Shown: piece by piece, positions 1 through 64,000 of the stretch | Position numbering within the stretch: the stretch's first letter is position 1 | How the letters are laid out: every line of letters starts with the position of its first letter | Origin: a virus | Virus record (IMG/VR): IMGVR_UViG_3300008267_000005 | Location: 110,943-174,942 of that record | DNA: 64,000 nucleotides | Direction: 5' to 3' (one strand) | The notes under the pieces: generated by a model | What the model saw: the letters and a program-made list of their open reading frames with translations, nothing else | Told to the model about the DNA's origin: nothing | Database searches by the model: none | Made by a program: the position numbers and the translations under genes

Positions 1-714
1 GATGGACAAAGGTTTGAGATCGAGCTCTTCAATCCAAACACGATCAACTATCTTGCTAAGATCAGTATCGATGGAAAACAAATTTCTAATTCTGGTATTG
101 TTCTTAAACCAGGACAAAGAGTTTACCTCGAAAGATTCATTGACTCAAATAACAAATTTGTTTTTGAAACATATGAAATTGAAAACAGTAATGAAGCTCT
201 TAATGCGATAGTTAATAATGGTTTAGTCGAGATTAGCTTTTATCCAGAGAATTCAACCACTGGATATTTCACTGTTTATCCTAGTTATACAACAAACCTA
301 CCAGGATCATATTTTACATACACTGGGGGATTAACAACTAATACCCTAACATCAGAAAATATTGGATATTCTGGTATTTCAGGAAACCCTATTTCCTTTG
401 GTGGAACGACTGTTAACAATGTAAGCTGTTTCACTTCACCTTCAGTTGGAGAATCTAATATTAAGGGTTCGAATGCTTCTAATAGCTCCATTGAAACAGG
501 CAAAGTTGAAAAGGGTGAATCTAGTGAACAATCAATGACTCAAACATTTGGCAACTATAGTGGATTTGCTTCGAATAGCATATCTTATCGATTGACGCCA
601 GAGTCTTGTAAACCAGTAGAAATTGAAAAACTCAGAAACTACTGCACTGGTTGTGGTAACAGGATCAAAAAGGATTCTTGGAAATTCTGTCCAGACTGCG
701 GAGAAAAGTTTTAA
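1..714 (+). CDS. Zinc-ribbon-tailed protein, 5' end missing
   Basis: The frame is open from the first base of the window and ends with TAA at 712-714, so the start lies outside. The visible 237 residues are rich in Ser, Asn, Gly and Thr and look like beta-structure. The C-terminus carries a compact zinc ribbon with CxxC at visible residues 215-218 and CPDC at 230-233, ending CGEKF. The ribbon implies a zinc-bound fold, but the partner or substrate is unknown. A strong terminator follows. I do not recognise the family of the N-terminal part. Confidence 0.8.
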   Translation, partial: DGQRFEIELFNPNTINYLAKISIDGKQISNSGIVLKPGQRVYLERFIDSNNKFVFETYEIENSNEALNAIVNNGLVEISFYPENSTTGYFTVYPSYTTNLPGSYFTYTGGLTTNTLTSENIGYSGISGNPISFGGTTVNNVSCFTSPSVGESNIKGSNASNSSIETGKVEKGESSEQSMTQTFGNYSGFASNSISYRLTPESCKPVEIEKLRNYCTGCGNRIKKDSWKFCPDCGEKF

Positions 715-792
715 GCTTTATAACGTGTTTTAAAATGCGCAAATCTCGTGTTTTCGTGCATTATATTACACGTTAAGCAAACAAGATCTCAC

Positions 793-827
793 AAAAAACC
801 CCGGATATCCGGGGTTTTATTTTTTAT
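793..827. terminator. Bidirectional Rho-independent terminator
   Basis: A GC-rich perfect hairpin (AAAACCCCGGATATCCGGGG, then TTTT) with T-runs on both sides lies between the convergent zinc-ribbon gene (+) and the 254-codon gene (-). It probably ends transcription in both directions. Confidence 0.85.
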
Positions 828-1588
828 AGGTATTGCTCCCAGTTCTGAGCCATTTCAGCTTGTGAAATTTCCATGTCTGTATATGGTCTAATGTTCTGAA
901 GAGGAACTCCTTGATAAGACATATAAGCATCTTTAGGAACTGGAATTTGATATTGCGGTTGTTGAGCAAATCCTCCGGTTTGTGGTTTGTCATTGGATCC
1001 AAACACCCAATCTGTTATTTTCACTCCTTGCTTAAGATTTCTAGCTTCTCTTTTAAGGCTTTTGATTTTTGATGCGTCTTTTGCTAAATTTGCTAACTTA
1101 GCACCTCCACTTGTGACGAAATTTTTCAAAGATCCAAGCATTTTTCCAATGAATGGGGAAATCCCTGAAAATTTAGAAAGAAATTTAGAGCTTTTGAAGA
1201 AAGCAACAATTTTTGGGAAGAATTTAGCTACTAGATTAACTAGTGGTTTCAAAATTCCCTTACCTATTGTTGAACCTTTACCCAGAGCTTTTATTAATAA
1301 AGTTCCACCAGCTCCAATATATTGACCAAAAATCGGAATCAGGCCGATTGCACAGAGACCTGCAAGAAGATACTCACCTTGCTTAGCATAAGAGACTAAG
1401 TTGATACCTTCTGCTATTGATCCCACACCTGGAATTAAAGCAGCAAAATCTAAAATAGTATTATACCAAGCCTCTAATAATACAGGATCTTCTGAGTTTA
1501 GATAATCCAAAGATTCCTGTATTTGTTGAGGGGTGAAGAAGATTTTGTTCTCATTTAAGAACTCTTCTATAGACGCAAGATTCTCCAT
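824..1588 (-). CDS. Hydrophobic protein with a polymorphic-toxin-like segment
   Basis: This 254-aa protein is encoded alone on the minus strand. Residues about 45-105 form two hydrophobic stretches joined by a Gly/Pro-rich pattern (LIPGVGSIAEG...GEYLLAG...GLIPIFG). That pattern resembles the hydrophobic 'PGVGD...AxxxLxxIPxxGD' segment that precedes toxin domains in many secreted polymorphic toxins. The middle is Lys/Phe-rich, with more membrane-active-looking helices at about 110-165. The tail is Gln/Pro-rich. No toxin active site is recognisable. A GAATATATA motif lies 21 nt upstream of the ATG. It could be a membrane-insertion or lysis-related factor or an internal virion protein; this is inference only. 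Confidence 0.75.
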   Translation of the reverse strand: MENLASIEEFLNENKIFFTPQQIQESLDYLNSEDPVLLEAWYNTILDFAALIPGVGSIAEGINLVSYAKQGEYLLAGLCAIGLIPIFGQYIGAGGTLLIKALGKGSTIGKGILKPLVNLVAKFFPKIVAFFKSSKFLSKFSGISPFIGKMLGSLKNFVTSGGAKLANLAKDASKIKSLKREARNLKQGVKITDWVFGSNDKPQTGGFAQQPQYQIPVPKDAYMSYQGVPLQNIRPYTDMEISQAEMAQNWEQYL

Positions 1589-1596
1589 CTTTTTTT

Positions 1597-1609
1597 CTTT
1601 TATATATTC
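1597..1609 (-). promoter_or_regulatory. Late-promoter-like motif, minus strand
   Basis: On the minus strand this reads GAATATATAAAAG, 21 nt before the ATG of the toxin-like gene. It is a one-base-longer variant of the GATATATA motif found before many structural genes here. Confidence 0.4.
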
Positions 1610-1664
1610 AGCATAAGAAATTTTTTTAATTCTTAGCTCTATATAAAATACAAAGACAAAACAA

Positions 1665-2024
1665 ATGTTATATCGTTCTAAAAAAATATACGTGGATGAT
1701 TCCCCAGTTCATGGCAGAGGGGTTTTTGCTTCTGAGTTAATAAAAGCAGGAGAGATACTTGAGGAATGCCATTTTTTTCTTGTTCCATCTGATGTCCAGT
1801 ATCCACAAATATTACATGATCATTTCTTCAGCTGGCCAAAAAGAACAAGCGAAAATTTTGCAGTTTGTTTAGGGTTCGGTAGTATCTTCAACCACTCAGA
1901 TGATAGTCCTAATGCAGATTGGGAAACAGACACAAAGAAACTGAAGTTTATTTTCTTTGCAACTAGGGATATATTTGAAGGGGAAGAAATTTGTACTAAC
2001 TACCAAAAATCTGGGAAAATTTAG
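1665..2024 (+). CDS. SET-domain protein (putative lysine methyltransferase)
   Basis: This 119-aa protein has the ordered SET hallmarks: GRGVFA at about residue 18, the NHS-x4-PNA block at about 77-85 and GEEICTNY near the C-terminus. Together these form the S-adenosylmethionine and substrate pocket of SET enzymes, which usually methylate protein lysines. The length fits a minimal SET domain without the Cys-rich post-SET zinc segment. The ATG follows an A-rich leader (ACAAAACAA). The substrate is unknown; host or phage DNA-binding proteins are possible. It stands among small accessory genes with no obvious operon partner. Confidence 0.85.
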   Translation: MLYRSKKIYVDDSPVHGRGVFASELIKAGEILEECHFFLVPSDVQYPQILHDHFFSWPKRTSENFAVCLGFGSIFNHSDDSPNADWETDTKKLKFIFFATRDIFEGEEICTNYQKSGKI

Positions 2025-2054
2025 AAAACATTTTTTTTATCCAGTAGATTGTTC

Positions 2055-2062
2055 TAAATTTG
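2055..2062 (+). promoter_or_regulatory. Host-type promoter -7 box (TAAATTTG)
   Basis: TAAATTTG matches the Bacteroidota -7 consensus TAnnTTTG. It lies 26 nt before the ATG of the 80-aa gene. No clear -33 element was identified. Confidence 0.45.
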
Positions 2063-2087
2063 TTCCATCATTAAAAACAAAAAATCT

Positions 2088-2330
2088 ATGGCTAACAACG
2101 AACAAAAGCTTTCAGAAATTTTAGATCAACAATACGACCAAGAATCTGAGAAAATTTTCGAACACATCGTGCTAATGGGAGTTAAGGCCTTCCAAAAAAC
2201 TAGCCCACTGTATAAGTATAAAGACACAGATTTGCTAGATAAACTTATTGAGCACTTTGAATCAAAAGAGGAATATGAAAAGTGTGCAAAGCTCCAAAAG
2301 GTACAGTGGTGCTTGAAAGCTCAAGATTAA
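2088..2330 (+). CDS. Small UVR-motif-like protein
   Basis: This 80-aa, charged, largely helical protein is preceded by an A-rich leader and a TAAATTTG box. The C-terminal segment at about residues 47-75 (LIEHFESKEEYEKCAKLQKV) has the spacing of the UVR motif, the antiparallel helical hairpin of UvrB/UvrC and Clp adaptors that binds partner proteins. Two other small proteins in this window end the same way. The specific function is unknown. The UVR call rests on pattern, not alignment. Confidence 0.7.
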   Translation: MANNEQKLSEILDQQYDQESEKIFEHIVLMGVKAFQKTSPLYKYKDTDLLDKLIEHFESKEEYEKCAKLQKVQWCLKAQD

Positions 2331-2370
2331 ATTAGAAGAAACTTATTGAGGTTTTCCGATATAATAAGAT

Positions 2371-2649
2371 ATGGGAAAACCAAGAAAATACATTAAAAAA
2401 TCTGCTGATGGCAGATTTTTTTTGTGTATCGACAGACCAGTTTTTCCAAAAATAGATTTAGACAAGAAAACTAGACTTTGGGTTTCTTCCTCTTACTTAT
2501 TCGAGGAATCATTTAACCAAGACCCAGCAAGCACAAAAGAGGAATTACAGAAGATGATGGAATGGAATGAAATTAACCAAAACTACGAGTTTTGTAAGAA
2601 AATAATGGAACTCCAAAACATGTTTAATCGTCTCCAGTCTTCTAAGTAA
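2371..2649 (+). CDS. Small UVR-motif-like protein, second copy type
   Basis: This 92-aa protein has a basic N-terminus (MGKPRKYIKK), a central segment with several Trp/Tyr/Phe residues and a C-terminal helix (MMEWNEINQNYEFCKKIMEL) built like the UVR motif of the preceding gene. GATATAATA sits 12 nt before the ATG. A hairpin terminator follows the stop. I infer a small partner-binding accessory protein. No catalytic residues are visible. Confidence 0.65.
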   Translation: MGKPRKYIKKSADGRFFLCIDRPVFPKIDLDKKTRLWVSSSYLFEESFNQDPASTKEELQKMMEWNEINQNYEFCKKIMELQNMFNRLQSSK

Positions 2650-2663
2650 TTGGTATAGAAAAT

Positions 2664-2687
2664 AAAAGGCCACTTGGGTCTTTTTTT
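2664..2687 (+). terminator. Rho-independent terminator
   Basis: AAAAGGCC pairs with GGTCTTTT around a 5-nt loop, with one G-T wobble, and the 3' arm runs into seven T's. It closes the small-gene block before the uvsX operon. Confidence 0.7.
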
Positions 2688-2722
2688 GTGAACCAAAACA
2701 GATACTCGTCACTATAAAATAT

Positions 2723-3028
2723 ATGGAAGAAATTTTTTACAAAGAGGGATTACCCAAAGCAAGATTAATTGGTCACTCTAAATCCCAATACCGGGAGGAT
2801 CACCCAGATAATGATGTCATGTTTAATGCTAACATTTTTGTACTTGGAGATGGTAAAGTTTGGTACGGAGATTTAGATTTAACTCTTGATGATAACGCTT
2901 TAAAAAGAGTTGCATCAGAGTTAGGTAAGGATCTTTTCATTCTAAGTGAATATGCAGGTAGATTTGAAAACGAAAAACTTTCTGATCCCGAAATAATAAA
3001 AAATTCCAAGTATAAAATATCTAAATAA
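2723..3028 (+). CDS. Conserved-looking hypothetical protein upstream of uvsX
   Basis: The 101-aa protein has a predicted beta-strand core (DVMFNANIFVLGDGKVWYGD) followed by a helix and an acidic and Lys-rich tail. There is no membrane segment and no known catalytic motif. It lies 11 nt before uvsX and is probably co-transcribed with it, so a role near recombination or replication is possible but not shown. The ATG follows a CTATAAAATAT leader. Confidence 0.65.
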   Translation: MEEIFYKEGLPKARLIGHSKSQYREDHPDNDVMFNANIFVLGDGKVWYGDLDLTLDDNALKRVASELGKDLFILSEYAGRFENEKLSDPEIIKNSKYKISK

Positions 3029-3039
3029 TTAAAGTTAAT

Positions 3040-4215
3040 ATGGCAAAAAAAGAATTTTCGTTCGCTGAACTTGATAAGCAGCTTTCTAAAATAGAAGGAT
3101 TTGAAACTGGTTCAATTCTAGAGACCAACGATTTCTCAGAGGTTGGGGAATGGATACCAACTGGTAACTATCTTCTTAATGCACAGCTTTCAGGGAGTTT
3201 ATTCGGAGGAATAGCCAACAATCGATCAATGGGAATAGCAGGCGATCCACAGACAGGTAAATCCTTCCTTTGTATGAACATTGTAAGAGAGGCACAGAAA
3301 AAGGGCTACAACGTTATTTACTGTGATACAGAAGGAGCAATCGACAAAAGCAGTGCTAAAAAGTTTGGTATTGATGCTAATACTGTTCGTTATCAACCAA
3401 TTAAAACAATTGCAGAATTCAAAGTATTCGTTGCAAATCTTATTGATAAGGTTAAGGGTTATAGAAAAGAAGGAGCAGATCCAAAAATTATGATCGTGCT
3501 GGATTCCTTAGGTATGCTATCAACAGACAAAGAAACTGGCGATGCACTTAAGGGTAAAAGTGCGATGGATATGGGTATAAGATCTAAGGAATTAAGATCC
3601 TTATTCAGAGTTATTACTTTAGATCTAACCGGAGTGAAAATCCCATTGATTTGTACAAACCACACGACCACTGGAAACATTGGAGGTTTTATGCCTACTA
3701 AAGAAGCTGCAGGTGGTGATGGTCCTATCTTCTCTATGAGCAACGTTATAATGCTTTCTAAAGCTCAGCTAAAAGAAGGAGATACCAGAACTGGTATAAT
3801 AGTAACTTCGACACCTAAAAAAGCAAGATTCACTAGACCATATGCTGTGAAATTCCACATTTCATTTATGAATGGTATGAATCCATATGTTGGTCTCCAG
3901 GACTTTGTTTCTTGGGAAACGTGCGGCATACAAAGAGGTAAATTGGAGGTTGATAAAAAAACGGGAGAAATGAAATTCGAAGGAAATGAATCCTCTCCAA
4001 GATGGGCAGTAAGACACTTAGGAAAGACTGTTGCTTCAACACAGATTTTTACATCAGAAGTTTTCACCGACGAGGTTCTTAAAATGATTGATGAAAAGGT
4101 TATAGGTCCGCATTTTAAATTGCCTGATCTTTTCGACGAGAAAGAATTTGAAGAGCTTTTAGAGGGACAAGAAACTGAAACAAATTCTGAGGAAAATGCA
4201 GAAGGAGAAAATTAA
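3040..4215 (+). CDS. uvsX: UvsX RecA-like recombinase
   Basis: At 391 aa this is the size of T4 UvsX. Walker A is GDPQTGKS at residues 68-75, and Walker B is IMIVLDSLGML at about 150-160. A RecA-type loop (ICTNHTTTGN, then GGDGPIFSMSNV) follows. The tail is acidic, as in UvsX and RecA, where it tunes single-strand DNA binding. It catalyses strand exchange in recombination-dependent replication and repair. It overlaps the next gene by 20 nt and heads a uvsX-helicase-47-46 operon, consistent with T4's coupling of recombination and replication. Confidence 0.95.
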   Translation: MAKKEFSFAELDKQLSKIEGFETGSILETNDFSEVGEWIPTGNYLLNAQLSGSLFGGIANNRSMGIAGDPQTGKSFLCMNIVREAQKKGYNVIYCDTEGAIDKSSAKKFGIDANTVRYQPIKTIAEFKVFVANLIDKVKGYRKEGADPKIMIVLDSLGMLSTDKETGDALKGKSAMDMGIRSKELRSLFRVITLDLTGVKIPLICTNHTTTGNIGGFMPTKEAAGGDGPIFSMSNVIMLSKAQLKEGDTRTGIIVTSTPKKARFTRPYAVKFHISFMNGMNPYVGLQDFVSWETCGIQRGKLEVDKKTGEMKFEGNESSPRWAVRHLGKTVASTQIFTSEVFTDEVLKMIDEKVIGPHFKLPDLFDEKEFEELLEGQETETNSEENAEGEN

Positions 4216-4489
4216 GCTTAAGTATCTTCTCGGAATATGGAAAGACCTTCCTGAATATCCGACCAAAGAAGATATTATTTATGAGCTAAACTTCTATCTG
4301 ATTAAAGATGGTAGACCTGATGGAGATTTTTCAGATCAGACATTCAACTCGTTTTTACCACAAGATTGGGAAGTACTCAAACATGGAGAATTAGTAAAGG
4401 AACTTATAGAAACTGGAGTTTTTGAAAAAACAGAGAAAAATACAGGAAACAAAAATTGGTATAAAATAAAGGACAATCCACACTATTAA
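4196..4489 (+). CDS. Hypothetical protein between uvsX and gene 41
   Basis: This 97-aa protein starts inside the 3' end of uvsX. It has aromatic-rich segments (LGIWKDLPEYPTKEDIIYEL) and a C-terminal helix-plus-strand (LVKELIETGVFEK...NWYKI) that could be a small winged-helix-like fold. It occupies the place of gene 40 in T4 (uvsX-40-41), but I see no resemblance to gp40. Tight overlap with uvsX and 2 nt from the helicase imply co-expression. Confidence 0.7.
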   Translation: MQKEKIKLKYLLGIWKDLPEYPTKEDIIYELNFYLIKDGRPDGDFSDQTFNSFLPQDWEVLKHGELVKELIETGVFEKTEKNTGNKNWYKIKDNPHY

Positions 4490-4491
4490 AA

Positions 4492-5793
4492 ATGCAGAAT
4501 CAACACTTAGAAAATATTTGGTTTAGATCGGTAATACAAAACCCAGCTTATATTGATGCTACTGATATTAGTTTTTTTAAAAATACTGATTATCAGGAAG
4601 CATTTAAAGTAGTAAAATCTTTCTGGAAAAAATACCAACAGATCCCAAGTAAAATTCAAGTCAGAGAAGCTGCAAAACTTTTAAAAATTGATGACAAACT
4701 CCAGGATTCTTTGCTTGATTCTATGTGGAGCATAAACCTTGAAGATTACGACAAAGAGTGGCTCCAGCAAAATGTTGAATCTTGGATAGAATGGAAAACT
4801 CTGGAAAAGAGTGCAGTTGACTCAATTAATTATATTAGGAGCACTGAAGTAAGCCCTGATAATATTAAAGATGTAATTAACACTTACAAATCAATAGTAG
4901 TCGACAGAAACAAAGTCGACTTTTCATTTGATATGGGTCTTAACTTTAAAGATCCAGAATCACATAAACAGCCAAGTAACTTAACTTTCTCAAGTGGTTA
5001 TGACTATATAGATTTTTGTTTAGGCGGTGGATTTTCTGCAAAAGGCCTTTATGTCTTGTTAGGACAACCAAAAGTTGGTAAAACTTTATGGCTTGGAAAC
5101 ATAGCAACACAAGCAATTAGAGCATCTAATAATGTTGCAATTATCACTCTAGAGCTTAATGACAGGAAGTACATGAAAAGATTAGGAGCTAACCTCCTAG
5201 GTATTAAAATGTCAGAATACAAGGAAAGTGCAGAGAACGATTCCTTGATCAAAAAGAAGATAACAAATCTTGGTTTTGAAAATCTGAAAAGCCCAGGTGA
5301 ACTTGTAGTTAAGGAGTTTCCAACATCACAAGCTTCAGCAATTGATGTTGAAAATTGGTTGAACAAAGTTGAACAAATACAAGGTATTAAGTTCAAGATC
5401 GTAATTATTGACTACATCAATATTATGAAAAACTGGAGAAATCCAAACTCCGAAAATACTTACATGAAGATCAAGCAGATTGCTGAAGATTTAAGGGCAG
5501 CTGCACAAAGAAACCATTGGGCTATTGTTACGGCAACACAAACCAAGCAAAGCGAATTCGATGCTACAGATTTAAGCATGAACTCAGCTTCTGAATCTTC
5601 TGGTCTTGTTGCTACTGTGGATGGTATGTTTGGTATAATTCAAGATCCTTTAATGTACAGTAACGGAGAATATAAATTGAAGCTATTAGCCAATAGGGAC
5701 GAGGGATATAAAAACTCTTATAAGAAATTTTTGGTAGACTATTCTTTTATGAGAATTTCCGAAGACCCAAATTCCCAAATAATGAATGATTGA
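4492..5793 (+). CDS. 41: Replicative DnaB-like helicase (gp41)
   Basis: The 433-aa protein has an N-terminal helical domain and a RecA-like motor. Walker A is GQPKVGKT at about residues 190-197, followed by LEL and Walker B KIVIIDYINIM at about 301-311. The DnaB-type segment TATQTKQSEFDATDLSMNSASESSG and the C-terminal LLANRDEGYK block follow. It unwinds the lagging-strand template as a ring hexamer and interacts with primase, which is not in this window. It is slightly shorter than T4 gp41. The stop TGA overlaps the next ATG. Confidence 0.93.
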   Translation: MQNQHLENIWFRSVIQNPAYIDATDISFFKNTDYQEAFKVVKSFWKKYQQIPSKIQVREAAKLLKIDDKLQDSLLDSMWSINLEDYDKEWLQQNVESWIEWKTLEKSAVDSINYIRSTEVSPDNIKDVINTYKSIVVDRNKVDFSFDMGLNFKDPESHKQPSNLTFSSGYDYIDFCLGGGFSAKGLYVLLGQPKVGKTLWLGNIATQAIRASNNVAIITLELNDRKYMKRLGANLLGIKMSEYKESAENDSLIKKKITNLGFENLKSPGELVVKEFPTSQASAIDVENWLNKVEQIQGIKFKIVIIDYINIMKNWRNPNSENTYMKIKQIAEDLRAAAQRNHWAIVTATQTKQSEFDATDLSMNSASESSGLVATVDGMFGIIQDPLMYSNGEYKLKLLANRDEGYKNSYKKFLVDYSFMRISEDPNSQIMND

Positions 5794-6272
5794 TGACAAA
5801 ACAAAAAAAACTAATTCAAGATGAAGAAAATGAGTTCGAGGACATAAATGGAACAGGTAAAGAGACTGAAGAAACATCAGATTCATCTTTAGGAGAATTT
5901 GATCCAGATCCGAGTACAGATTACCGAAGCTTACAGTCTGTTGTTACATATGATGATGAAGAATATTTGCACAACAACAAATTAAACGGTAAAATCGACG
6001 AGATATTTCAAAAATCAAGATGGACAGTAATCAACCCAAGTAAAAAGATACCAAAGGATCTCATTCCGCTTATATTTCAAGATATACTACAAGATTTAGA
6101 AGGGACTGAATTTTCAATGGTAGAAAAATTTGTAGCCATTTGTGATTACACTGCTATCAATTATCAGAAAGCATATGAATCTATCCATATGAAGTACAAG
6201 GAGCAAATTGTACAAGAAATGGATGCGAAGTATGGTATATTAGGTAAAAAGGGAATCAAAAAGATATTTTAA
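5793..6272 (+). CDS. Acidic hypothetical protein in the helicase-nuclease operon
   Basis: The ATG at 5793 overlaps the helicase stop (TGATG). A TTG one codon earlier is less likely. The first 60 of about 159 residues are acidic and disordered (Glu/Asp/Ser/Thr). Residues about 75-159 form a helical domain (FSMVEKFVAICDYTAINYQKAYESI). Its position between gene 41 and gene 47, with overlaps at both ends, suggests an accessory to replication or recombination, such as a loader or adaptor, but I recognise no family. Confidence 0.75.
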   Translation: MTKQKKLIQDEENEFEDINGTGKETEETSDSSLGEFDPDPSTDYRSLQSVVTYDDEEYLHNNKLNGKIDEIFQKSRWTVINPSKKIPKDLIPLIFQDILQDLEGTEFSMVEKFVAICDYTAINYQKAYESIHMKYKEQIVQEMDAKYGILGKKGIKKIF

Positions 6273-7381
6273 TGCTGAATTTTCCAAATATTAAAAGAGT
6301 TATATTCATTACTGACACTCATTTAGGAGTTAGGAATAATTCTAATGACTGGATTCAGATTCATGAAGACTATTTCAAGAATTGGTTTATTCCTTTATGT
6401 AAGAAGATTTATAGACCCGGCGATTGTTTAGTACATCTTGGTGATGTATATGATTCCAGACAATCTCTTAATTTGAAAGTTCTAAATCTTGGAATAGAAA
6501 TATTCGAACAGCTATCTGACATTTTCAAGGATGGAATATTCATCATTTGTGGTAATCATGATATATTTGGACGCAGTACTAATGAAGTTAATTCGTTGAA
6601 ATCTCTCAAATGGATACCAAGAGTAAAAATTTTCGAGGAGCCAGAAACAATTCAGTTCGGACCAAAGAAGATTTTTCTAATGCCTTGGAGAAAGGACCAT
6701 GAAGCAGAAAGAGAAGTTCTGTCATCTGTTGATGAGCATGATTACATGTTTTGCCACACAGATCTAAAAGGCCTGATGTTTAACAAATTTGTTAGAATTG
6801 AGGAGGGATTGAATTATGATGACATGAATAAATTTGAAAGAGTTTATTCAGGTCACATCCACTATTCTCAGAATTTTGGAAAAATGCGAATGCTTGGATC
6901 TCCGTATCAATTGACCAGATCCGATACGGACAACCCTAAAGGAATTACAGTTTTAGATTTAGAAACTGGTTCGGAAGAATACTACGATAACGATTATTCA
7001 CCAAGATTCGTAAGGCTCACTTTTGAGAAAGTCTTAAACTCTACACCTGCAGAGTTAAGTCCTATTTTCAGAAACAATTTCATCGATATTTTAGTAGATC
7101 CAGAGATTGCAGTTAAAGCCCCTCTTGGACTATTAACTGATTATATCGATTCGCCTTTGAAAATATCATTCACTCCCATAACATCTCCAGACCAAAATAT
7201 TGTCGATGAAGGATTTCATGATTTGGAAGGAAAGAATTTTTCCATTTTGGAATTAACAAAGCTATATCTGGAAAAATGTAATTACGAGGACGAAAAAAGT
7301 AGTAAAATATACAACGCTATAGAAAAATTGCTACAGAAAGTTGCAGTAAAAAATGAAATAGATGAAGATCAAGAAGATTGA
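6272..7381 (+). CDS. 47: gp47 Mre11/SbcD-type nuclease subunit
   Basis: The 369-aa calcineurin-like phosphoesterase shows all core metal motifs in order: TDTHLG (residues 14-19), HLGDVYD, CGNHD, CHTDL and SGHIHYSQ. With the gp46 ATPase just downstream (20-nt overlap) it forms the phage Mre11-Rad50 complex that resects DNA ends for UvsX-dependent recombination and degrades host DNA. It is a little longer than T4 gp47, mainly at the C-terminus, where the ATPase-binding region lies. The start overlaps the preceding stop (TAATG). Confidence 0.95.
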   Translation: MLNFPNIKRVIFITDTHLGVRNNSNDWIQIHEDYFKNWFIPLCKKIYRPGDCLVHLGDVYDSRQSLNLKVLNLGIEIFEQLSDIFKDGIFIICGNHDIFGRSTNEVNSLKSLKWIPRVKIFEEPETIQFGPKKIFLMPWRKDHEAEREVLSSVDEHDYMFCHTDLKGLMFNKFVRIEEGLNYDDMNKFERVYSGHIHYSQNFGKMRMLGSPYQLTRSDTDNPKGITVLDLETGSEEYYDNDYSPRFVRLTFEKVLNSTPAELSPIFRNNFIDILVDPEIAVKAPLGLLTDYIDSPLKISFTPITSPDQNIVDEGFHDLEGKNFSILELTKLYLEKCNYEDEKSSKIYNAIEKLLQKVAVKNEIDEDQED

Positions 7382-9029
7382 GTGGAAAAACGTTGCTTCT
7401 TACGGGAATAAAATTCAAAAACTTGAATTTCCAGAAAAAACTGGTCTGATACAAGTTTTTGGAGAAAATGGTGTGGGAAAATCGACAATTTCTGATGTCA
7501 TAACTTTTGGTCTGTATGGAAAACTCGAAGGAAAAAAACTAAAAGACATTCCTAATAGATCCAACGGCAATGCCTGGATGAAAATATCATTCGAGGAGGA
7601 TGGTAAATTCTACGAGGTTGAAAGAGGTCTTGATCCATCACTATTTCAATTATCGATTCAAGGTGAAGTTTATGACAGGGCAGGTCAGAAAAATGTACAG
7701 GACTTTCTTTCTGATGACATATTGAAAATACCATATTACGTTTTCAATAATACAATATCCCTGTCTATTAACGACTTCAAAAGCTTTTTAAAGATGAGCA
7801 GCGCAGATAAAAAGCTCATAATAGATAAGATTTTTGGTTTCTATATTTTAAATGAAATGCGTGACATTTTGAAAGAAGAAACAAAGAATATAAAGTCATC
7901 TATTGATAGACTTTCTGGTGAAATCCAAGCAACAGGAAAATCCATCTTCAACTCTCAAAAAGAACTTGAAGATCTTCAGAAAAGATTAGTAGAAAATGCA
8001 GGAGGTGAAATTGACAAAACTCAGGAACAGCTTGATGATTACACAGATCTGCTTAAAATTCACACAGAAAAGCTTAAGTCTTTCAAAACACAAGAAAATG
8101 ACATAAGTAGAACTGTTTCCAAAGCATACGAGACTTTGACTGATTCTATGAGTAAAATCAAAGAATTAGATTCAAAAATGAACTTGTACAACAACGACAA
8201 GTGTCCAACCTGCTTATCAGATCTTTCAAGTGATTTTCATAAATCTCATTTTGACCTTCTTTCATCACAAAGACAGGATTTGTCTGATGGTTTGCAAGCT
8301 TTGAAGCAAAATTACAATGATGCTAAGAAATTGCAATCAGATTTACAAGATACCAAAAATGATCTTTTTAAGAAGGGAGGGAAAATAGAATTAGCTATCA
8401 AATCTTTGAAAGAAAAATTAAGGGATCTTAAAACTGCAAAAAATAATGATCAGGTAAATTCTATTAAGAAGTTGTTGAACACTGCACAAGAAGAGCTTGG
8501 CACTTTCAATAAGGAAAAGTCTACTTGGGAAGAGAGACAAAATTGGATTAAAACCCTTGATGAAATCTTAAGTGAAAAAGGTGTAAAGCAACTGGCAATT
8601 AAGTCTATTTTACCATCACTTAACAATGAAATTCTTTCCACTCTTCTCTCTTTACATTTACCATACAAGGTGGTTTTCAATGAGGAGTTCAATGCTCAAA
8701 TATTCCACTTAGGTGAGGAGATATCTTGTCAAACTCTTTCTACAGGAGAAATGAAAAAAGTTGATTTTGCGGTCTTAGTTGCTATAATCAAGTTAATGAA
8801 AATAAGATTTTCTTCTGTTAACATTCTATTTCTTGATGAGATTTTCAGTTCTGTCGATCCTGATGGGGTACATACGATTCTAACTACTTTGAGAAAACTT
8901 TGCGACGATTTACACATGAACATCTTCGTAATTAATCACGCACCAATGCCTACAGAAATTTTCGATTACAAGATAGAGATTTCAAAAAAGAACAATTTCT
9001 CAGATCTTGTTTTTGAAAAGATAGGCTAA
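7362..9029 (+). CDS. 46: gp46 Rad50/SbcC-type ATPase subunit
   Basis: The 555-aa SMC-like ATPase is close to T4 gp46 in length. Walker A is GENGVGKST at residues 34-42. Long coiled coils flank a zinc hook, CPTC, at 281-284. The signature LSTGEMKKVD is at about 459 and Walker B ILFLDEIFSSVDPDG at about 488-502. The hook dimerises the complex through a shared zinc ion. It works with gp47 in end resection and origin-independent replication. It closes the operon that begins with uvsX. Confidence 0.95.
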   Translation: MKIKKIEWKNVASYGNKIQKLEFPEKTGLIQVFGENGVGKSTISDVITFGLYGKLEGKKLKDIPNRSNGNAWMKISFEEDGKFYEVERGLDPSLFQLSIQGEVYDRAGQKNVQDFLSDDILKIPYYVFNNTISLSINDFKSFLKMSSADKKLIIDKIFGFYILNEMRDILKEETKNIKSSIDRLSGEIQATGKSIFNSQKELEDLQKRLVENAGGEIDKTQEQLDDYTDLLKIHTEKLKSFKTQENDISRTVSKAYETLTDSMSKIKELDSKMNLYNNDKCPTCLSDLSSDFHKSHFDLLSSQRQDLSDGLQALKQNYNDAKKLQSDLQDTKNDLFKKGGKIELAIKSLKEKLRDLKTAKNNDQVNSIKKLLNTAQEELGTFNKEKSTWEERQNWIKTLDEILSEKGVKQLAIKSILPSLNNEILSTLLSLHLPYKVVFNEEFNAQIFHLGEEISCQTLSTGEMKKVDFAVLVAIIKLMKIRFSSVNILFLDEIFSSVDPDGVHTILTTLRKLCDDLHMNIFVINHAPMPTEIFDYKIEISKKNNFSDLVFEKIG

Positions 9030-9039
9030 AGTCTACATC

Positions 9040-9050
9040 GATATATAGAT
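9040..9050 (+). promoter_or_regulatory. Late-promoter-like motif GATATATA
   Basis: GATATATAGAT lies 13 nt before the ATG of the 137-aa gene, at the switch from DNA-metabolism genes to structural genes. It sits inside an inverted repeat (CATCGAT...ATCGATG, 9036-9055) whose right arm contains the start codon. Confidence 0.65.
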
Positions 9051-9052
9051 CG

Positions 9053-9466
9053 ATGGCCAATATCATTTATCCTGCGGGTACTAACACAATTAGAAATTTA
9101 GAACCAAGGTTTTATTACTTTCTTGTGGTAAAACCCGATTCTTTAGTTGATGATATTCCACAAAAAGAATATTTCGTTTATAGGTTTAAGGTTTCAATTG
9201 CTGCAAAAAAAGGAATAAATTCATTGAGAAAGTATTTTTCCCCAGTTCAACTTATCCAATGTAATCAAATGACTGATGTAGAATATGCAACAGGTGTATT
9301 TGATCATCCCGATTATATCAATCAAAATAAGCAGCCATTACAAATTAATTTAAGAGAAATTCCGATTTACTTCCAATCAAAAATCGGGGTTATTGATTTA
9401 GAAAAGGATCCTTACCAATATGGCAGTGTTCCAATAATAACTAATAATACCTCAGTAATTAACTAA
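9053..9466 (+). CDS. Putative neck or tail-completion protein, unassigned
   Basis: The 137-aa protein directly precedes the gp15-like gene (1-nt gap) and follows a late-type promoter motif, so a virion role is likely. The fold looks mixed, with strand-rich segments (FYYFLVVKPDSLV, YFVYRFKVSIAAKK). In T4 this position holds neck gene 14, but I see no convincing gp14 similarity and the protein is about half its size. Confidence 0.65.
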   Translation: MANIIYPAGTNTIRNLEPRFYYFLVVKPDSLVDDIPQKEYFVYRFKVSIAAKKGINSLRKYFSPVQLIQCNQMTDVEYATGVFDHPDYINQNKQPLQINLREIPIYFQSKIGVIDLEKDPYQYGSVPIITNNTSVIN

Positions 9467-9467
9467 T

Positions 9468-10286
9468 ATGGATTTTTTAGAAAAATACAACACAGACGAT
9501 GTTTTCTTTAGAGGTGTTATTTTAGGGCTTCTAAGTAAGATGAATGAGGTTATAACCTATACTCAAACTGGATCAGATCAAGTTAAAAGAACTATCTTCA
9601 TTCCATTTTTCTATTCTATGGTAGGCGACGAACCATTTCTACAAGATTTTTATCTTTCTTATGAAGACTGCGATGGAAATCCTGCTTTTGCTGAGGGAAA
9701 TTATGATGTCGTTCCAAGAGGAATATTAGAGCTTGGTACAATCAGATTAGATACATCTGCATCGACTACAAAATTTGTCCGTGGCTCGTACGTAAAAGAA
9801 GTACCAAAAGAATCAGGAAGTGAAATGGTGACTTATTCATCCTACATGAATCCTATTCCTTTAGCAATACAAGTTAATGCTAAAATCAAAGCAGATACAA
9901 CTTTAGATGCTTTTAAAATACAGCAAAGTGTTCTTGAAATATTGTACAAGAGATTCGTTTACTACTTCAATTACAAGGGGTTTAGAATACCAGTTCAAGT
10001 TTCATTACAGGATTCTCCTCCAGATAAGCAACCTAATAATTTCCAAATGGGATACGGATCACAAAGAGGTGAAGCTATAACACTTTCTTTCTCGATGGAT
10101 CTAGAAACATATCTTCCACAGTTAGACCTTACTACTGAGAGATTCAGAGGTAATTTGATGCAAGGTGGAATCAAACTAAATGTTGAATTAGGAAAGGCAC
10201 CTGAAGATAATAGCACAATTATAGAAGGGCTTGGAGTTTACGACATTAGAAGGGATATTACAGGATCTACCGGTGCTAATCCTTAA
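9468..10286 (+). CDS. 15: gp15-like tail sheath stabilizer (tail terminator)
   Basis: At 272 aa this has the length of T4 gp15, and the pattern aligns along the chain. There is an N-terminal FFRGVILGLLSKM helix, the PFFYSM strand, the PRGILELGTIRLD segment, the PIPLAIQVNAKIK...DAFKIQQSVLEIL helix and a late EAITLSFSMDLETYLPQ strand. gp15 caps the tail after sheath polymerisation and joins it to the head. Upstream of terminase genes 16 and 17, the position matches T4 order. The assignment is by my recollection of the T4 sequence, not alignment. Confidence 0.65.
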   Translation: MDFLEKYNTDDVFFRGVILGLLSKMNEVITYTQTGSDQVKRTIFIPFFYSMVGDEPFLQDFYLSYEDCDGNPAFAEGNYDVVPRGILELGTIRLDTSASTTKFVRGSYVKEVPKESGSEMVTYSSYMNPIPLAIQVNAKIKADTTLDAFKIQQSVLEILYKRFVYYFNYKGFRIPVQVSLQDSPPDKQPNNFQMGYGSQRGEAITLSFSMDLETYLPQLDLTTERFRGNLMQGGIKLNVELGKAPEDNSTIIEGLGVYDIRRDITGSTGANP

Positions 10287-10606
10287 GAATTTAACTGCTG
10301 ATCCTCTTTCACTTCAGCTTCTTCCGCAGTGCTGACCGTTTTATTATCAGATTCTATAACTTGTGTGTCTTTTGATTTCCTGTACCCAAGTAAAGCAGTT
10401 CCTATACTCACAAAAATTATTGATTGTACTAAAATGTCGACATTTTGATTAATGAACATTTTATCGATACATCCTAAGAAAAAACAAAATCCTCCTATAA
10501 ATACAATGTAAAGACCAGCGGTGCCACTTCCTGAGGTTTTTCCGTCCGAATTTGAAGTTAATTGTGAGAAACTAAATTTCTCCATTGCAGCTCTTAATTT
10601 TCTCAT
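10283..10606 (-). CDS. Small two-helix membrane protein
   Basis: This 107-aa protein on the minus strand overlaps the gp15-like stop by 4 nt. It has a Ser/Gly-rich N-terminus, two transmembrane segments at about residues 30-53 (GLYIVFIGGFCFFLGCI) and 58-76 (DILVQSIIFVSIGTALLGY), and an acidic tail. A second in-frame ATG at codon 8 is possible. It diverges from the + strand gene at 10647 across a 40-bp spacer. Function is unknown; lysis, exclusion or envelope roles are conceivable. Confidence 0.65.
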   Translation of the reverse strand: MRKLRAAMEKFSFSQLTSNSDGKTSGSGTAGLYIVFIGGFCFFLGCIDKMFINQNVDILVQSIIFVSIGTALLGYRKSKDTQVIESDNKTVSTAEEAEVKEDQQLNS

Positions 10607-10618
10607 AACTCTTTTACC

Positions 10619-10630
10619 GATATATATTAC
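10619..10630 (+). promoter_or_regulatory. Late-promoter-like motif GATATATA
   Basis: GATATATATTAC lies 28 nt before the ATG at 10647 in a divergent spacer. The TATATA core reads similarly on both strands and might also serve the minus-strand gene. Confidence 0.6.
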
Positions 10631-10646
10631 AAATGAAAAGACAAAA

Positions 10647-12839
10647 ATGCCAGAGGTAGTAATAGAATTTACCGCTATTGGAAATTATAGAATAATTTCT
10701 TGGTCAGATCCCTTTAAAAATGTACAATCTTTTAATGGGTGGATCATTGATACAAGCGGAGAAAATCCCCCAAGCATTTTTCTGTTTTTAGAATTTAGAT
10801 GGAGTATAAATGGATCAAATTGGTCTCTTTGGAGTGAACTAACCGAGGCTGCTGTTCAAGCATTGCCAATATCTCCTGCTGTTCCCTTTTATCTAGAAGT
10901 TAGAATGACAGCTTCTTCAGATGAAAATGCGAGTCCTTATTATCCTCCAGGAACAACTTTAAGTCCTGCAATAATATTAAATGATTTTGAATTGGACTTA
11001 ACTTATGCTACTGTAGATCCTAGAGATTTAATGGTAACGCCTACTCCGCTTTGTGGAAAAGAGCTAACTAATTATCCAATTGTTTTTTCAGATTGTGATT
11101 TCACTTTTAGACCATATGATATAAATCGAGCGATCAATCTATATCAAGATTTAAGTAAGGTTGTAAATAATGTTTTCGGTCACGAAGTGGTTTATTATTC
11201 TGTTCAACCACAGGGAAGAGGCAAAGATGTTGTTCTCAAAGAGTATACGCTATATGATGTTGTTGATGAGAAGTGTGTTAAGGTTATGGTTCCTAATAAC
11301 CAATTTCCTGATGCTGCTATCAATTTTGAAACGTGGGGATTAAACTTCCAACAACCTTTTGAAATCCATATAGATAGAAAATATTTCGAAGGAATATTCG
11401 GAAAAGGATCTCAGCCAAGGAAAAGAGATATAATTTATTTCCCACGAACAAATAGAATTTATAGGATAGATTCTATGTACGTTTTTAGAGATATAAATAA
11501 CTATCCGGTATATTTCAAAGTTCAACTGGTTAAGTACGAAATCCAAAAAAACACAACATTCTTGGATCCCACAGCAGAATCTGGCTTACATGATTACACT
11601 GTAAACACACAAGAACTTTTTGGAACTGATATCCAAGATCAAGAAACTGAAATTACTAAACCACAACAATATGCAGTAACTTCACAAAGGAGATTAGACG
11701 ATCCAATAAGATCTTATATTAATAAGAACCTCCCAATTATAGAATACGATTTAAATAACAACTGGACAATAGTTTTCAATACTTATTATGATCTAAATTC
11801 TATTTTTATCGATGATCCTAACACAATAGATCCAGTTTCTCCTGCATCTGGTTGGACTGACGAAGAAAGAGATGCTGTTAGATGGAAGGCAGATCCAATT
11901 TTAACTGCTAATGAGGAGAGGAGTTTTCTTTGCTGGTTTAGATCAAGAAACTACATTGATAAGAGTAAATTAGTTTTCAGACCATCTCCTAAATACCCTA
12001 TTAATATTGATAATATTGGATCTGGCGAGATAACATATACAACTTATCCTATACCTCACGGATTTCATGTTAGACCCAATCCTAATGGATTCGTTTCTAT
12101 CCTGGCTGATGGTATAAGATCAGGAGGTTTTGAGATTTTGGAAATTATAGATCAATTCAGATTCAAAGTGAAGGATTCAGGAGCTTCAGCACCTGTGTCA
12201 ACCTCGGGATGGAAAGCACAAAGAGCTCAATCTAGAATATTGTTCGATGGTTACTATAATGGTCAAGGGTTATACATAGATTTCATTTGGAGTGGATCAA
12301 ATGCTGAATCGAGTCCACAATCCGGCAACTATTTGCAAACTGGTAGTTTTAGAGTGAAAATAAATAATTTAGAAATTCTTTCACCTTTTGGAGCAGGAAT
12401 TCAAAGCACAATAGGTCAATTCATTCCAACTGAAGATGATTGGTATGGATTCGTTTTTAATTTTTCTAATGTATTCAGACAATATTCATTAAAGGTTTGG
12501 AGACTCACTTACAACCCAGATAATCCTTTAGCACAAACATCTGATTTGAGCCTAATTCATTCTTTGGATGGCGTTACAACTCAAGCATATACGTTTAACA
12601 TACCACCAGTTATAGAGACAGATTTTGATAGCCCTTTTTACGGAACAAATAACTACGCATATAAGACTAGATCTTGTCCTTTATGGGTAACCAATTTTAG
12701 GTTCTTTAAATATATGGTAGAGGAAGAAAAACAATCTGCTATCCTGAACCAAAATATCATAGATGATGCACAATTAGCCATCATAATTGATAATGCTAAA
12801 CCAATTCTGAAACTTCCACGTGTCGCTAGAAATAGATAA
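10647..12839 (+). CDS. Large putative neck/tail structural protein
   Basis: I chose ATG 10647, 28 nt after a GATATATA motif, over upstream GTG codons that run into the divergent gene; this gives 730 aa. It is beta-rich with many Trp, Tyr and Pro residues. The N-terminal about 120 residues resemble an immunoglobulin or fibronectin-like sheet. The C-terminal about 300 residues (SFLCWFRSRNYIDKSKLVF..., WYGFVFNFSNVFRQYSLKVW) look like a LamG-like beta-sandwich. It lies between the gp15-like and gp16-like genes. No T4 protein of this type occurs there, so it may be a phage-specific collar or whisker component. Confidence 0.7.
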   Translation: MPEVVIEFTAIGNYRIISWSDPFKNVQSFNGWIIDTSGENPPSIFLFLEFRWSINGSNWSLWSELTEAAVQALPISPAVPFYLEVRMTASSDENASPYYPPGTTLSPAIILNDFELDLTYATVDPRDLMVTPTPLCGKELTNYPIVFSDCDFTFRPYDINRAINLYQDLSKVVNNVFGHEVVYYSVQPQGRGKDVVLKEYTLYDVVDEKCVKVMVPNNQFPDAAINFETWGLNFQQPFEIHIDRKYFEGIFGKGSQPRKRDIIYFPRTNRIYRIDSMYVFRDINNYPVYFKVQLVKYEIQKNTTFLDPTAESGLHDYTVNTQELFGTDIQDQETEITKPQQYAVTSQRRLDDPIRSYINKNLPIIEYDLNNNWTIVFNTYYDLNSIFIDDPNTIDPVSPASGWTDEERDAVRWKADPILTANEERSFLCWFRSRNYIDKSKLVFRPSPKYPINIDNIGSGEITYTTYPIPHGFHVRPNPNGFVSILADGIRSGGFEILEIIDQFRFKVKDSGASAPVSTSGWKAQRAQSRILFDGYYNGQGLYIDFIWSGSNAESSPQSGNYLQTGSFRVKINNLEILSPFGAGIQSTIGQFIPTEDDWYGFVFNFSNVFRQYSLKVWRLTYNPDNPLAQTSDLSLIHSLDGVTTQAYTFNIPPVIETDFDSPFYGTNNYAYKTRSCPLWVTNFRFFKYMVEEEKQSAILNQNIIDDAQLAIIIDNAKPILKLPRVARNR

Positions 12840-12862
12840 TTAGATATAATACTCAAAAGTAA

Positions 12863-13630
12863 ATGCCAAGAAGAAAACCAAAAAAGCCTAATTTATCTAA
12901 AGAGCAAGAGCTTAACCTTAAAGAACAGCTTGATGGAATCATTTTGGCTGATGAAATGTTGTCTGGATTAACCGCTCCAGATATTCCTCCAATGAGACCT
13001 CAACGAACTATCGATGTTGATAACATCAAAAATGATGTTGAATCGGAGGCTAGGGCTATTCTGGATTCCCTTTCTAAGTTCTATCATGATATGGAAAGTC
13101 TTCCAGAAGACAACTATTTAAAGCACAAACAGAAGATTGACGCTTTAAGTATTTCCACTATGGCATTTCAGATCAGAACTGCTCAACACGCTATTTCTAA
13201 ACTCATAGAAGAGATTGATTCAGGAAGAATAGAGCCAAGACTTTTTGAAGTTTTAGCCCAATTGCAAAATCAAATAATGCAGATGCCTAAAAATTTTGCT
13301 ACTTACATGTCCCAGATGGAGAAGAACTACAAAGAATTAAGAAAGGAATCTGAGGACATCAAAAAACAATCAGAAATCCAATTTGATAAGGACGGTAATT
13401 TAATAGACTCTCCAGAAAATATGGATGCTTTGAAAGTGAGAGGAACTAAATCCTTGATGGAAAACTTACAAACCTTGATGAAAGGTGGAAGCAAAATAAA
13501 GGATGCGGAAATAATAGAGCCAGAAGACGAATTAATAAATCCAAGAACAAAAGATGGTGGCACTGCAGATTTCATAGGAGGTTCTGATAACGATGAGGAC
13601 TTTGAAATCGAGGACGAAATCTTTGATTAA
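12863..13630 (+). CDS. 16: gp16-like small terminase subunit
   Basis: The 255-aa protein has a basic N-terminus, a helical coiled-coil middle (AISKLIEEIDSGRIEPRLFE, then VLAQLQNQI) and a very acidic tail. The 'R-x-(Y/F)EVLA-x-L' segment matches the central oligomerisation helix of T4 gp16. It lies immediately upstream of the large terminase (8 nt), as in T4. It should recognise DNA and regulate gp17 ATPase and nuclease. It is longer than T4 gp16 (about 164 aa) because of extended termini. A GATATAATAC motif is 20 nt upstream. Confidence 0.75.
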   Translation: MPRRKPKKPNLSKEQELNLKEQLDGIILADEMLSGLTAPDIPPMRPQRTIDVDNIKNDVESEARAILDSLSKFYHDMESLPEDNYLKHKQKIDALSISTMAFQIRTAQHAISKLIEEIDSGRIEPRLFEVLAQLQNQIMQMPKNFATYMSQMEKNYKELRKESEDIKKQSEIQFDKDGNLIDSPENMDALKVRGTKSLMENLQTLMKGGSKIKDAEIIEPEDELINPRTKDGGTADFIGGSDNDEDFEIEDEIFD

Positions 13631-13638
13631 TTTTTTTT

Positions 13639-15447
13639 ATGTCAGAAAACAAGGAAGATAAATCCGGTAATTTTTGGTCAACAGCTAAAATAGAAAAACT
13701 ACTTTTTGAGGCTGAAGAAAATGGAATTGACTATAAAGAGGTTGATAACCCTTTTCATGAAAACGAACCAGAGCTAAGAAGGGGCAATGTACTTTTTGAA
13801 TACACAGACTGGGAATTAGAAGAAATAAAGAAATGTGCATCTAATGTTGTGTACTTTGCAAACAACTATTGTAAAGTGATGACTGATGATGGTATCAGGC
13901 AAATTGAATTAAGAGATTATCAGATCCAAATTCTGAATCAATATCAACATCACAGAAAAAATGTATTCGTTTCCCCTAGGCAATCAGGAAAGACTATAAC
14001 ATCCTCTATATTCCTCTTATGGTACTTGCTATTCAATTTTGAGAAAAATGCCATGATAATGGCAAACATCGGTGATACAGCTGCAGAATTGATGGATAAG
14101 ATTAAAGTTATCCTTAAAGGATTACCTTTCTTTTTGAAACCTGGTATATTGGTTTACAACGTAATGACTATGAAGTTTGATAATGGTTGCAGAATAATGG
14201 CAAAAACAACCACTAAAACATCTTCCATCGGTTATACCATTCACATGCTCTACATGGATGAGTTTGCACACATCAACCCAAACTTCATAAACCAATTCTT
14301 CAAATCCGTATACCCAACTATTTCATCTTCACAAATTTCAAGAGTAATCATAACATCCACACCGAATGGGATGAATAAATTTTGGGAAATTTATAAAGGT
14401 GCAATTGAAAAGGAAAACGATTTTAATCCGATAAGAGTAGAATGGTGGCAAATACCTGGAAGAGATGACGAATGGAAGAAAAGAGAAATAGCTGCACTAG
14501 GATCAGAAGAAGATTTCAATCAAGAGTATGGATGTCAATTCTTATCGTCATCTAGACTTCTCCTTGATTCCCAAAGCCTCAAAAGACTCAAAATCAACGA
14601 GCAGGATTTTATACACCATGATCTATTCCCATTTGAAAATAGTCACGTAGATTATTCTAACCTTATTTGGCATCCCAAATTTGATCCAACGTCCATATTT
14701 GAAAAGGAAGGACAGAAATTTTATCTTTCGATTGATACTGCAGGTGGAGGTGGAGGTGACTATTCGGTAGTAAACATTTTCAAAGTTGCCCCAATGCCAT
14801 CTAACATCATAAAATCTAAGAAATTTTATGAGGACGAAAGTGACTTTTTCTGTCTATTACAGGTTGGAATTTTTAGATCAAATCTTATCCAGATAGATGA
14901 ATTGAAGGTGTTTTTAGAGATACTGGTAACACAAATTCTAGGAGTGGACAACACTAGAATCGTAATTGAGATTGATTATAAGGGAGAGATTCTAATGGAC
15001 AAGCTTTTAGATTCGGAAGAGTTTTATGAAGAAATGTTCGTTTATACAAGGCACTCAGAAGCATCTACTAGATTAAAGCCAGGAGTTAAGCTCACATCTA
15101 AGAACAAAGAAAAATACTGTTACGATCTCAAAATACATGTAAAAAACAGTAAAATAATTCCGTCAGAAAAAAACACAGTACACGAATTAGCTAATTTTGG
15201 AATGAACCAGGGAGGAAGTTTTACTAGCCAAATTGGTAAGGATGATATTGCAATGACTTTGGTTGATATAAACTGTATCTTTGAAACTGGTGATTTTCAG
15301 GACACAGTAACTGACCTTTATGATGGTTTAAACGAGAAATTTAAAAAGTCTATAGAAGAAAAATTAAAAGAGAATACTGAAGCTTCCTCTGCAAAAGGAG
15401 GGGAAATGTCCAATTATACTTTCTTGAATGGTCTCCTTGATTCTTAA
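13639..15447 (+). CDS. 17: gp17 large terminase (packaging ATPase-nuclease)
   Basis: The 602-aa protein is very close in size to T4 gp17. Walker A is SPRQSGKT at residues 112-119, Walker B LYMDEFAH at about 204-211, and the coupling motif TSTPNG at about 238. The C-terminal RNase H-like nuclease begins at LSIDTAGGGGGDYS (Asp at about 365), with a second acidic site at VIEIDYKGE (about 447). It docks on the portal, cleaves concatemers and translocates DNA. The ATG follows a TTTTTTT tract. Confidence 0.95.
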   Translation: MSENKEDKSGNFWSTAKIEKLLFEAEENGIDYKEVDNPFHENEPELRRGNVLFEYTDWELEEIKKCASNVVYFANNYCKVMTDDGIRQIELRDYQIQILNQYQHHRKNVFVSPRQSGKTITSSIFLLWYLLFNFEKNAMIMANIGDTAAELMDKIKVILKGLPFFLKPGILVYNVMTMKFDNGCRIMAKTTTKTSSIGYTIHMLYMDEFAHINPNFINQFFKSVYPTISSSQISRVIITSTPNGMNKFWEIYKGAIEKENDFNPIRVEWWQIPGRDDEWKKREIAALGSEEDFNQEYGCQFLSSSRLLLDSQSLKRLKINEQDFIHHDLFPFENSHVDYSNLIWHPKFDPTSIFEKEGQKFYLSIDTAGGGGGDYSVVNIFKVAPMPSNIIKSKKFYEDESDFFCLLQVGIFRSNLIQIDELKVFLEILVTQILGVDNTRIVIEIDYKGEILMDKLLDSEEFYEEMFVYTRHSEASTRLKPGVKLTSKNKEKYCYDLKIHVKNSKIIPSEKNTVHELANFGMNQGGSFTSQIGKDDIAMTLVDINCIFETGDFQDTVTDLYDGLNEKFKKSIEEKLKENTEASSAKGGEMSNYTFLNGLLDS

Positions 15448-15456
15448 CTGGAGAAT

Positions 15457-15468
15457 GATATATAGATA
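15457..15468 (+). promoter_or_regulatory. Late-promoter-like motif, distal to sheath gene
   Basis: GATATATAGATA is the first of two such motifs before the sheath gene, 69 nt from its ATG. An inverted repeat (AAGAAGT...ACTTCTT) lies between the two. Confidence 0.55.
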
Positions 15469-15499
15469 GAAAAAGAAGTCCTAACGGATGAACTTCTTC

Positions 15500-15508
15500 G
15501 ATATATAC
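15500..15508 (+). promoter_or_regulatory. Late-promoter-like motif, proximal to sheath gene
   Basis: GATATATAC lies 26 nt before the sheath ATG, the commonest spacing in this window. The second motif 43 nt upstream suggests doubled promoters for an abundant virion protein. Confidence 0.65.
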
Positions 15509-15525
15509 AAAAATAATATTTAAAG

Positions 15526-18500
15526 ATGGCCAAACAAGTTAAACTTGATTTATCATTATTCAAAGCTTCTGGTGTTTACACATTAGAATTCGATGCTTCG
15601 GAAAACATTATAATCAACCCATCAACAATCCGATTGGTAGTTGGTTATTCTAATGTCGGACCTTTTAACACTCCTGTGTATTGTCCAGACATCACTACTT
15701 TCCAGGCAGTTTTTGGAGGAATTGATAAAGCATTAGAGAAAAAGGGATCTTTCTTCCATAGATCAGTTTTAACCTGCCTTCAGTCTGGTCCTGTTTTCGC
15801 TCTTAATCTAAGAATACTTAACAACAGTGTAGATGTTAATGGCGATCCAGATTTCGCTGAAGGAGCAGATGTTGCAAGATATAGAGCTTTCTCTGTTGAC
15901 ACAGAGGAACAAAATGGTAACAATGCAACAGGTGGTTATTCAGATCCTTTGACTAAGCAAGATAAATTAGTTTCTTCTTACTATAACAAAGAAAAGTTCT
16001 GGTTCCCAGACACTGAGTATTTATTGGCCACTGAAGACACTTCTAGCTCACAGCCTGATTCTAGAAAGCTATTCAGCTTAGTAAACCTTGGTCAGAGCCC
16101 AGTATCAATCATCGTTAGAAAATCCCTTGATTCTAGATTCCCATTAAAAGGGTTTGATATAACTGCAAGAGAATATTTTGGTCCAGACAACGTGCCTTCT
16201 TATATGAACCAATATGATTATTTGTCAGATTGGTTTGTAGATGTTATTGCAGTTAGTGGAAACTGGACAGATTACCAGGCTTTGGCAAACGATCCAGTAT
16301 ATAGTGCTTACTTTACATCTAAAGGATTCATTAAATCTAAAATCGATGATTTCCTTTCTATAGATGGAGTAAACATTGTTTTAACTGTTACTGGAACACT
16401 CATTCCTAACTTCACTGACCAAAACGGAACTCTAAGATATGTTCAGACATTGATTAATAATCAAACTCAACAAACTGGAATTTTCTGTGCAGTTAATGAA
16501 GAGGCTTTAGACGATTTAGAGAATAATTCTTCAGTAATTGACTTAGTTGGTCACCACTTGGTTGATGAAATTGGTGCTGATGCTGATATCACTTCAGTTC
16601 CAAAGAATTTGAACTTCCTTTCTTATAGCCAAAATCTCTTTGCAGATTTTACTTATTATAGAAATGTAGATGGAGCTACTGGAGGTACAGCTATAACTGA
16701 CACAGGAGTTTCACCAGGAACTGGATTTGATGAACTTCCTGAAACAGGAACATTGGTTGAGGATTCAACTTTGTTCAGCAACACTGGACCTGGTATCTTG
16801 TACACAGATATGAATAATGCTTGGACAATTTCTGGAAGTAAAATTTTATTCGATACCAAGTTTACTAATCCAACATATCACGACGACCAAATTACAGCTG
16901 TACAGGAATTCTTAGATATTACAACTACATCTCCTGCAGCTAAATGGGTCCTTGGTAAAGTTACTAGTTCACTTCCTACCCCTGGTTATTTAGGATTTTA
17001 TGTAGGAGATCTTGTTAAATTGAAGGTTATCTCATCCGAGACAATTACAAATTCAACTTTAGCAGCTGGTGTTCAAACCCAGGTTAGAATGAAACTTACT
17101 CACCCATTAATTGGTGCAACAGTAGGTACAACTTATGTTCAACCTTGGTACGAAACGAATAAAAACTCAGCAGATGCTTATCAAATAGGAAGTCCAGATT
17201 ACTTTGATAATGATGATGTTTACTTCTCGCCTGATATTCCAATCGGAGATGATAGCTATTTGGCTTACGAAAATTCTGTAGCTTATCAGGATTGGGTAAA
17301 AGGAAATATTGGAGATGGAGACGTTGTTTGGCAAGACGATACTGGAACTCTTTTACAATATTTGAAATTCGAAACAAATGTTGATAGAGATGGATTCAAC
17401 GTATTGGTTGTGAGAGCGTTTACAGACGATACTTTCGACACTCCTGAAGCTATTGCTACTTGGGATACTTCATATATCAGCTCATTGCCAGTAGGAACTA
17501 ATCTTACTACAGGTGAAGCTTTCAACATCGTTTCTACTGCTGGTAACGTCAGCGATTATGTTGACATTATCACTCAGTTAGCTCCGAATGTTGTTGAACT
17601 TACTGAAGCTGAAGCTGAAGCGTCAGGAATTAAAGTTGGAGATCTATTGGTATCTACTGACACTCAAACTTACGATAATCCATTAACTGAAAACCTTCAG
17701 TCAAGATTAACAAGAGTTCTTGAAGTTAAATCCGTATCTTCAGCAGCGTCGCCTGGAGTTTATACGATACAAGTAAAAACAGAAAGACCTATCCAATTGT
17801 ACCCAGGTGCAACAACAAGAGTTTGGAAATTCAAGAACATACAGGAATTTGTTAAGACGTTTAACTTCACTTATCTCCCAGGTGCTGCAATAAAAGCTGC
17901 TTCTGTACCTAACGGAACAGATACAAGAATGAACGCAATTCTTGATGTGATGACAGACACAAATTTGGCTAGAACACTAGCTGATACTGATGTTATTACA
18001 TTCAGATACATTGTGGATACTTTTGATGGAGGTATTCAACCAAACTGTAAATACCAACTTACTAGATTGGCTAAGAACAGACAGAAGTGTATGGCAATAT
18101 GCAACGCACCTTCTATGCAGAAATTCTCTGATTCTATAGATCCTAGATTTACTTCTGCACCAACGTCAACTGATCCAGCACCAATTCTTCAAGCAAGATA
18201 CATTGCAGATGGTGGTAATTTGAGTTTGAATCCTTCATTCACATTCTCTTTACCTGATGAAGACTTAGGAGCTAAATTCTCTGGTTTCTTTGCTCCTTTC
18301 TTGACAATTAGAGAAAACGGCAAGAATTTGAATGTTCCACCAGCTGCTTACGTGTCAAACAACTTCATACGTAAGTTTATCACAGGTGAACCTTATTCAA
18401 TAGTAGCAGGTGTTAAAAGAGGTATTATCTCAGCAGGTAATTTAGTTGGTCTTGAATATGATTTCGATTTAGAAGATAGAGAATATTTGGAACCATTTGG

Positions 18501-18921
18501 TATCAACCCAATCATCCGTAAGAGAGGAATTGGAGTAGTTATCTACGGTAACCAAACAAGCTATCAAAGAACTAACTCAGCATTCAATAACCTCCATGTT
18601 AGAGATCTTCTGATCACTATTGAAAGCGCTATTGAAGAGATTCTTTCAAATTATGTATTTGATTTCAACGAAGACTCAGTAAGACTTGAAATTAAAACAT
18701 TGGTAGATAATTACTTAACAGGTGTAAGATCTGTAGGTGGTATTTATAACTACTTGAGCATTATGGATTCTTCTAATAACACACCAGCAATCATAGATCA
18801 GAATCTAGGTATTATAGATGTTATAATCGAACCTGCAAGGGGAATCCACAAATTTATTAACAGATTAACGGTAACAAGAACTGGAGGCATTGCTTCTGGA
18901 GGATTTATCCAATTTTCTTAA
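15526..18921 (+). CDS. 18: Tail sheath protein (gp18), greatly enlarged
   Basis: The 1,131-aa protein compares with about 659 aa in T4. The N-terminus (residues 1-110) has the sheath signature GVYTLEFDASENI...RLVVGYSNVGPFNTPVY. The C-terminal about 300 residues carry the conserved handshake domain: PPAAYVSNNFIRKF, INPIIRKRGIGVVIYGNQTS, the helix LHVRDLLITIESAIEEIL and the strand DVIIEPARGIHKF. The extra roughly 470 residues lie in the middle, are Thr/Asp/Gly-rich and are probably surface-exposed domains on the contracted sheath. Codon use looks biased, in keeping with high expression. Two late-type promoter motifs precede it and a perfect palindromic terminator follows. Confidence 0.92.
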   Translation: MAKQVKLDLSLFKASGVYTLEFDASENIIINPSTIRLVVGYSNVGPFNTPVYCPDITTFQAVFGGIDKALEKKGSFFHRSVLTCLQSGPVFALNLRILNNSVDVNGDPDFAEGADVARYRAFSVDTEEQNGNNATGGYSDPLTKQDKLVSSYYNKEKFWFPDTEYLLATEDTSSSQPDSRKLFSLVNLGQSPVSIIVRKSLDSRFPLKGFDITAREYFGPDNVPSYMNQYDYLSDWFVDVIAVSGNWTDYQALANDPVYSAYFTSKGFIKSKIDDFLSIDGVNIVLTVTGTLIPNFTDQNGTLRYVQTLINNQTQQTGIFCAVNEEALDDLENNSSVIDLVGHHLVDEIGADADITSVPKNLNFLSYSQNLFADFTYYRNVDGATGGTAITDTGVSPGTGFDELPETGTLVEDSTLFSNTGPGILYTDMNNAWTISGSKILFDTKFTNPTYHDDQITAVQEFLDITTTSPAAKWVLGKVTSSLPTPGYLGFYVGDLVKLKVISSETITNSTLAAGVQTQVRMKLTHPLIGATVGTTYVQPWYETNKNSADAYQIGSPDYFDNDDVYFSPDIPIGDDSYLAYENSVAYQDWVKGNIGDGDVVWQDDTGTLLQYLKFETNVDRDGFNVLVVRAFTDDTFDTPEAIATWDTSYISSLPVGTNLTTGEAFNIVSTAGNVSDYVDIITQLAPNVVELTEAEAEASGIKVGDLLVSTDTQTYDNPLTENLQSRLTRVLEVKSVSSAASPGVYTIQVKTERPIQLYPGATTRVWKFKNIQEFVKTFNFTYLPGAAIKAASVPNGTDTRMNAILDVMTDTNLARTLADTDVITFRYIVDTFDGGIQPNCKYQLTRLAKNRQKCMAICNAPSMQKFSDSIDPRFTSAPTSTDPAPILQARYIADGGNLSLNPSFTFSLPDEDLGAKFSGFFAPFLTIRENGKNLNVPPAAYVSNNFIRKFITGEPYSIVAGVKRGIISAGNLVGLEYDFDLEDREYLEPFGINPIIRKRGIGVVIYGNQTSYQRTNSAFNNLHVRDLLITIESAIEEILSNYVFDFNEDSVRLEIKTLVDNYLTGVRSVGGIYNYLSIMDSSNNTPAIIDQNLGIIDVIIEPARGIHKFINRLTVTRTGGIASGGFIQFS

Positions 18922-18937
18922 AAATATAAATTAGAAG

Positions 18938-18969
18938 AAAAAGGCTTAGATTAATCTAAGCCTTTTTTT
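18938..18969. terminator. Palindromic bidirectional terminator
   Basis: A perfect 24-nt palindrome (18941-18964, arms AAGGCTTAGATT/AATCTAAGCCTT) is flanked by A's and T's, so it works in both directions. It ends the sheath transcript. The last codons and TAA stop of the minus-strand endonuclease lie within it. Confidence 0.85.
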
Positions 18970-20543
18970 TTGTATTCCCATTTCAAATTACCAAAATCCC
19001 ATAATTTATAATAACCTCTCTCAGTCATAATAATATCCTCAGTTTTAGTTCTATCGAAACCGTCTTTAATTAATTTATCTTTTCTGAAATTGAATCTATG
19101 GTATCTAATATTACTCTTACACCAATAGTAATTAGGCTTGCTTTTAGATATAAAATCAAATCCTATATTTTGGTAGAGATTTCCAGTATACCAAGAATTG
19201 TCTTGATAAGAAATAACTAGATCCGGATCAAATTCTTTGATAAATTTATTGAAAAGTTTAGATGCACCTCCTACTACGGTCGTTCCTAATTTATTACAGA
19301 ATCTTAATAACTCATATTCTCCCTCTTTTGATCTTTGACCCAAAGATTTCCTTTTTGCCCCAAAAGTCATAATTGAGACTAATTCTGAATCATAATAAAG
19401 TCCCAGCTTGATTCGTGATGGAACATATCCTTGTATGTGATTAGTATCAAGAAAATCCTTTTCTTCTCTGGCAGTAATTTTTAGGATATTACATTTTCTT
19501 GCATATATTTTTTTACAAAGACCTAAAGCATTCAAGATTCTGCTTTTTATGATTTCTTTTTTTAGGAGCCAACTGTCCTCCCAAATGTGGTAAATTTTTA
19601 TCCCCTTATTCTCAATAATATTTTTCTTATTAAGATTTCCATTTTTCCCCTTAAAGATCTCACTATGCCACCAGATCCCATGGAATTCAAAACCTACATT
19701 TAATTCAGGTAAAAAGAAATCAATTTCCTTACCTTCGCATATTTTTCTATCGTGAGTTATTATTTCCAAAGCGTATATTTCTTTGAGGTACTCACTAAGT
19801 TCATTTTCTGCTCTAGATTCAGAATAAAGAGGGGGACTGCATTTTAAGCACGGATTTTGTCCAGCTGATATTTTCTTATTAAAGTATGAAGTTGATGAGA
19901 CTGAAGAATTGCTGCAAATATTACATTGTATTTTAACTTCTTTAGTGTTAAAATCTTTTATTTCTATTGGTATATTAAATTTTTCAATTTTAGAGATTCT
20001 ATCTTTAGAATTATTTTCTATAATACTTTCAGAGATTCTTTTTTTATTTTCTTCTACTTTTAACCAGCTTGTTTCTCCAAATTTTTCCAAATTTGTTTTT
20101 TTGATCTTATTTTTTACCTCCTCGTTCTTTCCAGGGTTATCAACTCCAAACTTTGATATGAAAGTATCCTTTAATTTTGTCTTAAATGTTTCAGTTTGAA
20201 ACAAATGGTCTACTCCGTATTTATTTTGGTAAAATTCTTTAACTGACCTATTGTTTTCCCTTGAAACGCATTCTTTATCCCCGCATGTCTTATTATAGCC
20301 CTTTTTGAAGTTTCTCCAAGATCTTGGTTTACCACATTCACAAAATTTGATTTTTTTGTCCTCAAATACAAATTTCAATCTTTGTACTTCACTCGGATTA
20401 GAATAAAGCTCTGATATGTCAAGGGATTTGGAATACAGTTCTTTTTTTAGTTCCTCATTGTTTTTAATCAATTTAGAAAAAGCGTTTGCTTTTTTTGTCC
20501 CTTTTTTTATAGCTGTGTATTCTGAAAATAAATCTGGTTCCAT
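18951..20543 (-). CDS. Free-standing Vsr-like homing endonuclease
   Basis: The 530-aa protein is inserted on the minus strand between sheath and tube genes. The N-terminal half has a Cys cluster (CECGKP...CGDKEC) and repeated DNA-binding units of the type YGVDHLFQTETFK / FGVDNPGKNEEVK / FGETSWLK, typical of phage homing endonucleases. A second zinc-like pair, CNIC...CLKC, follows at about 210-235. The nuclease core at about 270-330 reads EIDFFLPELNVGFEFHG...HIWED, the Vsr-fold EDxHD arrangement seen in I-Bth0305I-like enzymes. A C-terminal about 200-residue domain is of unknown type. It probably moves itself by cutting phages lacking it near the sheath-tube junction. Confidence 0.85.
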   Translation of the reverse strand: MEPDLFSEYTAIKKGTKKANAFSKLIKNNEELKKELYSKSLDISELYSNPSEVQRLKFVFEDKKIKFCECGKPRSWRNFKKGYNKTCGDKECVSRENNRSVKEFYQNKYGVDHLFQTETFKTKLKDTFISKFGVDNPGKNEEVKNKIKKTNLEKFGETSWLKVEENKKRISESIIENNSKDRISKIEKFNIPIEIKDFNTKEVKIQCNICSNSSVSSTSYFNKKISAGQNPCLKCSPPLYSESRAENELSEYLKEIYALEIITHDRKICEGKEIDFFLPELNVGFEFHGIWWHSEIFKGKNGNLNKKNIIENKGIKIYHIWEDSWLLKKEIIKSRILNALGLCKKIYARKCNILKITAREEKDFLDTNHIQGYVPSRIKLGLYYDSELVSIMTFGAKRKSLGQRSKEGEYELLRFCNKLGTTVVGGASKLFNKFIKEFDPDLVISYQDNSWYTGNLYQNIGFDFISKSKPNYYWCKSNIRYHRFNFRKDKLIKDGFDRTKTEDIIMTERGYYKLWDFGNLKWEYKKKGLD

Positions 20544-20564
20544 GTATATCCCTTGTAGGTTTAA

Positions 20565-20575
20565 CCTTATATATC
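20565..20575 (-). promoter_or_regulatory. Late-promoter-like motif, minus strand
   Basis: On the minus strand this reads GATATATAAGG, 32 nt before the ATG of the homing endonuclease. The intruder therefore appears to use the same promoter type as structural genes. Confidence 0.5.
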
Positions 20576-20620
20576 AAGCCCAATATATAGTTGTTTCTAT
20601 TAAAAAAAAAACTGAATACT

Positions 20621-20630
20621 GATATATACT
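20621..20630 (+). promoter_or_regulatory. Late-promoter-like motif upstream of tube genes
   Basis: GATATATACT lies 98 nt before the first tube ATG. A closer AATATATA variant at 20699-20706, 20 nt from the ATG, may be the functional one. Confidence 0.5.
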
Positions 20631-20718
20631 AAGATAGTTAATTAATTTGATCAACTCCGCTATTTTACATTTAAATTTTATGCTGAAATAGTTAGACAAA
20701 TATATAATTCAAAAGACA

Positions 20719-21291
20719 ATGGCAGGTTTACCACATTATACCAGTTCGAAGGCTTCTATTAACAAATACGAACCAGTTTTCCTGAACCAGTTTGAGGTAT
20801 TAATATCTCCTCCAACTGGTGTAGCTGCTCCACAAGGAAATCCAGGAAGTGGAAATATTTTATTAGAGCAAGTTACAAGAGTATCTGGTTTACAGGTAGA
20901 TCAGAACCCAGGAGAAATAACTCAGCAATTCAAATTTGCAAAGAGATATTATTCTGGAGCAGCTCCTCAAAGAACTGGTTTAGACGTAGATATTGAATTC
21001 GAGATTAACCTTGATGACAATAATTCTATGTATGTGTTCAAGATACTTCGCCAGTGGTCAGATTTAGTTTACAATCCTATAACTGGTGCTATGGGACTTA
21101 AGACAAATTATTCAGGTAACATTTTAATCAGTGTTTTCAATAAAGCTGGTGACGTGTTCAGAAGAATTAATTTGAAAGATTGCTTCCCTATTACACCAAT
21201 TAACGAAATGGCTCTTAACTATACCCAAACAGGTATTTATAAGATCAACGTGACATGGGCAGTAGATTATTTCGAAGATACATTTATATAA
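20719..21291 (+). CDS. 19: Tail tube protein (gp19), first paralog
   Basis: The 190-aa protein follows the sheath gene as gp19 does in T4 (163 aa). It has tube hallmarks: NQFEVLISPP near residue 23, RVSGLQVDQNPGEITQQFKFAKR, a central beta-hairpin region, and NLDDNNSMYVFKILRQWSDL followed by VYNPITGAMG. It ends VTWAVDYFEDTF. It polymerises into the inner tube through which DNA passes. The next gene is a close paralog 10 nt downstream. Confidence 0.9.
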   Translation: MAGLPHYTSSKASINKYEPVFLNQFEVLISPPTGVAAPQGNPGSGNILLEQVTRVSGLQVDQNPGEITQQFKFAKRYYSGAAPQRTGLDVDIEFEINLDDNNSMYVFKILRQWSDLVYNPITGAMGLKTNYSGNILISVFNKAGDVFRRINLKDCFPITPINEMALNYTQTGIYKINVTWAVDYFEDTFI

Positions 21292-21301
21292 TTAGAAGAA
21301 A

Positions 21302-21880
21302 ATGGCAGGATTACCACATTTCAGTTCATCTAAAGCAGCTGTACAACTTTATGAACCAGTTTACTTAAACCAGTTTGAGGTTATAATACAGCCACCAGTA
21401 GGTGTTTCTAATCCTTTAGGAAACGGAGGAAGAACATTACTTGTTGAGAACGTGCTTTCAATTTCTGGTCTTGCAGTTGATAAGAACCCAGGAGTTGCTG
21501 AACAAAGATATAAGTTTTCAAGAAGAAGATATGCTGCTGGAGCAGTAGATGATACTGGTGTAAAAGTCAGAATTGATTTTGAAACAAACCTTGATGACAA
21601 TAATAGCAATTATGTTTTCAAGACTTTAAGACAATGGTCTGACCTAGTTTACAACCCATTAACAGGTGCAACTGGTATTAAGTCTGTTTATGCTGGAGAC
21701 ACTTATATTCTTATTTCTATATTTAATAAGCAAGGTGATGTTTTCAGAAGAGTTAAGCTCGTAAACTGTTTCCCTGTTGACCAGATCAAATCGCTCGACC
21801 TTGATTACACTAACGGAACTACCCCTTACAAAGTGGCACTTTCCTTTAGAGCTGATTACTTCGAGGATCTTTTTAACTAA
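21302..21880 (+). CDS. 19: Tail tube protein (gp19), second paralog
   Basis: The 192-aa protein is collinear with the preceding tube protein, sharing MAGLPH(Y/F)(T/S)SSKA, the NQFEV(L/I)I block, NLDDNNS-x-YVFK, LRQWSDLVYNP and the (A/R)DYFED ending. Both copies keep all conserved blocks, so neither looks like a pseudogene. One may be the main tube and the other a specialised ring, as T4 gp54 and gp3 relatives cap tube ends, or they may alternate. A terminator follows. Confidence 0.88.
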   Translation: MAGLPHFSSSKAAVQLYEPVYLNQFEVIIQPPVGVSNPLGNGGRTLLVENVLSISGLAVDKNPGVAEQRYKFSRRRYAAGAVDDTGVKVRIDFETNLDDNNSNYVFKTLRQWSDLVYNPLTGATGIKSVYAGDTYILISIFNKQGDVFRRVKLVNCFPVDQIKSLDLDYTNGTTPYKVALSFRADYFEDLFN

Positions 21881-21903
21881 AATTTTAAAGGTTAAATATA
21901 TAG

Positions 21904-21937
21904 ATGGAGACTCTACAAAGTCTCCATTTTATTTTGT
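21904..21937 (+). terminator. Rho-independent terminator after tube genes
   Basis: ATGGAGACT pairs with AGTCTCCAT around a CTACAA loop and is followed by TTTATTTT. An AATATATAGAT motif (21895-21905) abuts the 5' arm. Confidence 0.75.
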
Positions 21938-21987
21938 GGTCGAACCAGGAATAAAATGTCAGATACCAAATTACATGGACGACAGTT

Positions 21988-22203
21988 GTGACCCTGAAAC
22001 AAAAAACAAGAACAGCTTCAGTTTGCTTGATATTGGCAACTTTCTTCAATCCATTTGGATTCGATATCCTTTTCGCTGCAATAATGAAATGGACAAATTC
22101 CTACTGGCATACTGTAGCAATTTTTTACTTCCTTTCGGCGCTATTCTTTGGATTATACTTTTTTTTCTCATTTAATAAGAAACTAAAAGAAACCAAGGAG
22201 TAA
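21988..22203 (+). CDS. Small two-helix membrane protein (start unclear)
   Basis: The frame encodes about 71 aa with two transmembrane segments (VCLILATFFNPFGFDILFAA and VAIFYFLSALFFGLYFFF) and a Lys-rich end, which reads like a genuine protein. The only start codon in frame is GTG 21988. An ATG at 21956 in another frame reads MSDTKLHGRQL before stopping just where this frame becomes useful, so a one-base error or frameshift may hide the true N-terminus. A competing frame (21975-22175) looks less protein-like. Confidence 0.55.
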   Translation: MTLKQKTRTASVCLILATFFNPFGFDILFAAIMKWTNSYWHTVAIFYFLSALFFGLYFFFSFNKKLKETKE

Positions 22204-22210
22204 AATCTTC

Positions 22211-23251
22211 ATGGAACATATGGACAAAAATTTAGAAAGAAATTTACTTGACGAGCTAAGTAAAAAAGAATCGAATTCCAAGTTTGAATATGATGAGGAT
22301 CAAGATGTTGAGAATTTTGAAATCCCAAATTGGATTCCAGAAAAACCACAATCTAATGCTCGGGAAACAGTTACAAATCCACCTAGTAATAATCTAGGAA
22401 AAGTAAACAGGGTTCCTTTGGGAATGGAATCGGAGTGGAAAAATCTTCCACCACAAACATTACCATCAAAAGGTTTTGGCTATCCTGAAGGATTTGAAAT
22501 CGCAATCAAATCAGCATCTGTTTCTGAAATCAGACATTTTTCAACAGTAGATGATTCCGATAGAATTGATTTAGATGACAAATTAAATACTATAATTAAG
22601 AAGTGTATGAGAATCCGCTGGAATGGCGGTGTTCTAGACCATTATGATCTTTGGTACGAGGATAGATTCTTTCTAATAATGTCAATAAGAGATTTAACAT
22701 TTCTAAAAGGAGAGAATAGAATTCTTTTACCTGTTTCTAAAAATTGCACAAAACAAGAGTGTCAAGTTCCAGACCAAATAGAGCTTAAATCCAATCTTTT
22801 AGATAGTTTTATAATTGATCAAGAGATTGTAAAAAGATATGATGGAGATTCTTTCTCTTTTAAATTCATTCCAAAAGATGGAAGCCCAGAAATGAATTTG
22901 TATATCCCTACAGTTGGTGTTACCACTATTTGTAGAAAAATTATAGCAGAAAAGAAAGCTAAAGGAAAGAAATTCGATCCAAGTTTTGCAAACATTGCAA
23001 CATTCATTATTCCAGATTGGAGAGCATTAGACGAACGTCTTTACGATCAATACGAAAGAGCTTCTTTAGAATGGACACCTTTACAATTTTCGATTGCTGA
23101 CCAAATAAGTCAAAAAATCAATTTTGCCACCAAGTCTAGAATTTATACCAACTGTGAAAGCTGTGGCGGGGAGGTCACAGCAGAAATATCCTTTCCCGGA
23201 GGATACAGATCCCTTTTCGTTATTTCAAATATCTTTGACCAATTACTTTGA
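22211..23251 (+). CDS. 26: gp26-like baseplate hub protein
   Basis: The 346-aa protein has an acidic disordered N-terminus (1-70), then LPSKGFGYPEGFEIAIKSAS, DDKLNTIIKKCM, the (D)RFFLIMSIRDLTF block, a CTKQEC pair and a C-terminal CESCGGEVTAEISFPGGYRS zinc-like motif. This order matches the T4 baseplate family of gp26, where the Cys pairs probably bind metal. It is longer than T4 gp26 because of the N-terminal extension and an insertion before FIIPDWRALDERLYDQYERA. It would help assemble the central baseplate hub. Confidence 0.7.
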   Translation: MEHMDKNLERNLLDELSKKESNSKFEYDEDQDVENFEIPNWIPEKPQSNARETVTNPPSNNLGKVNRVPLGMESEWKNLPPQTLPSKGFGYPEGFEIAIKSASVSEIRHFSTVDDSDRIDLDDKLNTIIKKCMRIRWNGGVLDHYDLWYEDRFFLIMSIRDLTFLKGENRILLPVSKNCTKQECQVPDQIELKSNLLDSFIIDQEIVKRYDGDSFSFKFIPKDGSPEMNLYIPTVGVTTICRKIIAEKKAKGKKFDPSFANIATFIIPDWRALDERLYDQYERASLEWTPLQFSIADQISQKINFATKSRIYTNCESCGGEVTAEISFPGGYRSLFVISNIFDQLL

Positions 23252-23429
23252 GATAAAATTCAGACTTTGGGAAGAGTTTAAGGTTTCTATTGATACTCTA
23301 GAAAATCTACCTTTTTATGAATATCAGATGTATATAGACATGCTGAATAAAAAGATAGAAGACCAAAATCAAAAGAATGCACAAGGAGATTTGGTTGAGG
23401 CATTCTCTTTTAGTAAGCCAAAAAGCTGA
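23235..23429 (+). CDS. Small helical protein overlapping the hub gene
   Basis: The 64-aa frame starts with TTG 23235, inside the last 17 nt of the gp26-like gene. It is helical and charged (NYFEIKFRLWEEFKVSIDTL...YEYQMYIDMLNKKIEDQNQK). Such tiny helical genes directly after gp26-type hub genes are common in T4-like phages and are thought to be assembly partners, but that link is inference. No metal or catalytic motif. Confidence 0.6.
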   Translation: MTNYFEIKFRLWEEFKVSIDTLENLPFYEYQMYIDMLNKKIEDQNQKNAQGDLVEAFSFSKPKS

Positions 23430-23444
23430 AAACCTGTGAGATCG

Positions 23445-23455
23445 GGTATATAATG
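23445..23455 (+). promoter_or_regulatory. Variant late-promoter-like motif
   Basis: GGTATATAATG lies 24 nt before the TTG start at 23469. It has the same spacing as the GATATATA motifs but a different first base. Confidence 0.4.
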
Positions 23456-23468
23456 TAAAAGAAACATC

Positions 23469-24485
23469 TTGGCTGAAGAAAACTTACCTATTTTTAAATC
23501 CGAGGGAGAAGCCTTTGATCGTGCTAAAATAAATGCAGAAATTCGATCAGGAAATACCGGTGCAGTCACTCCAGAAATAGGAGATAGTATGAGGGCAGCA
23601 GAAAAGGCTACTACTCAGGCTAAATCTTTTTATGATCAGGTTTACAATGACGAATTGAAAGCTTTAGATCCTGCTTATGATAAGAATGATCCTTTCTATC
23701 AATATGCTTATGCAAGTACAAGTTCGGATAAAAAAGACATTCAAGAAAAGATAGAAGAAGGTCAAGCAGTTGATGGAAAAGAAATTGTTCCAATGGCTAA
23801 ACAGGCAGCAGGAACTAAAGTAGGTAATGCAAAGGCACTAAAATCTGGTACAGTTACACAAATAGCTGAACAAATTGGGATTAAGGAAATTAAAAGTATG
23901 GAGGAATTTGATACAGTTTCTTCAGATTTTAATTCTAAAACTAAGGACGAAAGTCTAAAATTTGAAACACTTCTAAGTGCTTTTTCCAGAATAATTGGAC
24001 AGCTAAATGAGGGATTGGGAATAGGTGCTAAACTACCAAAGGAAACAGAACTCAAAAACAACGCGATCATATCAGCTTTAGCTAAAATCTTATCAGCTGA
24101 AGGAATTAAGAACGAGTCCATTTCCAAAATGGCAGAAAGGTATGATGAAAATTTAAAAAATCTAATCAACAGTAAGCAGACTGGGATAGAGGGAATTAAA
24201 CAGGAAGAAAAGAAACCAGAAAAGACTGAGCCTACAGCAGAAGTTAAATCTCAAGAGCAAAAAATCGAGGCGGCAATTCAACCAGAAAAATCCCCCGCTG
24301 GAGAGGCAACTACACCTGCAATAGCAGAAACAGTACAGACTGAGCAAACCATAGCTACTCCAACAGAAACTGGTGCTATAGAATCTGCAACCCCAGGTAA
24401 TGAAACTGCTGAAAATAAAGAGGTAGGTTCAGTTGCAGAACAATCAACAACACAGATCCAAAGTGCAACTGAAGGGACAACATAA
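23469..24485 (+). CDS. Low-complexity, probably virion-associated protein
   Basis: The 338-aa protein starts with TTG, 24 nt after a TATATA-type motif. Residues 1-235 are helical with conserved-looking segments (IFKSEGEAFDRAKINAEIR, DPAYDKNDPFYQYAYAS, FETLLSAFSRIIGQLNEGLG). The last about 100 residues are a disordered Thr/Glu/Pro/Ala tail. The stop falls just before a second frame of identical composition, so the two could be one protein joined by +1 frameshifting. Function is unknown; it follows the baseplate hub genes. Confidence 0.7.
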   Translation: MAEENLPIFKSEGEAFDRAKINAEIRSGNTGAVTPEIGDSMRAAEKATTQAKSFYDQVYNDELKALDPAYDKNDPFYQYAYASTSSDKKDIQEKIEEGQAVDGKEIVPMAKQAAGTKVGNAKALKSGTVTQIAEQIGIKEIKSMEEFDTVSSDFNSKTKDESLKFETLLSAFSRIIGQLNEGLGIGAKLPKETELKNNAIISALAKILSAEGIKNESISKMAERYDENLKNLINSKQTGIEGIKQEEKKPEKTEPTAEVKSQEQKIEAAIQPEKSPAGEATTPAIAETVQTEQTIATPTETGAIESATPGNETAENKEVGSVAEQSTTQIQSATEGTT

Positions 24486-25119
24486 TGCCTCACAAGAACA
24501 ACCTGCTAAAGGGAGTTCTAGAGGATCTGAATTTTTAAAATCTATTTTCGGGGTATCTGCTGGGGAAACAGCAGAAACAGGAAATAGGGGTAAAAAGTTT
24601 ATGGAGGGCATTTTTGGAGGAAAAAGCTCCAAAGAGGAAACTTCTACAGCTTCTTCCACAGCTGAGAGTCAAGTTGGTAAATTGGAAGAAAAATTAGAAG
24701 AGGTTAAACCTGGAATTACTTCCAATACTGGGACTGCAGAAAAAATTACTGGGGAACTTTCAAAAAAGGCTGAAACTTTTAGTGAAAATAAAAGTATAAT
24801 ACAAACGGACACACAAAAATTGAGCACTCCAATCTCTCAGCCATCGAAAGAAACTGAGACAAAAGAGACAACCTCAACAGAAACCGAACAAAAACCTATA
24901 ACTGAAGCCTCAACTGCTAGTAGCGAAACTACTTCACTTGGAATGACTGATCAAGGAAACACTAGTCAAGTAGAAAGCACTAATACTAAATCTTCAGGAA
25001 CTGAGAATAATGAAGCTATGGCAATGAAAATGGATGCTATGATTAATTTGTTATCACAATTAAATGATACGCTTTCAGGACCATTGTTAGTAACATCCTC
25101 ACAAAAAAAGTTTGAATGA
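24463..25119 (+). CDS. Ser/Thr/Glu-rich protein, possible frameshift extension
   Basis: The frame overlaps the previous gene by 23 nt and could start at GTG 24463 (218 aa). It carries a repeated motif (FLKSIFGVSAGE and FMEGIFGGKSSKE), a long disordered Thr/Ser/Glu region and a C-terminal amphipathic helix, MDAMINLLSQLNDTLSGPLL. Its composition continues that of the upstream protein. There is no ATG in frame near the junction. It is either a separate gene with GTG start or the second half of one protein. Confidence 0.6.
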   Translation: MQLKGQHNASQEQPAKGSSRGSEFLKSIFGVSAGETAETGNRGKKFMEGIFGGKSSKEETSTASSTAESQVGKLEEKLEEVKPGITSNTGTAEKITGELSKKAETFSENKSIIQTDTQKLSTPISQPSKETETKETTSTETEQKPITEASTASSETTSLGMTDQGNTSQVESTNTKSSGTENNEAMAMKMDAMINLLSQLNDTLSGPLLVTSSQKKFE

Positions 25120-25144
25120 TGTTTACTTTTCAAAAAACATCTTT

Positions 25145-25152
25145 TATATTTG
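25145..25152 (+). promoter_or_regulatory. Host-type promoter -7 box (TATATTTG)
   Basis: TATATTTG matches TAnnTTTG and lies 26 nt before the ATG at 25178. It marks the start of a small enzyme operon (hypothetical protein, dCMP deaminase, sigma factor). Confidence 0.55.
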
Positions 25153-25177
25153 TAATAACCAAATCTTAATAAATAAA

Positions 25178-25450
25178 ATGAAAGCAAATTACGAAATCAC
25201 TAAGGAACTTAGAGAAGCATCGGTAGAATTTTTAAACTCCTATGCAAATTATGGGAAATGTTTGGATTTTTTAAAAAACGAGGAAAAAACATCTTACACT
25301 GAAGATGAGGTCAATGAGATCCTTAATCTTCTAGGTAGTTTTCGTCTACGTGACGTATTTCACATCGTGGAAAGATTTAAAGTTGAGGTAACCCAATTAA
25401 AATCTGATCAAGTTGAGCAATCAGCACCTTCCACAGAGCAAGCAGGATAA
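25178..25450 (+). CDS. Small hypothetical protein before dCMP deaminase
   Basis: I chose ATG 25178, 26 nt after a host-type promoter, over an upstream TTG that would include the promoter. The 90-aa helical protein (ITKELREASVEFLNSYANYG...YTEDEVNEILNLLGSFRLRDV) has a Gln/Ser/Pro tail. It overlaps the dCMP deaminase frame by 38 nt if that gene uses TTG 25413. No family recognised. Confidence 0.65.
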   Translation: MKANYEITKELREASVEFLNSYANYGKCLDFLKNEEKTSYTEDEVNEILNLLGSFRLRDVFHIVERFKVEVTQLKSDQVEQSAPSTEQAG

Positions 25451-25850
25451 AATAGATTCATTGTATTTACGTATGGCAGGTGTTTGGGCTGAGAATTCCC
25501 ATTGCACCAGAAACCAAGTCGGGTGCCTCATAGTCAACAATCGAACTATAATCTCAGATGGATATAATGGAACACCTTCAGGATTTCCAAATAAGTGTGA
25601 AGATTGTGACAACAAAACCTTACCTACGGTTTTACATGCTGAAGCAAATGCAATAACTAAACTTGCTAAAAGCACGAATAGTGCAGAAGGCTCAACACTT
25701 TATGTTACACTATCGCCTTGTTTTGATTGTGCAAAACTTATTATACAGGCAGGCATAAAAAGAATAGTTTATTCTGAAACGTACAGAATTACAGATTCTT
25801 TTAAACTTTTTGAAGAAGCAGGAATAGAAATAAAACAATTAAAAATTTAA
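25413..25850 (+). CDS. cd: dCMP deaminase
   Basis: The 145-aa zinc deaminase has the motif HAEANA (His75, Glu77) and PCFDCAK (Cys103, Cys106), and NQVGCLIV and YNGTPSGFPNKC in the usual places. It converts dCMP to dUMP, supplying dTTP synthesis. I keep the TTG start at 25413 because the conserved DKIDSLYLRMA helix lies upstream of the first in-frame ATG (25473). Shorter than T4 Cd (193 aa) but complete in the core. Confidence 0.9.
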   Translation: MSNQHLPQSKQDKIDSLYLRMAGVWAENSHCTRNQVGCLIVNNRTIISDGYNGTPSGFPNKCEDCDNKTLPTVLHAEANAITKLAKSTNSAEGSTLYVTLSPCFDCAKLIIQAGIKRIVYSETYRITDSFKLFEEAGIEIKQLKI

Positions 25851-25865
25851 ATTAAAAAACAGGAA

Positions 25866-26486
25866 ATGGCAGCGAAAAACATTCAACAATTGGCAGAAAG
25901 CTTTATGAGAACATCTTCGGAAAAAGATTTCGTAGAGCTTTACAAAAGAATTAAACCAGGATTACTTAACCATTGCAAATCCATTCTCATAGAACAAGAA
26001 GCAGCAGAAGATGCAGTTTCAAATACTATGGCGAAAATTTGGACAAAAATTTCCCAATATGATCCCGACAGAGGAAATTTTTCAACCTGGGTTTACAACA
26101 TTGCAAGAAATGAATCCTTAGTAATTAAAAAGAACGAGGATCGTTATTTACCCATTATCCAAGAGGTTGTAAAGAACTCTGATGATAGTGACGATTGTCA
26201 AATATCTTATAACAAATTTGAGGACTTGAATTCTTATGAGCAATCCTTTGTGGTTGATTCTGAGACTGAAATGGAAAATCTTTATGAAAATGTAGTGGAG
26301 AGAATGAAAAACCTTCCAGACATTTATAAAGAGATTCTCTTCGACAGAGAGATTCTAAGAATGAAATACCAAGAAATAGCTGACAAGCATGGAATGAAGA
26401 AGAGAGCTATTGCAACTAGGATTAGAAGAGCGCGATTGAAGGTAAGAGATATGTTCCCAGGAGTGAACTTGACATTCAACGATTAA
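25866..26486 (+). CDS. ECF-type sigma-70 family factor
   Basis: The 206-aa protein has sigma region 2 at about residues 20-80 (LLNHCKSILIEQEAAEDAVS, ISQYDPDRGNFSTWVYNIAR) and region 4 at about 145-195 (LPDIYKEILFDREILRMKYQ, then a helix-turn-helix ending RIRRARLKVR). The linker between them is acidic. It resembles extracytoplasmic-function sigma factors, two-domain proteins that redirect host RNA polymerase. A gp55 homolog is also present at 34993, so this may serve another gene class, for instance middle genes. The ATG follows AAAACAGGAA. Confidence 0.88.
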   Translation: MAAKNIQQLAESFMRTSSEKDFVELYKRIKPGLLNHCKSILIEQEAAEDAVSNTMAKIWTKISQYDPDRGNFSTWVYNIARNESLVIKKNEDRYLPIIQEVVKNSDDSDDCQISYNKFEDLNSYEQSFVVDSETEMENLYENVVERMKNLPDIYKEILFDREILRMKYQEIADKHGMKKRAIATRIRRARLKVRDMFPGVNLTFND

Positions 26487-26528
26487 GCGTAACTTTTTTG
26501 TACATTTCAGATATTATATAATAAAGAG

Positions 26529-26990
26529 ATGAATTATCCATTTAAAAAAGTAATAGTTGATATTTCAAACTATTTCTTCCTTAGAAAGACAATCAAACAA
26601 AACATGGAAGGAATTGAATGGAACAAGTATAAACTTCGAGTGGATTGGTTGAATAGGATTTATACAGTAGTGAACCTTCCTCCTGAAGTTATTTACTCTC
26701 CAGATTCTCCTGAAGAAATAAGACCCGCTTATGTTTTAGAAGAATCAAGGCCTATAAATGAGTATCTAACAAGCTTAAACCTTCAGGAAATTTTGATACC
26801 AGAAATTAAACCAATACCTAATTCAATTTCTTATCTTATAATTTATTCACCAGCTTTCCAAAAGCTTTCTATTAAGTGGCTTCTATGGAGAATTTTCTTT
26901 ATACTTGTTATAATTTGGTCTCAATATAAGTTTGGTACGTTGTCTTGGCTTAAAAACATAATTTCAAAAGTACTTGAGTTTATCTTCTAA
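26529..26990 (+). CDS. Hypothetical protein with C-terminal membrane helix
   Basis: The 153-aa protein has motifs in its first 60 residues that look strongly constrained (YFFLRKTIKQNMEG, KYKLRVDWLNRIYTVVNLPP). A Pro-rich middle follows, then a hydrophobic helix near 117-135 (WLLWRIFFILVIIWSQY). I do not know the family. The position after a sigma factor and before a nuclease gives no clear hint; virion or membrane association is possible. Confidence 0.7.
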   Translation: MNYPFKKVIVDISNYFFLRKTIKQNMEGIEWNKYKLRVDWLNRIYTVVNLPPEVIYSPDSPEEIRPAYVLEESRPINEYLTSLNLQEILIPEIKPIPNSISYLIIYSPAFQKLSIKWLLWRIFFILVIIWSQYKFGTLSWLKNIISKVLEFIF

Positions 26991-27732
26991 TATTACTATA
27001 GATAGGAAAAATTACGACTGGGGCAGAGCTTATATAGTCGAAGGAGCTTCTGAAGCTCCTTTAATTTTGCCATCGGTCACTACTGTTCTTAAGCTTTTAA
27101 AGAATGAAAAGTATGATAAGCTTAGAGAGCAATTCGGTGATGCTAGATGGGATAAGATTATGTCAGATGCAGCAGAAAGAGGAAACCATTTGCACAAAAT
27201 GCTCGAGCTTTTCTTGCTAGAATGGGATAGAGAAAGAAATGTAGAAAGATCTCTCCAAAAGGCTCAAGTCTATGCAATTGAAGAAGCAAGAAAAGATGAT
27301 GGTAAAAACTCCAAACTGGTAGAAAGAGGAAAAAATCTTTTCTGGAACTTCTACTATGATAAATTTTGGGAAAATATTTCAGAGATAGTAGACAATGAGG
27401 TTTTCTTGTATACAACTTTCAAGGGAGGCTGGGCAGGTGCATCGGACTTTATTTACAAAGATTTACAAGGAAATTTGATAGTTGAGGATTTTAAATCTTC
27501 GACTTTCATTAAAGATGAGGATGATATATTAGCTTATAAGCTTCAAATTTCAGCTTATATGTTTATGTGTGCAGAAAAATATGGAATTGTTCCTAAAATG
27601 GGAAGGATCAGAATAGCAAACGAGCAGTTTAGTGAAATCCAAACCTTTACAGTTGAAGATCATGAAATGAAAGTCTACTTAAAGCAGTTTATAGATTTAA
27701 CTGAGCAATTTAGAAATTTGTACATGTCATAG
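26974..27732 (+). CDS. PD-(D/E)XK superfamily exonuclease
   Basis: The 252-aa protein starts at TTG, overlapping the previous gene by 17 nt. The nuclease core includes AERGNHLHKMLE (conserved His), GGWAGASDFIYKDLQGNLIVEDFKSST (Asp, then Glu-Asp-x-Lys) and the C-terminal YKLQISAYMFMCAEKYGI helix. This is the RecB/Cas4-like exonuclease pattern with a QxxxY-type motif. It probably degrades or processes DNA ends during recombination or packaging. No Cys cluster is present, unlike Cas4. Confidence 0.85.
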   Translation: MSLSSNITIDRKNYDWGRAYIVEGASEAPLILPSVTTVLKLLKNEKYDKLREQFGDARWDKIMSDAAERGNHLHKMLELFLLEWDRERNVERSLQKAQVYAIEEARKDDGKNSKLVERGKNLFWNFYYDKFWENISEIVDNEVFLYTTFKGGWAGASDFIYKDLQGNLIVEDFKSSTFIKDEDDILAYKLQISAYMFMCAEKYGIVPKMGRIRIANEQFSEIQTFTVEDHEMKVYLKQFIDLTEQFRNLYMS

Positions 27733-27775
27733 AAACTAAATCCATCAATACACTATAATTTAAAAATAAAACGTT

Positions 27776-28267
27776 ATGTCAAAAAAGAAAGAGCTATCAG
27801 TAGTCGAAAACGAGCAAAAATTAGAAAAGTACATCGATAAAGTAGATACTAAGAAAGTAGAGGATCTTAAAAATAAGATCGAAGAGTATAAAAAATCTCT
27901 ACAGGGTAAAGAATATGCAGTTTCTATGAATAACAATCTTTTGGGTAGATTCGAAAAATTCATGAAAACAGAAGTGGAATGGAGATCAAAAGAGGCTCTT
28001 GGAGTTGTAGAAATCATCAGAAGAATTGAAAGTATTAAAAAGGAAGGTATCAAAGATGGTGTTGGTTACTTCACAAATTTAGAAGTTGAAGCTTCACATT
28101 ATTTCATTTTGAAATGGTCTGGAAAAGGTGACTCAGAAATTAGCGATTTTATTTCTCTCTGGAAAACTTTTGAAGAAACACTTGCTCTTATCCACCAAGA
28201 TAATCAAAATTTAAAGGATCTTGAAAAAGATCTAGCTGCAGCAGAACAAGGAATCACTGCAGAATAA
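27776..28267 (+). CDS. Helical hypothetical protein
   Basis: The 163-aa charged protein has coiled-coil segments at about 10-45 and 125-160, and a conserved-looking middle (FMKTEVEWRSKEALGVVEII, ASHYFILKWSGKG). No signal peptide or membrane helix. It is a stand-alone gene ended by a strong terminator. Function not recognised. Confidence 0.7.
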   Translation: MSKKKELSVVENEQKLEKYIDKVDTKKVEDLKNKIEEYKKSLQGKEYAVSMNNNLLGRFEKFMKTEVEWRSKEALGVVEIIRRIESIKKEGIKDGVGYFTNLEVEASHYFILKWSGKGDSEISDFISLWKTFEETLALIHQDNQNLKDLEKDLAAAEQGITAE

Positions 28268-28283
28268 AGTTCTTAACATTTCT

Positions 28284-28314
28284 AAAGGGTCCATTGCTTC
28301 AATGGACCTTTTTT
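28284..28314 (+). terminator. Rho-independent terminator
   Basis: GGTCCATTG pairs with CAATGGACC around a CTT loop, followed by six T's. It separates the enzyme block from the membrane/fibre block, whose promoter motif starts 6 nt later. Confidence 0.85.
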
Positions 28315-28319
28315 GTTGG

Positions 28320-28330
28320 GATATATAGAA
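28320..28330 (+). promoter_or_regulatory. Late-promoter-like motif GATATATA
   Basis: GATATATAGAA lies 13 nt before the ATG at 28333 and just after a terminator. The transcript would have almost no leader. Confidence 0.6.
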
Positions 28331-28332
28331 GC

Positions 28333-29433
28333 ATGAAAAAGAAATTATTACCGTGGATCATCGCTCTTTCGGCTCTTTCAGTTTCTGGGTCTGCAGCTTT
28401 TTATTCAGTATCAGGTCTAGGAAAAATGTTTGCTGGTGCTTCACTACAAGTAATGATTTTAGCAGGAAGCTTAGAATTTGCTAAATTAGTCAGCGCTTCT
28501 TTGTTATACGAATACTGGAAATCTATTAATAAGGCTTTAAAGTATTACCTTCTTATAGCCACCTTAATTCTGATTATAATCACCTCTGCAGGGATTTACG
28601 GATTCTTATCATCTGCTTACCAAGAAACTGCTTTTAAAGTCCAAAATCAGGATAAAAACATAGAGATCCTTGATAAGAATATTACAATTTTAAAAACTGA
28701 AATTTCGAGCTACGAAAAGCAGGTTGAGCAAAAAAACACAAGGTTAGGTCAGATAACAGGAATCCGTGCTAATTTACAAGGCACTCAAGATCAATTAATA
28801 GCACAAAGTAAATCTACCACTTCAGTAAGACAACAAATAAAGGATATCGATTCTGAGATTAAGCGCATAGATTCTGAAGTGTCCGTTTACAATGATTCTA
28901 TATCTTCAAAGAATTCCCGCATTTTTGAAATTGAGTCTAAAAAATTAGAAGCAGGATCTGACCAAGAGTTAGCAAAAGAAGTTGGTCCATTAAAATACAT
29001 TGCTGGACTAACAGGATATACATTAGATCAAGTTGTCAATTGGTACATTTTAATTCTCATGCTTGTTTTTGATCCTTTAGCAGTAGCTTTAGTTCTTGCA
29101 GCCAACTTTGCATTCAAAAAATCTAAAGAGGGCGATGATGAATTATCAGAAAAAAATTCTCCAAATAATCCAATCGATTCTAAAGAGGAGGAATTTCAAG
29201 AAACAAGTGAACTGCAAGTGAATGAAGGTGAAAAATTTTATCCAGCATTTGGAGAAGATGTCACTAAAACCATTGAAATAAGCGATCTGATTTCATATCC
29301 AGAAATTGTAGGAGATAACCAAAAAAATAGTGCAGACTCTGAAGATAAATACATAGAGGATAAAGAATTTTTAGGATATAAAAATAAAACTTCAACAGTT
29401 TTACCTTCTTCTAACCCATTAAGCTTGAAATGA
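28333..29433 (+). CDS. Multi-pass membrane protein with coiled-coil loop
   Basis: I chose ATG 28333 (13 nt after GATATATA); upstream codons run into the terminator. The 366-aa protein has an N-terminal hydrophobic helix (WIIALSALSVSGSAAFYSVS), a second near 35-60, a third at about 73-95 (YYLLIATLILIIITSAGIYG) and a fourth at about 236-258 (NWYILILMLVFDPLAVALVL). Between helices 3 and 4 lies a roughly 120-residue coiled coil. The tail is acidic and disordered. This arrangement suggests a spanning membrane protein with an extended coiled coil, perhaps for exclusion or lysis control. Function unknown. Confidence 0.75.
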   Translation: MKKKLLPWIIALSALSVSGSAAFYSVSGLGKMFAGASLQVMILAGSLEFAKLVSASLLYEYWKSINKALKYYLLIATLILIIITSAGIYGFLSSAYQETAFKVQNQDKNIEILDKNITILKTEISSYEKQVEQKNTRLGQITGIRANLQGTQDQLIAQSKSTTSVRQQIKDIDSEIKRIDSEVSVYNDSISSKNSRIFEIESKKLEAGSDQELAKEVGPLKYIAGLTGYTLDQVVNWYILILMLVFDPLAVALVLAANFAFKKSKEGDDELSEKNSPNNPIDSKEEEFQETSELQVNEGEKFYPAFGEDVTKTIEISDLISYPEIVGDNQKNSADSEDKYIEDKEFLGYKNKTSTVLPSSNPLSLK

Positions 29434-30011
29434 TAAAACCAATATACACAACAGACTCGCAATACATCAAGTATCTTGATTGCAATCCTGGTGTTTATAG
29501 AAAAGTAGTTTTTCAGTCATGTAACTTAGAGATAAAAGAGGGAGTTAATGTTTTATCTAGAACTTCCTTATGTGATTTTAAATTGGAAGGACTAGGAAGT
29601 TCAGAACTGGGAGGATGTGGTGGATCTGCGAAAAGAAATATAAATCTACCTGCTGGATACTCATACACTCTCACAGCTCCTGAAGTTGGCCAAGCACAAG
29701 GTGAAGTACAAATGATTGTGATCAAAGCCAAGTACCACCAGGATGTGCATTCAGAAGACCGATATCTCTATTGGGAATACAAGGGGAATATCTACCCTAT
29801 GAATTCATTAATGGTTCTTACAGGAAGAACTGAGCCCGAGATTCCTTGGCAAGGATGGGATTTAAGTTACTATTCCAATAACCCTCCAAGTCCTGTTTTT
29901 TCTCCTGCAATTTATCCTCCTATTTCTTCTCCAGACCCCACTTTCGGAGGTATTCTTTTTAGTAATCCTGGAACAAGTGATGTCCAGCTTGAAATATTTA
30001 TTTTTAACTAA
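29430..30011 (+). CDS. Beta-rich virion/fibre protein, copy A
   Basis: The 193-aa protein starts with ATG overlapping the preceding stop (ATGA). It contains FQSCNLEIKEG, MIVIKAKYHQDV, YKGNIYPMNSLMVLTGRT, a WDL block and a final GGILFSNPGTSDVQLEIFIF strand. The next protein has the same blocks in order, so they are tandem paralogs. Size, Tyr/Pro content and location before collagen-like fibre genes suggest a surface decoration or fibre-tip role. Confidence 0.7.
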   Translation: MIKPIYTTDSQYIKYLDCNPGVYRKVVFQSCNLEIKEGVNVLSRTSLCDFKLEGLGSSELGGCGGSAKRNINLPAGYSYTLTAPEVGQAQGEVQMIVIKAKYHQDVHSEDRYLYWEYKGNIYPMNSLMVLTGRTEPEIPWQGWDLSYYSNNPPSPVFSPAIYPPISSPDPTFGGILFSNPGTSDVQLEIFIFN

Positions 30012-30571
30012 TGGCTACACCTCCACAAGTATGTAACACTATAGAATTTGAAGGTGCTATCTTTCAAAGATGCAATCTTCAAGTAGTAAGAGGAACAACT
30101 GTGGCAAGAGAAATAAGTTTTTGTGATACAGATATCACAATTAACAACTTTTCATCTTTTAGTGGATGCGTCTATCCGAACTCCTCACTTATTCTAAATG
30201 CAGAGGGTTTAGGACAACTCGGATTTATCATGATAAAGGCCTCTTATCCAAGTACACTTCCAGTGGCTAGTAGATTTATCAATATAATTTACCAAGGAAA
30301 CTATCTTCCGATGGCGAATCTTACTATCTTAACAGGAAATCCGAGTAATTATTCACCTGCTTTTGTGGACAGAGCATGGGATTTAGATCCTAATGGTAGC
30401 GATATTGAATCTCCATATTTTTCAGACGGAGGTATGCTTCTTTATAATCCACATTCAGTTAGGGTTAATGTTGAGGTAATTTTAGCTGGTGGATTTTATA
30501 TAGATGATAACCCAAGCGATGAATTCATAGTATCTGAGGATGGAGATTTTATAATTTCGGAGGGAAACTAA
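30011..30571 (+). CDS. Beta-rich virion/fibre protein, copy B
   Basis: The 186-aa paralog of the preceding protein has [47 protein letters not shown] and [20 protein letters not shown]. The C-terminus adds an acidic Asp/Ser/Glu tail absent from copy A. Start and stop overlap as TAATG. The divergence between copies suggests separate binding partners or receptors. Confidence 0.7.
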
Positions 30572-30572
30572 A

Positions 30573-31145
<573 letters not shown>

Positions 31146-31154
31146 CATTAAAAT

Positions 31155-32384
31155 ATGTCATATACTTATACAGACAAAATAAAGTTTGCTTACACAACTA
31201 ATTTTGATGCTTTTGGCAGGTTAAGAACATCTGCCCCTCTAACCCTTTTCGATTCAAGTCATAGATATAGAGATAATGGATTATGGGCAACTCTTACAGC
31301 AGGTTCTGGAGCCAAAACATTTAACACAAACCAGGGAGTAATCGATATGAATGTCACTAATGCTAGTGGTGACAAAGTAGTCAGAGAAACTTATAGGGTA
31401 TTTGCTTATCAGCCAGGAAAAAGTCTTTTAGCATTAAACACTTTTACCTTTGCAACTGGCCAATCTGGCTTACGACAAAGAGTAGGATATTTTGGTGAGA
31501 ACAATGGATTTTATTTAGAGTTAGCTGGTACAACTCTATCAATAGTTAAAAGAAGTTCGGTTTCTGGTTCTATTGACAACAATTCAATAGCAAAAAGTTC
31601 TTGGAATGTTGATCCGATGGATGGAACAGGTCCTTCTGGAATCACTTTAGATATAACGAAATCACAGATATTTTGGATAGATCTGGAATGGTTAGGCGTA
31701 GGTTCTGTAAGATGTGGATTTGTTATTAATGGAGAATTTTACACGTGTCATGTTTTTAATCATGCTAACTTGATAACTTCCACCTACATAACAACCGCTT
31801 GTTTACCTCTAAGATACGAGATTGAAAACACATCAGGAACTTCATCATCTAATACATTGACACAAATTTGTTCATCTGTGATGTCTGAGGGAGGATACGA
31901 ATTGAGAGGAGAAGAAAGATCTATTGATACAGGAATATTAACTCCTTATACCCTTTTGGTAGCGGGTACATTTTATCCTTTGGCTTCAATCAGATTAAAA
32001 TCAGGGAACTTGGATTCAATAGTGATCCCTTCTTATATTGATTTGCTTCCAAAAGATAATGCTAACTATTCATGGAAAATTTTTGTAGGGGGAACTACCT
32101 CAGGTGGATCTTGGACAACCCTAGACGCTAACTCGTCAGTCAATTACAACATTACAGGAAGTTCATTTAGCAGTGGAACATGTGTTAGAACAGGATTTTT
32201 TTCAGCTTCGAATCAAGGAAAACTTAATATAAATATAGGGGATGACTTGTTTAAGAATCAGTTATTGAGGGATGGCTTAACAAGCACTCCTTTAGAATTT
32301 ACAATTTGTGTTGCAGCAGAAACAGTTGGAGGGAGCGGAAATAAAATTTGGACGTCTATCAATTGGGAGGAAGTAACTAAATAA
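31155..32384 (+). CDS. Conserved phage virion protein with lectin-like sheet
   Basis: The 409-aa protein contains FDAFGRLRTSAPLTLFDSSH and YRDNGLWATLTAGSG, FAYQPGKSLL, SSWNVDPMDGTGPSGITLD, IFWIDLEWLGVGSVRCGFVI and FNHANL...PLRYEI. This block series recurs in structural proteins of marine T4-like phages, where its exact role is not established. It is probably a capsid- or fibre-attached beta-sandwich. It lies directly after the collagen-like protein. Confidence 0.75.
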   Translation: MSYTYTDKIKFAYTTNFDAFGRLRTSAPLTLFDSSHRYRDNGLWATLTAGSGAKTFNTNQGVIDMNVTNASGDKVVRETYRVFAYQPGKSLLALNTFTFATGQSGLRQRVGYFGENNGFYLELAGTTLSIVKRSSVSGSIDNNSIAKSSWNVDPMDGTGPSGITLDITKSQIFWIDLEWLGVGSVRCGFVINGEFYTCHVFNHANLITSTYITTACLPLRYEIENTSGTSSSNTLTQICSSVMSEGGYELRGEERSIDTGILTPYTLLVAGTFYPLASIRLKSGNLDSIVIPSYIDLLPKDNANYSWKIFVGGTTSGGSWTTLDANSSVNYNITGSSFSSGTCVRTGFFSASNQGKLNINIGDDLFKNQLLRDGLTSTPLEFTICVAAETVGGSGNKIWTSINWEEVTK

Positions 32385-32414
32385 AATTGGACACGGGATT
32401 CTAAAAATAGAATG

Positions 32415-32424
32415 GATATATACT
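32415..32424 (+). promoter_or_regulatory. Late-promoter-like motif GATATATA
   Basis: GATATATACT lies 27 nt before the ATG at 32442. An inverted repeat (ATTCTA-AAAA-TAGAAT, 32398-32413) ends 1 nt upstream. Confidence 0.65.
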
Positions 32425-32441
32425 AAAAAAGCGAATAACAA

Positions 32442-34754
32442 ATGGAAAAAAATATTAATCCAGAAATTAACAAATTAAATATGGAGACTTCCAAAAATGC
32501 TGCAGATTCTCTTAGAGAATGGGCTGGATTAGATGCTCAAAAAGCTCCTGTTGCATCTTCATTTTTAAATGGATCAACTTCGCAAATGATTAAAGAATCA
32601 AAAGATACTAATTTTTCACCCAAAGCAACTGAGGACACAATCTTTAGTTTTGGTTTATTGAATACAGTATCTGCACTTAAAAATTCTAGTCTTTATGATC
32701 TTCCAGCAGGTAAAATTATGTTGGAGAAATTTGAAGGTCTATTAATTTCTAAAAATATTCCAGAAGCTTTTTTGATAGAAGGATTTATTCAAGAACTTAG
32801 CTCTTTTTCGTGGGAAGGATCAGCTGCATCTGTTTTAGAAAACGTAACTCACATTTTTGAAAATAGAAGAAGAGAAATAGAGGTAATAAAGACATACGAG
32901 TCAATTAAAAATGCTCCAGGCAGAGACATATTTTCTGATGCAACATCCACTATGAAAAATTGGTTGGTTTCAGAGAAAAGAACTACAGATTCGCTTTTGC
33001 ATGGACTTAAAAGATTTGGATTTAATCCAATGGTAAGAAATCTCGTTAGCTTTTTATCAATTCACGAAAATAAGGTTAGTAATAAATTCTATGTAGGAGC
33101 AGACAATTCAATTTGTGAGGTTTCTAACATATATTCACCTTTGCTTGTTACTGAAAGTGGAGTGGTATTCTTCTCTAGTGGAAAATACTTCAAAATAGAA
33201 GAGACTACACAAACAATATTTGAATGTCAAATGGAGGAAGTTCCTGTTGATTTTCAACAAAAAGCTGTAATGGTTGGTGATAGAGATATTAACATAGACA
33301 ATAACAAAATTACCTTGAATATAGGTAAAAACAAAGTTGAAATTGTTTTTGAAAACAAAGAGAAAACAATTTATTACGACGGAAAGAAAATCAGTGAGAG
33401 CGATTTACCTTTAGCAGTTAGCGTTTCTACTGGAAATCTTTTAGAAGGTGCTAATAGCAGGATAAACAGAGCAATCTTTGTAGCTTCAGCTTCAGAAGAA
33501 ATTGTAGATATCGATTTCGGAAAGAAAATTAAGTCAAAAGTTTACGAAGGTGTTGAGGCAAACGTTTTCAAATTGAAGGATAAAATTTATGTTCAAACTG
33601 TTAATCCAGCAATGAAACTCAATAAAATTTATGAGTCAAATGCTACTCAAGCAGTTAACATAATTAAAGACTTCATCAAGTTTGATATATCAGAGTCTTT
33701 GACTGAGTTTTTGAACGGAGAGGAAGCTTTCTTAAGTGTTATGAAAAATGACAAAAAAGAAATTGTCAAAAACATTGAAATCTTAGAAGGTGAACTTAGA
33801 AAGATCGAAAATGTAAAACAACAGAATCCTCTTATTGCCCAGTCTCCAGAATTAATCAATTTGGAAGAAGGCATAGAAAACGAAATTACCTCTTTGAAAA
33901 ATAAGTGGAACCAAGTTAATCTTGAAATCGAAAGATTTGAGAAGAAGGCAAATGATATTTCTTCAGTTAATGAAGAAATGGGATATCCATTAGACACTGA
34001 AGTTAGAATTAAAAGAAATGGAGTAAAAGGTAAAGTGATTGGTGTTGATGGAAGTTCGAAGACTTATACAATTCTTTTTAAGGAAGGAAAAACTGGTGAA
34101 TACTTTTTCTCTGATGTCGAAGATTTAGCAGATGAAGTTGATCAGTATGACATCAACACTCCAGATATGGATCTTGAATTTACAAGTGAGTCAGATCAAA
34201 GCTTATCTGTAGCACCTGGAGATAATAAAATGTCACAAGGTGACAAGGAGTTCGATTCAATGTATAAGAAGCATTTAGCTAAAGCTCCTGATAATGATCC
34301 AAAGTCAGCAGCAACATTTATTGATAATGAGTCTAATTCAAATTTGGCCGCAGCTCCAGCTCCGAAAGATAAAAAAATAGAAACTGGTAAAGCAGCAATT
34401 TCGAACAAAACTTTGGCAGCTGCTCCTGATGCAAAACAATCAGCTGGAAAAAAATTCATACAGGATTTGACTAATTCAAATTTAGCAGCAGCTCCTTCAG
34501 CAAAAATTAAGAGTGCAGCTCAATTCATTGACGATTTGAAGAAGCAAAACCTAGCTTTAAAAGAGAGCCAAAAGAATTCTCATATTGAAAAAGCTCCAAA
34601 GGCTAAATCAGAAAAGCCTAAGAAGTTTATGGAAGATGAAGAAGATGCTAATTTGGCAGCAGCTCCTGGAGATCACAAGAAGAACGGTAAGAAATTTGTA
34701 GAGGATACAAAGAGAGCAAATCTTTCTTCAGCTCCAAAAGCAAAAAAAAAATAA
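32442..34754 (+). CDS. Large internal/structural protein with 23-residue repeats
   Basis: In this 770-aa protein residues 1-400 are mixed helix and strand with no recognised domain. A coiled coil at about 415-515 follows, then a small KOW/SH3-like barrel at about 515-565 (DTEVRIKRNGVKGKVIGVDG, ending GEYFFSDVEDL). From residue 587 to the end is an array of 23-residue repeats with consensus NLAAAP-x2-K...KFI-x-D. The lysine-rich repeats might bind DNA, capsid or protease. It follows a late-type promoter and ends at an A10 tract and a strong terminator. I infer an internal head or scaffold-associated protein, not certain. Confidence 0.75.
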   Translation: MEKNINPEINKLNMETSKNAADSLREWAGLDAQKAPVASSFLNGSTSQMIKESKDTNFSPKATEDTIFSFGLLNTVSALKNSSLYDLPAGKIMLEKFEGLLISKNIPEAFLIEGFIQELSSFSWEGSAASVLENVTHIFENRRREIEVIKTYESIKNAPGRDIFSDATSTMKNWLVSEKRTTDSLLHGLKRFGFNPMVRNLVSFLSIHENKVSNKFYVGADNSICEVSNIYSPLLVTESGVVFFSSGKYFKIEETTQTIFECQMEEVPVDFQQKAVMVGDRDINIDNNKITLNIGKNKVEIVFENKEKTIYYDGKKISESDLPLAVSVSTGNLLEGANSRINRAIFVASASEEIVDIDFGKKIKSKVYEGVEANVFKLKDKIYVQTVNPAMKLNKIYESNATQAVNIIKDFIKFDISESLTEFLNGEEAFLSVMKNDKKEIVKNIEILEGELRKIENVKQQNPLIAQSPELINLEEGIENEITSLKNKWNQVNLEIERFEKKANDISSVNEEMGYPLDTEVRIKRNGVKGKVIGVDGSSKTYTILFKEGKTGEYFFSDVEDLADEVDQYDINTPDMDLEFTSESDQSLSVAPGDNKMSQGDKEFDSMYKKHLAKAPDNDPKSAATFIDNESNSNLAAAPAPKDKKIETGKAAISNKTLAAAPDAKQSAGKKFIQDLTNSNLAAAPSAKIKSAAQFIDDLKKQNLALKESQKNSHIEKAPKAKSEKPKKFMEDEEDANLAAAPGDHKKNGKKFVEDTKRANLSSAPKAKKK
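34200..34751 (+). repeat. Array of eight to nine 23-aa protein repeats
   Basis: The repeats sit in the 3' quarter of the 770-codon gene. Each unit opens with (N/H/T)L(A/S)xAP, has a Lys-rich middle and a (K)F(I/M/V)xD helix-like end. Most units are exactly 23 codons. One is cut to 11 codons (NLALKESQKNS) and the last is partial. Confidence 0.85.
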
Positions 34755-34767
34755 ACACTAATAAAAT

Positions 34768-34824
34768 AACTGAGTCTGAGGCCTCTCCAGAACATGGATT
34801 AGGCAACAGACTCAGTTTTATTTT
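34768..34824 (+). terminator. Long structured terminator hairpin
   Basis: AACTGAGTCTG (34768-34778) pairs perfectly with CAGACTCAGTT (34807-34817), with inner GCCT/AGGC and TCCA/TGGA stems, followed by TTATTTT. It sits between the 770-codon gene and the gp55 operon. Incomplete termination would feed transcription into gp55. Confidence 0.75.
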
Positions 34825-34996
34825 GGACGATTTGAAAGATTGTCTGAATAAAATACAAGAACTAGAAACTTCTAGTATAGAAAATGGTAAAATTGGAATA
34901 GACATTATTAAAGATTCAAGGGAAAATTTGGAACAATTAAGAAAAAATTTAGAAGATCAAATCGCTAAGCTCCAAAATAACCTGCCCGAATCATGA
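34823..34996 (+). CDS. 57-aa coiled-coil protein preceding gp55
   Basis: The frame is open from the A10 tract at 34742 to TGA 34994-34996, which overlaps the gp55 ATG. It contains no ATG. The first sensible start is TTG 34823, just after the terminator T-run, giving 57 aa of coiled coil (LKDCLNKIQELETSSIEN, then LEQLRKNLEDQIAKLQNN). In T4 the small protein gp33 acts with gp55, so this could be a partner, but I see no sequence similarity. Alternatively the frame extends the upstream protein by slippage on the A10 run. Confidence 0.5.
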   Translation: MDDLKDCLNKIQELETSSIENGKIGIDIIKDSRENLEQLRKNLEDQIAKLQNNLPES

Positions 34997-35349
34997 TATA
35001 TGTAAAAAACAAAGACCTTAAAAGAGCTTTATTAGAAAGCAAAGAGAAAGGGGAATTAACATCAGAAACTGTAAAAATGTTTACTTTGATAGTTAATGGA
35101 ATGTCTAAGACTCACTCTTATAGGGACACAGAAGATAGAGAAGACTGCATATCTGCTGGATTAGAAGATTTAGTAAAATACTGGAATAGATACGATCCAG
35201 CAAAATCAGATAATCCCTTTGCTTTCATTTCTCAGATTGCACACAACGGTATGAAGAAAGGTTGGAAAAAGATACATCCACCAAAATCTATCAAGACCAT
35301 TCCATTTTCTAGAATAGTAAAAGAGGAAAACTCTAATTACAACATCTAA
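34993..35349 (+). CDS. 55: gp55-like late-transcription sigma factor (short)
   Basis: The 118-aa protein aligns with the N-terminal two-thirds of T4 gp55: YVKNKDLKRALLESKE, VKMFTLIVNGMSKTHSY, a region 2-like EDCISAGLEDLVKYWNRYDP, and NPFAFISQIAHNGMKKGWKK. These segments bind the polymerase clamp helices and the late -10 element. T4 gp55 (185 aa) continues to a C-terminal sliding-clamp-binding tail, which is missing here. It probably recognises the GATATATA motif. How late transcription is coupled to replication without that tail is open. Confidence 0.85.
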   Translation: MIYVKNKDLKRALLESKEKGELTSETVKMFTLIVNGMSKTHSYRDTEDREDCISAGLEDLVKYWNRYDPAKSDNPFAFISQIAHNGMKKGWKKIHPPKSIKTIPFSRIVKEENSNYNI

Positions 35350-35366
35350 TCCCTATTATTCATTTT

Positions 35367-35378
35367 GAATATATAAAG
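35367..35378 (+). promoter_or_regulatory. Late-promoter-like variant upstream of gp4
   Basis: GAATATATAAAG lies 61 nt before the gp4 start, further than usual. The transcript leader would contain the palindrome at 35393-35410. Confidence 0.4.
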
Positions 35379-35392
35379 TCACTGTGTAGCGG

Positions 35393-35410
35393 AATTCTGT
35401 ATACAGAATT
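35393..35410. promoter_or_regulatory. Perfect 18-bp palindrome in the gp4 leader
   Basis: AATTCTGTATACAGAATT is a perfect inverted repeat in a 78-bp intergenic region between gp55 and gp4. It could be an operator for a dimeric protein or an RNA hairpin (AATTCTG/CAGAATT, loop TATA). No T-run follows. Confidence 0.5.
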
Positions 35411-35427
35411 TAAACATTTTGTAGGAA

Positions 35428-35922
35428 ATGAAAAACATAAAGAACTTAAGACCTAATAAAAACTCAGTCTATCAACAAGGACTTTATGTTCCGACAAATC
35501 CGAAAAAGTATATAGGGGATATCAACAACATTATTTACAGAAGTTCTTGGGAAAGAAGATTCTGCCAGTATTGCGATATGAACCCAAATATTACTAAATG
35601 GAGTTCAGAAGCAATTTGTGTTAAGTACTGGAGTCCAATCGATAAGAAAGAGCACAATTACAACATAGATTACTATATCCAGGTAAAAAAAGGTGATGTT
35701 CTAGAAAACTGGTTAATAGAAATCAAACCAGAAGATCAGTATGCTTTAGATAAAAGACCAAAAGAACCAACTGGAAACTTAACTGAGAAGAAGATTCGAT
35801 CATATAATGAAAAGCTTAAGATCTGGATCACTAACAGGGCAAAGTTTGAAGCTGCTAAAAGATTTGCAGAAGATAGAGGCTACAAGTTCGGAGCTATTAA
35901 TGAGAAATTTATAATGCGATGA
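35428..35922 (+). CDS. 4: gp4-like head completion protein
   Basis: The 164-aa protein has YRSSWERRFCQYCDMNPNIT, then KWSSEAICVKYWSPIDKKEH and NYNIDYYIQVKKGD...WLIEIKPEDQ. This is the family of T4 gp4 and its phage relatives, with a TnsA-like nuclease arrangement (Glu in SSWE, Asp in NIDYY, ExK in IEIKP). T4 gp4 is needed to complete DNA-filled heads for tail joining. Length is close to T4 gp4 (150 aa). It overlaps the next gene (ATGA) and precedes the portals. Confidence 0.88.
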   Translation: MKNIKNLRPNKNSVYQQGLYVPTNPKKYIGDINNIIYRSSWERRFCQYCDMNPNITKWSSEAICVKYWSPIDKKEHNYNIDYYIQVKKGDVLENWLIEIKPEDQYALDKRPKEPTGNLTEKKIRSYNEKLKIWITNRAKFEAAKRFAEDRGYKFGAINEKFIMR

Positions 35923-36512
35923 AATCCTTCCAGGAAAGGTTCGAAGAATATCAATTGAGTGTCTCTGGTCTGTCTTCCTTATCCGATGCTTCATTTCTGT
36001 TTTGGAGAGAAAATTATCTTGACAAAAAATCAACCTTACAGATTTCTGATTTTCTAGTTGGTAAAATATATTCCTTTGATTACAACGATAAACTCGATAA
36101 ATCAAAGAAATTCGTAAACAGAAGACCTCTTTTGTTTTTTATGGGATTCTTTAACTCCCAAGATAAACTTGTATTTAGTGGGCTAGATTTAGTTCTTATT
36201 CCTCCTCAATATAGACTTGCTTTTTTCAGTAGAATAAGTAGTGTCTATGAATCCCAAATATCGACCAATGTTCAAAGGATAGAAAAAGGTGATGTTTTAG
36301 AACAGGTGCAATTAAAATGTGACTATCCAACTATGGATTTAATCATGAAAGGAATTCCTTGGAAGAATTCTTATAGAGCTTGGGATTTACAGAAAATAAG
36401 AGATGCAAAAGAAATTACCTACGAAGATTGGACTAGAATAGTATATCTGCATACCAGGGCAATTGAAGGGACCCCGATTGAAGAGATATATAAGAAAAAC
36501 TCACTAGCATAA
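35919..36512 (+). CDS. Phage structural or assembly protein of unknown type
   Basis: The 197-aa protein contains a constrained pattern: GKIYSFDYNDKL...RRPLLFFMGFF...LVFSGLDLVLIPPQYRLAFF. The same pattern (small-protein barrel with 'LGxNLxYLPxxYR') occurs in unassigned proteins of T4-like marine phages. Placed between gp4 and the portal, it may be a head-completion, DNA-end or neck factor. Its last codons contain the GATATATA motif of the portal gene. Confidence 0.65.
   Translation: MKSFQERFEEYQLSVSGLSSLSDASFLFWRENYLDKKSTLQISDFLVGKIYSFDYNDKLDKSKKFVNRRPLLFFMGFFNSQDKLVFSGLDLVLIPPQYRLAFFSRISSVYESQISTNVQRIEKGDVLEQVQLKCDYPTMDLIMKGIPWKNSYRAWDLQKIRDAKEITYEDWTRIVYLHTRAIEGTPIEEIYKKNSLA
36485..36495 (+). 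promoter_or_regulatory. Late-promoter-like motif inside preceding gene
   Basis: GATATATAAGA lies 27 nt before the first portal ATG, within the coding sequence of the upstream gene. Keeping the motif in coding sequence at the standard spacing argues for function. Confidence 0.6.
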
Positions 36513-38116
36513 TGGCTGGATTTACAGATGGCAAAAAAACTTTTTTTAGCTCTATTGTAGAGAATATTAAAAAAGTGGGAAATTTCGGAATGGCTTATGG
36601 AGATCTAGTCGTAAAAAATTCCTATGCAGTTGGTGTTACTGAGGCACAATTTCTTAAGAAAGGTGGTATAAAGGATGAGTCATTCCTTTTCGGGATAAGA
36701 AAAGCAGATACCACAACAAAACAATACATAGCTTATTTTGATAAGGATTTCAAGAACAAAAGACATTATGTTCAAGGGTTTGCACAAAATCCGGAAATAG
36801 AATTCATATTAGATACTGTATGTGATGAATCGATAGTTTATGATGATAAGAATTTCTGGGCTTATTTCTCTTTCATGCAACATGAAGATGTCGATAAAGA
36901 AATCTATGCTCAGACCCAAAAAAGATATAAAGAAATTTATAACCTATTTGGATTCAATCAGGATATCTCAGCTTGGCATTTATTCCGCAAATTTTTAGTA
37001 GAGGGAAATCTTGCTTTTGAAATAGTTTTCGATAAGAAAGGAAAAAGTATAGTTGGATTCAAAGAAATAGATGCAGCATCGTTAGTTCCAACTGTAGAAG
37101 CTCAGCCTGATGGATCTTTCGTTGATATCTGGATTCAATATCCTGATAATCCTTCCTTAACCAGAAAATTGTACGATTCGCAAATCATCTATATAAGTTA
37201 CGCCAAGGGTGGTGGTACAGCTTCGAGAATAAGCTACATTGAAAGATTAATAAGGTCATTCAATTTGCTTAGAATCATGGAGCACACTAGGATAATTTGG
37301 AACGTGATGAATTCCTCTTATCGTATGGCTATGACTGTACCAATAGGTACAAAATCACCACAAAAAGCCAAACAAACTCTAGGTGAACTTATGTCAATTT
37401 ACAAAGAGGACATAAGATTAAATACAGACTCTGGTGAGTTAACAGTTGACGGAAGGCCAAAAATACAATTCTTCAAGAATTATTTAATGCCATCTTCTCC
37501 TAATGGAACTCCAGATATTCAGCCTTTACCAGGAGCTGGTGATGCCACTGCATTTTCTGATACAAAGGCTCTTCAATATTTTGCAAACAAATTAAGGATA
37601 GATTCAAAAGTTCCAGTTTCAAGATTTGGAAGAGAAGACAGCGGATCTGAAGGAACTATTTCCTTTGGAGCAGATGGATTGGATATGGAAGAAATTAGAT
37701 TTAGTAAATTCATAAACAGGCTAAGGTCAATCTACCAAGAAATCTTAATGAAACCCCTCTGGGTCCAATTTTGTTTGGACTTTCCGCATCTCAAAAATGA
37801 CTATATAATTAAATCCGAATTTGGTCTTGATTACGTGAAAGAGAACATGTTTAAAGAAGCCAAGGAGATGGAAATTATGACAGCAAGAAAAGATCAAGTG
37901 ATTAAAATATTGGGCTTGAAAAATTCAGAGGGTAAACCATATTTTAGTTTACAATTCTTGCTCGACAGATATCTTGGAATGACAGCTCAAGATAGAATTG
38001 ATAACGAAAAAGCTAAGAAAGAAGCTGCTGAGAAGAAAAAAGAAGCAGAAGGAAAAGAGGGTGAGGGCACGGAAGAAACTAAACCTGAAGAAGCTGCAGG
38101 AGAATTTAAATTATAA
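36512..38116 (+). CDS. 20: Portal protein (gp20), first paralog
   Basis: The 534-aa protein is the size of T4 gp20. T4-like blocks include EFILDTVCDESIVYDDKNF, LLRIMEHTRIIWNVMNSSYR, VPIGTKSPQKAKQTLGELMS, YKEDI and the C-terminal DMEEIRFSKFINRLRSIYQE, then MKPLWVQFCLDFP. The tail is Lys/Glu-rich and disordered. The dodecameric portal nucleates the prohead and is the docking site for gp17. Late-type promoter 27 nt upstream. A full-length paralog follows 2 nt after the stop. Confidence 0.93.
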   Translation: MAGFTDGKKTFFSSIVENIKKVGNFGMAYGDLVVKNSYAVGVTEAQFLKKGGIKDESFLFGIRKADTTTKQYIAYFDKDFKNKRHYVQGFAQNPEIEFILDTVCDESIVYDDKNFWAYFSFMQHEDVDKEIYAQTQKRYKEIYNLFGFNQDISAWHLFRKFLVEGNLAFEIVFDKKGKSIVGFKEIDAASLVPTVEAQPDGSFVDIWIQYPDNPSLTRKLYDSQIIYISYAKGGGTASRISYIERLIRSFNLLRIMEHTRIIWNVMNSSYRMAMTVPIGTKSPQKAKQTLGELMSIYKEDIRLNTDSGELTVDGRPKIQFFKNYLMPSSPNGTPDIQPLPGAGDATAFSDTKALQYFANKLRIDSKVPVSRFGREDSGSEGTISFGADGLDMEEIRFSKFINRLRSIYQEILMKPLWVQFCLDFPHLKNDYIIKSEFGLDYVKENMFKEAKEMEIMTARKDQVIKILGLKNSEGKPYFSLQFLLDRYLGMTAQDRIDNEKAKKEAAEKKKEAEGKEGEGTEETKPEEAAGEFKL

Positions 38117-38118
38117 CT

Positions 38119-39765
38119 ATGGCTGGATTTATAGATAACTTAGGAAAATTCAATCCCAACATATCGAGGATTATTAAAAATCTCAGCGGGTTAGGAAGCT
38201 TTGGAATGGATTACAAAGATCTTGTGATTCAAGACTCTATGGCTATTGGTATATCTGAAGCCAATATGAGGGAAAGATTCGGTTTTTCTGAGGATGACGA
38301 AGATTTCATTTATAGTATAGCTGCTCAAGACACATCTAATAGGAAATATATCGCTTATTTTGATAAAGACTATCCTTACAAAAGAGATTTCTTAAGAACG
38401 TTTGCCCTCAATGCTGAAATAGAATACATTCTAGACACTATTTGTGATGAAGCCATAGTGTACGATGAGAAAAACTTCTTTTGTCATCCTAGCATGATTA
38501 ATATGGATTTAAAGGAGGATGTGGTACAAGCGCTTAGGAAGAACTTCAGAAAACTTTATGTACTTCATAATTTTGCCAATGGGTTAACTGGTTGGCAATA
38601 TTTCAGACAACTTTTAGTTGAAGGGTTTCTTGCTTTTGAGATCATATACTCTAGCGATGGTAAAGAAATTGTGGGATTCAAAGAACTCGATGCAACAAGT
38701 TTAACCCCTGCAGTTGAAAAAAGACCCGATGGCACAAGAGAATCTATCTGGTGGCAATACTATGGTGAAACTACAAGACAAAGAAGACTTTTGGATGCCC
38801 AAGTTATTTACATATCTTATGCTAAGGCCAACACTGCATCAAGAACATCTTATACGGAAAGATTGATTAGATCTTATAACTTGTTAAAGATCATGGAGCA
38901 TTCTAGGATTATCTGGAATGTTATGAACTCGCAGTTTAGAATTAAAATGACAGTTCCTATCGGAAGTAAGTCACCACAAAAGGCAAAAGAGACACTTGGC
39001 GAGCTTATGTCAGTTTACAAGGAGGATATTAAACTCGATACAACATCAGGAGAACTTGCTATTAATGGAAGACCAGATTTACAGTTTTATAAAAACTATC
39101 TTTTTCCTCAACAAGCAGGGAATAGTGTTAAAGTAGAAACCATTAATGCTCAAGGGCCAAACTTGAACATTATGGATTCTGTTGTTTATTTCTATAACAA
39201 ACTCAGACAGGATTCAAAAATACCTTACAATAGATTTAGTGCAAGATGGGGGGTTGGGGCTGGAAATCCTTTTAAAATCCCAGCAGATGGATCTGAAAGA
39301 GATGAAGTAAGATTTTCAAAGTTTGTTACAAGATTAAGGTCTATATTCCAAGAGATTGTTGTTAAACCCCTTTGGATTCAAATGTGTTTAGATTTTCCAA
39401 GCCTTAAGAATGACCCAGAATTTAGAAGTCAAATAGGGGTTAAGTTCGAAAGTGACAATGTTTTTGGTGAATCCAGAGAAATTGAGCAACTTATTAAGAA
39501 AATCGATTTTGTTACATCATTGGGAGAAATCAAAGAAAATGTAAACGATGAAGAAGTACAATATTTCAACCAAGACTTCCTCATTGAAAGGTTCTTGGAT
39601 TTAAACTATGATGACATTAGGATGAACAAAACTTACATTGAAAAAAGTCAAGGAGCTTCTGGTGTAGCAACAGAAGGGGGAGCAGCACCAGCTGAAACTA
39701 CTCCAGCTGCTGAAACACCTGCGACAGAAACTCCAGCTGCCGAAACACCACCTGCAGAAGCATAA
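38119..39765 (+). CDS. 20: Portal protein (gp20), second paralog
   Basis: The 548-aa protein is collinear with the upstream portal throughout: N-terminal MAGF, YIAYFDKD, EYILDTICDEAIVYDEKNF, RTSYTERLIRSYNLLKIMEH, VPIGSKSPQKAKETLGELMS, DEVRFSKFVTRLRSIFQE and VKPLWIQMCLDFP. The tail differs (Ala/Pro/Thr/Glu repeats of AETPA type). All portal blocks are intact, so both are probably made. No GATATATA precedes it, so it depends on upstream transcription. A weak terminator follows. Confidence 0.9.
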   Translation: MAGFIDNLGKFNPNISRIIKNLSGLGSFGMDYKDLVIQDSMAIGISEANMRERFGFSEDDEDFIYSIAAQDTSNRKYIAYFDKDYPYKRDFLRTFALNAEIEYILDTICDEAIVYDEKNFFCHPSMINMDLKEDVVQALRKNFRKLYVLHNFANGLTGWQYFRQLLVEGFLAFEIIYSSDGKEIVGFKELDATSLTPAVEKRPDGTRESIWWQYYGETTRQRRLLDAQVIYISYAKANTASRTSYTERLIRSYNLLKIMEHSRIIWNVMNSQFRIKMTVPIGSKSPQKAKETLGELMSVYKEDIKLDTTSGELAINGRPDLQFYKNYLFPQQAGNSVKVETINAQGPNLNIMDSVVYFYNKLRQDSKIPYNRFSARWGVGAGNPFKIPADGSERDEVRFSKFVTRLRSIFQEIVVKPLWIQMCLDFPSLKNDPEFRSQIGVKFESDNVFGESREIEQLIKKIDFVTSLGEIKENVNDEEVQYFNQDFLIERFLDLNYDDIRMNKTYIEKSQGASGVATEGGAAPAETTPAAETPATETPAAETPPAEA

Positions 39766-39798
39766 TCCACGTTTCCATTTTCTTCATATTATTCCTTT

Positions 39799-39821
39799 CA
39801 CTGGAAACTCCTGTGTTTTTT
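39799..39821 (+). terminator. Probable terminator after the portal pair
   Basis: CAC-T-GGA-AAC-TCC-T-GTG forms a short hairpin with one T-T mismatch and is followed by TTTTTT. Weak but well placed between the head genes and the ligase promoter. Confidence 0.5.
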
Positions 39822-39864
39822 GGTGTAAAATAGTAGGAATTTTTTTTTCTTCTTCTAATTTTCT

Positions 39865-39872
39865 TAAATTTG
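39865..39872 (+). promoter_or_regulatory. Host-type promoter -7 box (TAAATTTG)
   Basis: TAAATTTG lies 23 nt before the ligase ATG and matches TAnnTTTG. A long T-rich tract (39837-39863) precedes it. Confidence 0.55.
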
Positions 39873-39887
39873 CTTAAAACAAATAAC

Positions 39888-41210
39888 ATGCAAAAAGAAC
39901 TTTCTGTCCTTCTACAAATAGAATCTACTACTGGAGAGGGATCACAAAAAATCAAACAGGATCTCATTAAAAACAACTACTCGAAAGAGTTAGAGTATTT
40001 GCTAAAAGTTGCTTTAGATCCTTTTTTGACCACTAAACTACACAAATTAGAAGTCATAGAAGAAAGTCCATATTTAGTCCAATATGACGCATTCGAAAAG
40101 TTTGTAGATCTAACAAGCAGACTTTTTGAAGCACCAGCACCAAATGACAAATTTCGAGAAGAGGCTTTTGAGCTAGTTAATTGTACTCAAGCTTCTTTTG
40201 AAGAAAGAAAAATGCTCGGTAAGGTCCTAACCAAAAGATTGAATATAGGAATCGGAGCTAAATTAATCAACAAGGCATTCGGAAGAGAAGTTATACCTGA
40301 TCCTAGTCTGATGTTAGCAGAGGACGATGAGAAAGAGATAAACAAATGGGGGAAAATCATATGTGAGGAAAAATATGACGGAGTTAGAATAATCGCTTTC
40401 GTGTCAGGACAAGAAGTTAAATTCTTCACGAGGGCTTTCAATGAAATTTCTTCTGGATATCTTTCAGTCATAGCAAACGAATGTAAACTTCTTATTAAAA
40501 ATTCAGGATTAGAAGGCGATTGGTTTTTAGACGGTGAACTTACAGACTCAAATAGAAAAAGTGTTTCTGGAAAAGTTAACCAAATGCTCAAAGGAAAACC
40601 TGCAAGTTCTATAGGTGATGATTTAATGTTCAATGTTTTTGATCTTGAAGATGCAGAAACTCTGAAAAGAGGCAAGGGGGTAATTCCTTTTGAAATAAGG
40701 AGACAAACATTAGAAGGGGTATTTGAAAAATCCCCAACATATTCCGTAACATTGGCTGAATCATTTGTTACAAAAGAAAAAGAAGACATCTATAGTTACT
40801 ATAAAAATATAGTTAGTAAAGGTGGTGAAGGAGTTATTCTTAAAAATCCAGATCACGTTTACGAATGTAAAAGATCAAAAAATTGGATTAAACTCAAAGA
40901 AGTAAACGAGTGCGATTTAGTAATTAAAGGTTGGTACCCAGGAGAAGGAAAAAGAGAAGGATTTATAGGAGGGTTTATTTGTGAGGATCAAACCGGAATA
41001 TTAAAGGTAAAAATAGGATCTGGTTTTACTGACAACGATCTTCATGAATTGAGTGTTGAACCAGATCAACACATCGGTAAGATATGTTCAGTTCAGTACA
41101 ATGTAATAATCAATGACAAAAACAACAATTGGTCATTATTCTTACCAAGATTTATAGAAATACGAAACGATAAAACTTTAGCAGACGATTTTACAGAAAA
41201 TTGCAAATGA
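39888..41210 (+). CDS. 30: ATP-dependent DNA ligase (gp30-like)
   Basis: I chose ATG 39888 because upstream codons overlap the promoter box. The 440-aa protein has motif I EEKYDGVR (Lys162 is the adenylated residue), motif III LDGEL, motif IV GGEGVILK and motif V WIKLKE, followed by an OB-fold. The N-terminal about 150 residues are helical, as in T4 and archaeal-type ligases. It seals Okazaki nicks. It begins a replication cluster: ligase, gp44, kinase, RNase H, gp62. Confidence 0.93.
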   Translation: MQKELSVLLQIESTTGEGSQKIKQDLIKNNYSKELEYLLKVALDPFLTTKLHKLEVIEESPYLVQYDAFEKFVDLTSRLFEAPAPNDKFREEAFELVNCTQASFEERKMLGKVLTKRLNIGIGAKLINKAFGREVIPDPSLMLAEDDEKEINKWGKIICEEKYDGVRIIAFVSGQEVKFFTRAFNEISSGYLSVIANECKLLIKNSGLEGDWFLDGELTDSNRKSVSGKVNQMLKGKPASSIGDDLMFNVFDLEDAETLKRGKGVIPFEIRRQTLEGVFEKSPTYSVTLAESFVTKEKEDIYSYYKNIVSKGGEGVILKNPDHVYECKRSKNWIKLKEVNECDLVIKGWYPGEGKREGFIGGFICEDQTGILKVKIGSGFTDNDLHELSVEPDQHIGKICSVQYNVIINDKNNNWSLFLPRFIEIRNDKTLADDFTENCK

Positions 41211-42157
41211 TACAAGAATTATTAACTGAGAAACTCAGACCGAAGGAATTAAAGCACATGATCCTTCCGGATAGAATCAAGAATTCATTCGAAGGAGGTT
41301 TACAACAAAATGTGCTTTTATCGGGATCTCCAGGGTCAGGAAAAACCAGCATGGCAAAAATCCTGATGAAAAACCATCCTCACATTTTTATTAATGTTTC
41401 TGACGAAAGTTCAGTTGAGACTATTAGAACTAAAATTCACGATTTCTGTTCTACTGTCTCAATCATGGACGGGGAGAACATGACTAAGATTGTAATCCTG
41501 GATGAGTTTGATGGTGCATCTGAACAATTTTATAAGGCTTTAAGGGGAACCATTGAAAAATATGCAAAAGGTACAAGATTCGTTGCCACCTGTAACTACC
41601 TAAACAAAATTCCGGAAGCAATCAGATCAAGATTTGAACTCTATGATTTTGATCCGATTAATAAAGAAGAAGAGGTTGAAATCCAAGATCAATGGAAGTC
41701 AAGGGTTAGCAAAATACTTTCAGCAATTCAAATTGAGCACGATGATAAGAATTTAGATCTTTTTACGAAGAAGTATTTTCCAGACATGAGGTCTGCACTT
41801 AACACAATTCAAAGATGGAGTATTGATGGGATTAAAGATCTAACTGAATCAAAGATAAATGAGGTTTTGTGGGACCACGAAGAAGTATTTGAGCTCATTT
41901 TTTCTAAACCAGATCCTGTAAAAAATTACCAGTACATCGTTGGGCAGTACTCTTCAAAAACAGATGATGTTATGACATCTTTAAGCTCTGATTTTATAAG
42001 ATGGATTCAAGAGAAAAAACCACAAAACTCAGGTTTGATTCCTGGTATAATAATAACAGTTGCTAAATACCAAGCTGAAAGGAACCTTGTTATTGATCCC
42101 GTAGTTAGTTTGCTTGCCTTAATATTTACTTTACAACAAATGGCAAATAAAGCATAG
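41207..42157 (+). CDS. 44: Clamp loader large subunit (gp44)
   Basis: The ATG at 41207 overlaps the ligase stop (ATGA), giving 316 aa, nearly T4's 319. The AAA+ motifs are Walker A GSPGSGKTS (residues 40-48), Walker B VILDEFDGA, sensor 1 VATCNY and an arginine-finger-type SRFELYDF. With gp62 it loads the gp45 sliding clamp, not in this window, onto primed DNA. The C-terminal collar domain is present. Confidence 0.93.
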   Translation: MIQELLTEKLRPKELKHMILPDRIKNSFEGGLQQNVLLSGSPGSGKTSMAKILMKNHPHIFINVSDESSVETIRTKIHDFCSTVSIMDGENMTKIVILDEFDGASEQFYKALRGTIEKYAKGTRFVATCNYLNKIPEAIRSRFELYDFDPINKEEEVEIQDQWKSRVSKILSAIQIEHDDKNLDLFTKKYFPDMRSALNTIQRWSIDGIKDLTESKINEVLWDHEEVFELIFSKPDPVKNYQYIVGQYSSKTDDVMTSLSSDFIRWIQEKKPQNSGLIPGIIITVAKYQAERNLVIDPVVSLLALIFTLQQMANKA

Positions 42158-42219
42158 AAAACTACTCATTGTAGTCAAAACCCTTGATCAACGCATAGTA
42201 TACTACACAAAACCAAATC

Positions 42220-42687
42220 ATGTCAGCAAAAATTATAATAGTTGGACCTGGAGGATCTGGAAAAGATTTTCTCAGAAAAAAATTTACAGATAAGGGATTC
42301 ACCTATGGTGTTTCATTCACTTCAAGACCGCCAAGACAAGGAGAAGTAGAAGGTGTGGATTATTTTTTTAGAGATGAAGACTTTTTCAAAGCTAACCATG
42401 ACATCTTTTTAGAGCTACAAGTTTTTAATGGATGGTACTATGGCATTTCCAAAGGTGAATTTGAAGTCAAAGATCTTTTTATTTTAAGTCCATCCGGACT
42501 AAAATGTCTTAGTCAAGAAGATAGAAATAGAAGCATGGTTATTTTTCTAAATCCAGATCTTGCCCTTAGGAAGGAAAGGATCAATCAAAGAAATGACGCG
42601 GATTCCACAGAAAGAAGGATCATAGCTGATAATGAGGATTTTTTCGAATTTTCTGACTATGATATGGTGATAAAAAATATTTTTTAA
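42220..42687 (+). CDS. Guanylate-kinase-like nucleotide kinase
   Basis: The 155-aa protein has P-loop GPGGSGKD (residues 9-16) and the guanylate kinase GMP-binding segment SFTSRPPRQGEVEGVDYFF. A shortened lid and the R-x-RINQRN region near 115 follow. It is smaller than cellular guanylate kinase (about 200 aa). It likely phosphorylates (d)GMP for phage DNA synthesis. T4 gp1 has this role but belongs to a different family. Overlaps the next gene by TAATG. Confidence 0.85.
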   Translation: MSAKIIIVGPGGSGKDFLRKKFTDKGFTYGVSFTSRPPRQGEVEGVDYFFRDEDFFKANHDIFLELQVFNGWYYGISKGEFEVKDLFILSPSGLKCLSQEDRNRSMVIFLNPDLALRKERINQRNDADSTERRIIADNEDFFEFSDYDMVIKNIF

Positions 42688-43817
42688 TGGTTACAGTTAT
42701 TTTGGACGGCAACTATTTGCTACATAAAACCTTTGGTATATTTTCTGGTTTTGGTAGTAAAAGCCCAGGTGATGTTTTATCTTCAGAAACAGAAAGAAAC
42801 ATGTTTCTTAGGAAGGTCATAACTGATATGTGCTATTCCCTGAATCAGATTCCAGATCTCAATAGAGTTATATTTTGTAAGGATTCAAGATCTTGGAGAA
42901 AAGACTATAAGATTACCCGAAGCGTTTATAAGGAAAGCAGGGTAAAAGGAGAAGGTGTTGATTGGGGATCTTTCTTTAAGCTCTTGGAAGAGTTTGGAGA
43001 ATACCTTTCGGAGAATGGATTTATTTATAGCACTTGTGGTGGAGCAGAAGGAGACGACTTAATATGGGCTTGGTGTGAACATCTAAAGGATTCAGATGAC
43101 CAAGTTATCATTTTAAGTGGAGACAAAGATATGCACCAGCTAGTACGTTCCAACGGTAAAACTTGGACTTGCATTTGGAATAGCAATTCAAAGAACAATA
43201 GGTTCATTGTGTCAGATAATTGGAAGATTGAAGACGAACAGGAAACTACAATTTTTGATGTTACTCCGATTTCAGGATCGAACAACCATAAACTACAGAA
43301 TCTTATATCCTCCTGCACTATTGAAAAAATCGAGATCAAAGAATTTGTGTTCAAAAAAATCTTGATGGGGGATAAAAAGGACGATGTTCCTGGAGTTTTT
43401 CCTTATCTAACTAAGAATGGTAAAACCTCTAATATTGCCGAAGGAAAAGCTCAAAAGATATGGGATTTGTATGTACAATCACCTTGGGAGAAATTTTCAA
43501 TGGAGGATTTATGGGAAAACGATGAGTTTTTATCATGGTTAGCTGGACTTTCTTTAAGATTGATAGGACAAACAGACAACAGTGAGAATAGAGAGAAATT
43601 CAAGCAGTATTACGAAGAAAACGGAAGGTTAGTTTGGTTAAATCACAAAGCTATTCCTGAAGATATGGTTGAAAATCTCAAGAACCATGTTATTTCTCTT
43701 TCCAAATCTGAAAGAGTGGCTCCACTGGTTGATAAAAAAATCATGATAGAGAAATCTCCATGGGCTAAAGACACAAGCCCTCCAAAACAATTTGATCCAT
43801 TTTCACTTTTTGACTAA
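42687..43817 (+). CDS. rnh: RNase H / 5'-3' exonuclease (FEN-like)
   Basis: The 376-aa protein has Asp7 in VILDGNYL, the GGAEGDDLIWAW acidic cluster at about 113-124, SGDKDMHQL at about 140 and the MGDKKDDVPGVFP helix-hairpin region at about 229. This is the T4 RNase H/FEN family that removes RNA primers. It is longer than T4 Rnh (305 aa). The C-terminus ends QFDPFSLFD; the 'FSLF' resembles clamp-binding peptides of bacterial replication proteins. Co-transcribed with gp44 and gp62. Confidence 0.9.
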   Translation: MVTVILDGNYLLHKTFGIFSGFGSKSPGDVLSSETERNMFLRKVITDMCYSLNQIPDLNRVIFCKDSRSWRKDYKITRSVYKESRVKGEGVDWGSFFKLLEEFGEYLSENGFIYSTCGGAEGDDLIWAWCEHLKDSDDQVIILSGDKDMHQLVRSNGKTWTCIWNSNSKNNRFIVSDNWKIEDEQETTIFDVTPISGSNNHKLQNLISSCTIEKIEIKEFVFKKILMGDKKDDVPGVFPYLTKNGKTSNIAEGKAQKIWDLYVQSPWEKFSMEDLWENDEFLSWLAGLSLRLIGQTDNSENREKFKQYYEENGRLVWLNHKAIPEDMVENLKNHVISLSKSERVAPLVDKKIMIEKSPWAKDTSPPKQFDPFSLFD

Positions 43818-44218
43818 TGAATAATCCTTTCGATTTAATAAAGGCTTTCCACACAAAGGATTGGGAAAAAATAAAGGATAGAGACAAATCCAGAAATTTC
43901 TTCATGATTAATAGACTTTGCTCTATCGCTTTCCCTTTACAGGCTAATTCTTTCAACCATATAAAAATCCAACCAGAAAAAGCTGTGGATTTTTGGAAGG
44001 TTTTTGTTTCTCATCAGAACAAAAAGACCCCGCAGTGGATTTGGACAAAAACTCTTAAGGGGGAGAAGGAAAAAGAAAACCTGAAATACAAAGAAGAGAT
44101 TTTAGAGTTCATAAAAAACAAGCACCAAATCTCTGACAGAGAAATTCAAGAAATGATCGATTTCTTTCCTACTAAATTCAAATCTTACTACAAAGAAATT
44201 GAATCACTTTTGAGTTAA
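43817..44218 (+). CDS. 62: Clamp loader small subunit (gp62-like)
   Basis: The 133-aa protein resembles the short gp62 of marine T4-like phages: NFFMINRLCSIAFPLQANSF early, a DFWKVFVSHQNKKTPQWIWT middle, and a C-terminal helical domain EEILEFIKNKHQISDREIQE. T4 gp62 is 187 aa. One gp62 with four gp44 subunits forms the clamp loader. Association with gp44 in the same operon supports the call, although two genes lie between. No gp45 or gp43 is visible here. Confidence 0.7.
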   Translation: MNNPFDLIKAFHTKDWEKIKDRDKSRNFFMINRLCSIAFPLQANSFNHIKIQPEKAVDFWKVFVSHQNKKTPQWIWTKTLKGEKEKENLKYKEEILEFIKNKHQISDREIQEMIDFFPTKFKSYYKEIESLLS

Positions 44219-44237
44219 GATTGACTTTTCTTATCCG

Positions 44238-44248
44238 GATATATAAAG
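44238..44248 (+). promoter_or_regulatory. Late-promoter-like motif before the large fibre gene
   Basis: GATATATAAAG lies 26 nt before the ATG. TCCGGA occurs on both sides (44234-44239 and 44258-44263), forming an inverted repeat around motif and leader. Confidence 0.65.
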
Positions 44249-44263
44249 CAAAATACTTCCGGA

Positions 44264-47200
44264 ATGCAGGAGCTTAGTCAGATATCAATAAAGCAATTAC
44301 TTGCCTCCAACACAATTGGAGCAAACAATCAGATCACCAATGCTAATTTTGCACAACTGCAAGAAGGTTTTACTCTTCTTAACAGAGCATTTGGAATATC
44401 AATCCAGGATAAATCTCTTAACTTTCCTACAGGTAAATTAAACGTTGGGAGTTTGAAATCCAACTTGATTAGGCTTCCTATAGAAGGAACAAGTTCGATT
44501 CAATTAAACGGAGCAAATGGTGATATTCTTTCTAGTGGATTAAACACTGTTAATGACATTTATGCAGGTGGTAATGTTATAGTAGGTAATGCCAACAAAG
44601 GTGGAAGATTAAGACTTGTTCTTGACAGAACGTATACGGACGATACAATATTACCAGGAGTAGCTGGACAAATCAGATTTACTGGTAATGATTACGAAGC
44701 TTATTTTGAGGTAGGTGAAGTAAGATCTACTTTTTCATTTACAATTGGATCTACAGGTACCACAGGACAAAGCATTTCTGTTTTATATAACGGAGTAACT
44801 GCAGGTACAACCAGTTGGAATACTACTAACACTATAACAGCACAGCAGCTTGTTCTGGCGATAGCCAGCAACACAACTGGTCCTTGCTTAGCAGAATCTA
44901 ACACAAACACAGTAACAATTGTAGCACTCCCAGGATTAGGATCAAGCTCAAACGGTGATGCTATAACTTTTGCAGGAGCAATTCCAACCAATGTCACTGG
45001 TGGATCTATGTCAGGCGGTGCAGATGGTATTGACCAATGGGTTAGTTTGATAACTGCAACAGGGGGAAATGGTCCAACTGGTCCAACTGGAGCTGCTGGA
45101 GGACCAACTGGAGCAACAGGTGTTCAAGGTCCAACTGGACCTACAGGATCAATAGGTTTAACGGGTCCAACTGGAACCACAGGTCCAACAGGATCTGGAG
45201 CTACTGGTCCTACAGGAACTGATGGAGCTACTGGTCCAACTGGATTAACTGGCCCAACTGGAGCAACAGGACCTCAGGGAGCAAAAGGAAGTGCAGGAAA
45301 TAATGGTGCTACAGGTGCCACTGGACCAACTGGATCAGTTGGTGCTACTGGTGCTGGAGTTACCGGTGCAACTGGTGTAACTGGACCAACTGGATCTACA
45401 GGTAGTGCAGGATCAACTGGAGCATCTGGTCAAAGTTTTAGAACTGGGTCTGGAGTTCCTTTGCCTTCACTGGGAAGTAATGGTGATACGTATTTAGATC
45501 TAGATACTGATAACGTTTACACGAAAGCTTCTTCAGTTTGGAGTTTAGTTACCAACATTAAAGGAGCTACTGGAACTACAGGAGCTACCGGCACTACCGG
45601 TGCTACTGGAACAAATGGATCCACTGGTGCAACTGGACCAACAGGAGCCGCTGGTGTCACAGGAGTTACTGGTCCAACTGGGGCTGATGGTGTAACAGGA
45701 GCAACCGGCCCTGCAGGTTCACCTGGAACTATGCCATATTTAGATCTTTCTAATGTGGCTAATGCACAATCATTAAGTACAGGAGGTAACATTCCAGCTA
45801 GATTTGATACAACTAATCTTATTGATTCATCATATTTTGCAGTAGGTAATTATGTTCCTTCCGGAATAACTGGAACTTATTTCGAAACTTTGGTATCTGG
45901 AAAATACTTTGTTAGCTATAAAATAGGATTAGACAATGTTACTGCCTCAGCATCTTCTTTGATAACCACAAAACTCATGTCGTCAACTTCTTCTCCTGTT
46001 GAAGTTGCTAACCTGAAGGCTTTCAAAACTATTGAAGATGTATCATCTGGTTCTGAATCCCCTTTTGAAACCGTGGTGGTAACAGGGATTATAGATGCAG
46101 TAGCCGGGGATCAGTATTGGGTTAAAGTTGAATATGATGCAGGTGGGGTTGGAACTGTTAATATAACACTGGGCGACACAGGTATATCAGTACTTGCCCT
46201 TCAAGGACAAATGGGACCTACTGGACCTACTGGAACAGCTGGTGCTACCGGTCCTTCTGGAGGTCCAGTTGGACCTACTGGACCAACAGGAACAGGTGTA
46301 ACTGGTCCCACAGGATCAGCAGGAGCTACTGGACCTACTGGAACAGCTGGTGCTACTGGACCAACTGGAACAGGTGTTACTGGACCAACGGGAACAGCTG
46401 GAGCAACTGGATCTACTGGAGCCACTGGTACTGTTTCTGTAACATCTCTTACTTATTCAGCATTTTATGCTCTCTTTTCAGGAGGCACAATGACTCCAGG
46501 AACTCTGTATAGAATAAACGATTTTAGAACAGTCCATTATATCCTTGAAACCGCAGGTACAGCCACAAATACTGGCTCGACAGAAGAAATTTATGTACTT
46601 GCGACATCAGCTACAACTATAGACCAAAGAGTGATTTCAGAGGATTACCCTGAGGATATCATTTATTGGGATCCTGATCCAAGCAACTTTTATGGAGATG
46701 AAGCTTTTACTACTTCTACTTCACCTTCTACAATTGTATCTGGATTTAGAGGAGCTATAACTTATAGAAAAGATACAAACAGAAATATCGAAGGCTATTT
46801 CGATTGGAGGGCTTTTAAGTTCAGAAGGTGGCCAGCTAGTACTTCTTATCCTGTTTGGGATTCAGTTTCCCCTCCAACTACCTACGCAGCAGGTGACGTA
46901 GTTAGGGTTTCTGCAGGAGCAGGAAATGGTGGGTGGTTTGGATGCTTAGAATCCGATGGATCCGGGATTAATCCAGAAGAGAATAACAAATGGGTTAAAC
47001 TTGTCGATGGATTTAGCCTTTATTTTTTCACTCAAGATATTAATTACACAGTAATATTAGGGTTCGGAACTCCTAGTTTTGCTCTGAATAGAGGATCAGG
47101 ATTCAGAGATTTCCTTGCTATAGATCCTGCAGATTTTGCTTCTATTAGAAATATTTCTTTCGGAAAAAAGAGAACCACGACAGATTTTAATAATCCTTTC

Positions 47201-47893
47201 ACTTCCACGACATATGAGGAATCATACATACCAAATAATATAATCATAGGTGAGCTAGCACGAATGAATATTTCTGACATTTCGTTCGATGGCGGATCGC
47301 AAGGAAATACTTTAAACTTAAGAAATACTTATAATAGCCCTACAAATTTCACATATAATATTAAATTAGAAGATTGTAATACGATAGTTTTCAGTGAAGT
47401 TGAAGATATTGGTTCGCAACTTTACATAAATAACATAACTTTAAAGCGAGTAAGTGGAAGTGTAATAAATCCTTATGATTCATTTAACTCAGTTGTTCTA
47501 GAAGATTGTACCTCGATTGCAGTTGAAGGTAATATTGACACAGGTTATTTAAGCGAAATTAATCAATGCGTGTTTAAAAACTACGGAAGTGGAGGAGATG
47601 ATATTATTAGAAACTCTACAATTAAAACTGCGGCAGGATCTTCTTTCCTTTGTAAAATTCAAGACTCCGAGTTGAATTGGGTATCAAATTCAAAAATAGG
47701 AGTTCCACTAGTATCTAAAACTGCTTTGTATTTAAAATCTCACTTTGTAAGCAATAGCAATTTTGCTTCTGCAACTTTTATATACGATACTTCGACTTAC
47801 GCGAAACAAATTATGGGAACTACTGGGGCAAGTCCAACCCTGATTTATGTAGACAACGCCGGAACACTTCAGACAGTTCCTGCTATAAATTAA
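44264..47893 (+). CDS. Large collagen-like tail fibre protein
   Basis: The 1,209-aa protein has an N-terminal domain (1-265), including a fibre-attachment-like start with [19 protein letters not shown]. It has three Gly-x-y stretches rich in GPTG and GATG at about residues 268-390, 434-490 and 648-725, separated by beta domains (about 391-433 and 491-647). The C-terminal about 480 residues start with [20 protein letters not shown] and end in a repetitive strand pattern that looks like a beta-helix. A trimeric, segmented fibre for host attachment is likely. Late-type promoter 26 nt upstream. Confidence 0.85.
45066..45432 (+). repeat. Collagen-like coding repeat 1 of the large fibre
   Basis: Nine-base Gly-x-y units, mostly GGT-CCA-ACT and GGA-GCT-ACT variants, encode roughly 40 consecutive triplets. 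Two shorter arrays in the same gene lie at about 45562-45730 and 46207-46437. Such arrays invite recombination and length change. Confidence 0.85.
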
Positions 47894-47901
47894 AAAGGAG
47901 A

Positions 47902-48444
47902 ATGGTGATATCGGAAAAAAATAAACTGTTGATTAACAGGGTTTTAGACACGATCGACTGGTCATTGATCCACAAATTTTATAAAATGGTGGGGAGAACA
48001 GTTGGTGCTGAAACAACTCAAATACCTGGGGTCAAAAAGCTGCCGAAAGGAACTAAATTGACAACAGATCACATTAAAGATGAAATCAATAATTTAATTA
48101 ACCACATAGTGGAAAACGATATGAGCCAATTCATGTACGGTCCTTGGAATGTGGTTTGGGTTAATGGAGAGTGGGAAATGGAAATTCCAGAAATGGACGA
48201 CGACGGTAACGAAATACCAGGAGGTGGAACAAGTTTTTTCCCTATTTTAGAATCCGTTTTAGAAATTCATTTTTCACCAATGGTTGTAATATCAAAAGAA
48301 GTTGTCGTGGACGAAGATGAATTGGAAGACAATCCTGAAACAGTAGATCTCAACAAGCAATTAGAAAAAGCTCTAAAAGACGAAAATTACGAGTTAGCAT
48401 CAAAGATTAGAGATCTAATTGAAATTTACAAAAAACAGAAATGA
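47902..48444 (+). CDS. Hypothetical protein with C-terminal UVR motif
   Basis: The 180-aa protein has an N-terminal helical region (LINRVLDTIDWSLIHKFYKM), then WNVVWVNGEWEMEIPEMDDDG, and a final helical hairpin LNKQLEKALKDENYELASKI-RDLIE that closely matches the UVR motif of UvrB/UvrC. GGAG lies immediately upstream of the ATG, one of the few Shine-Dalgarno-like sequences here; it would be better spaced for the GTG at 47905. I infer an adaptor bound by a partner with a matching UVR motif. Confidence 0.7.
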   Translation: MVISEKNKLLINRVLDTIDWSLIHKFYKMVGRTVGAETTQIPGVKKLPKGTKLTTDHIKDEINNLINHIVENDMSQFMYGPWNVVWVNGEWEMEIPEMDDDGNEIPGGGTSFFPILESVLEIHFSPMVVISKEVVVDEDELEDNPETVDLNKQLEKALKDENYELASKIRDLIEIYKKQK

Positions 48445-49322
48445 AGACTACCAAAATCAAATCTCTAAATGAATATTTTTCACAGACTATAAGTGGAGAT
48501 GGCTTTAACAGCTCAAATGGAGTTTTTAAAGTTGACTACAAACCATTTCAGGATCTTTCAATATCGGTTGGGAGAGACCCAGATCCAAGTATATTAGTTA
48601 AAGATTCTGTGTTTCAAGTTGGTGATTTGGTAAAAGGAAAAGTGGAAGGAAAAAGTAAGAAAATTACTGGTGAGGTTATAGAGACTTTCAAACAACAGGA
48701 TGGTAAATCGTACAGGATCAAAATCCAAGGATTGAGAGACAAAAAAATTTACTCACTAATTCCAGGATCAATAGAGTTTACAGAGGACAGAGGGAACACT
48801 AAAAACTTAATGGGTGTAGCTATTAGCTCCAGAGAAAAGATGCAACAAAATCTCAAATATGACGGAGGTAACGTTGTGTGGGGTTCATTGGAAGGTGAAT
48901 CAGATAAAGATCTTTTGATACCTATTGATAATCCAGATCATATAGAAGGTCCTTTTGGAACGGGATGGAGGATTATTTTGTCACAAAATCCTGTACCTGG
49001 CGAAAGGATATTTGCTGGGGTAACTTGCAATCCAAACACGCACGAAATTTATTGCGACTCTAAACTAAATCCTGTAACACTAAAAGATACTTTGAAGGCA
49101 GCTGAAGCTTATTGCTTTATGAAACATCACAAAGATTTAAGTGATATAAACGATCAAATTAAATGTCTTTTGGGCGTTATATTTTTAGAAATGAAGAATG
49201 AACTAGAAGCTAAGAAAATTCTTGTTCAACATTTTCATTCTTTGGCAGGTGAATCATATGGCCAGTGCCGAGACAGAGATTTACAACAAGCACAATCTAT
49301 AATTAATACTTTTATATCCTAA
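48441..49322 (+). CDS. Hypothetical protein, two-domain
   Basis: The 293-aa protein overlaps the UVR-like gene (ATGA). Residues about 58-105 form a small beta-barrel candidate (VGDLVKGKVEGKSKKITGEV), comparable to the KOW-like barrel in the 770-aa protein. The C-terminal half is helical with several Cys and His residues (TCNPNTHEIYCDSKL, AYCFMKHHKDL, SYGQCRDRDLQQ). No family recognised. Tight spacing with neighbours suggests shared expression. Confidence 0.65.
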   Translation: MKTTKIKSLNEYFSQTISGDGFNSSNGVFKVDYKPFQDLSISVGRDPDPSILVKDSVFQVGDLVKGKVEGKSKKITGEVIETFKQQDGKSYRIKIQGLRDKKIYSLIPGSIEFTEDRGNTKNLMGVAISSREKMQQNLKYDGGNVVWGSLEGESDKDLLIPIDNPDHIEGPFGTGWRIILSQNPVPGERIFAGVTCNPNTHEIYCDSKLNPVTLKDTLKAAEAYCFMKHHKDLSDINDQIKCLLGVIFLEMKNELEAKKILVQHFHSLAGESYGQCRDRDLQQAQSIINTFIS

Positions 49323-50122
49323 TGTCGATAGAAAGAAAAAGAAGTCTTCTTAGAGTTAGTAGAGAAAGAATTAAGAATCCAAATTTTGGACAAGATATAA
49401 AATCAGAAACCAAACCAAATTTAACCCGAAATTTCAGGGTTAATAATAGCGAACCAGGTATGGAATTACCAGTATCAAGAATTACAACTACGATAAAAAG
49501 CGAATATCACGGAAAGAATCTTTATCCAGATTACATTGGAAAATACAAAGATAAAACTTTTATTATAGTTGGATGTGGATCTTCAGTTAACTACTTCACA
49601 GATCTAAGTAAATACTACATAGTAGGGGTGAATGATATCGAAAGAATACTTACACCAGATTTTTTAGTTGTTGTAAATGATTTCAGAACATTTATGAGAG
49701 GAAGATGGGATTTTGTTCGAGATTCTTTAAGCCCTGTAATATTTTCACATCTAGATAATCCTGGGCCTATAACAAGATCTGGAAACTTAGCAAAATTAAA
49801 AGTCGGAGAAAGGAACCAAGCAAGATTAGACCAGTTCGAATTTGTTGATCACACAATGAACTCTCCATATATGGCTGCTATTGTAGCTTACCAGTTGGGA
49901 GCATCTAAAATAGGTATGATTGGTGTTGATTTTACCAATGATCATTTTTTTACAAAAAGCGGAACTCATAAGCTTTCTAAGCATATCAGAAACATCGATG
50001 GTGAATTTGGTGTGTTAAGAGATAACTTAGAAAAGAAAGGAGTGAAGGTGGCTAATCTATCACCAATAAGCCAATTGGAGTCATGGCCAAAAATGGACCT
50101 GGAAGCTTTTGATGCTTTGTAA
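49322..50122 (+). CDS. DUF115/MAF-like Rossmann-fold protein
   Basis: In this 266-aa protein, after a basic disordered N-terminus (1-75) comes FIIVGCGSSVNYFTDL, YYIVGVNDIERILTPDFLVV and MAAIVAYQLGASKIGMIGVDF, ending NLEKKGVKVANLSPIS. This is the fold order of DUF115/MptE-like and motility-accessory-factor proteins, which handle nucleotide-sugar or pterin-like substrates. In bacteria, relatives add sugars to surface proteins. A role in glycosylating virion or host surface components is inference. Confidence 0.55.
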   Translation: MSIERKRSLLRVSRERIKNPNFGQDIKSETKPNLTRNFRVNNSEPGMELPVSRITTTIKSEYHGKNLYPDYIGKYKDKTFIIVGCGSSVNYFTDLSKYYIVGVNDIERILTPDFLVVVNDFRTFMRGRWDFVRDSLSPVIFSHLDNPGPITRSGNLAKLKVGERNQARLDQFEFVDHTMNSPYMAAIVAYQLGASKIGMIGVDFTNDHFFTKSGTHKLSKHIRNIDGEFGVLRDNLEKKGVKVANLSPISQLESWPKMDLEAFDAL

Positions 50123-50154
50123 GAAACTTCTAAAGTTAAAGTAATAAAACTTAT

Positions 50155-50910
50155 ATGGAAAAAATTAGAAACGGGATTGTAATCAAACTACCCGACGGAG
50201 GTTTGGTTAAAGAAAACTCATTGATTAGAAGAATATGTGATCAAATCAAAAATTCTCTGCCATTGGGATACAAACTGTTTATAGTGGAAATTTCAGAAAA
50301 GGATCTTGAGTCAGACTTGGAGGTAGGTCAATCAGAAAAAGAGAGACTGTTTTACTATCTGGACGACTTAGATATTAGAATAGCAATCTATCTTAAAACC
50401 AAAAATCATATAATCTCTACTGACCCAAATTCTAAAAAGAATGCTAAACAAGAAATACTTAAGATTGGTAGTTTGATCGAAGAGATTGACGGAGGAAGAT
50501 TCGATATTCCTTTGATTTGTCATATAGGAGGGGCAAAGGGTAACAGAAGAAAAAGTATGCAGGATTTCTGTAAATTTTTTGATACACTTCCTTGGAAAAC
50601 ACAGAAAGCAATTTGCCTTATAAATGACGATAAACCTAGTCTATATTCAGTTAAGGATCTTTTGTCTGTTACTTATATTGAAAAGAAAATCCCTATAGTA
50701 TTTAGAACCTCTTCACATAGGACAAACCAAGGAGGATTAACATATAAGGAAAGCTTTTTTTTAGCAGCTTCAACTTGGGCTGAAAGATCTAATCCTATAC
50801 TTTTCTATTGCCCTTCTACAAAGGAAGAAACAGTAAGCATTAAAGACTTAAACCCCTACAACTTAATGGTTGATGTCGCTTTCGATAACAATCTACCAGA
50901 ACCAGTGTAA
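50155..50910 (+). CDS. UV-damage endonuclease (UVDE)-like, probably inactive
   Basis: The 251-aa protein follows the C-terminal half of the UVDE TIM barrel: ICHIGGAKGNRRKSMQDF, CLINDDKPSLYSVKDLL, KIPIVFRTSSHR and TWAERSNPILFYC. In UVDE these read H-x-GG, LEND, V-x-D-x-xHH and W...K-H-x-S. Several metal ligands are replaced: Glu of LEND by Ile, Asp of the VxD block by Arg, and the first His of the pair by Ser. The HPGQ segment is also lost. It may retain DNA binding without incision. It is directly upstream of a DNA glycosylase gene. Confidence 0.65.
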   Translation: MEKIRNGIVIKLPDGGLVKENSLIRRICDQIKNSLPLGYKLFIVEISEKDLESDLEVGQSEKERLFYYLDDLDIRIAIYLKTKNHIISTDPNSKKNAKQEILKIGSLIEEIDGGRFDIPLICHIGGAKGNRRKSMQDFCKFFDTLPWKTQKAICLINDDKPSLYSVKDLLSVTYIEKKIPIVFRTSSHRTNQGGLTYKESFFLAASTWAERSNPILFYCPSTKEETVSIKDLNPYNLMVDVAFDNNLPEPV

Positions 50911-50917
50911 TTTTTCT

Positions 50918-50925
50918 TATATTTG
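50918..50925 (+). promoter_or_regulatory. Host-type promoter -7 box (TATATTTG)
   Basis: TATATTTG lies 13 nt before the glycosylase ATG and matches TAnnTTTG. The transcript would be nearly leaderless. Confidence 0.5.
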
Positions 50926-50930
50926 CAATT

Positions 50931-51731
50931 ATGCCAGAAATTGCAGAGATAAAAATTATGAGCGACCATATAAATAATCGTTGCTCGGGAAAGATTTTTA
51001 ATGTGGTTTGGAAAAACCCACAACATAAATCTAAAACGGATTTAACAGAGATTTCTAAGGTCCTGTTAGAAGGAGCACAGATTTCTAGTTTTTCAAGAGG
51101 AAAGGAGCTTGAAGTTAGATTTGAATCAGAACATAATAAGATTTCTCTTTTCTTCATGATGGGAATGTCTGGAAATTTTAAATTTATAACAGATCAAGAA
51201 GCTCCCCCGAAACATACACATCTAATCTTCAAGGGTGAAAACTTTGCCCTTTGTATGTATGATTTGAGAAGATTTGCAAGATGGAGAATCGACACCAATT
51301 GGAGTGATAAAAGAGGACCTTGTCCTTTAACTGAATACCATCAGTTTAGTTCAAATATTTTAAATTTGTTGGACCAAAAGGATTTTCAAAAACCGATGTA
51401 TGAAATTCTTATGAACCAGAAATTCTTTAATGGAATAGGTAACTATTTAAGGGCAGAAATTTTAGGCAGAATAGACAGTGATCCACAGGTTCCAGCTTTG
51501 AAATATATTGAAAAGAATCCCGAGGTTTTAAGGATGTGTTATGAAATATCAAAACAAGCTTATGAGATAGGTGGTGGAAGACTAAAGGACTGGTTCAATA
51601 ATGAAGAGATTGAAGATTCATCTAATAATTTTAAGAATTGGATGAGATATTATTCAAATTCAGAAGTCTGTTCACCTATTGTCGATGGCACAGGTAGGAA
51701 ATTTTGGTTAAACAAAAAGTGGATTAGTTAA
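50931..51731 (+). CDS. NEIL1-type DNA glycosylase (Fpg/Nei family, zincless)
   Basis: The 266-aa protein keeps catalytic Pro and Glu after Met (MPE), SRGKEL with the conserved Lys, MMGMSGNFKF, YDLRRFARW, RGPCPLTEYHQF and the H2TH region FFNGIGNYLRAEILGR. These are strikingly like human NEIL1 and Mimivirus Nei rather than bacterial MutM. Instead of a four-Cys zinc finger, the end reads FKNWMRYY...GTGRKFWLNKKW, a NEIL1-like zincless finger. It should excise oxidised bases with AP-lyase activity. It uses a host-type promoter. It converges on the minus-strand gene at 51732 with no gap. Confidence 0.9.
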   Translation: MPEIAEIKIMSDHINNRCSGKIFNVVWKNPQHKSKTDLTEISKVLLEGAQISSFSRGKELEVRFESEHNKISLFFMMGMSGNFKFITDQEAPPKHTHLIFKGENFALCMYDLRRFARWRIDTNWSDKRGPCPLTEYHQFSSNILNLLDQKDFQKPMYEILMNQKFFNGIGNYLRAEILGRIDSDPQVPALKYIEKNPEVLRMCYEISKQAYEIGGGRLKDWFNNEEIEDSSNNFKNWMRYYSNSEVCSPIVDGTGRKFWLNKKWIS

Positions 51732-51998
51732 TTACCAACCAACGTAGCCTTTAGGTTTTCTTTCTTTAATTATCGCTTGACTTGCTATCGAGTCTGCTTT
51801 TACCAAAGAATCTAAACTTTTTACGTAGTACCTTGTTTGTCCAGGAGTTCCCCAATTACCTTGCTTTGTCCAGTCAATGAAATCATAGTTGGTTAAATTT
51901 TTACCATCTACAGGGCCATAGTTAATTTTTCCGTCTTTTTGTGAAGCTTTTTCAAATTCGTTTCTAGAACTTATATTGCGATATCCGTATTTTTCCAT
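51732..51998 (-). CDS. Small orphan protein on the minus strand
   Basis: The 88-aa, Tyr/Lys/Gly-rich protein (NYGPVDGKNLTNYDFIDWTK, TPGQTRYYVKSL) ends KPKGYVGW. Its start is 14 bp from the divergent exonuclease gene, in a TATATTATAT spacer. Its stop abuts the glycosylase stop. No motif recognised. Its exact fit between two + strand genes argues that it is real. Confidence 0.55.
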   Translation of the reverse strand: MEKYGYRNISSRNEFEKASQKDGKINYGPVDGKNLTNYDFIDWTKQGNWGTPGQTRYYVKSLDSLVKADSIASQAIIKERKPKGYVGW

Positions 51999-52012
51999 AA
52001 CTTATATATTAT

Positions 52013-52708
52013 ATGATACCAAGAATTCTTTTAGACTCATCTCTGTTCATAGACATTGAAACTGTTGGTTTATATCACACATTAGAAGAAGTTAATTCAA
52101 AAGATCCTGCCCTTGCACAGCTATGGATTAAGAGATGCAAATGGTTACAAAAGAATATTGAACCAGGAGAATCTTCAGATCCACATGATCTATGGGAAAA
52201 CAAAGCTTCTTTACATCCAGAGTTTGGTAAAATTATTTGTGTCAGTTTTGGAGCATATTCAGGGGAATTAGAAAAGATCACTAGTTTTTATGGAGATGAT
52301 GAGAAAGAAATACTTGAAAAAACAAATAAAATCTTGGCCAACTCAAGATCCAAAAATTTCAAAATAGCTGGTCAAAACATTAAGAACTTTGACATCCCAT
52401 ACTTGGGGAAAAGAATGATCATTAATTCTATTACTCCTGATCCTATTATTCAAACATGGAACAAAAAACCTTGGGAGACTGCTTTTACAGATTTTGCTGA
52501 AGTTTTCTCTTTTGGTGCATGGGGACAAACTTTTTCATCTTTGGAACTTGTATCACATGTTTTAGGAGTGGAGTCTTCGAAAGATGGAATGGATGGATCT
52601 AAAGTACATAATTCCTATTGGAAAGAAAATCGCATAGAAGACATCAAAGATTATTGCGAATCTGATGTGCTTTGTACTATGAACTGCTTCAAAAGATTGT
52701 CTTCATAA
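52013..52708 (+). CDS. PolB-like DnaQ-fold 3'-5' exonuclease
   Basis: The 231-aa protein has Exo I FIDIETVG (Asp13, Glu15), Exo II GQNIKNFDIPYLGKRM and Exo III YCESDVLCT, the DEDD-type arrangement of the stand-alone exonuclease related to DNA polymerase B. Expected to trim 3' ends or proofread, perhaps in repair with the neighbouring glycosylase. No polymerase domain. Confidence 0.85.
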   Translation: MIPRILLDSSLFIDIETVGLYHTLEEVNSKDPALAQLWIKRCKWLQKNIEPGESSDPHDLWENKASLHPEFGKIICVSFGAYSGELEKITSFYGDDEKEILEKTNKILANSRSKNFKIAGQNIKNFDIPYLGKRMIINSITPDPIIQTWNKKPWETAFTDFAEVFSFGAWGQTFSSLELVSHVLGVESSKDGMDGSKVHNSYWKENRIEDIKDYCESDVLCTMNCFKRLSS

Positions 52709-52719
52709 TGTCAAAAGCT

Positions 52720-52753
52720 TTCTGGATATATAGTAAGGTCTTAATATCCAGAA
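52720..52753 (+). promoter_or_regulatory. Late-promoter-like motif embedded in an inverted repeat
   Basis: TTCTGGATAT (52720-52729) pairs perfectly with ATATCCAGAA (52744-52753), ending at the base before the TTG start. GATATATAGT (52725-52734) overlaps the left arm. The repeat could fold in DNA, or bind a dimeric regulator. Confidence 0.55.
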
Positions 52754-53509
52754 TTGAACAATATCTTAAATTTCTTTGCTTGGGTCTCTGAAAACGAGGA
52801 GAGAACAGATTTTTACAAAAAAGACCTCAATTCATCTTTTTGGATTGATGGATCATTCGATCCCAGAGTAAGAGAAAAGCTTCTGAAAATAGCTTCAGAT
52901 TTCTATGAGGCTTTAAAAATCACTGCTCCTATCAAAGATATCCAGCTTACTGGTTCCTTGGCTAATTATAATTGGACTGATAAATCTGATTTAGATGTCC
53001 ATGTCTTGATTGAATTTTCTGATATAGACGAAAATACAGAATTAGTTAAAAAGGCTCTAGATGGAGCTAGATTCATGTGGAACCTTAGACATAAGGTGAA
53101 AATTAAAGGATATGATGTTGAGCTTTATATTCAAGACATTAATGAGCCACACATTGCTTCTGGTTTATTCTCATTAAAAAATAATGAATGGATAAGAGTT
53201 CCAAAATACAATCCTCCAGAAATTGACTACAAAGATGTAGATAAGAAATTTGAGGGATACGTTTCAGAAATCCACGAAATGGAAAATCTTATCTCTACTT
53301 CAAATTTCTCAACAGTTTCTGCAGAAGAAATATACAAGCACGGAGTAAGGTTGAAGAAAAAAATTCTCGAAATGAGAAAAGAAGGTTTATCGAGAAGCGG
53401 TGAATTTTCAGTAGAGAATCTAACCTTCAAAAAATTAAGGAATGAAGGATATATAGAAAAGGTAATAGAGTTAATCTCTAAAGCTTATACAAATATGTAC
53501 AATGAATAA
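52754..53509 (+). CDS. Nucleotidyltransferase-fold protein
   Basis: The 251-aa protein starts with TTG. It has the pol-beta-type signature GSLANYNWTDKSDLDVHVLI (Gly-Ser, then Asp-x-Asp) at about residues 73-92 and a third acidic strand in YDVELYIQD (about 125). This is the MNT/pol beta superfamily that transfers nucleotides to proteins, RNA or small molecules. The C-terminal half is helical and might hold substrate. Late-type motif 29 nt upstream. The gene ends inside the start of the next one. Confidence 0.8.
   Translation: MNNILNFFAWVSENEERTDFYKKDLNSSFWIDGSFDPRVREKLLKIASDFYEALKITAPIKDIQLTGSLANYNWTDKSDLDVHVLIEFSDIDENTELVKKALDGARFMWNLRHKVKIKGYDVELYIQDINEPHIASGLFSLKNNEWIRVPKYNPPEIDYKDVDKKFEGYVSEIHEMENLISTSNFSTVSAEEIYKHGVRLKKKILEMRKEGLSRSGEFSVENLTFKKLRNEGYIEKVIELISKAYTNMYNE
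53448..53460 (+). promoter_or_regulatory. Late-promoter-like motif inside preceding gene
   Basis: GATATATAGAAAA lies 54 nt before the ATG of the 886-aa head-module protein, within the nucleotidyltransferase coding sequence. Confidence 0.45.
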
Positions 53510-56162
53510 CAATATGAAAGACTTCTACAAAGGTATTAATCCGATTTACGAAAGCATGAAAAATTCCGTAAATGAGGAAAAAGGAGATGCTAAGAAAAAA
53601 CAAGCACTCGATACTATATCATCTCTCTCTACGGTTATGAACCAGTTTTTTTCCGTTTTGTTAAATTCTAAAATGGAAAATGCTAAGAGTGTTAGAGGAT
53701 TCCAAGAGATTAAAAATAAGATCTTAGGCACTAACAACTTTGGTGCTTTCAGACAATATCTTATTTCAGTTCTGGATGCTTTAGCTGCTATGGATCCAAG
53801 CCAAAGAGAAGCTTATGCGAAGAACGTTCAATTTGTTACAGAAGTACTTGCTCTTACTGAGCCAATTCTTTCAGATCCAAAACTTTTTGATAGTGCAAAG
53901 AAAGACACTGTTTCTAAGCTTTTGAATAACTTCGAAGAAGATTTAAAACAGAGAGAAACCCAGTTACAAAAAACCAATCCTAAATTATTTGGTGAAGTTG
54001 TTAAACAGGGTTTAGTTGTAAAAGAAGCTAAAACTGAAGAAGCTGAGGAAGAAGAATTCAGAGGTAAAGCATTCAACAAATCGAAAGAATCTTTGGATGC
54101 TGCAAATGGATTCGTTGGAATGGTCGATAGAGATCTTTATATAGCAGTTCTCAAAGACAATGAGGACATCAAGAGATACAAAGAAATTGCAGCTGGACTT
54201 TATAAAAAGGCTCAAGATCTTCAAATGATCGATAGAAAGGGTCTTAGAAATATCATTACAGCATCTGGTGAAATTAAAAGACCAGATTACATGAGACAAC
54301 AAGATGGACTCATCAATGAGATCATCAGACAGAAAGGGGAATACACTAGAGTGAAAGATGCAGCTTTAAAAAACAAAGGTCTTACACCTCCTCCTGTTGT
54401 TATTCCAGTGTGTCCTCCAGGAAAAGTTTTCGATGCAACAAAAGGAATATGTGTTGATCAAGCTCCAGTAAAAACTGATGATCAAAGACAAGAAGGAAAG
54501 AAGAAAGAACCGATTGTTACTTCAACTGACTGTAAATTCCCAGTGAAATTTGGAACAAAATGTAAAGAAGTTGGAAAACTTCAATCTAAGCTTATGGAGG
54601 TTATTCCTTCTATTAAAACGTATCTTTCTGCAAAAGGTGGAGCAGATATGAAATATGGTAAAGGAACAGCTGCAGCAGCAAATATTGTTTGGGGTTATTT
54701 ATCTGGACAAACAGGTCAACAATTAACTTCAGATTTAACTGAAGAAATGTACGGGGCTATTATAGCACTTACTCCTGCTGATATCGATTTAGATATTCCA
54801 GCAGGTGCTTTAGAGAACATTCATTCAGAAATGACAATTGATCAAAAGATCCAAGAAAGAGAAGAAATTAAAGGATCTTTAATTCTTTCTTTTGAAGATT
54901 TTTACTCTGTAATTGAAGAGTCTTACAATTTTGCTAAACTGGACGAACAATCTGTCTTTGATAGATTAGGAAAGAATACTCCTGCTGCTCCGGCAGAACC
55001 TGCACCAGCTGCTGCAACAGGTCCAACAGGATCTTTAGTTATGCCAGCTTATGCAAAAACAAAATTGAAAGATTCTTGTATTAAAGATTCCTTAGCACAA
55101 GGAAAAGTGCTTCCGTGTGCAGGTGCTACAGGAGCTACTGGTGGTACCGGTGGTACTGGAGGAACCGGAGCTACTGGAGGTACAGGTGCCACTGGATCTA
55201 CTGGAGGTACAGGTGCTACTGGAGCAACTGGAGAAATCAAATGGAAAGGTCTTAAGCCAGTTGCAGATGGAGCATATACAATATATTATGACGAAAGTTG
55301 GTCAGAATGGTGGAGCGATACTGGTAAAGGTGCTATAGTAGCTGGATTAATAGTAGGTGCTGTAGTATTAACTGCAGGAGCAGCAGGAGCACCTATCGCA
55401 GTAGGTGGATCATCTCTAGGAGTTGCTAGTGCTGGTGCAGCTGCAGGATCTGCAGCAGTACCTGTTGCAACTGCAGGATGGGGATTAGGTGCAGGTGTAG
55501 CTGGTGCAGCTGGAGCACTTGGAGCAGCAGGAAGCTTAGGAACTGCGGCAGGCGTTGTTACTTTAGCATCTGGTGCTATAGGAGGTTCAGCAATTGCTAA
55601 ATGGGCAGGAAGCGACAGAAAACCGGTTACAGTATTAGTATTTAACGGATACATTGAAAGCATTGCTGTTAAAGCAATGGCAAGAGGAATTTATAACAGT
55701 TTAACAGGTACAGTTTCTTCTCAAGATTTACTAGCAATCTATTCAACTTTAATTCTCTGCAGAGGTACCTTCACTGACGGTGGAGATGGTAATGCAGTAT
55801 CTGTATGGCAGAAGGTTAAAACTGATTATGCAAGTTTCGGAGGAGGTGATTTAGCAGGCAATATTAATGCGATAACTTCTGGTGGTGCAGGTGGATTCTT
55901 CAAGGATATAGTTACTGATATGGATGAAATTCCTTCATTCCCTGTTAGCTTCAAAACTAAGAATCCTACAGAAGGTGGAGGTGCTACTACTTTCGAAAGT
56001 GCAAAAGATGCTTGCGATGAAGGTGTATCTAAACTAAACGCAAATGCTGCTAAGTTGGCAGAGAATCTTAAGTTAATTACTGAAGAAGATCTCGAAAAAC
56101 TTTCAGAGGGAATGGGTGAAATCACATCTGGTGTAGCTGAAAAGGCTGAGGAATCAGAATAA
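53502..56162 (+). CDS. Large probable internal head protein, collagen-like
   Basis: In this 886-aa protein the N-terminus (NPIYESMKNSVNEEKG) resembles processed head proteins nearby. Residues 20-330 are helical. At about 335-420 a CxxC-rich patch is followed by VGKLQSKL...YGKGTAAAANIVWGYL...LTEEMYGAII, patterned like a peptidoglycan-binding fold. Gly-x-y collagen-like triplets lie at about 541-577. Residues about 606-703 are a long Gly/Ala-rich hydrophobic segment. This combination suggests a protein injected with DNA that inserts into the envelope. It precedes the protease-scaffold gene. Confidence 0.75.
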   Translation: MNNNMKDFYKGINPIYESMKNSVNEEKGDAKKKQALDTISSLSTVMNQFFSVLLNSKMENAKSVRGFQEIKNKILGTNNFGAFRQYLISVLDALAAMDPSQREAYAKNVQFVTEVLALTEPILSDPKLFDSAKKDTVSKLLNNFEEDLKQRETQLQKTNPKLFGEVVKQGLVVKEAKTEEAEEEEFRGKAFNKSKESLDAANGFVGMVDRDLYIAVLKDNEDIKRYKEIAAGLYKKAQDLQMIDRKGLRNIITASGEIKRPDYMRQQDGLINEIIRQKGEYTRVKDAALKNKGLTPPPVVIPVCPPGKVFDATKGICVDQAPVKTDDQRQEGKKKEPIVTSTDCKFPVKFGTKCKEVGKLQSKLMEVIPSIKTYLSAKGGADMKYGKGTAAAANIVWGYLSGQTGQQLTSDLTEEMYGAIIALTPADIDLDIPAGALENIHSEMTIDQKIQEREEIKGSLILSFEDFYSVIEESYNFAKLDEQSVFDRLGKNTPAAPAEPAPAAATGPTGSLVMPAYAKTKLKDSCIKDSLAQGKVLPCAGATGATGGTGGTGGTGATGGTGATGSTGGTGATGATGEIKWKGLKPVADGAYTIYYDESWSEWWSDTGKGAIVAGLIVGAVVLTAGAAGAPIAVGGSSLGVASAGAAAGSAAVPVATAGWGLGAGVAGAAGALGAAGSLGTAAGVVTLASGAIGGSAIAKWAGSDRKPVTVLVFNGYIESIAVKAMARGIYNSLTGTVSSQDLLAIYSTLILCRGTFTDGGDGNAVSVWQKVKTDYASFGGGDLAGNINAITSGGAGGFFKDIVTDMDEIPSFPVSFKTKNPTEGGGATTFESAKDACDEGVSKLNANAAKLAENLKLITEEDLEKLSEGMGEITSGVAEKAEESE

Positions 56163-56167
56163 TTCAA

Positions 56168-56178
56168 GATATATAAAA
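56168..56178 (+). promoter_or_regulatory. Late-promoter-like motif GATATATA
   Basis: GATATATAAAA lies 21 nt before the ATG of the protease-scaffold gene. Confidence 0.65.
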
Positions 56179-56188
56179 AAATAAAAGG

Positions 56189-58234
56189 ATGGAAAAAAAC
56201 CAAGATTACGTACTGATTCTAGAAAAATCAACTGTAAATCTTTCAAGTAAGAAAGAAGGAGGAGAATATTTTCTAGAAGGTGTAGCAGCAGTTTTCGGAA
56301 TTGAGAATTCTAATCATAGAATTTACGAGGAGAAGGAATATTTGCCACATCTTGATTATTTGAAAAAGAAGATTGAACAAAATCGTTTGGTTGGTGAATT
56401 AGATCACCCAAAAGAATTCGATGTTTCTTTAAAGAACATATCTCACATTATCACAGATTTAGATTATGATAATAAAGACAGATGTGTAAAGATCAAGGTT
56501 AAGCTTCTTGATACTCCAGCCGGTAAAATTGCACAGAATCTTGTTGATGCAGGTATTCCTATTTCTATTTCTTCTAGAGCAGCAGGTAACGTAAAAGAAA
56601 ATAAAAAAGTAGAGATCAAGAAGATCTTTACTTATGATCTAGTAGCTGATCCTGGTTTTGAAAATGCTCAATTAGAAAGAGTTAGCGAAAGTTTATACGA
56701 AAGCTTAGGTTTTACTTCCTTTGCAGAAGAGATCAAAAGTTCAATAGTTTCTTCTTTAACCAATATAAACGAGAGCTTAGGATTGAGAAAAAATTCTAAC
56801 ACGCAGATATATAGAATTAAAGATATAGAGAAGATCTCTAAACTTTTAGAAAATACAAATAATACAAAGAATATGGACAATAACTTTGTCACAGCAGAAG
56901 AATTAAACGAATATTCACTCATTCTTAAAAAGGAAATGGATTCTTTGAAGAATGAAATGAAATCCTTTTCAAAAGGTTCTACTTCTAGTAACAACGATTC
57001 AGCATTAGAGGAGAGAATTCAAAGACTTGAAAAGTATTCAGAATATCTTGCAGAGAACTTAGAATCTGCAATTAACTTTGGTGATTACTTAGCAGAGAAT
57101 TTAGAAGGTTCTATTTCTTATAATAAGTATCTTGCTGAAAATCTTGACAAAGCTATTTCATATGCTAAATACTTAGCAGAGCACGTAGATGGCAACATTT
57201 CTTATTCAGAATATATTGCAGAGAATCTTGACAACAATATTGCTTACAGCAAATATATCGCTGAGAATTTAGATAAGAACATTTCCTATTCAGAGTATCT
57301 TGCTGAAAACTTAGATAAGAACATTTCTTATTCTGAGTATCTTGCTGAGAACTTGGACAAGAACATCTCTTATGCTGAATACTTGGCTGAAAACGTTGAC
57401 AGAAACATTTCTTACTCAGAATATCTCGCAGAGAAATTGGATAAGAACATCTCTTATTCTGATTATCTTGCTGAGAATCTAGATAAGAGCATTTCTTATT
57501 CAGATTACCTTGGTGAGAAAGTAAACGGAAACATTAACTACTCAGAATACTTAGCTGAAAAAGTTAAATCTGGTATTGAATACTCACAATATTTGGCCGA
57601 GTCTATCAATAACAAAGGAATTAAAAATTCCGGTAATGATATGGCTAAACAAATTAATGATTCAGTAGAAAAAGGAAAAAGAACTTCTGGTTTCTCAGGT
57701 GATTACAATTCACTTTCTGGCAAAGTCGATCAATTAATTGAATCACTTAGCAAGAACAAAACTGAAGAAATCGTAAACGAAAATAAATATTCTTTCTTAA
57801 AGCTTGTTGATGAACAAACAAAGAAAGGATTTATCTCTTTGAACGAGGCCGAAAAACAAAAGGTCGTTAAAGCTCTTAATGAGCAGAATTACAGTTCAGG
57901 TATGGACGTAGTTCAAATTATGGGATCTGCTCTAACTGAACAAGCTCAGTCTGGAGAAAAATTCCTCGATATGATACCACAAGATTTGGTACCTGTTTGG
58001 AACTCTTTGAATGAATCACAGAAAGCATCAATTGTTGCTCAAAGTAAATTCTATCACTTAGACACTCCTTATCAGATTAACAACTTCTGGAGAACTAGAG
58101 GATTTCAAGCTCCACAGGCTAATTTGGAAAGATTAGACGAGTCCCAAAACCCTAATAATGCTACGAACAGCGGAATTAGCAACAGCTATATCGCAAACAT
58201 CGCAGCTGAATTAGACAAAAGATTTAAAAAATAA
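56189..58234 (+). CDS. 21/22: Prohead protease fused to scaffold (gp21-gp22)
   Basis: The 681-aa protein has a herpesvirus/T4-type (S78-like) protease at residues 1-165: GELDHP with His73, PISISSRA with the catalytic Ser at 128 or 129, and YDLVADPGF. A linker holds a possible self-cleavage site NINE195/S. Residues 283-478 are fourteen 14-residue repeats, consensus YSEYLAENLDKNIS, expected to form a long coiled coil like scaffold gp22. The C-terminal about 200 residues include several LNE sites and a capsid-binding-like end. In T4 these are two genes. Met229 (56873), after an internal GATATATA, could start a separate scaffold. Confidence 0.88.
   Translation: MEKNQDYVLILEKSTVNLSSKKEGGEYFLEGVAAVFGIENSNHRIYEEKEYLPHLDYLKKKIEQNRLVGELDHPKEFDVSLKNISHIITDLDYDNKDRCVKIKVKLLDTPAGKIAQNLVDAGIPISISSRAAGNVKENKKVEIKKIFTYDLVADPGFENAQLERVSESLYESLGFTSFAEEIKSSIVSSLTNINESLGLRKNSNTQIYRIKDIEKISKLLENTNNTKNMDNNFVTAEELNEYSLILKKEMDSLKNEMKSFSKGSTSSNNDSALEERIQRLEKYSEYLAENLESAINFGDYLAENLEGSISYNKYLAENLDKAISYAKYLAEHVDGNISYSEYIAENLDNNIAYSKYIAENLDKNISYSEYLAENLDKNISYSEYLAENLDKNISYAEYLAENVDRNISYSEYLAEKLDKNISYSDYLAENLDKSISYSDYLGEKVNGNINYSEYLAEKVKSGIEYSQYLAESINNKGIKNSGNDMAKQINDSVEKGKRTSGFSGDYNSLSGKVDQLIESLSKNKTEEIVNENKYSFLKLVDEQTKKGFISLNEAEKQKVVKALNEQNYSSGMDVVQIMGSALTEQAQSGEKFLDMIPQDLVPVWNSLNESQKASIVAQSKFYHLDTPYQINNFWRTRGFQAPQANLERLDESQNPNNATNSGISNSYIANIAAELDKRFKK
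56806..56816 (+). promoter_or_regulatory. Internal late-promoter-like motif in the 21/22 gene
   Basis: GATATATAGAA lies inside the fusion gene, 67 nt before in-frame ATG 56873, which would begin a 453-aa scaffold without protease. The spacing is longer than at other motifs. Confidence 0.4.
57035..57622 (+). repeat. Fourteen tandem 42-bp (14-aa) repeats
   Basis: Fourteen in-frame units with no gaps. The central ones are nearly identical (YSEYLAENLDKNIS) and the outer ones more diverged, as expected from internal duplication. Fourteen residues equal two heptads, fitting a coiled coil with Tyr, Leu and Ile in core positions. Confidence 0.9.
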
Positions 58235-58245
58235 GATCTAATAAA

Positions 58246-60018
58246 ATGCAACTCTTAAATCAAAACGAGATCTACGAAACATGGTCTCCCATTATTGAGA
58301 GCAAGACCGGCATGACTGATCGTTCAAAAGTAGAATGGCTTTCTAAATATTGCCACTTCCACTCACTTAACGAATCTGCTGGAGCTTACAACTCTCTCGG
58401 TGCTTTAAATGGTATGGGTGCCATCATGCCTCCTGGTAACTACTCCGGTAGTAATGCAGCAGCTGGCCCAGGTAATGCTGGTTTTTACTACAACAACACT
58501 TACAACGCTGGTACTCCTTATGTAGGTTCTGGTGATAAGTTCCCTTCACTTCTTCCATTGGCTATTCAGGTAGCTGCTAAAACCGTTGGTTTTGACATTG
58601 TTCCTGTTATTCCAATGAGCGGACCAACAGGGGTACTTTCTTATCTTGACTATGTGTATGCAGGTGGTACTTTGTCTGGTACTTCAACAGATACTACTAC
58701 CAACTTTACTGCAAACACACCTGATATGATTAAGGTGCCTATCGCTGTTGCTTCTCCTGTATTTGGTACTCTAACAGTTGGTAGTTACTACATCATCTTA
58801 GTTACTGGAGCTACTGCATCATCCGATTCTGCTAAAGGTAAATTTGTTGGATACTCACGTATTGACGGTTTCCCAATTTTCCAGATCACTGCATTAACTT
58901 CTGGTGATTCTATTGCCACAACAGTTACTGCTAACTCTGAAATTCGTTTAGCATCAAGCCAGGCTAACGACCAAACTATGACTACAACTGGTAACGTTCT
59001 TGCTTTCTCCGGTGGTAACGCAGTATTGGTTAAGACATTAGAAGATCACATTCAAGGTTTCTCTGGTGCTGGTCAATCTAACACTAATAACTGGCAAGGT
59101 CCATACGTAGATGGCACACAAAACTACGATCCAATGTTAAGAGGTGTTGCAGAATCAACTTATTACAAGTCACTTGGTCTTTCTACATTCACTAAGTTTG
59201 TAGAAGCTGGTACTTTCCAAGTTGCTGCTTCTGTTACAACTGAGCAAATCCAAGACCTTAACAAACAGTTCGGTATCGACGTAGTTTCTATGATCGAAAA
59301 CGCTCTTGTTAACGAGGTATCTCAGGCTATTAACAAGCACATTCTATCAAGAGGTTTTGCTCTTGGCTGGTCAAACCACTCACAGTTCTTAGTAACTGAG
59401 CAAACTAACCTTAACCTTAACTTGGTAATTGGTGGTGCTGCTTCAGGTTATGCAGTTCCAGATTACGTAGGTAAAATGGGTCTTGCTATCACAGGTTCTG
59501 CTAAGCCAGGTTCAGTTGCTGGTCCTGCTTCAGGTACTTTTGAGAACTTATCAACAGTTCAAAGAAGACTTTACAGCCGTATTTTAGCTGCTGCTAACGT
59601 AGTTGCTAACAGAGGTCGTAGAGGTCCTGCTAACTTCATCGTTACTAACTCACAAATCGCGTCTGCTTTACAAGACATCAGTCAGTTCACATTCGCTCCG
59701 TTTACTAACACTCTTACTCAGAACAACGGTACACTTTACCCAGTAGGTTCACTTGCTGGTATGACTGTATATGTTGATCAGAACATGCAGTTCAGTGATA
59801 CAAGAGTATTAGTTGGTAGAAAAGGTGCTGATGATGAGCCAGGTATGAAGTTCATGCCTTACATGATGGCTGAATCTATTCAGACAATCTCTGAAGGTAC
59901 AATGTCACCGAAGATCGCAGTTAAATCAAGATACGCTCTTGTTGAAGCTGGTCACCTTCCAGAAACAATGTACATCTGCTTCCACGTTAACGCTGGAACA
60001 AACACTGCTATTATCTAA
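58246..60018 (+). CDS. 23: Major capsid protein (gp23)
   Basis: The 590-aa protein compares with T4's 521. The N-terminal delta region ends at HSLNE43/S, a probable protease site. Conserved blocks include PLAIQVAAKTVGFDIVPVIP, MSGPTGVLSYLDY, FGIDVVSMIENALVNEVSQA, RRGPANFIVTNSQIASAL and the C-terminal KFMPYMMAESIQT...VKSRYALVEAGHLPETMYIC. Codons are more biased (GCT, GGT, AAC) than in neighbours, as expected for the most abundant virion protein. Ends with tandem stops TAATAG and a strong terminator. No GATATATA immediately upstream, so it relies on the upstream promoters. Confidence 0.95.
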   Translation: MQLLNQNEIYETWSPIIESKTGMTDRSKVEWLSKYCHFHSLNESAGAYNSLGALNGMGAIMPPGNYSGSNAAAGPGNAGFYYNNTYNAGTPYVGSGDKFPSLLPLAIQVAAKTVGFDIVPVIPMSGPTGVLSYLDYVYAGGTLSGTSTDTTTNFTANTPDMIKVPIAVASPVFGTLTVGSYYIILVTGATASSDSAKGKFVGYSRIDGFPIFQITALTSGDSIATTVTANSEIRLASSQANDQTMTTTGNVLAFSGGNAVLVKTLEDHIQGFSGAGQSNTNNWQGPYVDGTQNYDPMLRGVAESTYYKSLGLSTFTKFVEAGTFQVAASVTTEQIQDLNKQFGIDVVSMIENALVNEVSQAINKHILSRGFALGWSNHSQFLVTEQTNLNLNLVIGGAASGYAVPDYVGKMGLAITGSAKPGSVAGPASGTFENLSTVQRRLYSRILAAANVVANRGRRGPANFIVTNSQIASALQDISQFTFAPFTNTLTQNNGTLYPVGSLAGMTVYVDQNMQFSDTRVLVGRKGADDEPGMKFMPYMMAESIQTISEGTMSPKIAVKSRYALVEAGHLPETMYICFHVNAGTNTAII

Positions 60019-60036
60019 TAGGTAATCGATATAACT

Positions 60037-60067
60037 GAAAAGGTCCCAAAAGGGACCTTTTCTTTTT
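60037..60067 (+). terminator. Rho-independent terminator after gp23
   Basis: GAAAAGGTCCC pairs with GGGACCTTTTC around AAAA, followed by TTTTT. It isolates the capsid transcript. Confidence 0.9.
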
Positions 60068-60087
60068 GCTTTTAAATTGGATTTCAA

Positions 60088-60098
60088 GATATATAAGG
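60088..60098 (+). promoter_or_regulatory. Late-promoter-like motif GATATATA
   Basis: GATATATAAGG lies 24 nt before the ATG at 60112, just after the gp23 terminator. Confidence 0.65.
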
Positions 60099-60111
60099 AA
60101 AAGACAAACTC

Positions 60112-61092
60112 ATGTTATTTGAAAATATTAACCAATTCCAAAAAGCTAAGAACTATCTTTTGGAGAATGATAGGGACATAAGAAAAACCTATGATTTACT
60201 AAAGAAAGATTTAGATTTTTCGCAGATGTCAGAGGGACAAATATTAGTAGCACTGAATTCTCTGAATGAGGGTTTAGGTGACACTATAGCAAATTTTTTA
60301 GGTGGGGCTTTCGGCGGAGATATTTCAAAAATCAAGACTGTTCTGACCCAAATGAAAGAACAGGAGCTTAAATTTAATTCAGAGGAATACCAAATTTACG
60401 ATGAGTTTTATAGATCCTTACAAGATCAAAAGGCATTGGATAATGATCCAAATAATCCCAACTACCAAACGTTGAGTAAGGATCTAGTCAATTATAGAAA
60501 TTCTCTTAATATGAGAATGAAAGAATTGAACAAAATGCACGAGGAAATATTTGATGTTTTGGAGCAGAAGATTAAAGACCTTACTGGAGATAACAAAAGA
60601 AAGAAAAAGTATTTCAACGCTCAAAGAGCAACAGATGTTTTAGAAACGAGAAATGACAGATACGAAAAGATCAAAGCAATAACTGCAAAGAGTAAGACTA
60701 GATCTAAAGATCTACAAGATTTCTTTGGGGTTAGTGTTGAGAGTGCAAAAAAACAAGCAGAGGATGCTAAAGTTAAAGCAGAAAAAGAGGTTAATTCATT
60801 AACCAACACTCCTGCAGCTTCTACTGGAACTACTACAAAGTCAAGAAAAGAATTTAAAGATGAACCAGAGAAATCTTTGAGTGAGGAGTTTGAAGCTATT
60901 AAAAATAGTGTAGGTGGGTATTTTTCTAAAAGAAGGGATATCGAAAAACTACAAAGAAAGGTAGAAGACGAAGTACACAAGTCTGAGTTTGATAAATATT
61001 CAGAAGGCAAGCAAAAGGATATCTACAGCATTTATAAGGACTGCGAAGAACTTTTAGATGTGTTAGCAAAAGAGGAAACCAAGATAAAATGA
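60112..61092 (+). CDS. Probable processed internal head protein A
   Basis: The 326-aa, highly charged helical protein has an N-terminal about 55 residues (LFENINQFQKAKNYLLENDR) that end in SLNE/GLGDTIANFLGGAFGG. A candidate protease site is followed by an amphipathic helix. The rest is coiled coil with Lys/Glu runs and a Thr/Ala linker at about 235. This layout resembles T4 internal proteins cleaved by gp21. It overlaps the next gene by ATGA. Confidence 0.7.
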   Translation: MLFENINQFQKAKNYLLENDRDIRKTYDLLKKDLDFSQMSEGQILVALNSLNEGLGDTIANFLGGAFGGDISKIKTVLTQMKEQELKFNSEEYQIYDEFYRSLQDQKALDNDPNNPNYQTLSKDLVNYRNSLNMRMKELNKMHEEIFDVLEQKIKDLTGDNKRKKKYFNAQRATDVLETRNDRYEKIKAITAKSKTRSKDLQDFFGVSVESAKKQAEDAKVKAEKEVNSLTNTPAASTGTTTKSRKEFKDEPEKSLSEEFEAIKNSVGGYFSKRRDIEKLQRKVEDEVHKSEFDKYSEGKQKDIYSIYKDCEELLDVLAKEETKIK

Positions 61093-61952
61093 AACTAAAA
61101 AGATTAGAAAGTTTTTCTATCAATGAAGGTGTATTGTCTTCAGTTTTTAAAGGGATTTCCGACATTTTTAAAACAAAAAAAGGAAAAATTGATTCTCTTT
61201 TAAAACAGATTAAAAAGGCTAAGTCTGAAGAGATAGACAACCGGATTACGATTGAAAAAGAAATATCTGTTATTCCTAAGGAGAACACTCCGGAATACAG
61301 ATTTTTAATTTCTAATTTGGAAAGACAAGCTAGAGTTTATGCTAATTTGAAAATGCAAGAAATAAATGCACTTTTAAAAGAAGCTGAAATCCAAATAGAA
61401 AAAAATCCTAAACTTCAAGCTTACTTCAGTGCAGAAGTAGCAAAAATAGAAGCTGAAAGTACAGAGAAATTACTTAAAGGACTTAACAAATATAAATCCT
61501 CTGGAGATCTCAATTTAATTGCAGCTCAGTTTGATTCATTGGTAAAAGATGCAAACAAGAAATCTAGCTATTTTGAAGATTTAATGGGAAAAGGACAATC
61601 TGTTGAAAATTACACTACAGAAATTCCTGAAGAAATTGCACCTTTTTTGAATTCTACAAATTCAGAAGCCCAGTCTATAATAGATGGATACGATGAAAAG
61701 GAATTAAAATCTTTATTAGACAAGCTTAGGGATTTTAAGTTCGATGTTGAGATAAGGAGTAAGATGCAGATAGAAGAAATCAGAAAAGAACTCAAGCAAG
61801 CTAAAAAATTTGCAGATTCACAGACTATCGATAGTTTGGAAAATGAAGAGGCAAAGATTAGAATACATTATAAAAATATGTTTGAAATGCTCAGATCAAA
61901 GATTTCCCTGATCGACAAAAAAATAAAAGCTCTCAAGTATGAAAATTACTAG
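61089..61952 (+). CDS. Probable processed internal head protein B
   Basis: The 287-aa helical, charged protein starts with MKLKRLESFSINE/GVLSSVFKGISDIF: a short leader, a candidate protease site and an amphipathic segment like that of the preceding protein. Coiled coils follow at about 40-110 and 215-285. No enzymatic motif. Overlaps both neighbours, so expressed as a unit with them. Confidence 0.7.
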   Translation: MKLKRLESFSINEGVLSSVFKGISDIFKTKKGKIDSLLKQIKKAKSEEIDNRITIEKEISVIPKENTPEYRFLISNLERQARVYANLKMQEINALLKEAEIQIEKNPKLQAYFSAEVAKIEAESTEKLLKGLNKYKSSGDLNLIAAQFDSLVKDANKKSSYFEDLMGKGQSVENYTTEIPEEIAPFLNSTNSEAQSIIDGYDEKELKSLLDKLRDFKFDVEIRSKMQIEEIRKELKQAKKFADSQTIDSLENEEAKIRIHYKNMFEMLRSKISLIDKKIKALKYENY

Positions 61953-62220
61953 TTTTAAAAAATTCATTTACGAACAGGAGTCTGCACAGGACAAAGCTAA
62001 AAACCTACAAGTAAAGACTACTGCTGAAAAAGAAATCTTAGAAATTGATAAAAAGCTGAGCGAGATTGATTTGGCTATAGCAAATCTATTTAAAAGAGAA
62101 AAAGATGGCACTTTGAAGAAAAGTGATTCCCTACAACAACAAGCATTAGAAACTCAGAAAAAAGTTGCTGAGTTGCAGAAAAAATCTGTGGCAGTTAAGA
62201 AGATAGAATCTCTTGGATAA
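61939..62220 (+). CDS. Small coiled-coil head-module protein
   Basis: The 93-aa protein starts MKITSFKKFIYEQESAQD, where FIYE/Q may be a protease site. The rest is a coiled coil (EKEILEIDKKLSEIDLAIAN, TQKKVAELQKKSVAV). It overlaps the preceding gene by 14 nt. Probably a core or internal protein. Confidence 0.65.
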   Translation: MKITSFKKFIYEQESAQDKAKNLQVKTTAEKEILEIDKKLSEIDLAIANLFKREKDGTLKKSDSLQQQALETQKKVAELQKKSVAVKKIESLG

Positions 62221-62225
62221 AAACA

Positions 62226-62234
62226 GATATATAC
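62226..62234 (+). promoter_or_regulatory. Late-promoter-like motif GATATATA
   Basis: GATATATAC lies 26 nt before the ATG at 62252. Confidence 0.65.
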
Positions 62235-62251
62235 AATAATAAAAATTAAAA

Positions 62252-62770
62252 ATGAGGAATAATTATTTACCTTACAACCCTGTTTTTGAATCTCTTTCAG
62301 AACAGGCTAAAAAGCATCAATATGTTAGACTTAATGAAGCAGCTATGAGTGCTGATAAAGTGGAAGATTACGCTAAAAGAATCTTTTCAACATTAGCATC
62401 TAATGTTCAACATTTCTTTTTAACTATACCAGACGATGTTAAAGCTAAGGTTTTTCCTCTTTTCATCCAAGCAGCTACTACTCCATTACCTCCGCAAACA
62501 AGACTTGGAGATGTAATTAAAACAGCAGAAGAGCTTTGGAGCAAAGCTAAAACTGAAGCTGCAGCTTCTAAAAACAAGGAGCTTTATGCAAGTGTTTTTG
62601 ATAAAGTCTCAAAGGGATTTGAACAAATTGCTAGGGCTTATGAAGCTTTACAAGCAGAATCTGGAGATTTTACCAACGATCCAGCTATTACAGCAAGCGT
62701 AATCGAACAAATTAACGCATTCAATGCAAAGTTTATCGAGGATTGGAAATCAAAAACTTCACAGATTTAA
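62252..62770 (+). CDS. Probable processed internal head protein C
   Basis: The 172-aa protein has the N-terminus YNPVFESLSEQAKKHQYVRL-NE/AAM, with SLSE and RLNE as candidate protease sites at about residues 17 and 30. The remainder is a helical bundle (VEDYAKRIFSTLASNVQHFF, FDKVSKGFEQIARAYEAL). No known family. Late-type promoter 26 nt upstream. Confidence 0.7.
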   Translation: MRNNYLPYNPVFESLSEQAKKHQYVRLNEAAMSADKVEDYAKRIFSTLASNVQHFFLTIPDDVKAKVFPLFIQAATTPLPPQTRLGDVIKTAEELWSKAKTEAAASKNKELYASVFDKVSKGFEQIARAYEALQAESGDFTNDPAITASVIEQINAFNAKFIEDWKSKTSQI

Positions 62771-62788
62771 AATAAAAAATACAATAAA

Positions 62789-64000
62789 ATGGCACTTAGT
62801 AACAATTTCTCTCGCTTAATCGAAAGTATGAAAAGTGATTCATATAACATGAATCTGGAGGAAAGAAGAGATAGTAAGCAAAGAAAAGAGGATAGAGCAG
62901 AAAGACGCGAAGAAAGAAGACAAGACAAATTCCAGGACGATGAAAAAGATTTCAAATTGAATCCTTTTATTGATTCGTTGGAAGCTCTTAAAAATTCGAT
63001 AGTTGCTGATTATAACGATGCACAACAAAGACAAAACCCAGCTTCAAATCTTGCAGGTGCTCAAACTGGAAAGAAATACACCACTATCTTTACTAGACTT
63101 ATAGATCGTGTTGCAAAACTGAAAGCTGAGGCAGTTTATCAAAGGGAGAAAGATGGTAAATTTTTAGAAGTTACTAAAGATTTAGCTTTGATAAACAATT
63201 TCAGAAATAACTATTCTGATCTATATACTGATTTCACTGAAGCATCACAAAGTTATCGTGATGAGTGGGCGAAAGAGTCAGAAAAGGTGATTGCTGATAT
63301 TGAATATCCAACAATTACAAAACCGCTGCAAGACGCTGAAACTTTATTTTCTGATGCTAAGAATGAAATGGTAAAGGTTCTCGATACAATGAGACTTGCA
63401 GCACAACAACTTGCAAGTGGATCTACAGGAGCATCTGGAGCAACAGGATCAACAGGATCAACTATCCAAGGTGGATTAACTTCAACAATTAAAGAAAGGA
63501 GTGGTGAAGCTTATTCAGGAAAAGACGGTGAGGTAGTTAAAGAGGTTAAAAAATTAATCTATGAGAAGTTCAAAAAATATGATGCAGTAAGTGGAACTAG
63601 TGATTGGAGTAAGGTTTATGCAAGCTACCCAAAAGTAAGTTCTACATTAAGAGCTAATACTGCTAATGTTATTAAAGATGTTAAGAATGGATTGAGAAAG
63701 AGCTACAAAGAGCTCGAGAATGATAAAACTGGAAATATAACGCCAGAATTTTACACAATTCTATTAAATTATAAAGAAACTAATGAATCCTTGGGAACAA
63801 ATTTGAAATTGGTTTCTTTTGATAGTTTTATAAAAAAAAAATTAAACGAGGGATTTGACGTTGAGGCTGTTAAGTCAGGTAGAAACGTCCCTCGTGGCGG
63901 AACTTCAGGAGTTGGAGCTAAGAAGGATCCAGTAGGTGAGGCTAATCCTGCAACTCCTTTTAAAACTAAAGAAGAAGGCAATTTTTTTAGAGTTTATGTA
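62789..64000 (+). CDS. Probable internal head protein D, runs off the window
   Basis: The frame is open from ATG 62789 to the last base (404 codons), so the 3' end is missing. The N-terminus FSRLIESMKSDSYNMNLEER resembles that of other head-module proteins and leads into a very charged Arg/Glu/Asp stretch. Residues 60-205 are helical. A short collagen-like stretch (GSTGASGATGSTGST) lies at about 211-225. Residues about 240-335 (GEVVKEVKKLIYEKF...NVIKDVKNGL...ITPEFYTILL) resemble a peptidoglycan-binding pattern, as in the 886-aa protein. Confidence 0.7.
   Translation, partial: MALSNNFSRLIESMKSDSYNMNLEERRDSKQRKEDRAERREERRQDKFQDDEKDFKLNPFIDSLEALKNSIVADYNDAQQRQNPASNLAGAQTGKKYTTIFTRLIDRVAKLKAEAVYQREKDGKFLEVTKDLALINNFRNNYSDLYTDFTEASQSYRDEWAKESEKVIADIEYPTITKPLQDAETLFSDAKNEMVKVLDTMRLAAQQLASGSTGASGATGSTGSTIQGGLTSTIKERSGEAYSGKDGEVVKEVKKLIYEKFKKYDAVSGTSDWSKVYASYPKVSSTLRANTANVIKDVKNGLRKSYKELENDKTGNITPEFYTILLNYKETNESLGTNLKLVSFDSFIKKKLNEGFDVEAVKSGRNVPRGGTSGVGAKKDPVGEANPATPFKTKEEGNFFRVYV

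Follow-up and report, generated by a model that had tools for sequence, protein, structure and literature searches.

Does a T4-like phage with two portal genes build one portal from both, or does each gene serve an end of its own? The portal is the ring by which DNA passes into the phage head and out again. In T4 it is encoded by one gene and forms a homomeric 12-mer (PMC4493910, PMC9958956), one portal gene per genome being usual for T4-type systems, whereas the genome analyzed here has two. The DNA under study, referred to as the window, is a stretch of 64,000 nucleotides comprising bases 110943-174942 of IMG/VR record IMGVR_UViG_3300008267_000005, a virus record that is linear and 174,942 bases long.

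A Tandem Pair of T4-Type Portal Genes

The original prediction, of two full-length T4-type (gp20) portal genes in tandem encoding 534 and 548 aa and both starting MAGF, was confirmed by the window ORFs and by matches to Pfam Portal_T4 (PF07230) and phrog_213. Both genes lie on the + strand, 2 nt apart:

36512..38116, + strand: portal copy 1 (gp20-type), ORF of 534 aa; PF07230 209.7 bits, phrog_213; copy 1 clade of the portal tree (support 99)
38117..38118, + strand: 2-nt gap between copy 1 and copy 2
38119..39765, + strand: portal copy 2 (gp20-type), 548 aa, without the C-terminal motif; PF07230 204.9 bits, phrog_213; copy 2 clade of the portal tree (support 96)

Both proteins cover positions 9-432 of the 433 of PF07230, whose curated cut-off is 22.9 bits, and they are 48% identical to each other over 528 aa. 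A portal search of the whole 174,942-base record returned these two only, with no third portal gene. Membership in the T4 portal family follows from the profile matches and not from the sequence blocks initially quoted as T4-type: blocks such as TVPIG(T/S)KSPQKAK are common to both copies and to their lineage, but not to T4 or the single-copy relatives, which have other residues at these positions. Among PDB sequences, T4 gp20 chains were the best match of both copies in profile searches, and T4 gp20 was also the best Foldseek match for both (E 1e-18 and 4e-18), the query being AlphaFold models of low confidence (pLDDT 57 for copy 1 and 56 for copy 2).

The head and packaging context is likewise T4-type:

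13639..15447, + strand: large terminase (gp17 type), single copy; phrog_5989 E 5e-57, no paralogue
15526..18921, + strand: tail sheath, single copy; phrog_34521 E 2e-119, no paralogue
35428..35922, + strand: head-closure protein (T4 gp4 type), single copy; phrog_218 E 2e-44, no paralogue
35919..36512, + strand: DNA end protector (T4 gp2 type), single copy, overlapping the start of copy 1 by 1 base; phrog_429 E 1e-8
56189..58234, + strand: head maturation protease, single copy; phrog_207 E 4e-37
58246..60018, + strand: major capsid protein (gp23 type), single copy; PF07068 E 2e-39, 1 match in the record

Self-comparison of the 217 called ORFs of this possibly incomplete record found no paralogue of the capsid protein, terminase, protease, sheath, gp4 or gp2. 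The window also holds two adjacent weak paralogues without a family match (29430-30011 and 30011-30571, 26% identity) and a collagen-like GPTG-repeat protein of 1,209 aa (44264-47893).

The Portal Pair in Relatives

IMG/VR was scanned with copy 1, copy 2 and a portal of a second clade (clade B, below), and contigs from many samples were returned. Both copies stand in tandem at 193 loci (loci being counted, some of which overlap on one contig); the intergenic spacing in relatives is 2-23 nt. All loci with one copy of this portal type are cut by a contig end, and every locus not so interrupted has both paralogues. The complete pairs comprise 76 distinct DNA versions and 68 distinct protein pairs. 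An assembly error, named beforehand as a result that would overturn the prediction, has a negligible probability of explaining the pair: nothing was found in its favor, and against it stand the 76 versions from many independent samples and the mirrored trees of the two copies. The two-gene portal is real, old and conserved, and dual-portal phages are a widespread group of uncultured T4-like phages. A fused portal, considered for seven relatives with open frames of ~1,100 aa over both copies, was rejected, the DNA of every pair having a stop codon between the copies. A different tandem of paralogues, 536 and 506 aa long, 31% identical and without a family match, was seen on one contig (L141, 6720-8330 and 8334-9854).

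In the phage collection, one copy matches 1,298 records at 1,300 places and the other 2,068 records at 2,070 places. A second matching place occurs in just two records, LR756501 and its twin LR756503, and a search of the whole LR756501 record found, besides the portal, only a short weak match of 62 codons; this match, to the end of the portal profile, lies at 15166-15351 on the - strand of LR756501.1 within a 101-aa frame. None of the ~2,070 matching records has two full portals, and for these records the earlier claim of one portal in known relatives is borne out. A literature search found no description of a duplicated, paired or heteromeric phage portal, and the two-gene portal is without a described counterpart in the literature and records searched. 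In the search for a host, one scan of a genome collection gave no match. A second, profile-based scan detected seven distant relatives, all in bins: three were of Bacteroidota and the others of SAR324, Clostridia and Erysipelotrichaceae.

One Duplication and Two Constrained Copies

A tree of 79 portals separates all copy 1 sequences (support 99) from all copy 2 sequences (96), each as a clade, and unites the two clades with a support of 97. Clade A (the window type) and clade B (~55% identical to it) recur in both the copy 1 and the copy 2 halves of the tree, and the phylogeny, proposed at the outset as a means of dating the duplication, therefore places a single duplication before the A/B split. 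The nearest relatives in the tree are an IMG/VR single-copy clade, LR756500-504, Lak, PAU and PTm1, with one full portal in each record tested.

Over unsaturated pairs, the median pairwise dN/dS of copy 1 is 0.011 (52 pairs) and that of copy 2 is 0.013 (46 pairs); judged by these ratios, both copies are under equally strong purifying selection and neither is decaying. The dN values of the two copies are correlated (r 0.970, slope 1.14 in clade B; r 0.955, slope 1.10 in clade A), in part because of shared ancestry, since shared history alone yields correlated rates. Redundancy, with one copy retained for dosage or in the course of being lost, appears very improbable: decay is refuted by the constraint on both copies (dN/dS ~0.01 in each), the copies are only 48% identical, and the pair has been kept through two deep clades. 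The point in favor of redundancy is a single in-frame TAG in copy 1 of two relatives (L039, 1542-3035; L167, 6001-7479), with the frame open on either side; this may be a sequencing error, nonsense or recoding being the other options.

A Late-Promoter-Like Motif and a Duplicated Tail Tube

A late-promoter-like motif precedes the pair:

36485..36492, + strand: late-promoter-like motif GATATATA, 27 nt upstream of copy 1

The expected number of motif occurrences in the window is 2.6 and the observed number 16, which none of 100 shuffles reached. Its sites include 20621, 32415, 36485, 44238 and 56168, several of them directly upstream of structural genes. As first noted for the window, it stands before copy 1 and not before copy 2, and this arrangement is general: in all 74 distinct loci GATATATA lies in the 150 nt ahead of copy 1, and in none of the 74 does it lie in the 150 nt ahead of copy 2. 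From its enrichment and placement, GATATATA is probably the late promoter of the dual-portal lineage, and copies 1 and 2 probably constitute one late transcription unit.

The portal is not the only duplicated structural gene of these phages:

20719..21291, + strand: tail-tube-like paralogue 1, of a pair that is tandem in dual-portal phages; phrog_3629 E 4e-8
21302..21880, + strand: tail-tube-like paralogue 2, duplicated on the stem lineage of the portals; phrog_45 and phrog_3629

A homing-endonuclease-like gene (18951-20543, - strand) lies between the sheath and tube genes of the window. Wherever a tested dual-portal record covers the region, it has the tandem tube pair, as seen in 8 records of clade A (window included) and 9 of clade B; another record breaks off within the tube genes, and five yielded no match. 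In single-portal records one tail tube, or none, was found. In the tube tree, the duplicated rows separate from the singles with values of 100/99, and the groups of tube 2 and tube 1 have values of 93/86 and 72/33, respectively. The trees place the tube duplication on the same stem as the portal duplication, and the two duplications on one branch therefore count as a single temporal coincidence rather than as many separate ones. A DNA conduit that is heteromeric in two places, with an obligate mixed portal ring and a two-paralogue tail tube that were duplicated on the same ancestral branch, is a tentative extension of these observations.

The joint duplication of portal and tail tube in one lineage would also be in keeping with a rival reading, in which each portal copy formed a homomeric ring of its own, giving two alternative particle types that are perhaps paired with the two tail-tube proteins. 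We regard this as quite improbable, as tandem genes behind a single promoter-like motif offer scant opportunity to transcribe the two copies differently, and the capsid protein, terminase, protease and sheath are all single.

A C-Terminal Motif on Opposite Copies

Each portal protein has a low-complexity tail at its C-terminus, and in the window the tail of copy 1 ends in a short motif:

38099..38113, + strand: codons of the C-terminal motif GEFKL of copy 1; similar ends are kept on clade A copy 1 and clade B copy 2

In clade A, EFKL, EFTL or a similar sequence ends copy 1 and is absent from copy 2, and in clade B, ESFTL or a similar sequence ends copy 2 and is absent from copy 1. Counted over the 68 distinct protein pairs (one, L168, being assigned to clade B by the tree), the motif is on copy 1 only in 36 of 39 clade A pairs and on copy 2 only in all 29 clade B pairs. 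Among the three exceptions, all in clade A, one has the variant DMGEI on copy 1 and none on copy 2 (L102), and two have DMGTI on both copies (L111, L113); weaker look-alikes such as EATL end some clade A copy 2 tails. Single-portal proteins often have acidic-aromatic or acidic-hydrophobic ends as well (SEFEF in LR756502, TNFDF in LR756504, EDF in T4, GEF in P-SSM7, and EDPMAM and DEMGGF in others), and some have none.

The pattern represents about two evolutionary events, not 68 independent ones. We prefer to read the motif as ancestral, the two clades each having lost it from a different copy; its gain or exchange would likewise require about two events. The portal complex seems, from this distribution, to need the motif on only one of its two copies. 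Since the motif is on exactly one of two co-expressed portals in nearly every phage, the two are most easily placed in one ring, and two separate rings are disfavored because each would be expected to need the motif, which one of them would be without. The crown is the innermost part of the T4 portal and terminates in its C-terminus, of which the final eight residues are disordered (PMC4493910); assembly of the scaffold core is nucleated by the portal (PMC9958956). Sliding-clamp binding, suggested by the acidic-hydrophobic form of the motif, was rejected, as it is unsupported by other protein ends of the genome.

Shared and Diverged Portal Regions

In the clip segment aligned to T4 288-299, both copies have P-I/V-G-[TS]-x-S-[PQ]-Q-K where the single-copy clade has PVGGKSKTR; the gp17-binding peptide of the T4 portal is residues 288-311 (PMC4493910). 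The terminase-binding part of the clip is near-identical between the copies, which are jointly unlike their single-copy relatives. Elsewhere, the identity between the window copies ranges from 0.88 in the first stem helix, the highest, through 0.30 in the tunnel loop to 0.22 in the crown, the lowest. Of 214 conserved positions, only 9 distinguish the copies in both clades, and no clear heteromer-specific interface is apparent among them. Three of the nine, noticed after the fact, are in the outer clip at T4 336-343, a clustering that is suggestive.

These differences bear on a further reading, in which one copy forms the portal ring and the other has been reassigned, as a replaced prohead initiator, a second neck ring or a packaging regulator. 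The copy-specific residues, with their three positions in the outer clip, and the divergence of the tunnel loop and crown would suit such a change of role. Reassignment is nevertheless unlikely in our estimation: both copies match the whole portal profile under equal constraint, their terminase-binding segments are alike, and a fixed role as the real portal is hard to assign to either when the clades differ in which copy has the C-terminal motif.

A Proposed Obligate Mixed Portal Ring

Our results suggest that an obligate mixed ring of copy 1 and copy 2 proteins is the best explanation of the pair, and a moderately probable one. The original prediction had offered a mixed ring, two capsid forms or reassignment of one copy; the first is favored because of the one conserved promoter-like motif, the tandem genes, the single-copy partners, the equal constraint and the C-terminal motif on opposite copies, and the other two fit less well. 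The mixed ring is supported further by the likeness of the terminase-binding clip in both copies and by the duplication of the tail tube on the same stem. Points against it are the small number of copy-specific positions, the few evolutionary events behind the motif pattern and the three clade A pairs that do not follow that pattern. Co-assembly, stoichiometry, with the ratio and order of the subunits, and the role of the motif are what we infer in this reading.

In a mixed ring, each gene would supply one of two types of subunit to the same portal. Both types would keep the wing, stem and clip, and through them meet a capsid protein, a terminase and a neck of a single kind. The C-terminal motif would be carried by one subunit type only, its end lying on the crown toward the head interior and the site of scaffold-core nucleation, where it probably docks a core or head protein and may be needed on some subunits only. 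The probable origin is duplication of a homomeric portal, followed by complementary loss that made both copies necessary, a course of events that could have left clade A with the motif on one copy and clade B with it on the other.

Such a ring would bear on the long-standing question of how twelve portal subunits meet a five-sided capsid vertex and a five-subunit motor. If the reading is true, a natural portal of two subunit types would break the twelve-fold symmetry in a defined way, which would be useful for asking which subunits must contact the motor, capsid and scaffold, and it would be a viral example of a one-protein ring that has become an obligatory two-part ring. The dual-portal lineage is present in many environmental contigs, and its proteins are testable by expression in laboratory strains without phage culture.

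Comparison with Known Systems

The closest solved structures are those of T4 gp20 (PF07230; PDB 3JA7, 6UZC, 9MKB), whose near-full family profile is matched by both copies; the T4 portals are described as rings of one protein (PMC4493910, PMC9958956), the product of one gene, in contrast to the two diverged tandem genes found here. Nearest in the tree are LR756500, Lak, PAU and PTm1, from huge or Bacteroidota phages, and the IMG/VR single-copy clade, whose portals are 41-47% identical to the dual-portal copies; many of these relatives share the MAGF start, but they have one full portal per record and one tail tube where found. T4 gp23 and gp24 are paralogues. Both capsid proteins are described in PMC9958956, and they resemble the present pair as two head proteins of the same fold that divide labor, although they occupy different capsomer positions, whereas both copies here are portals. 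In the fungal V-ATPase c-ring, a ring position has passed to two obligatory paralogues through complementary loss of interfaces (reviewed in PMC7982386). This duplicated ring subunit is an analogy for the mixed portal ring in an unrelated protein, co-assembly being experimental for the c-ring and conjectural for the portals.
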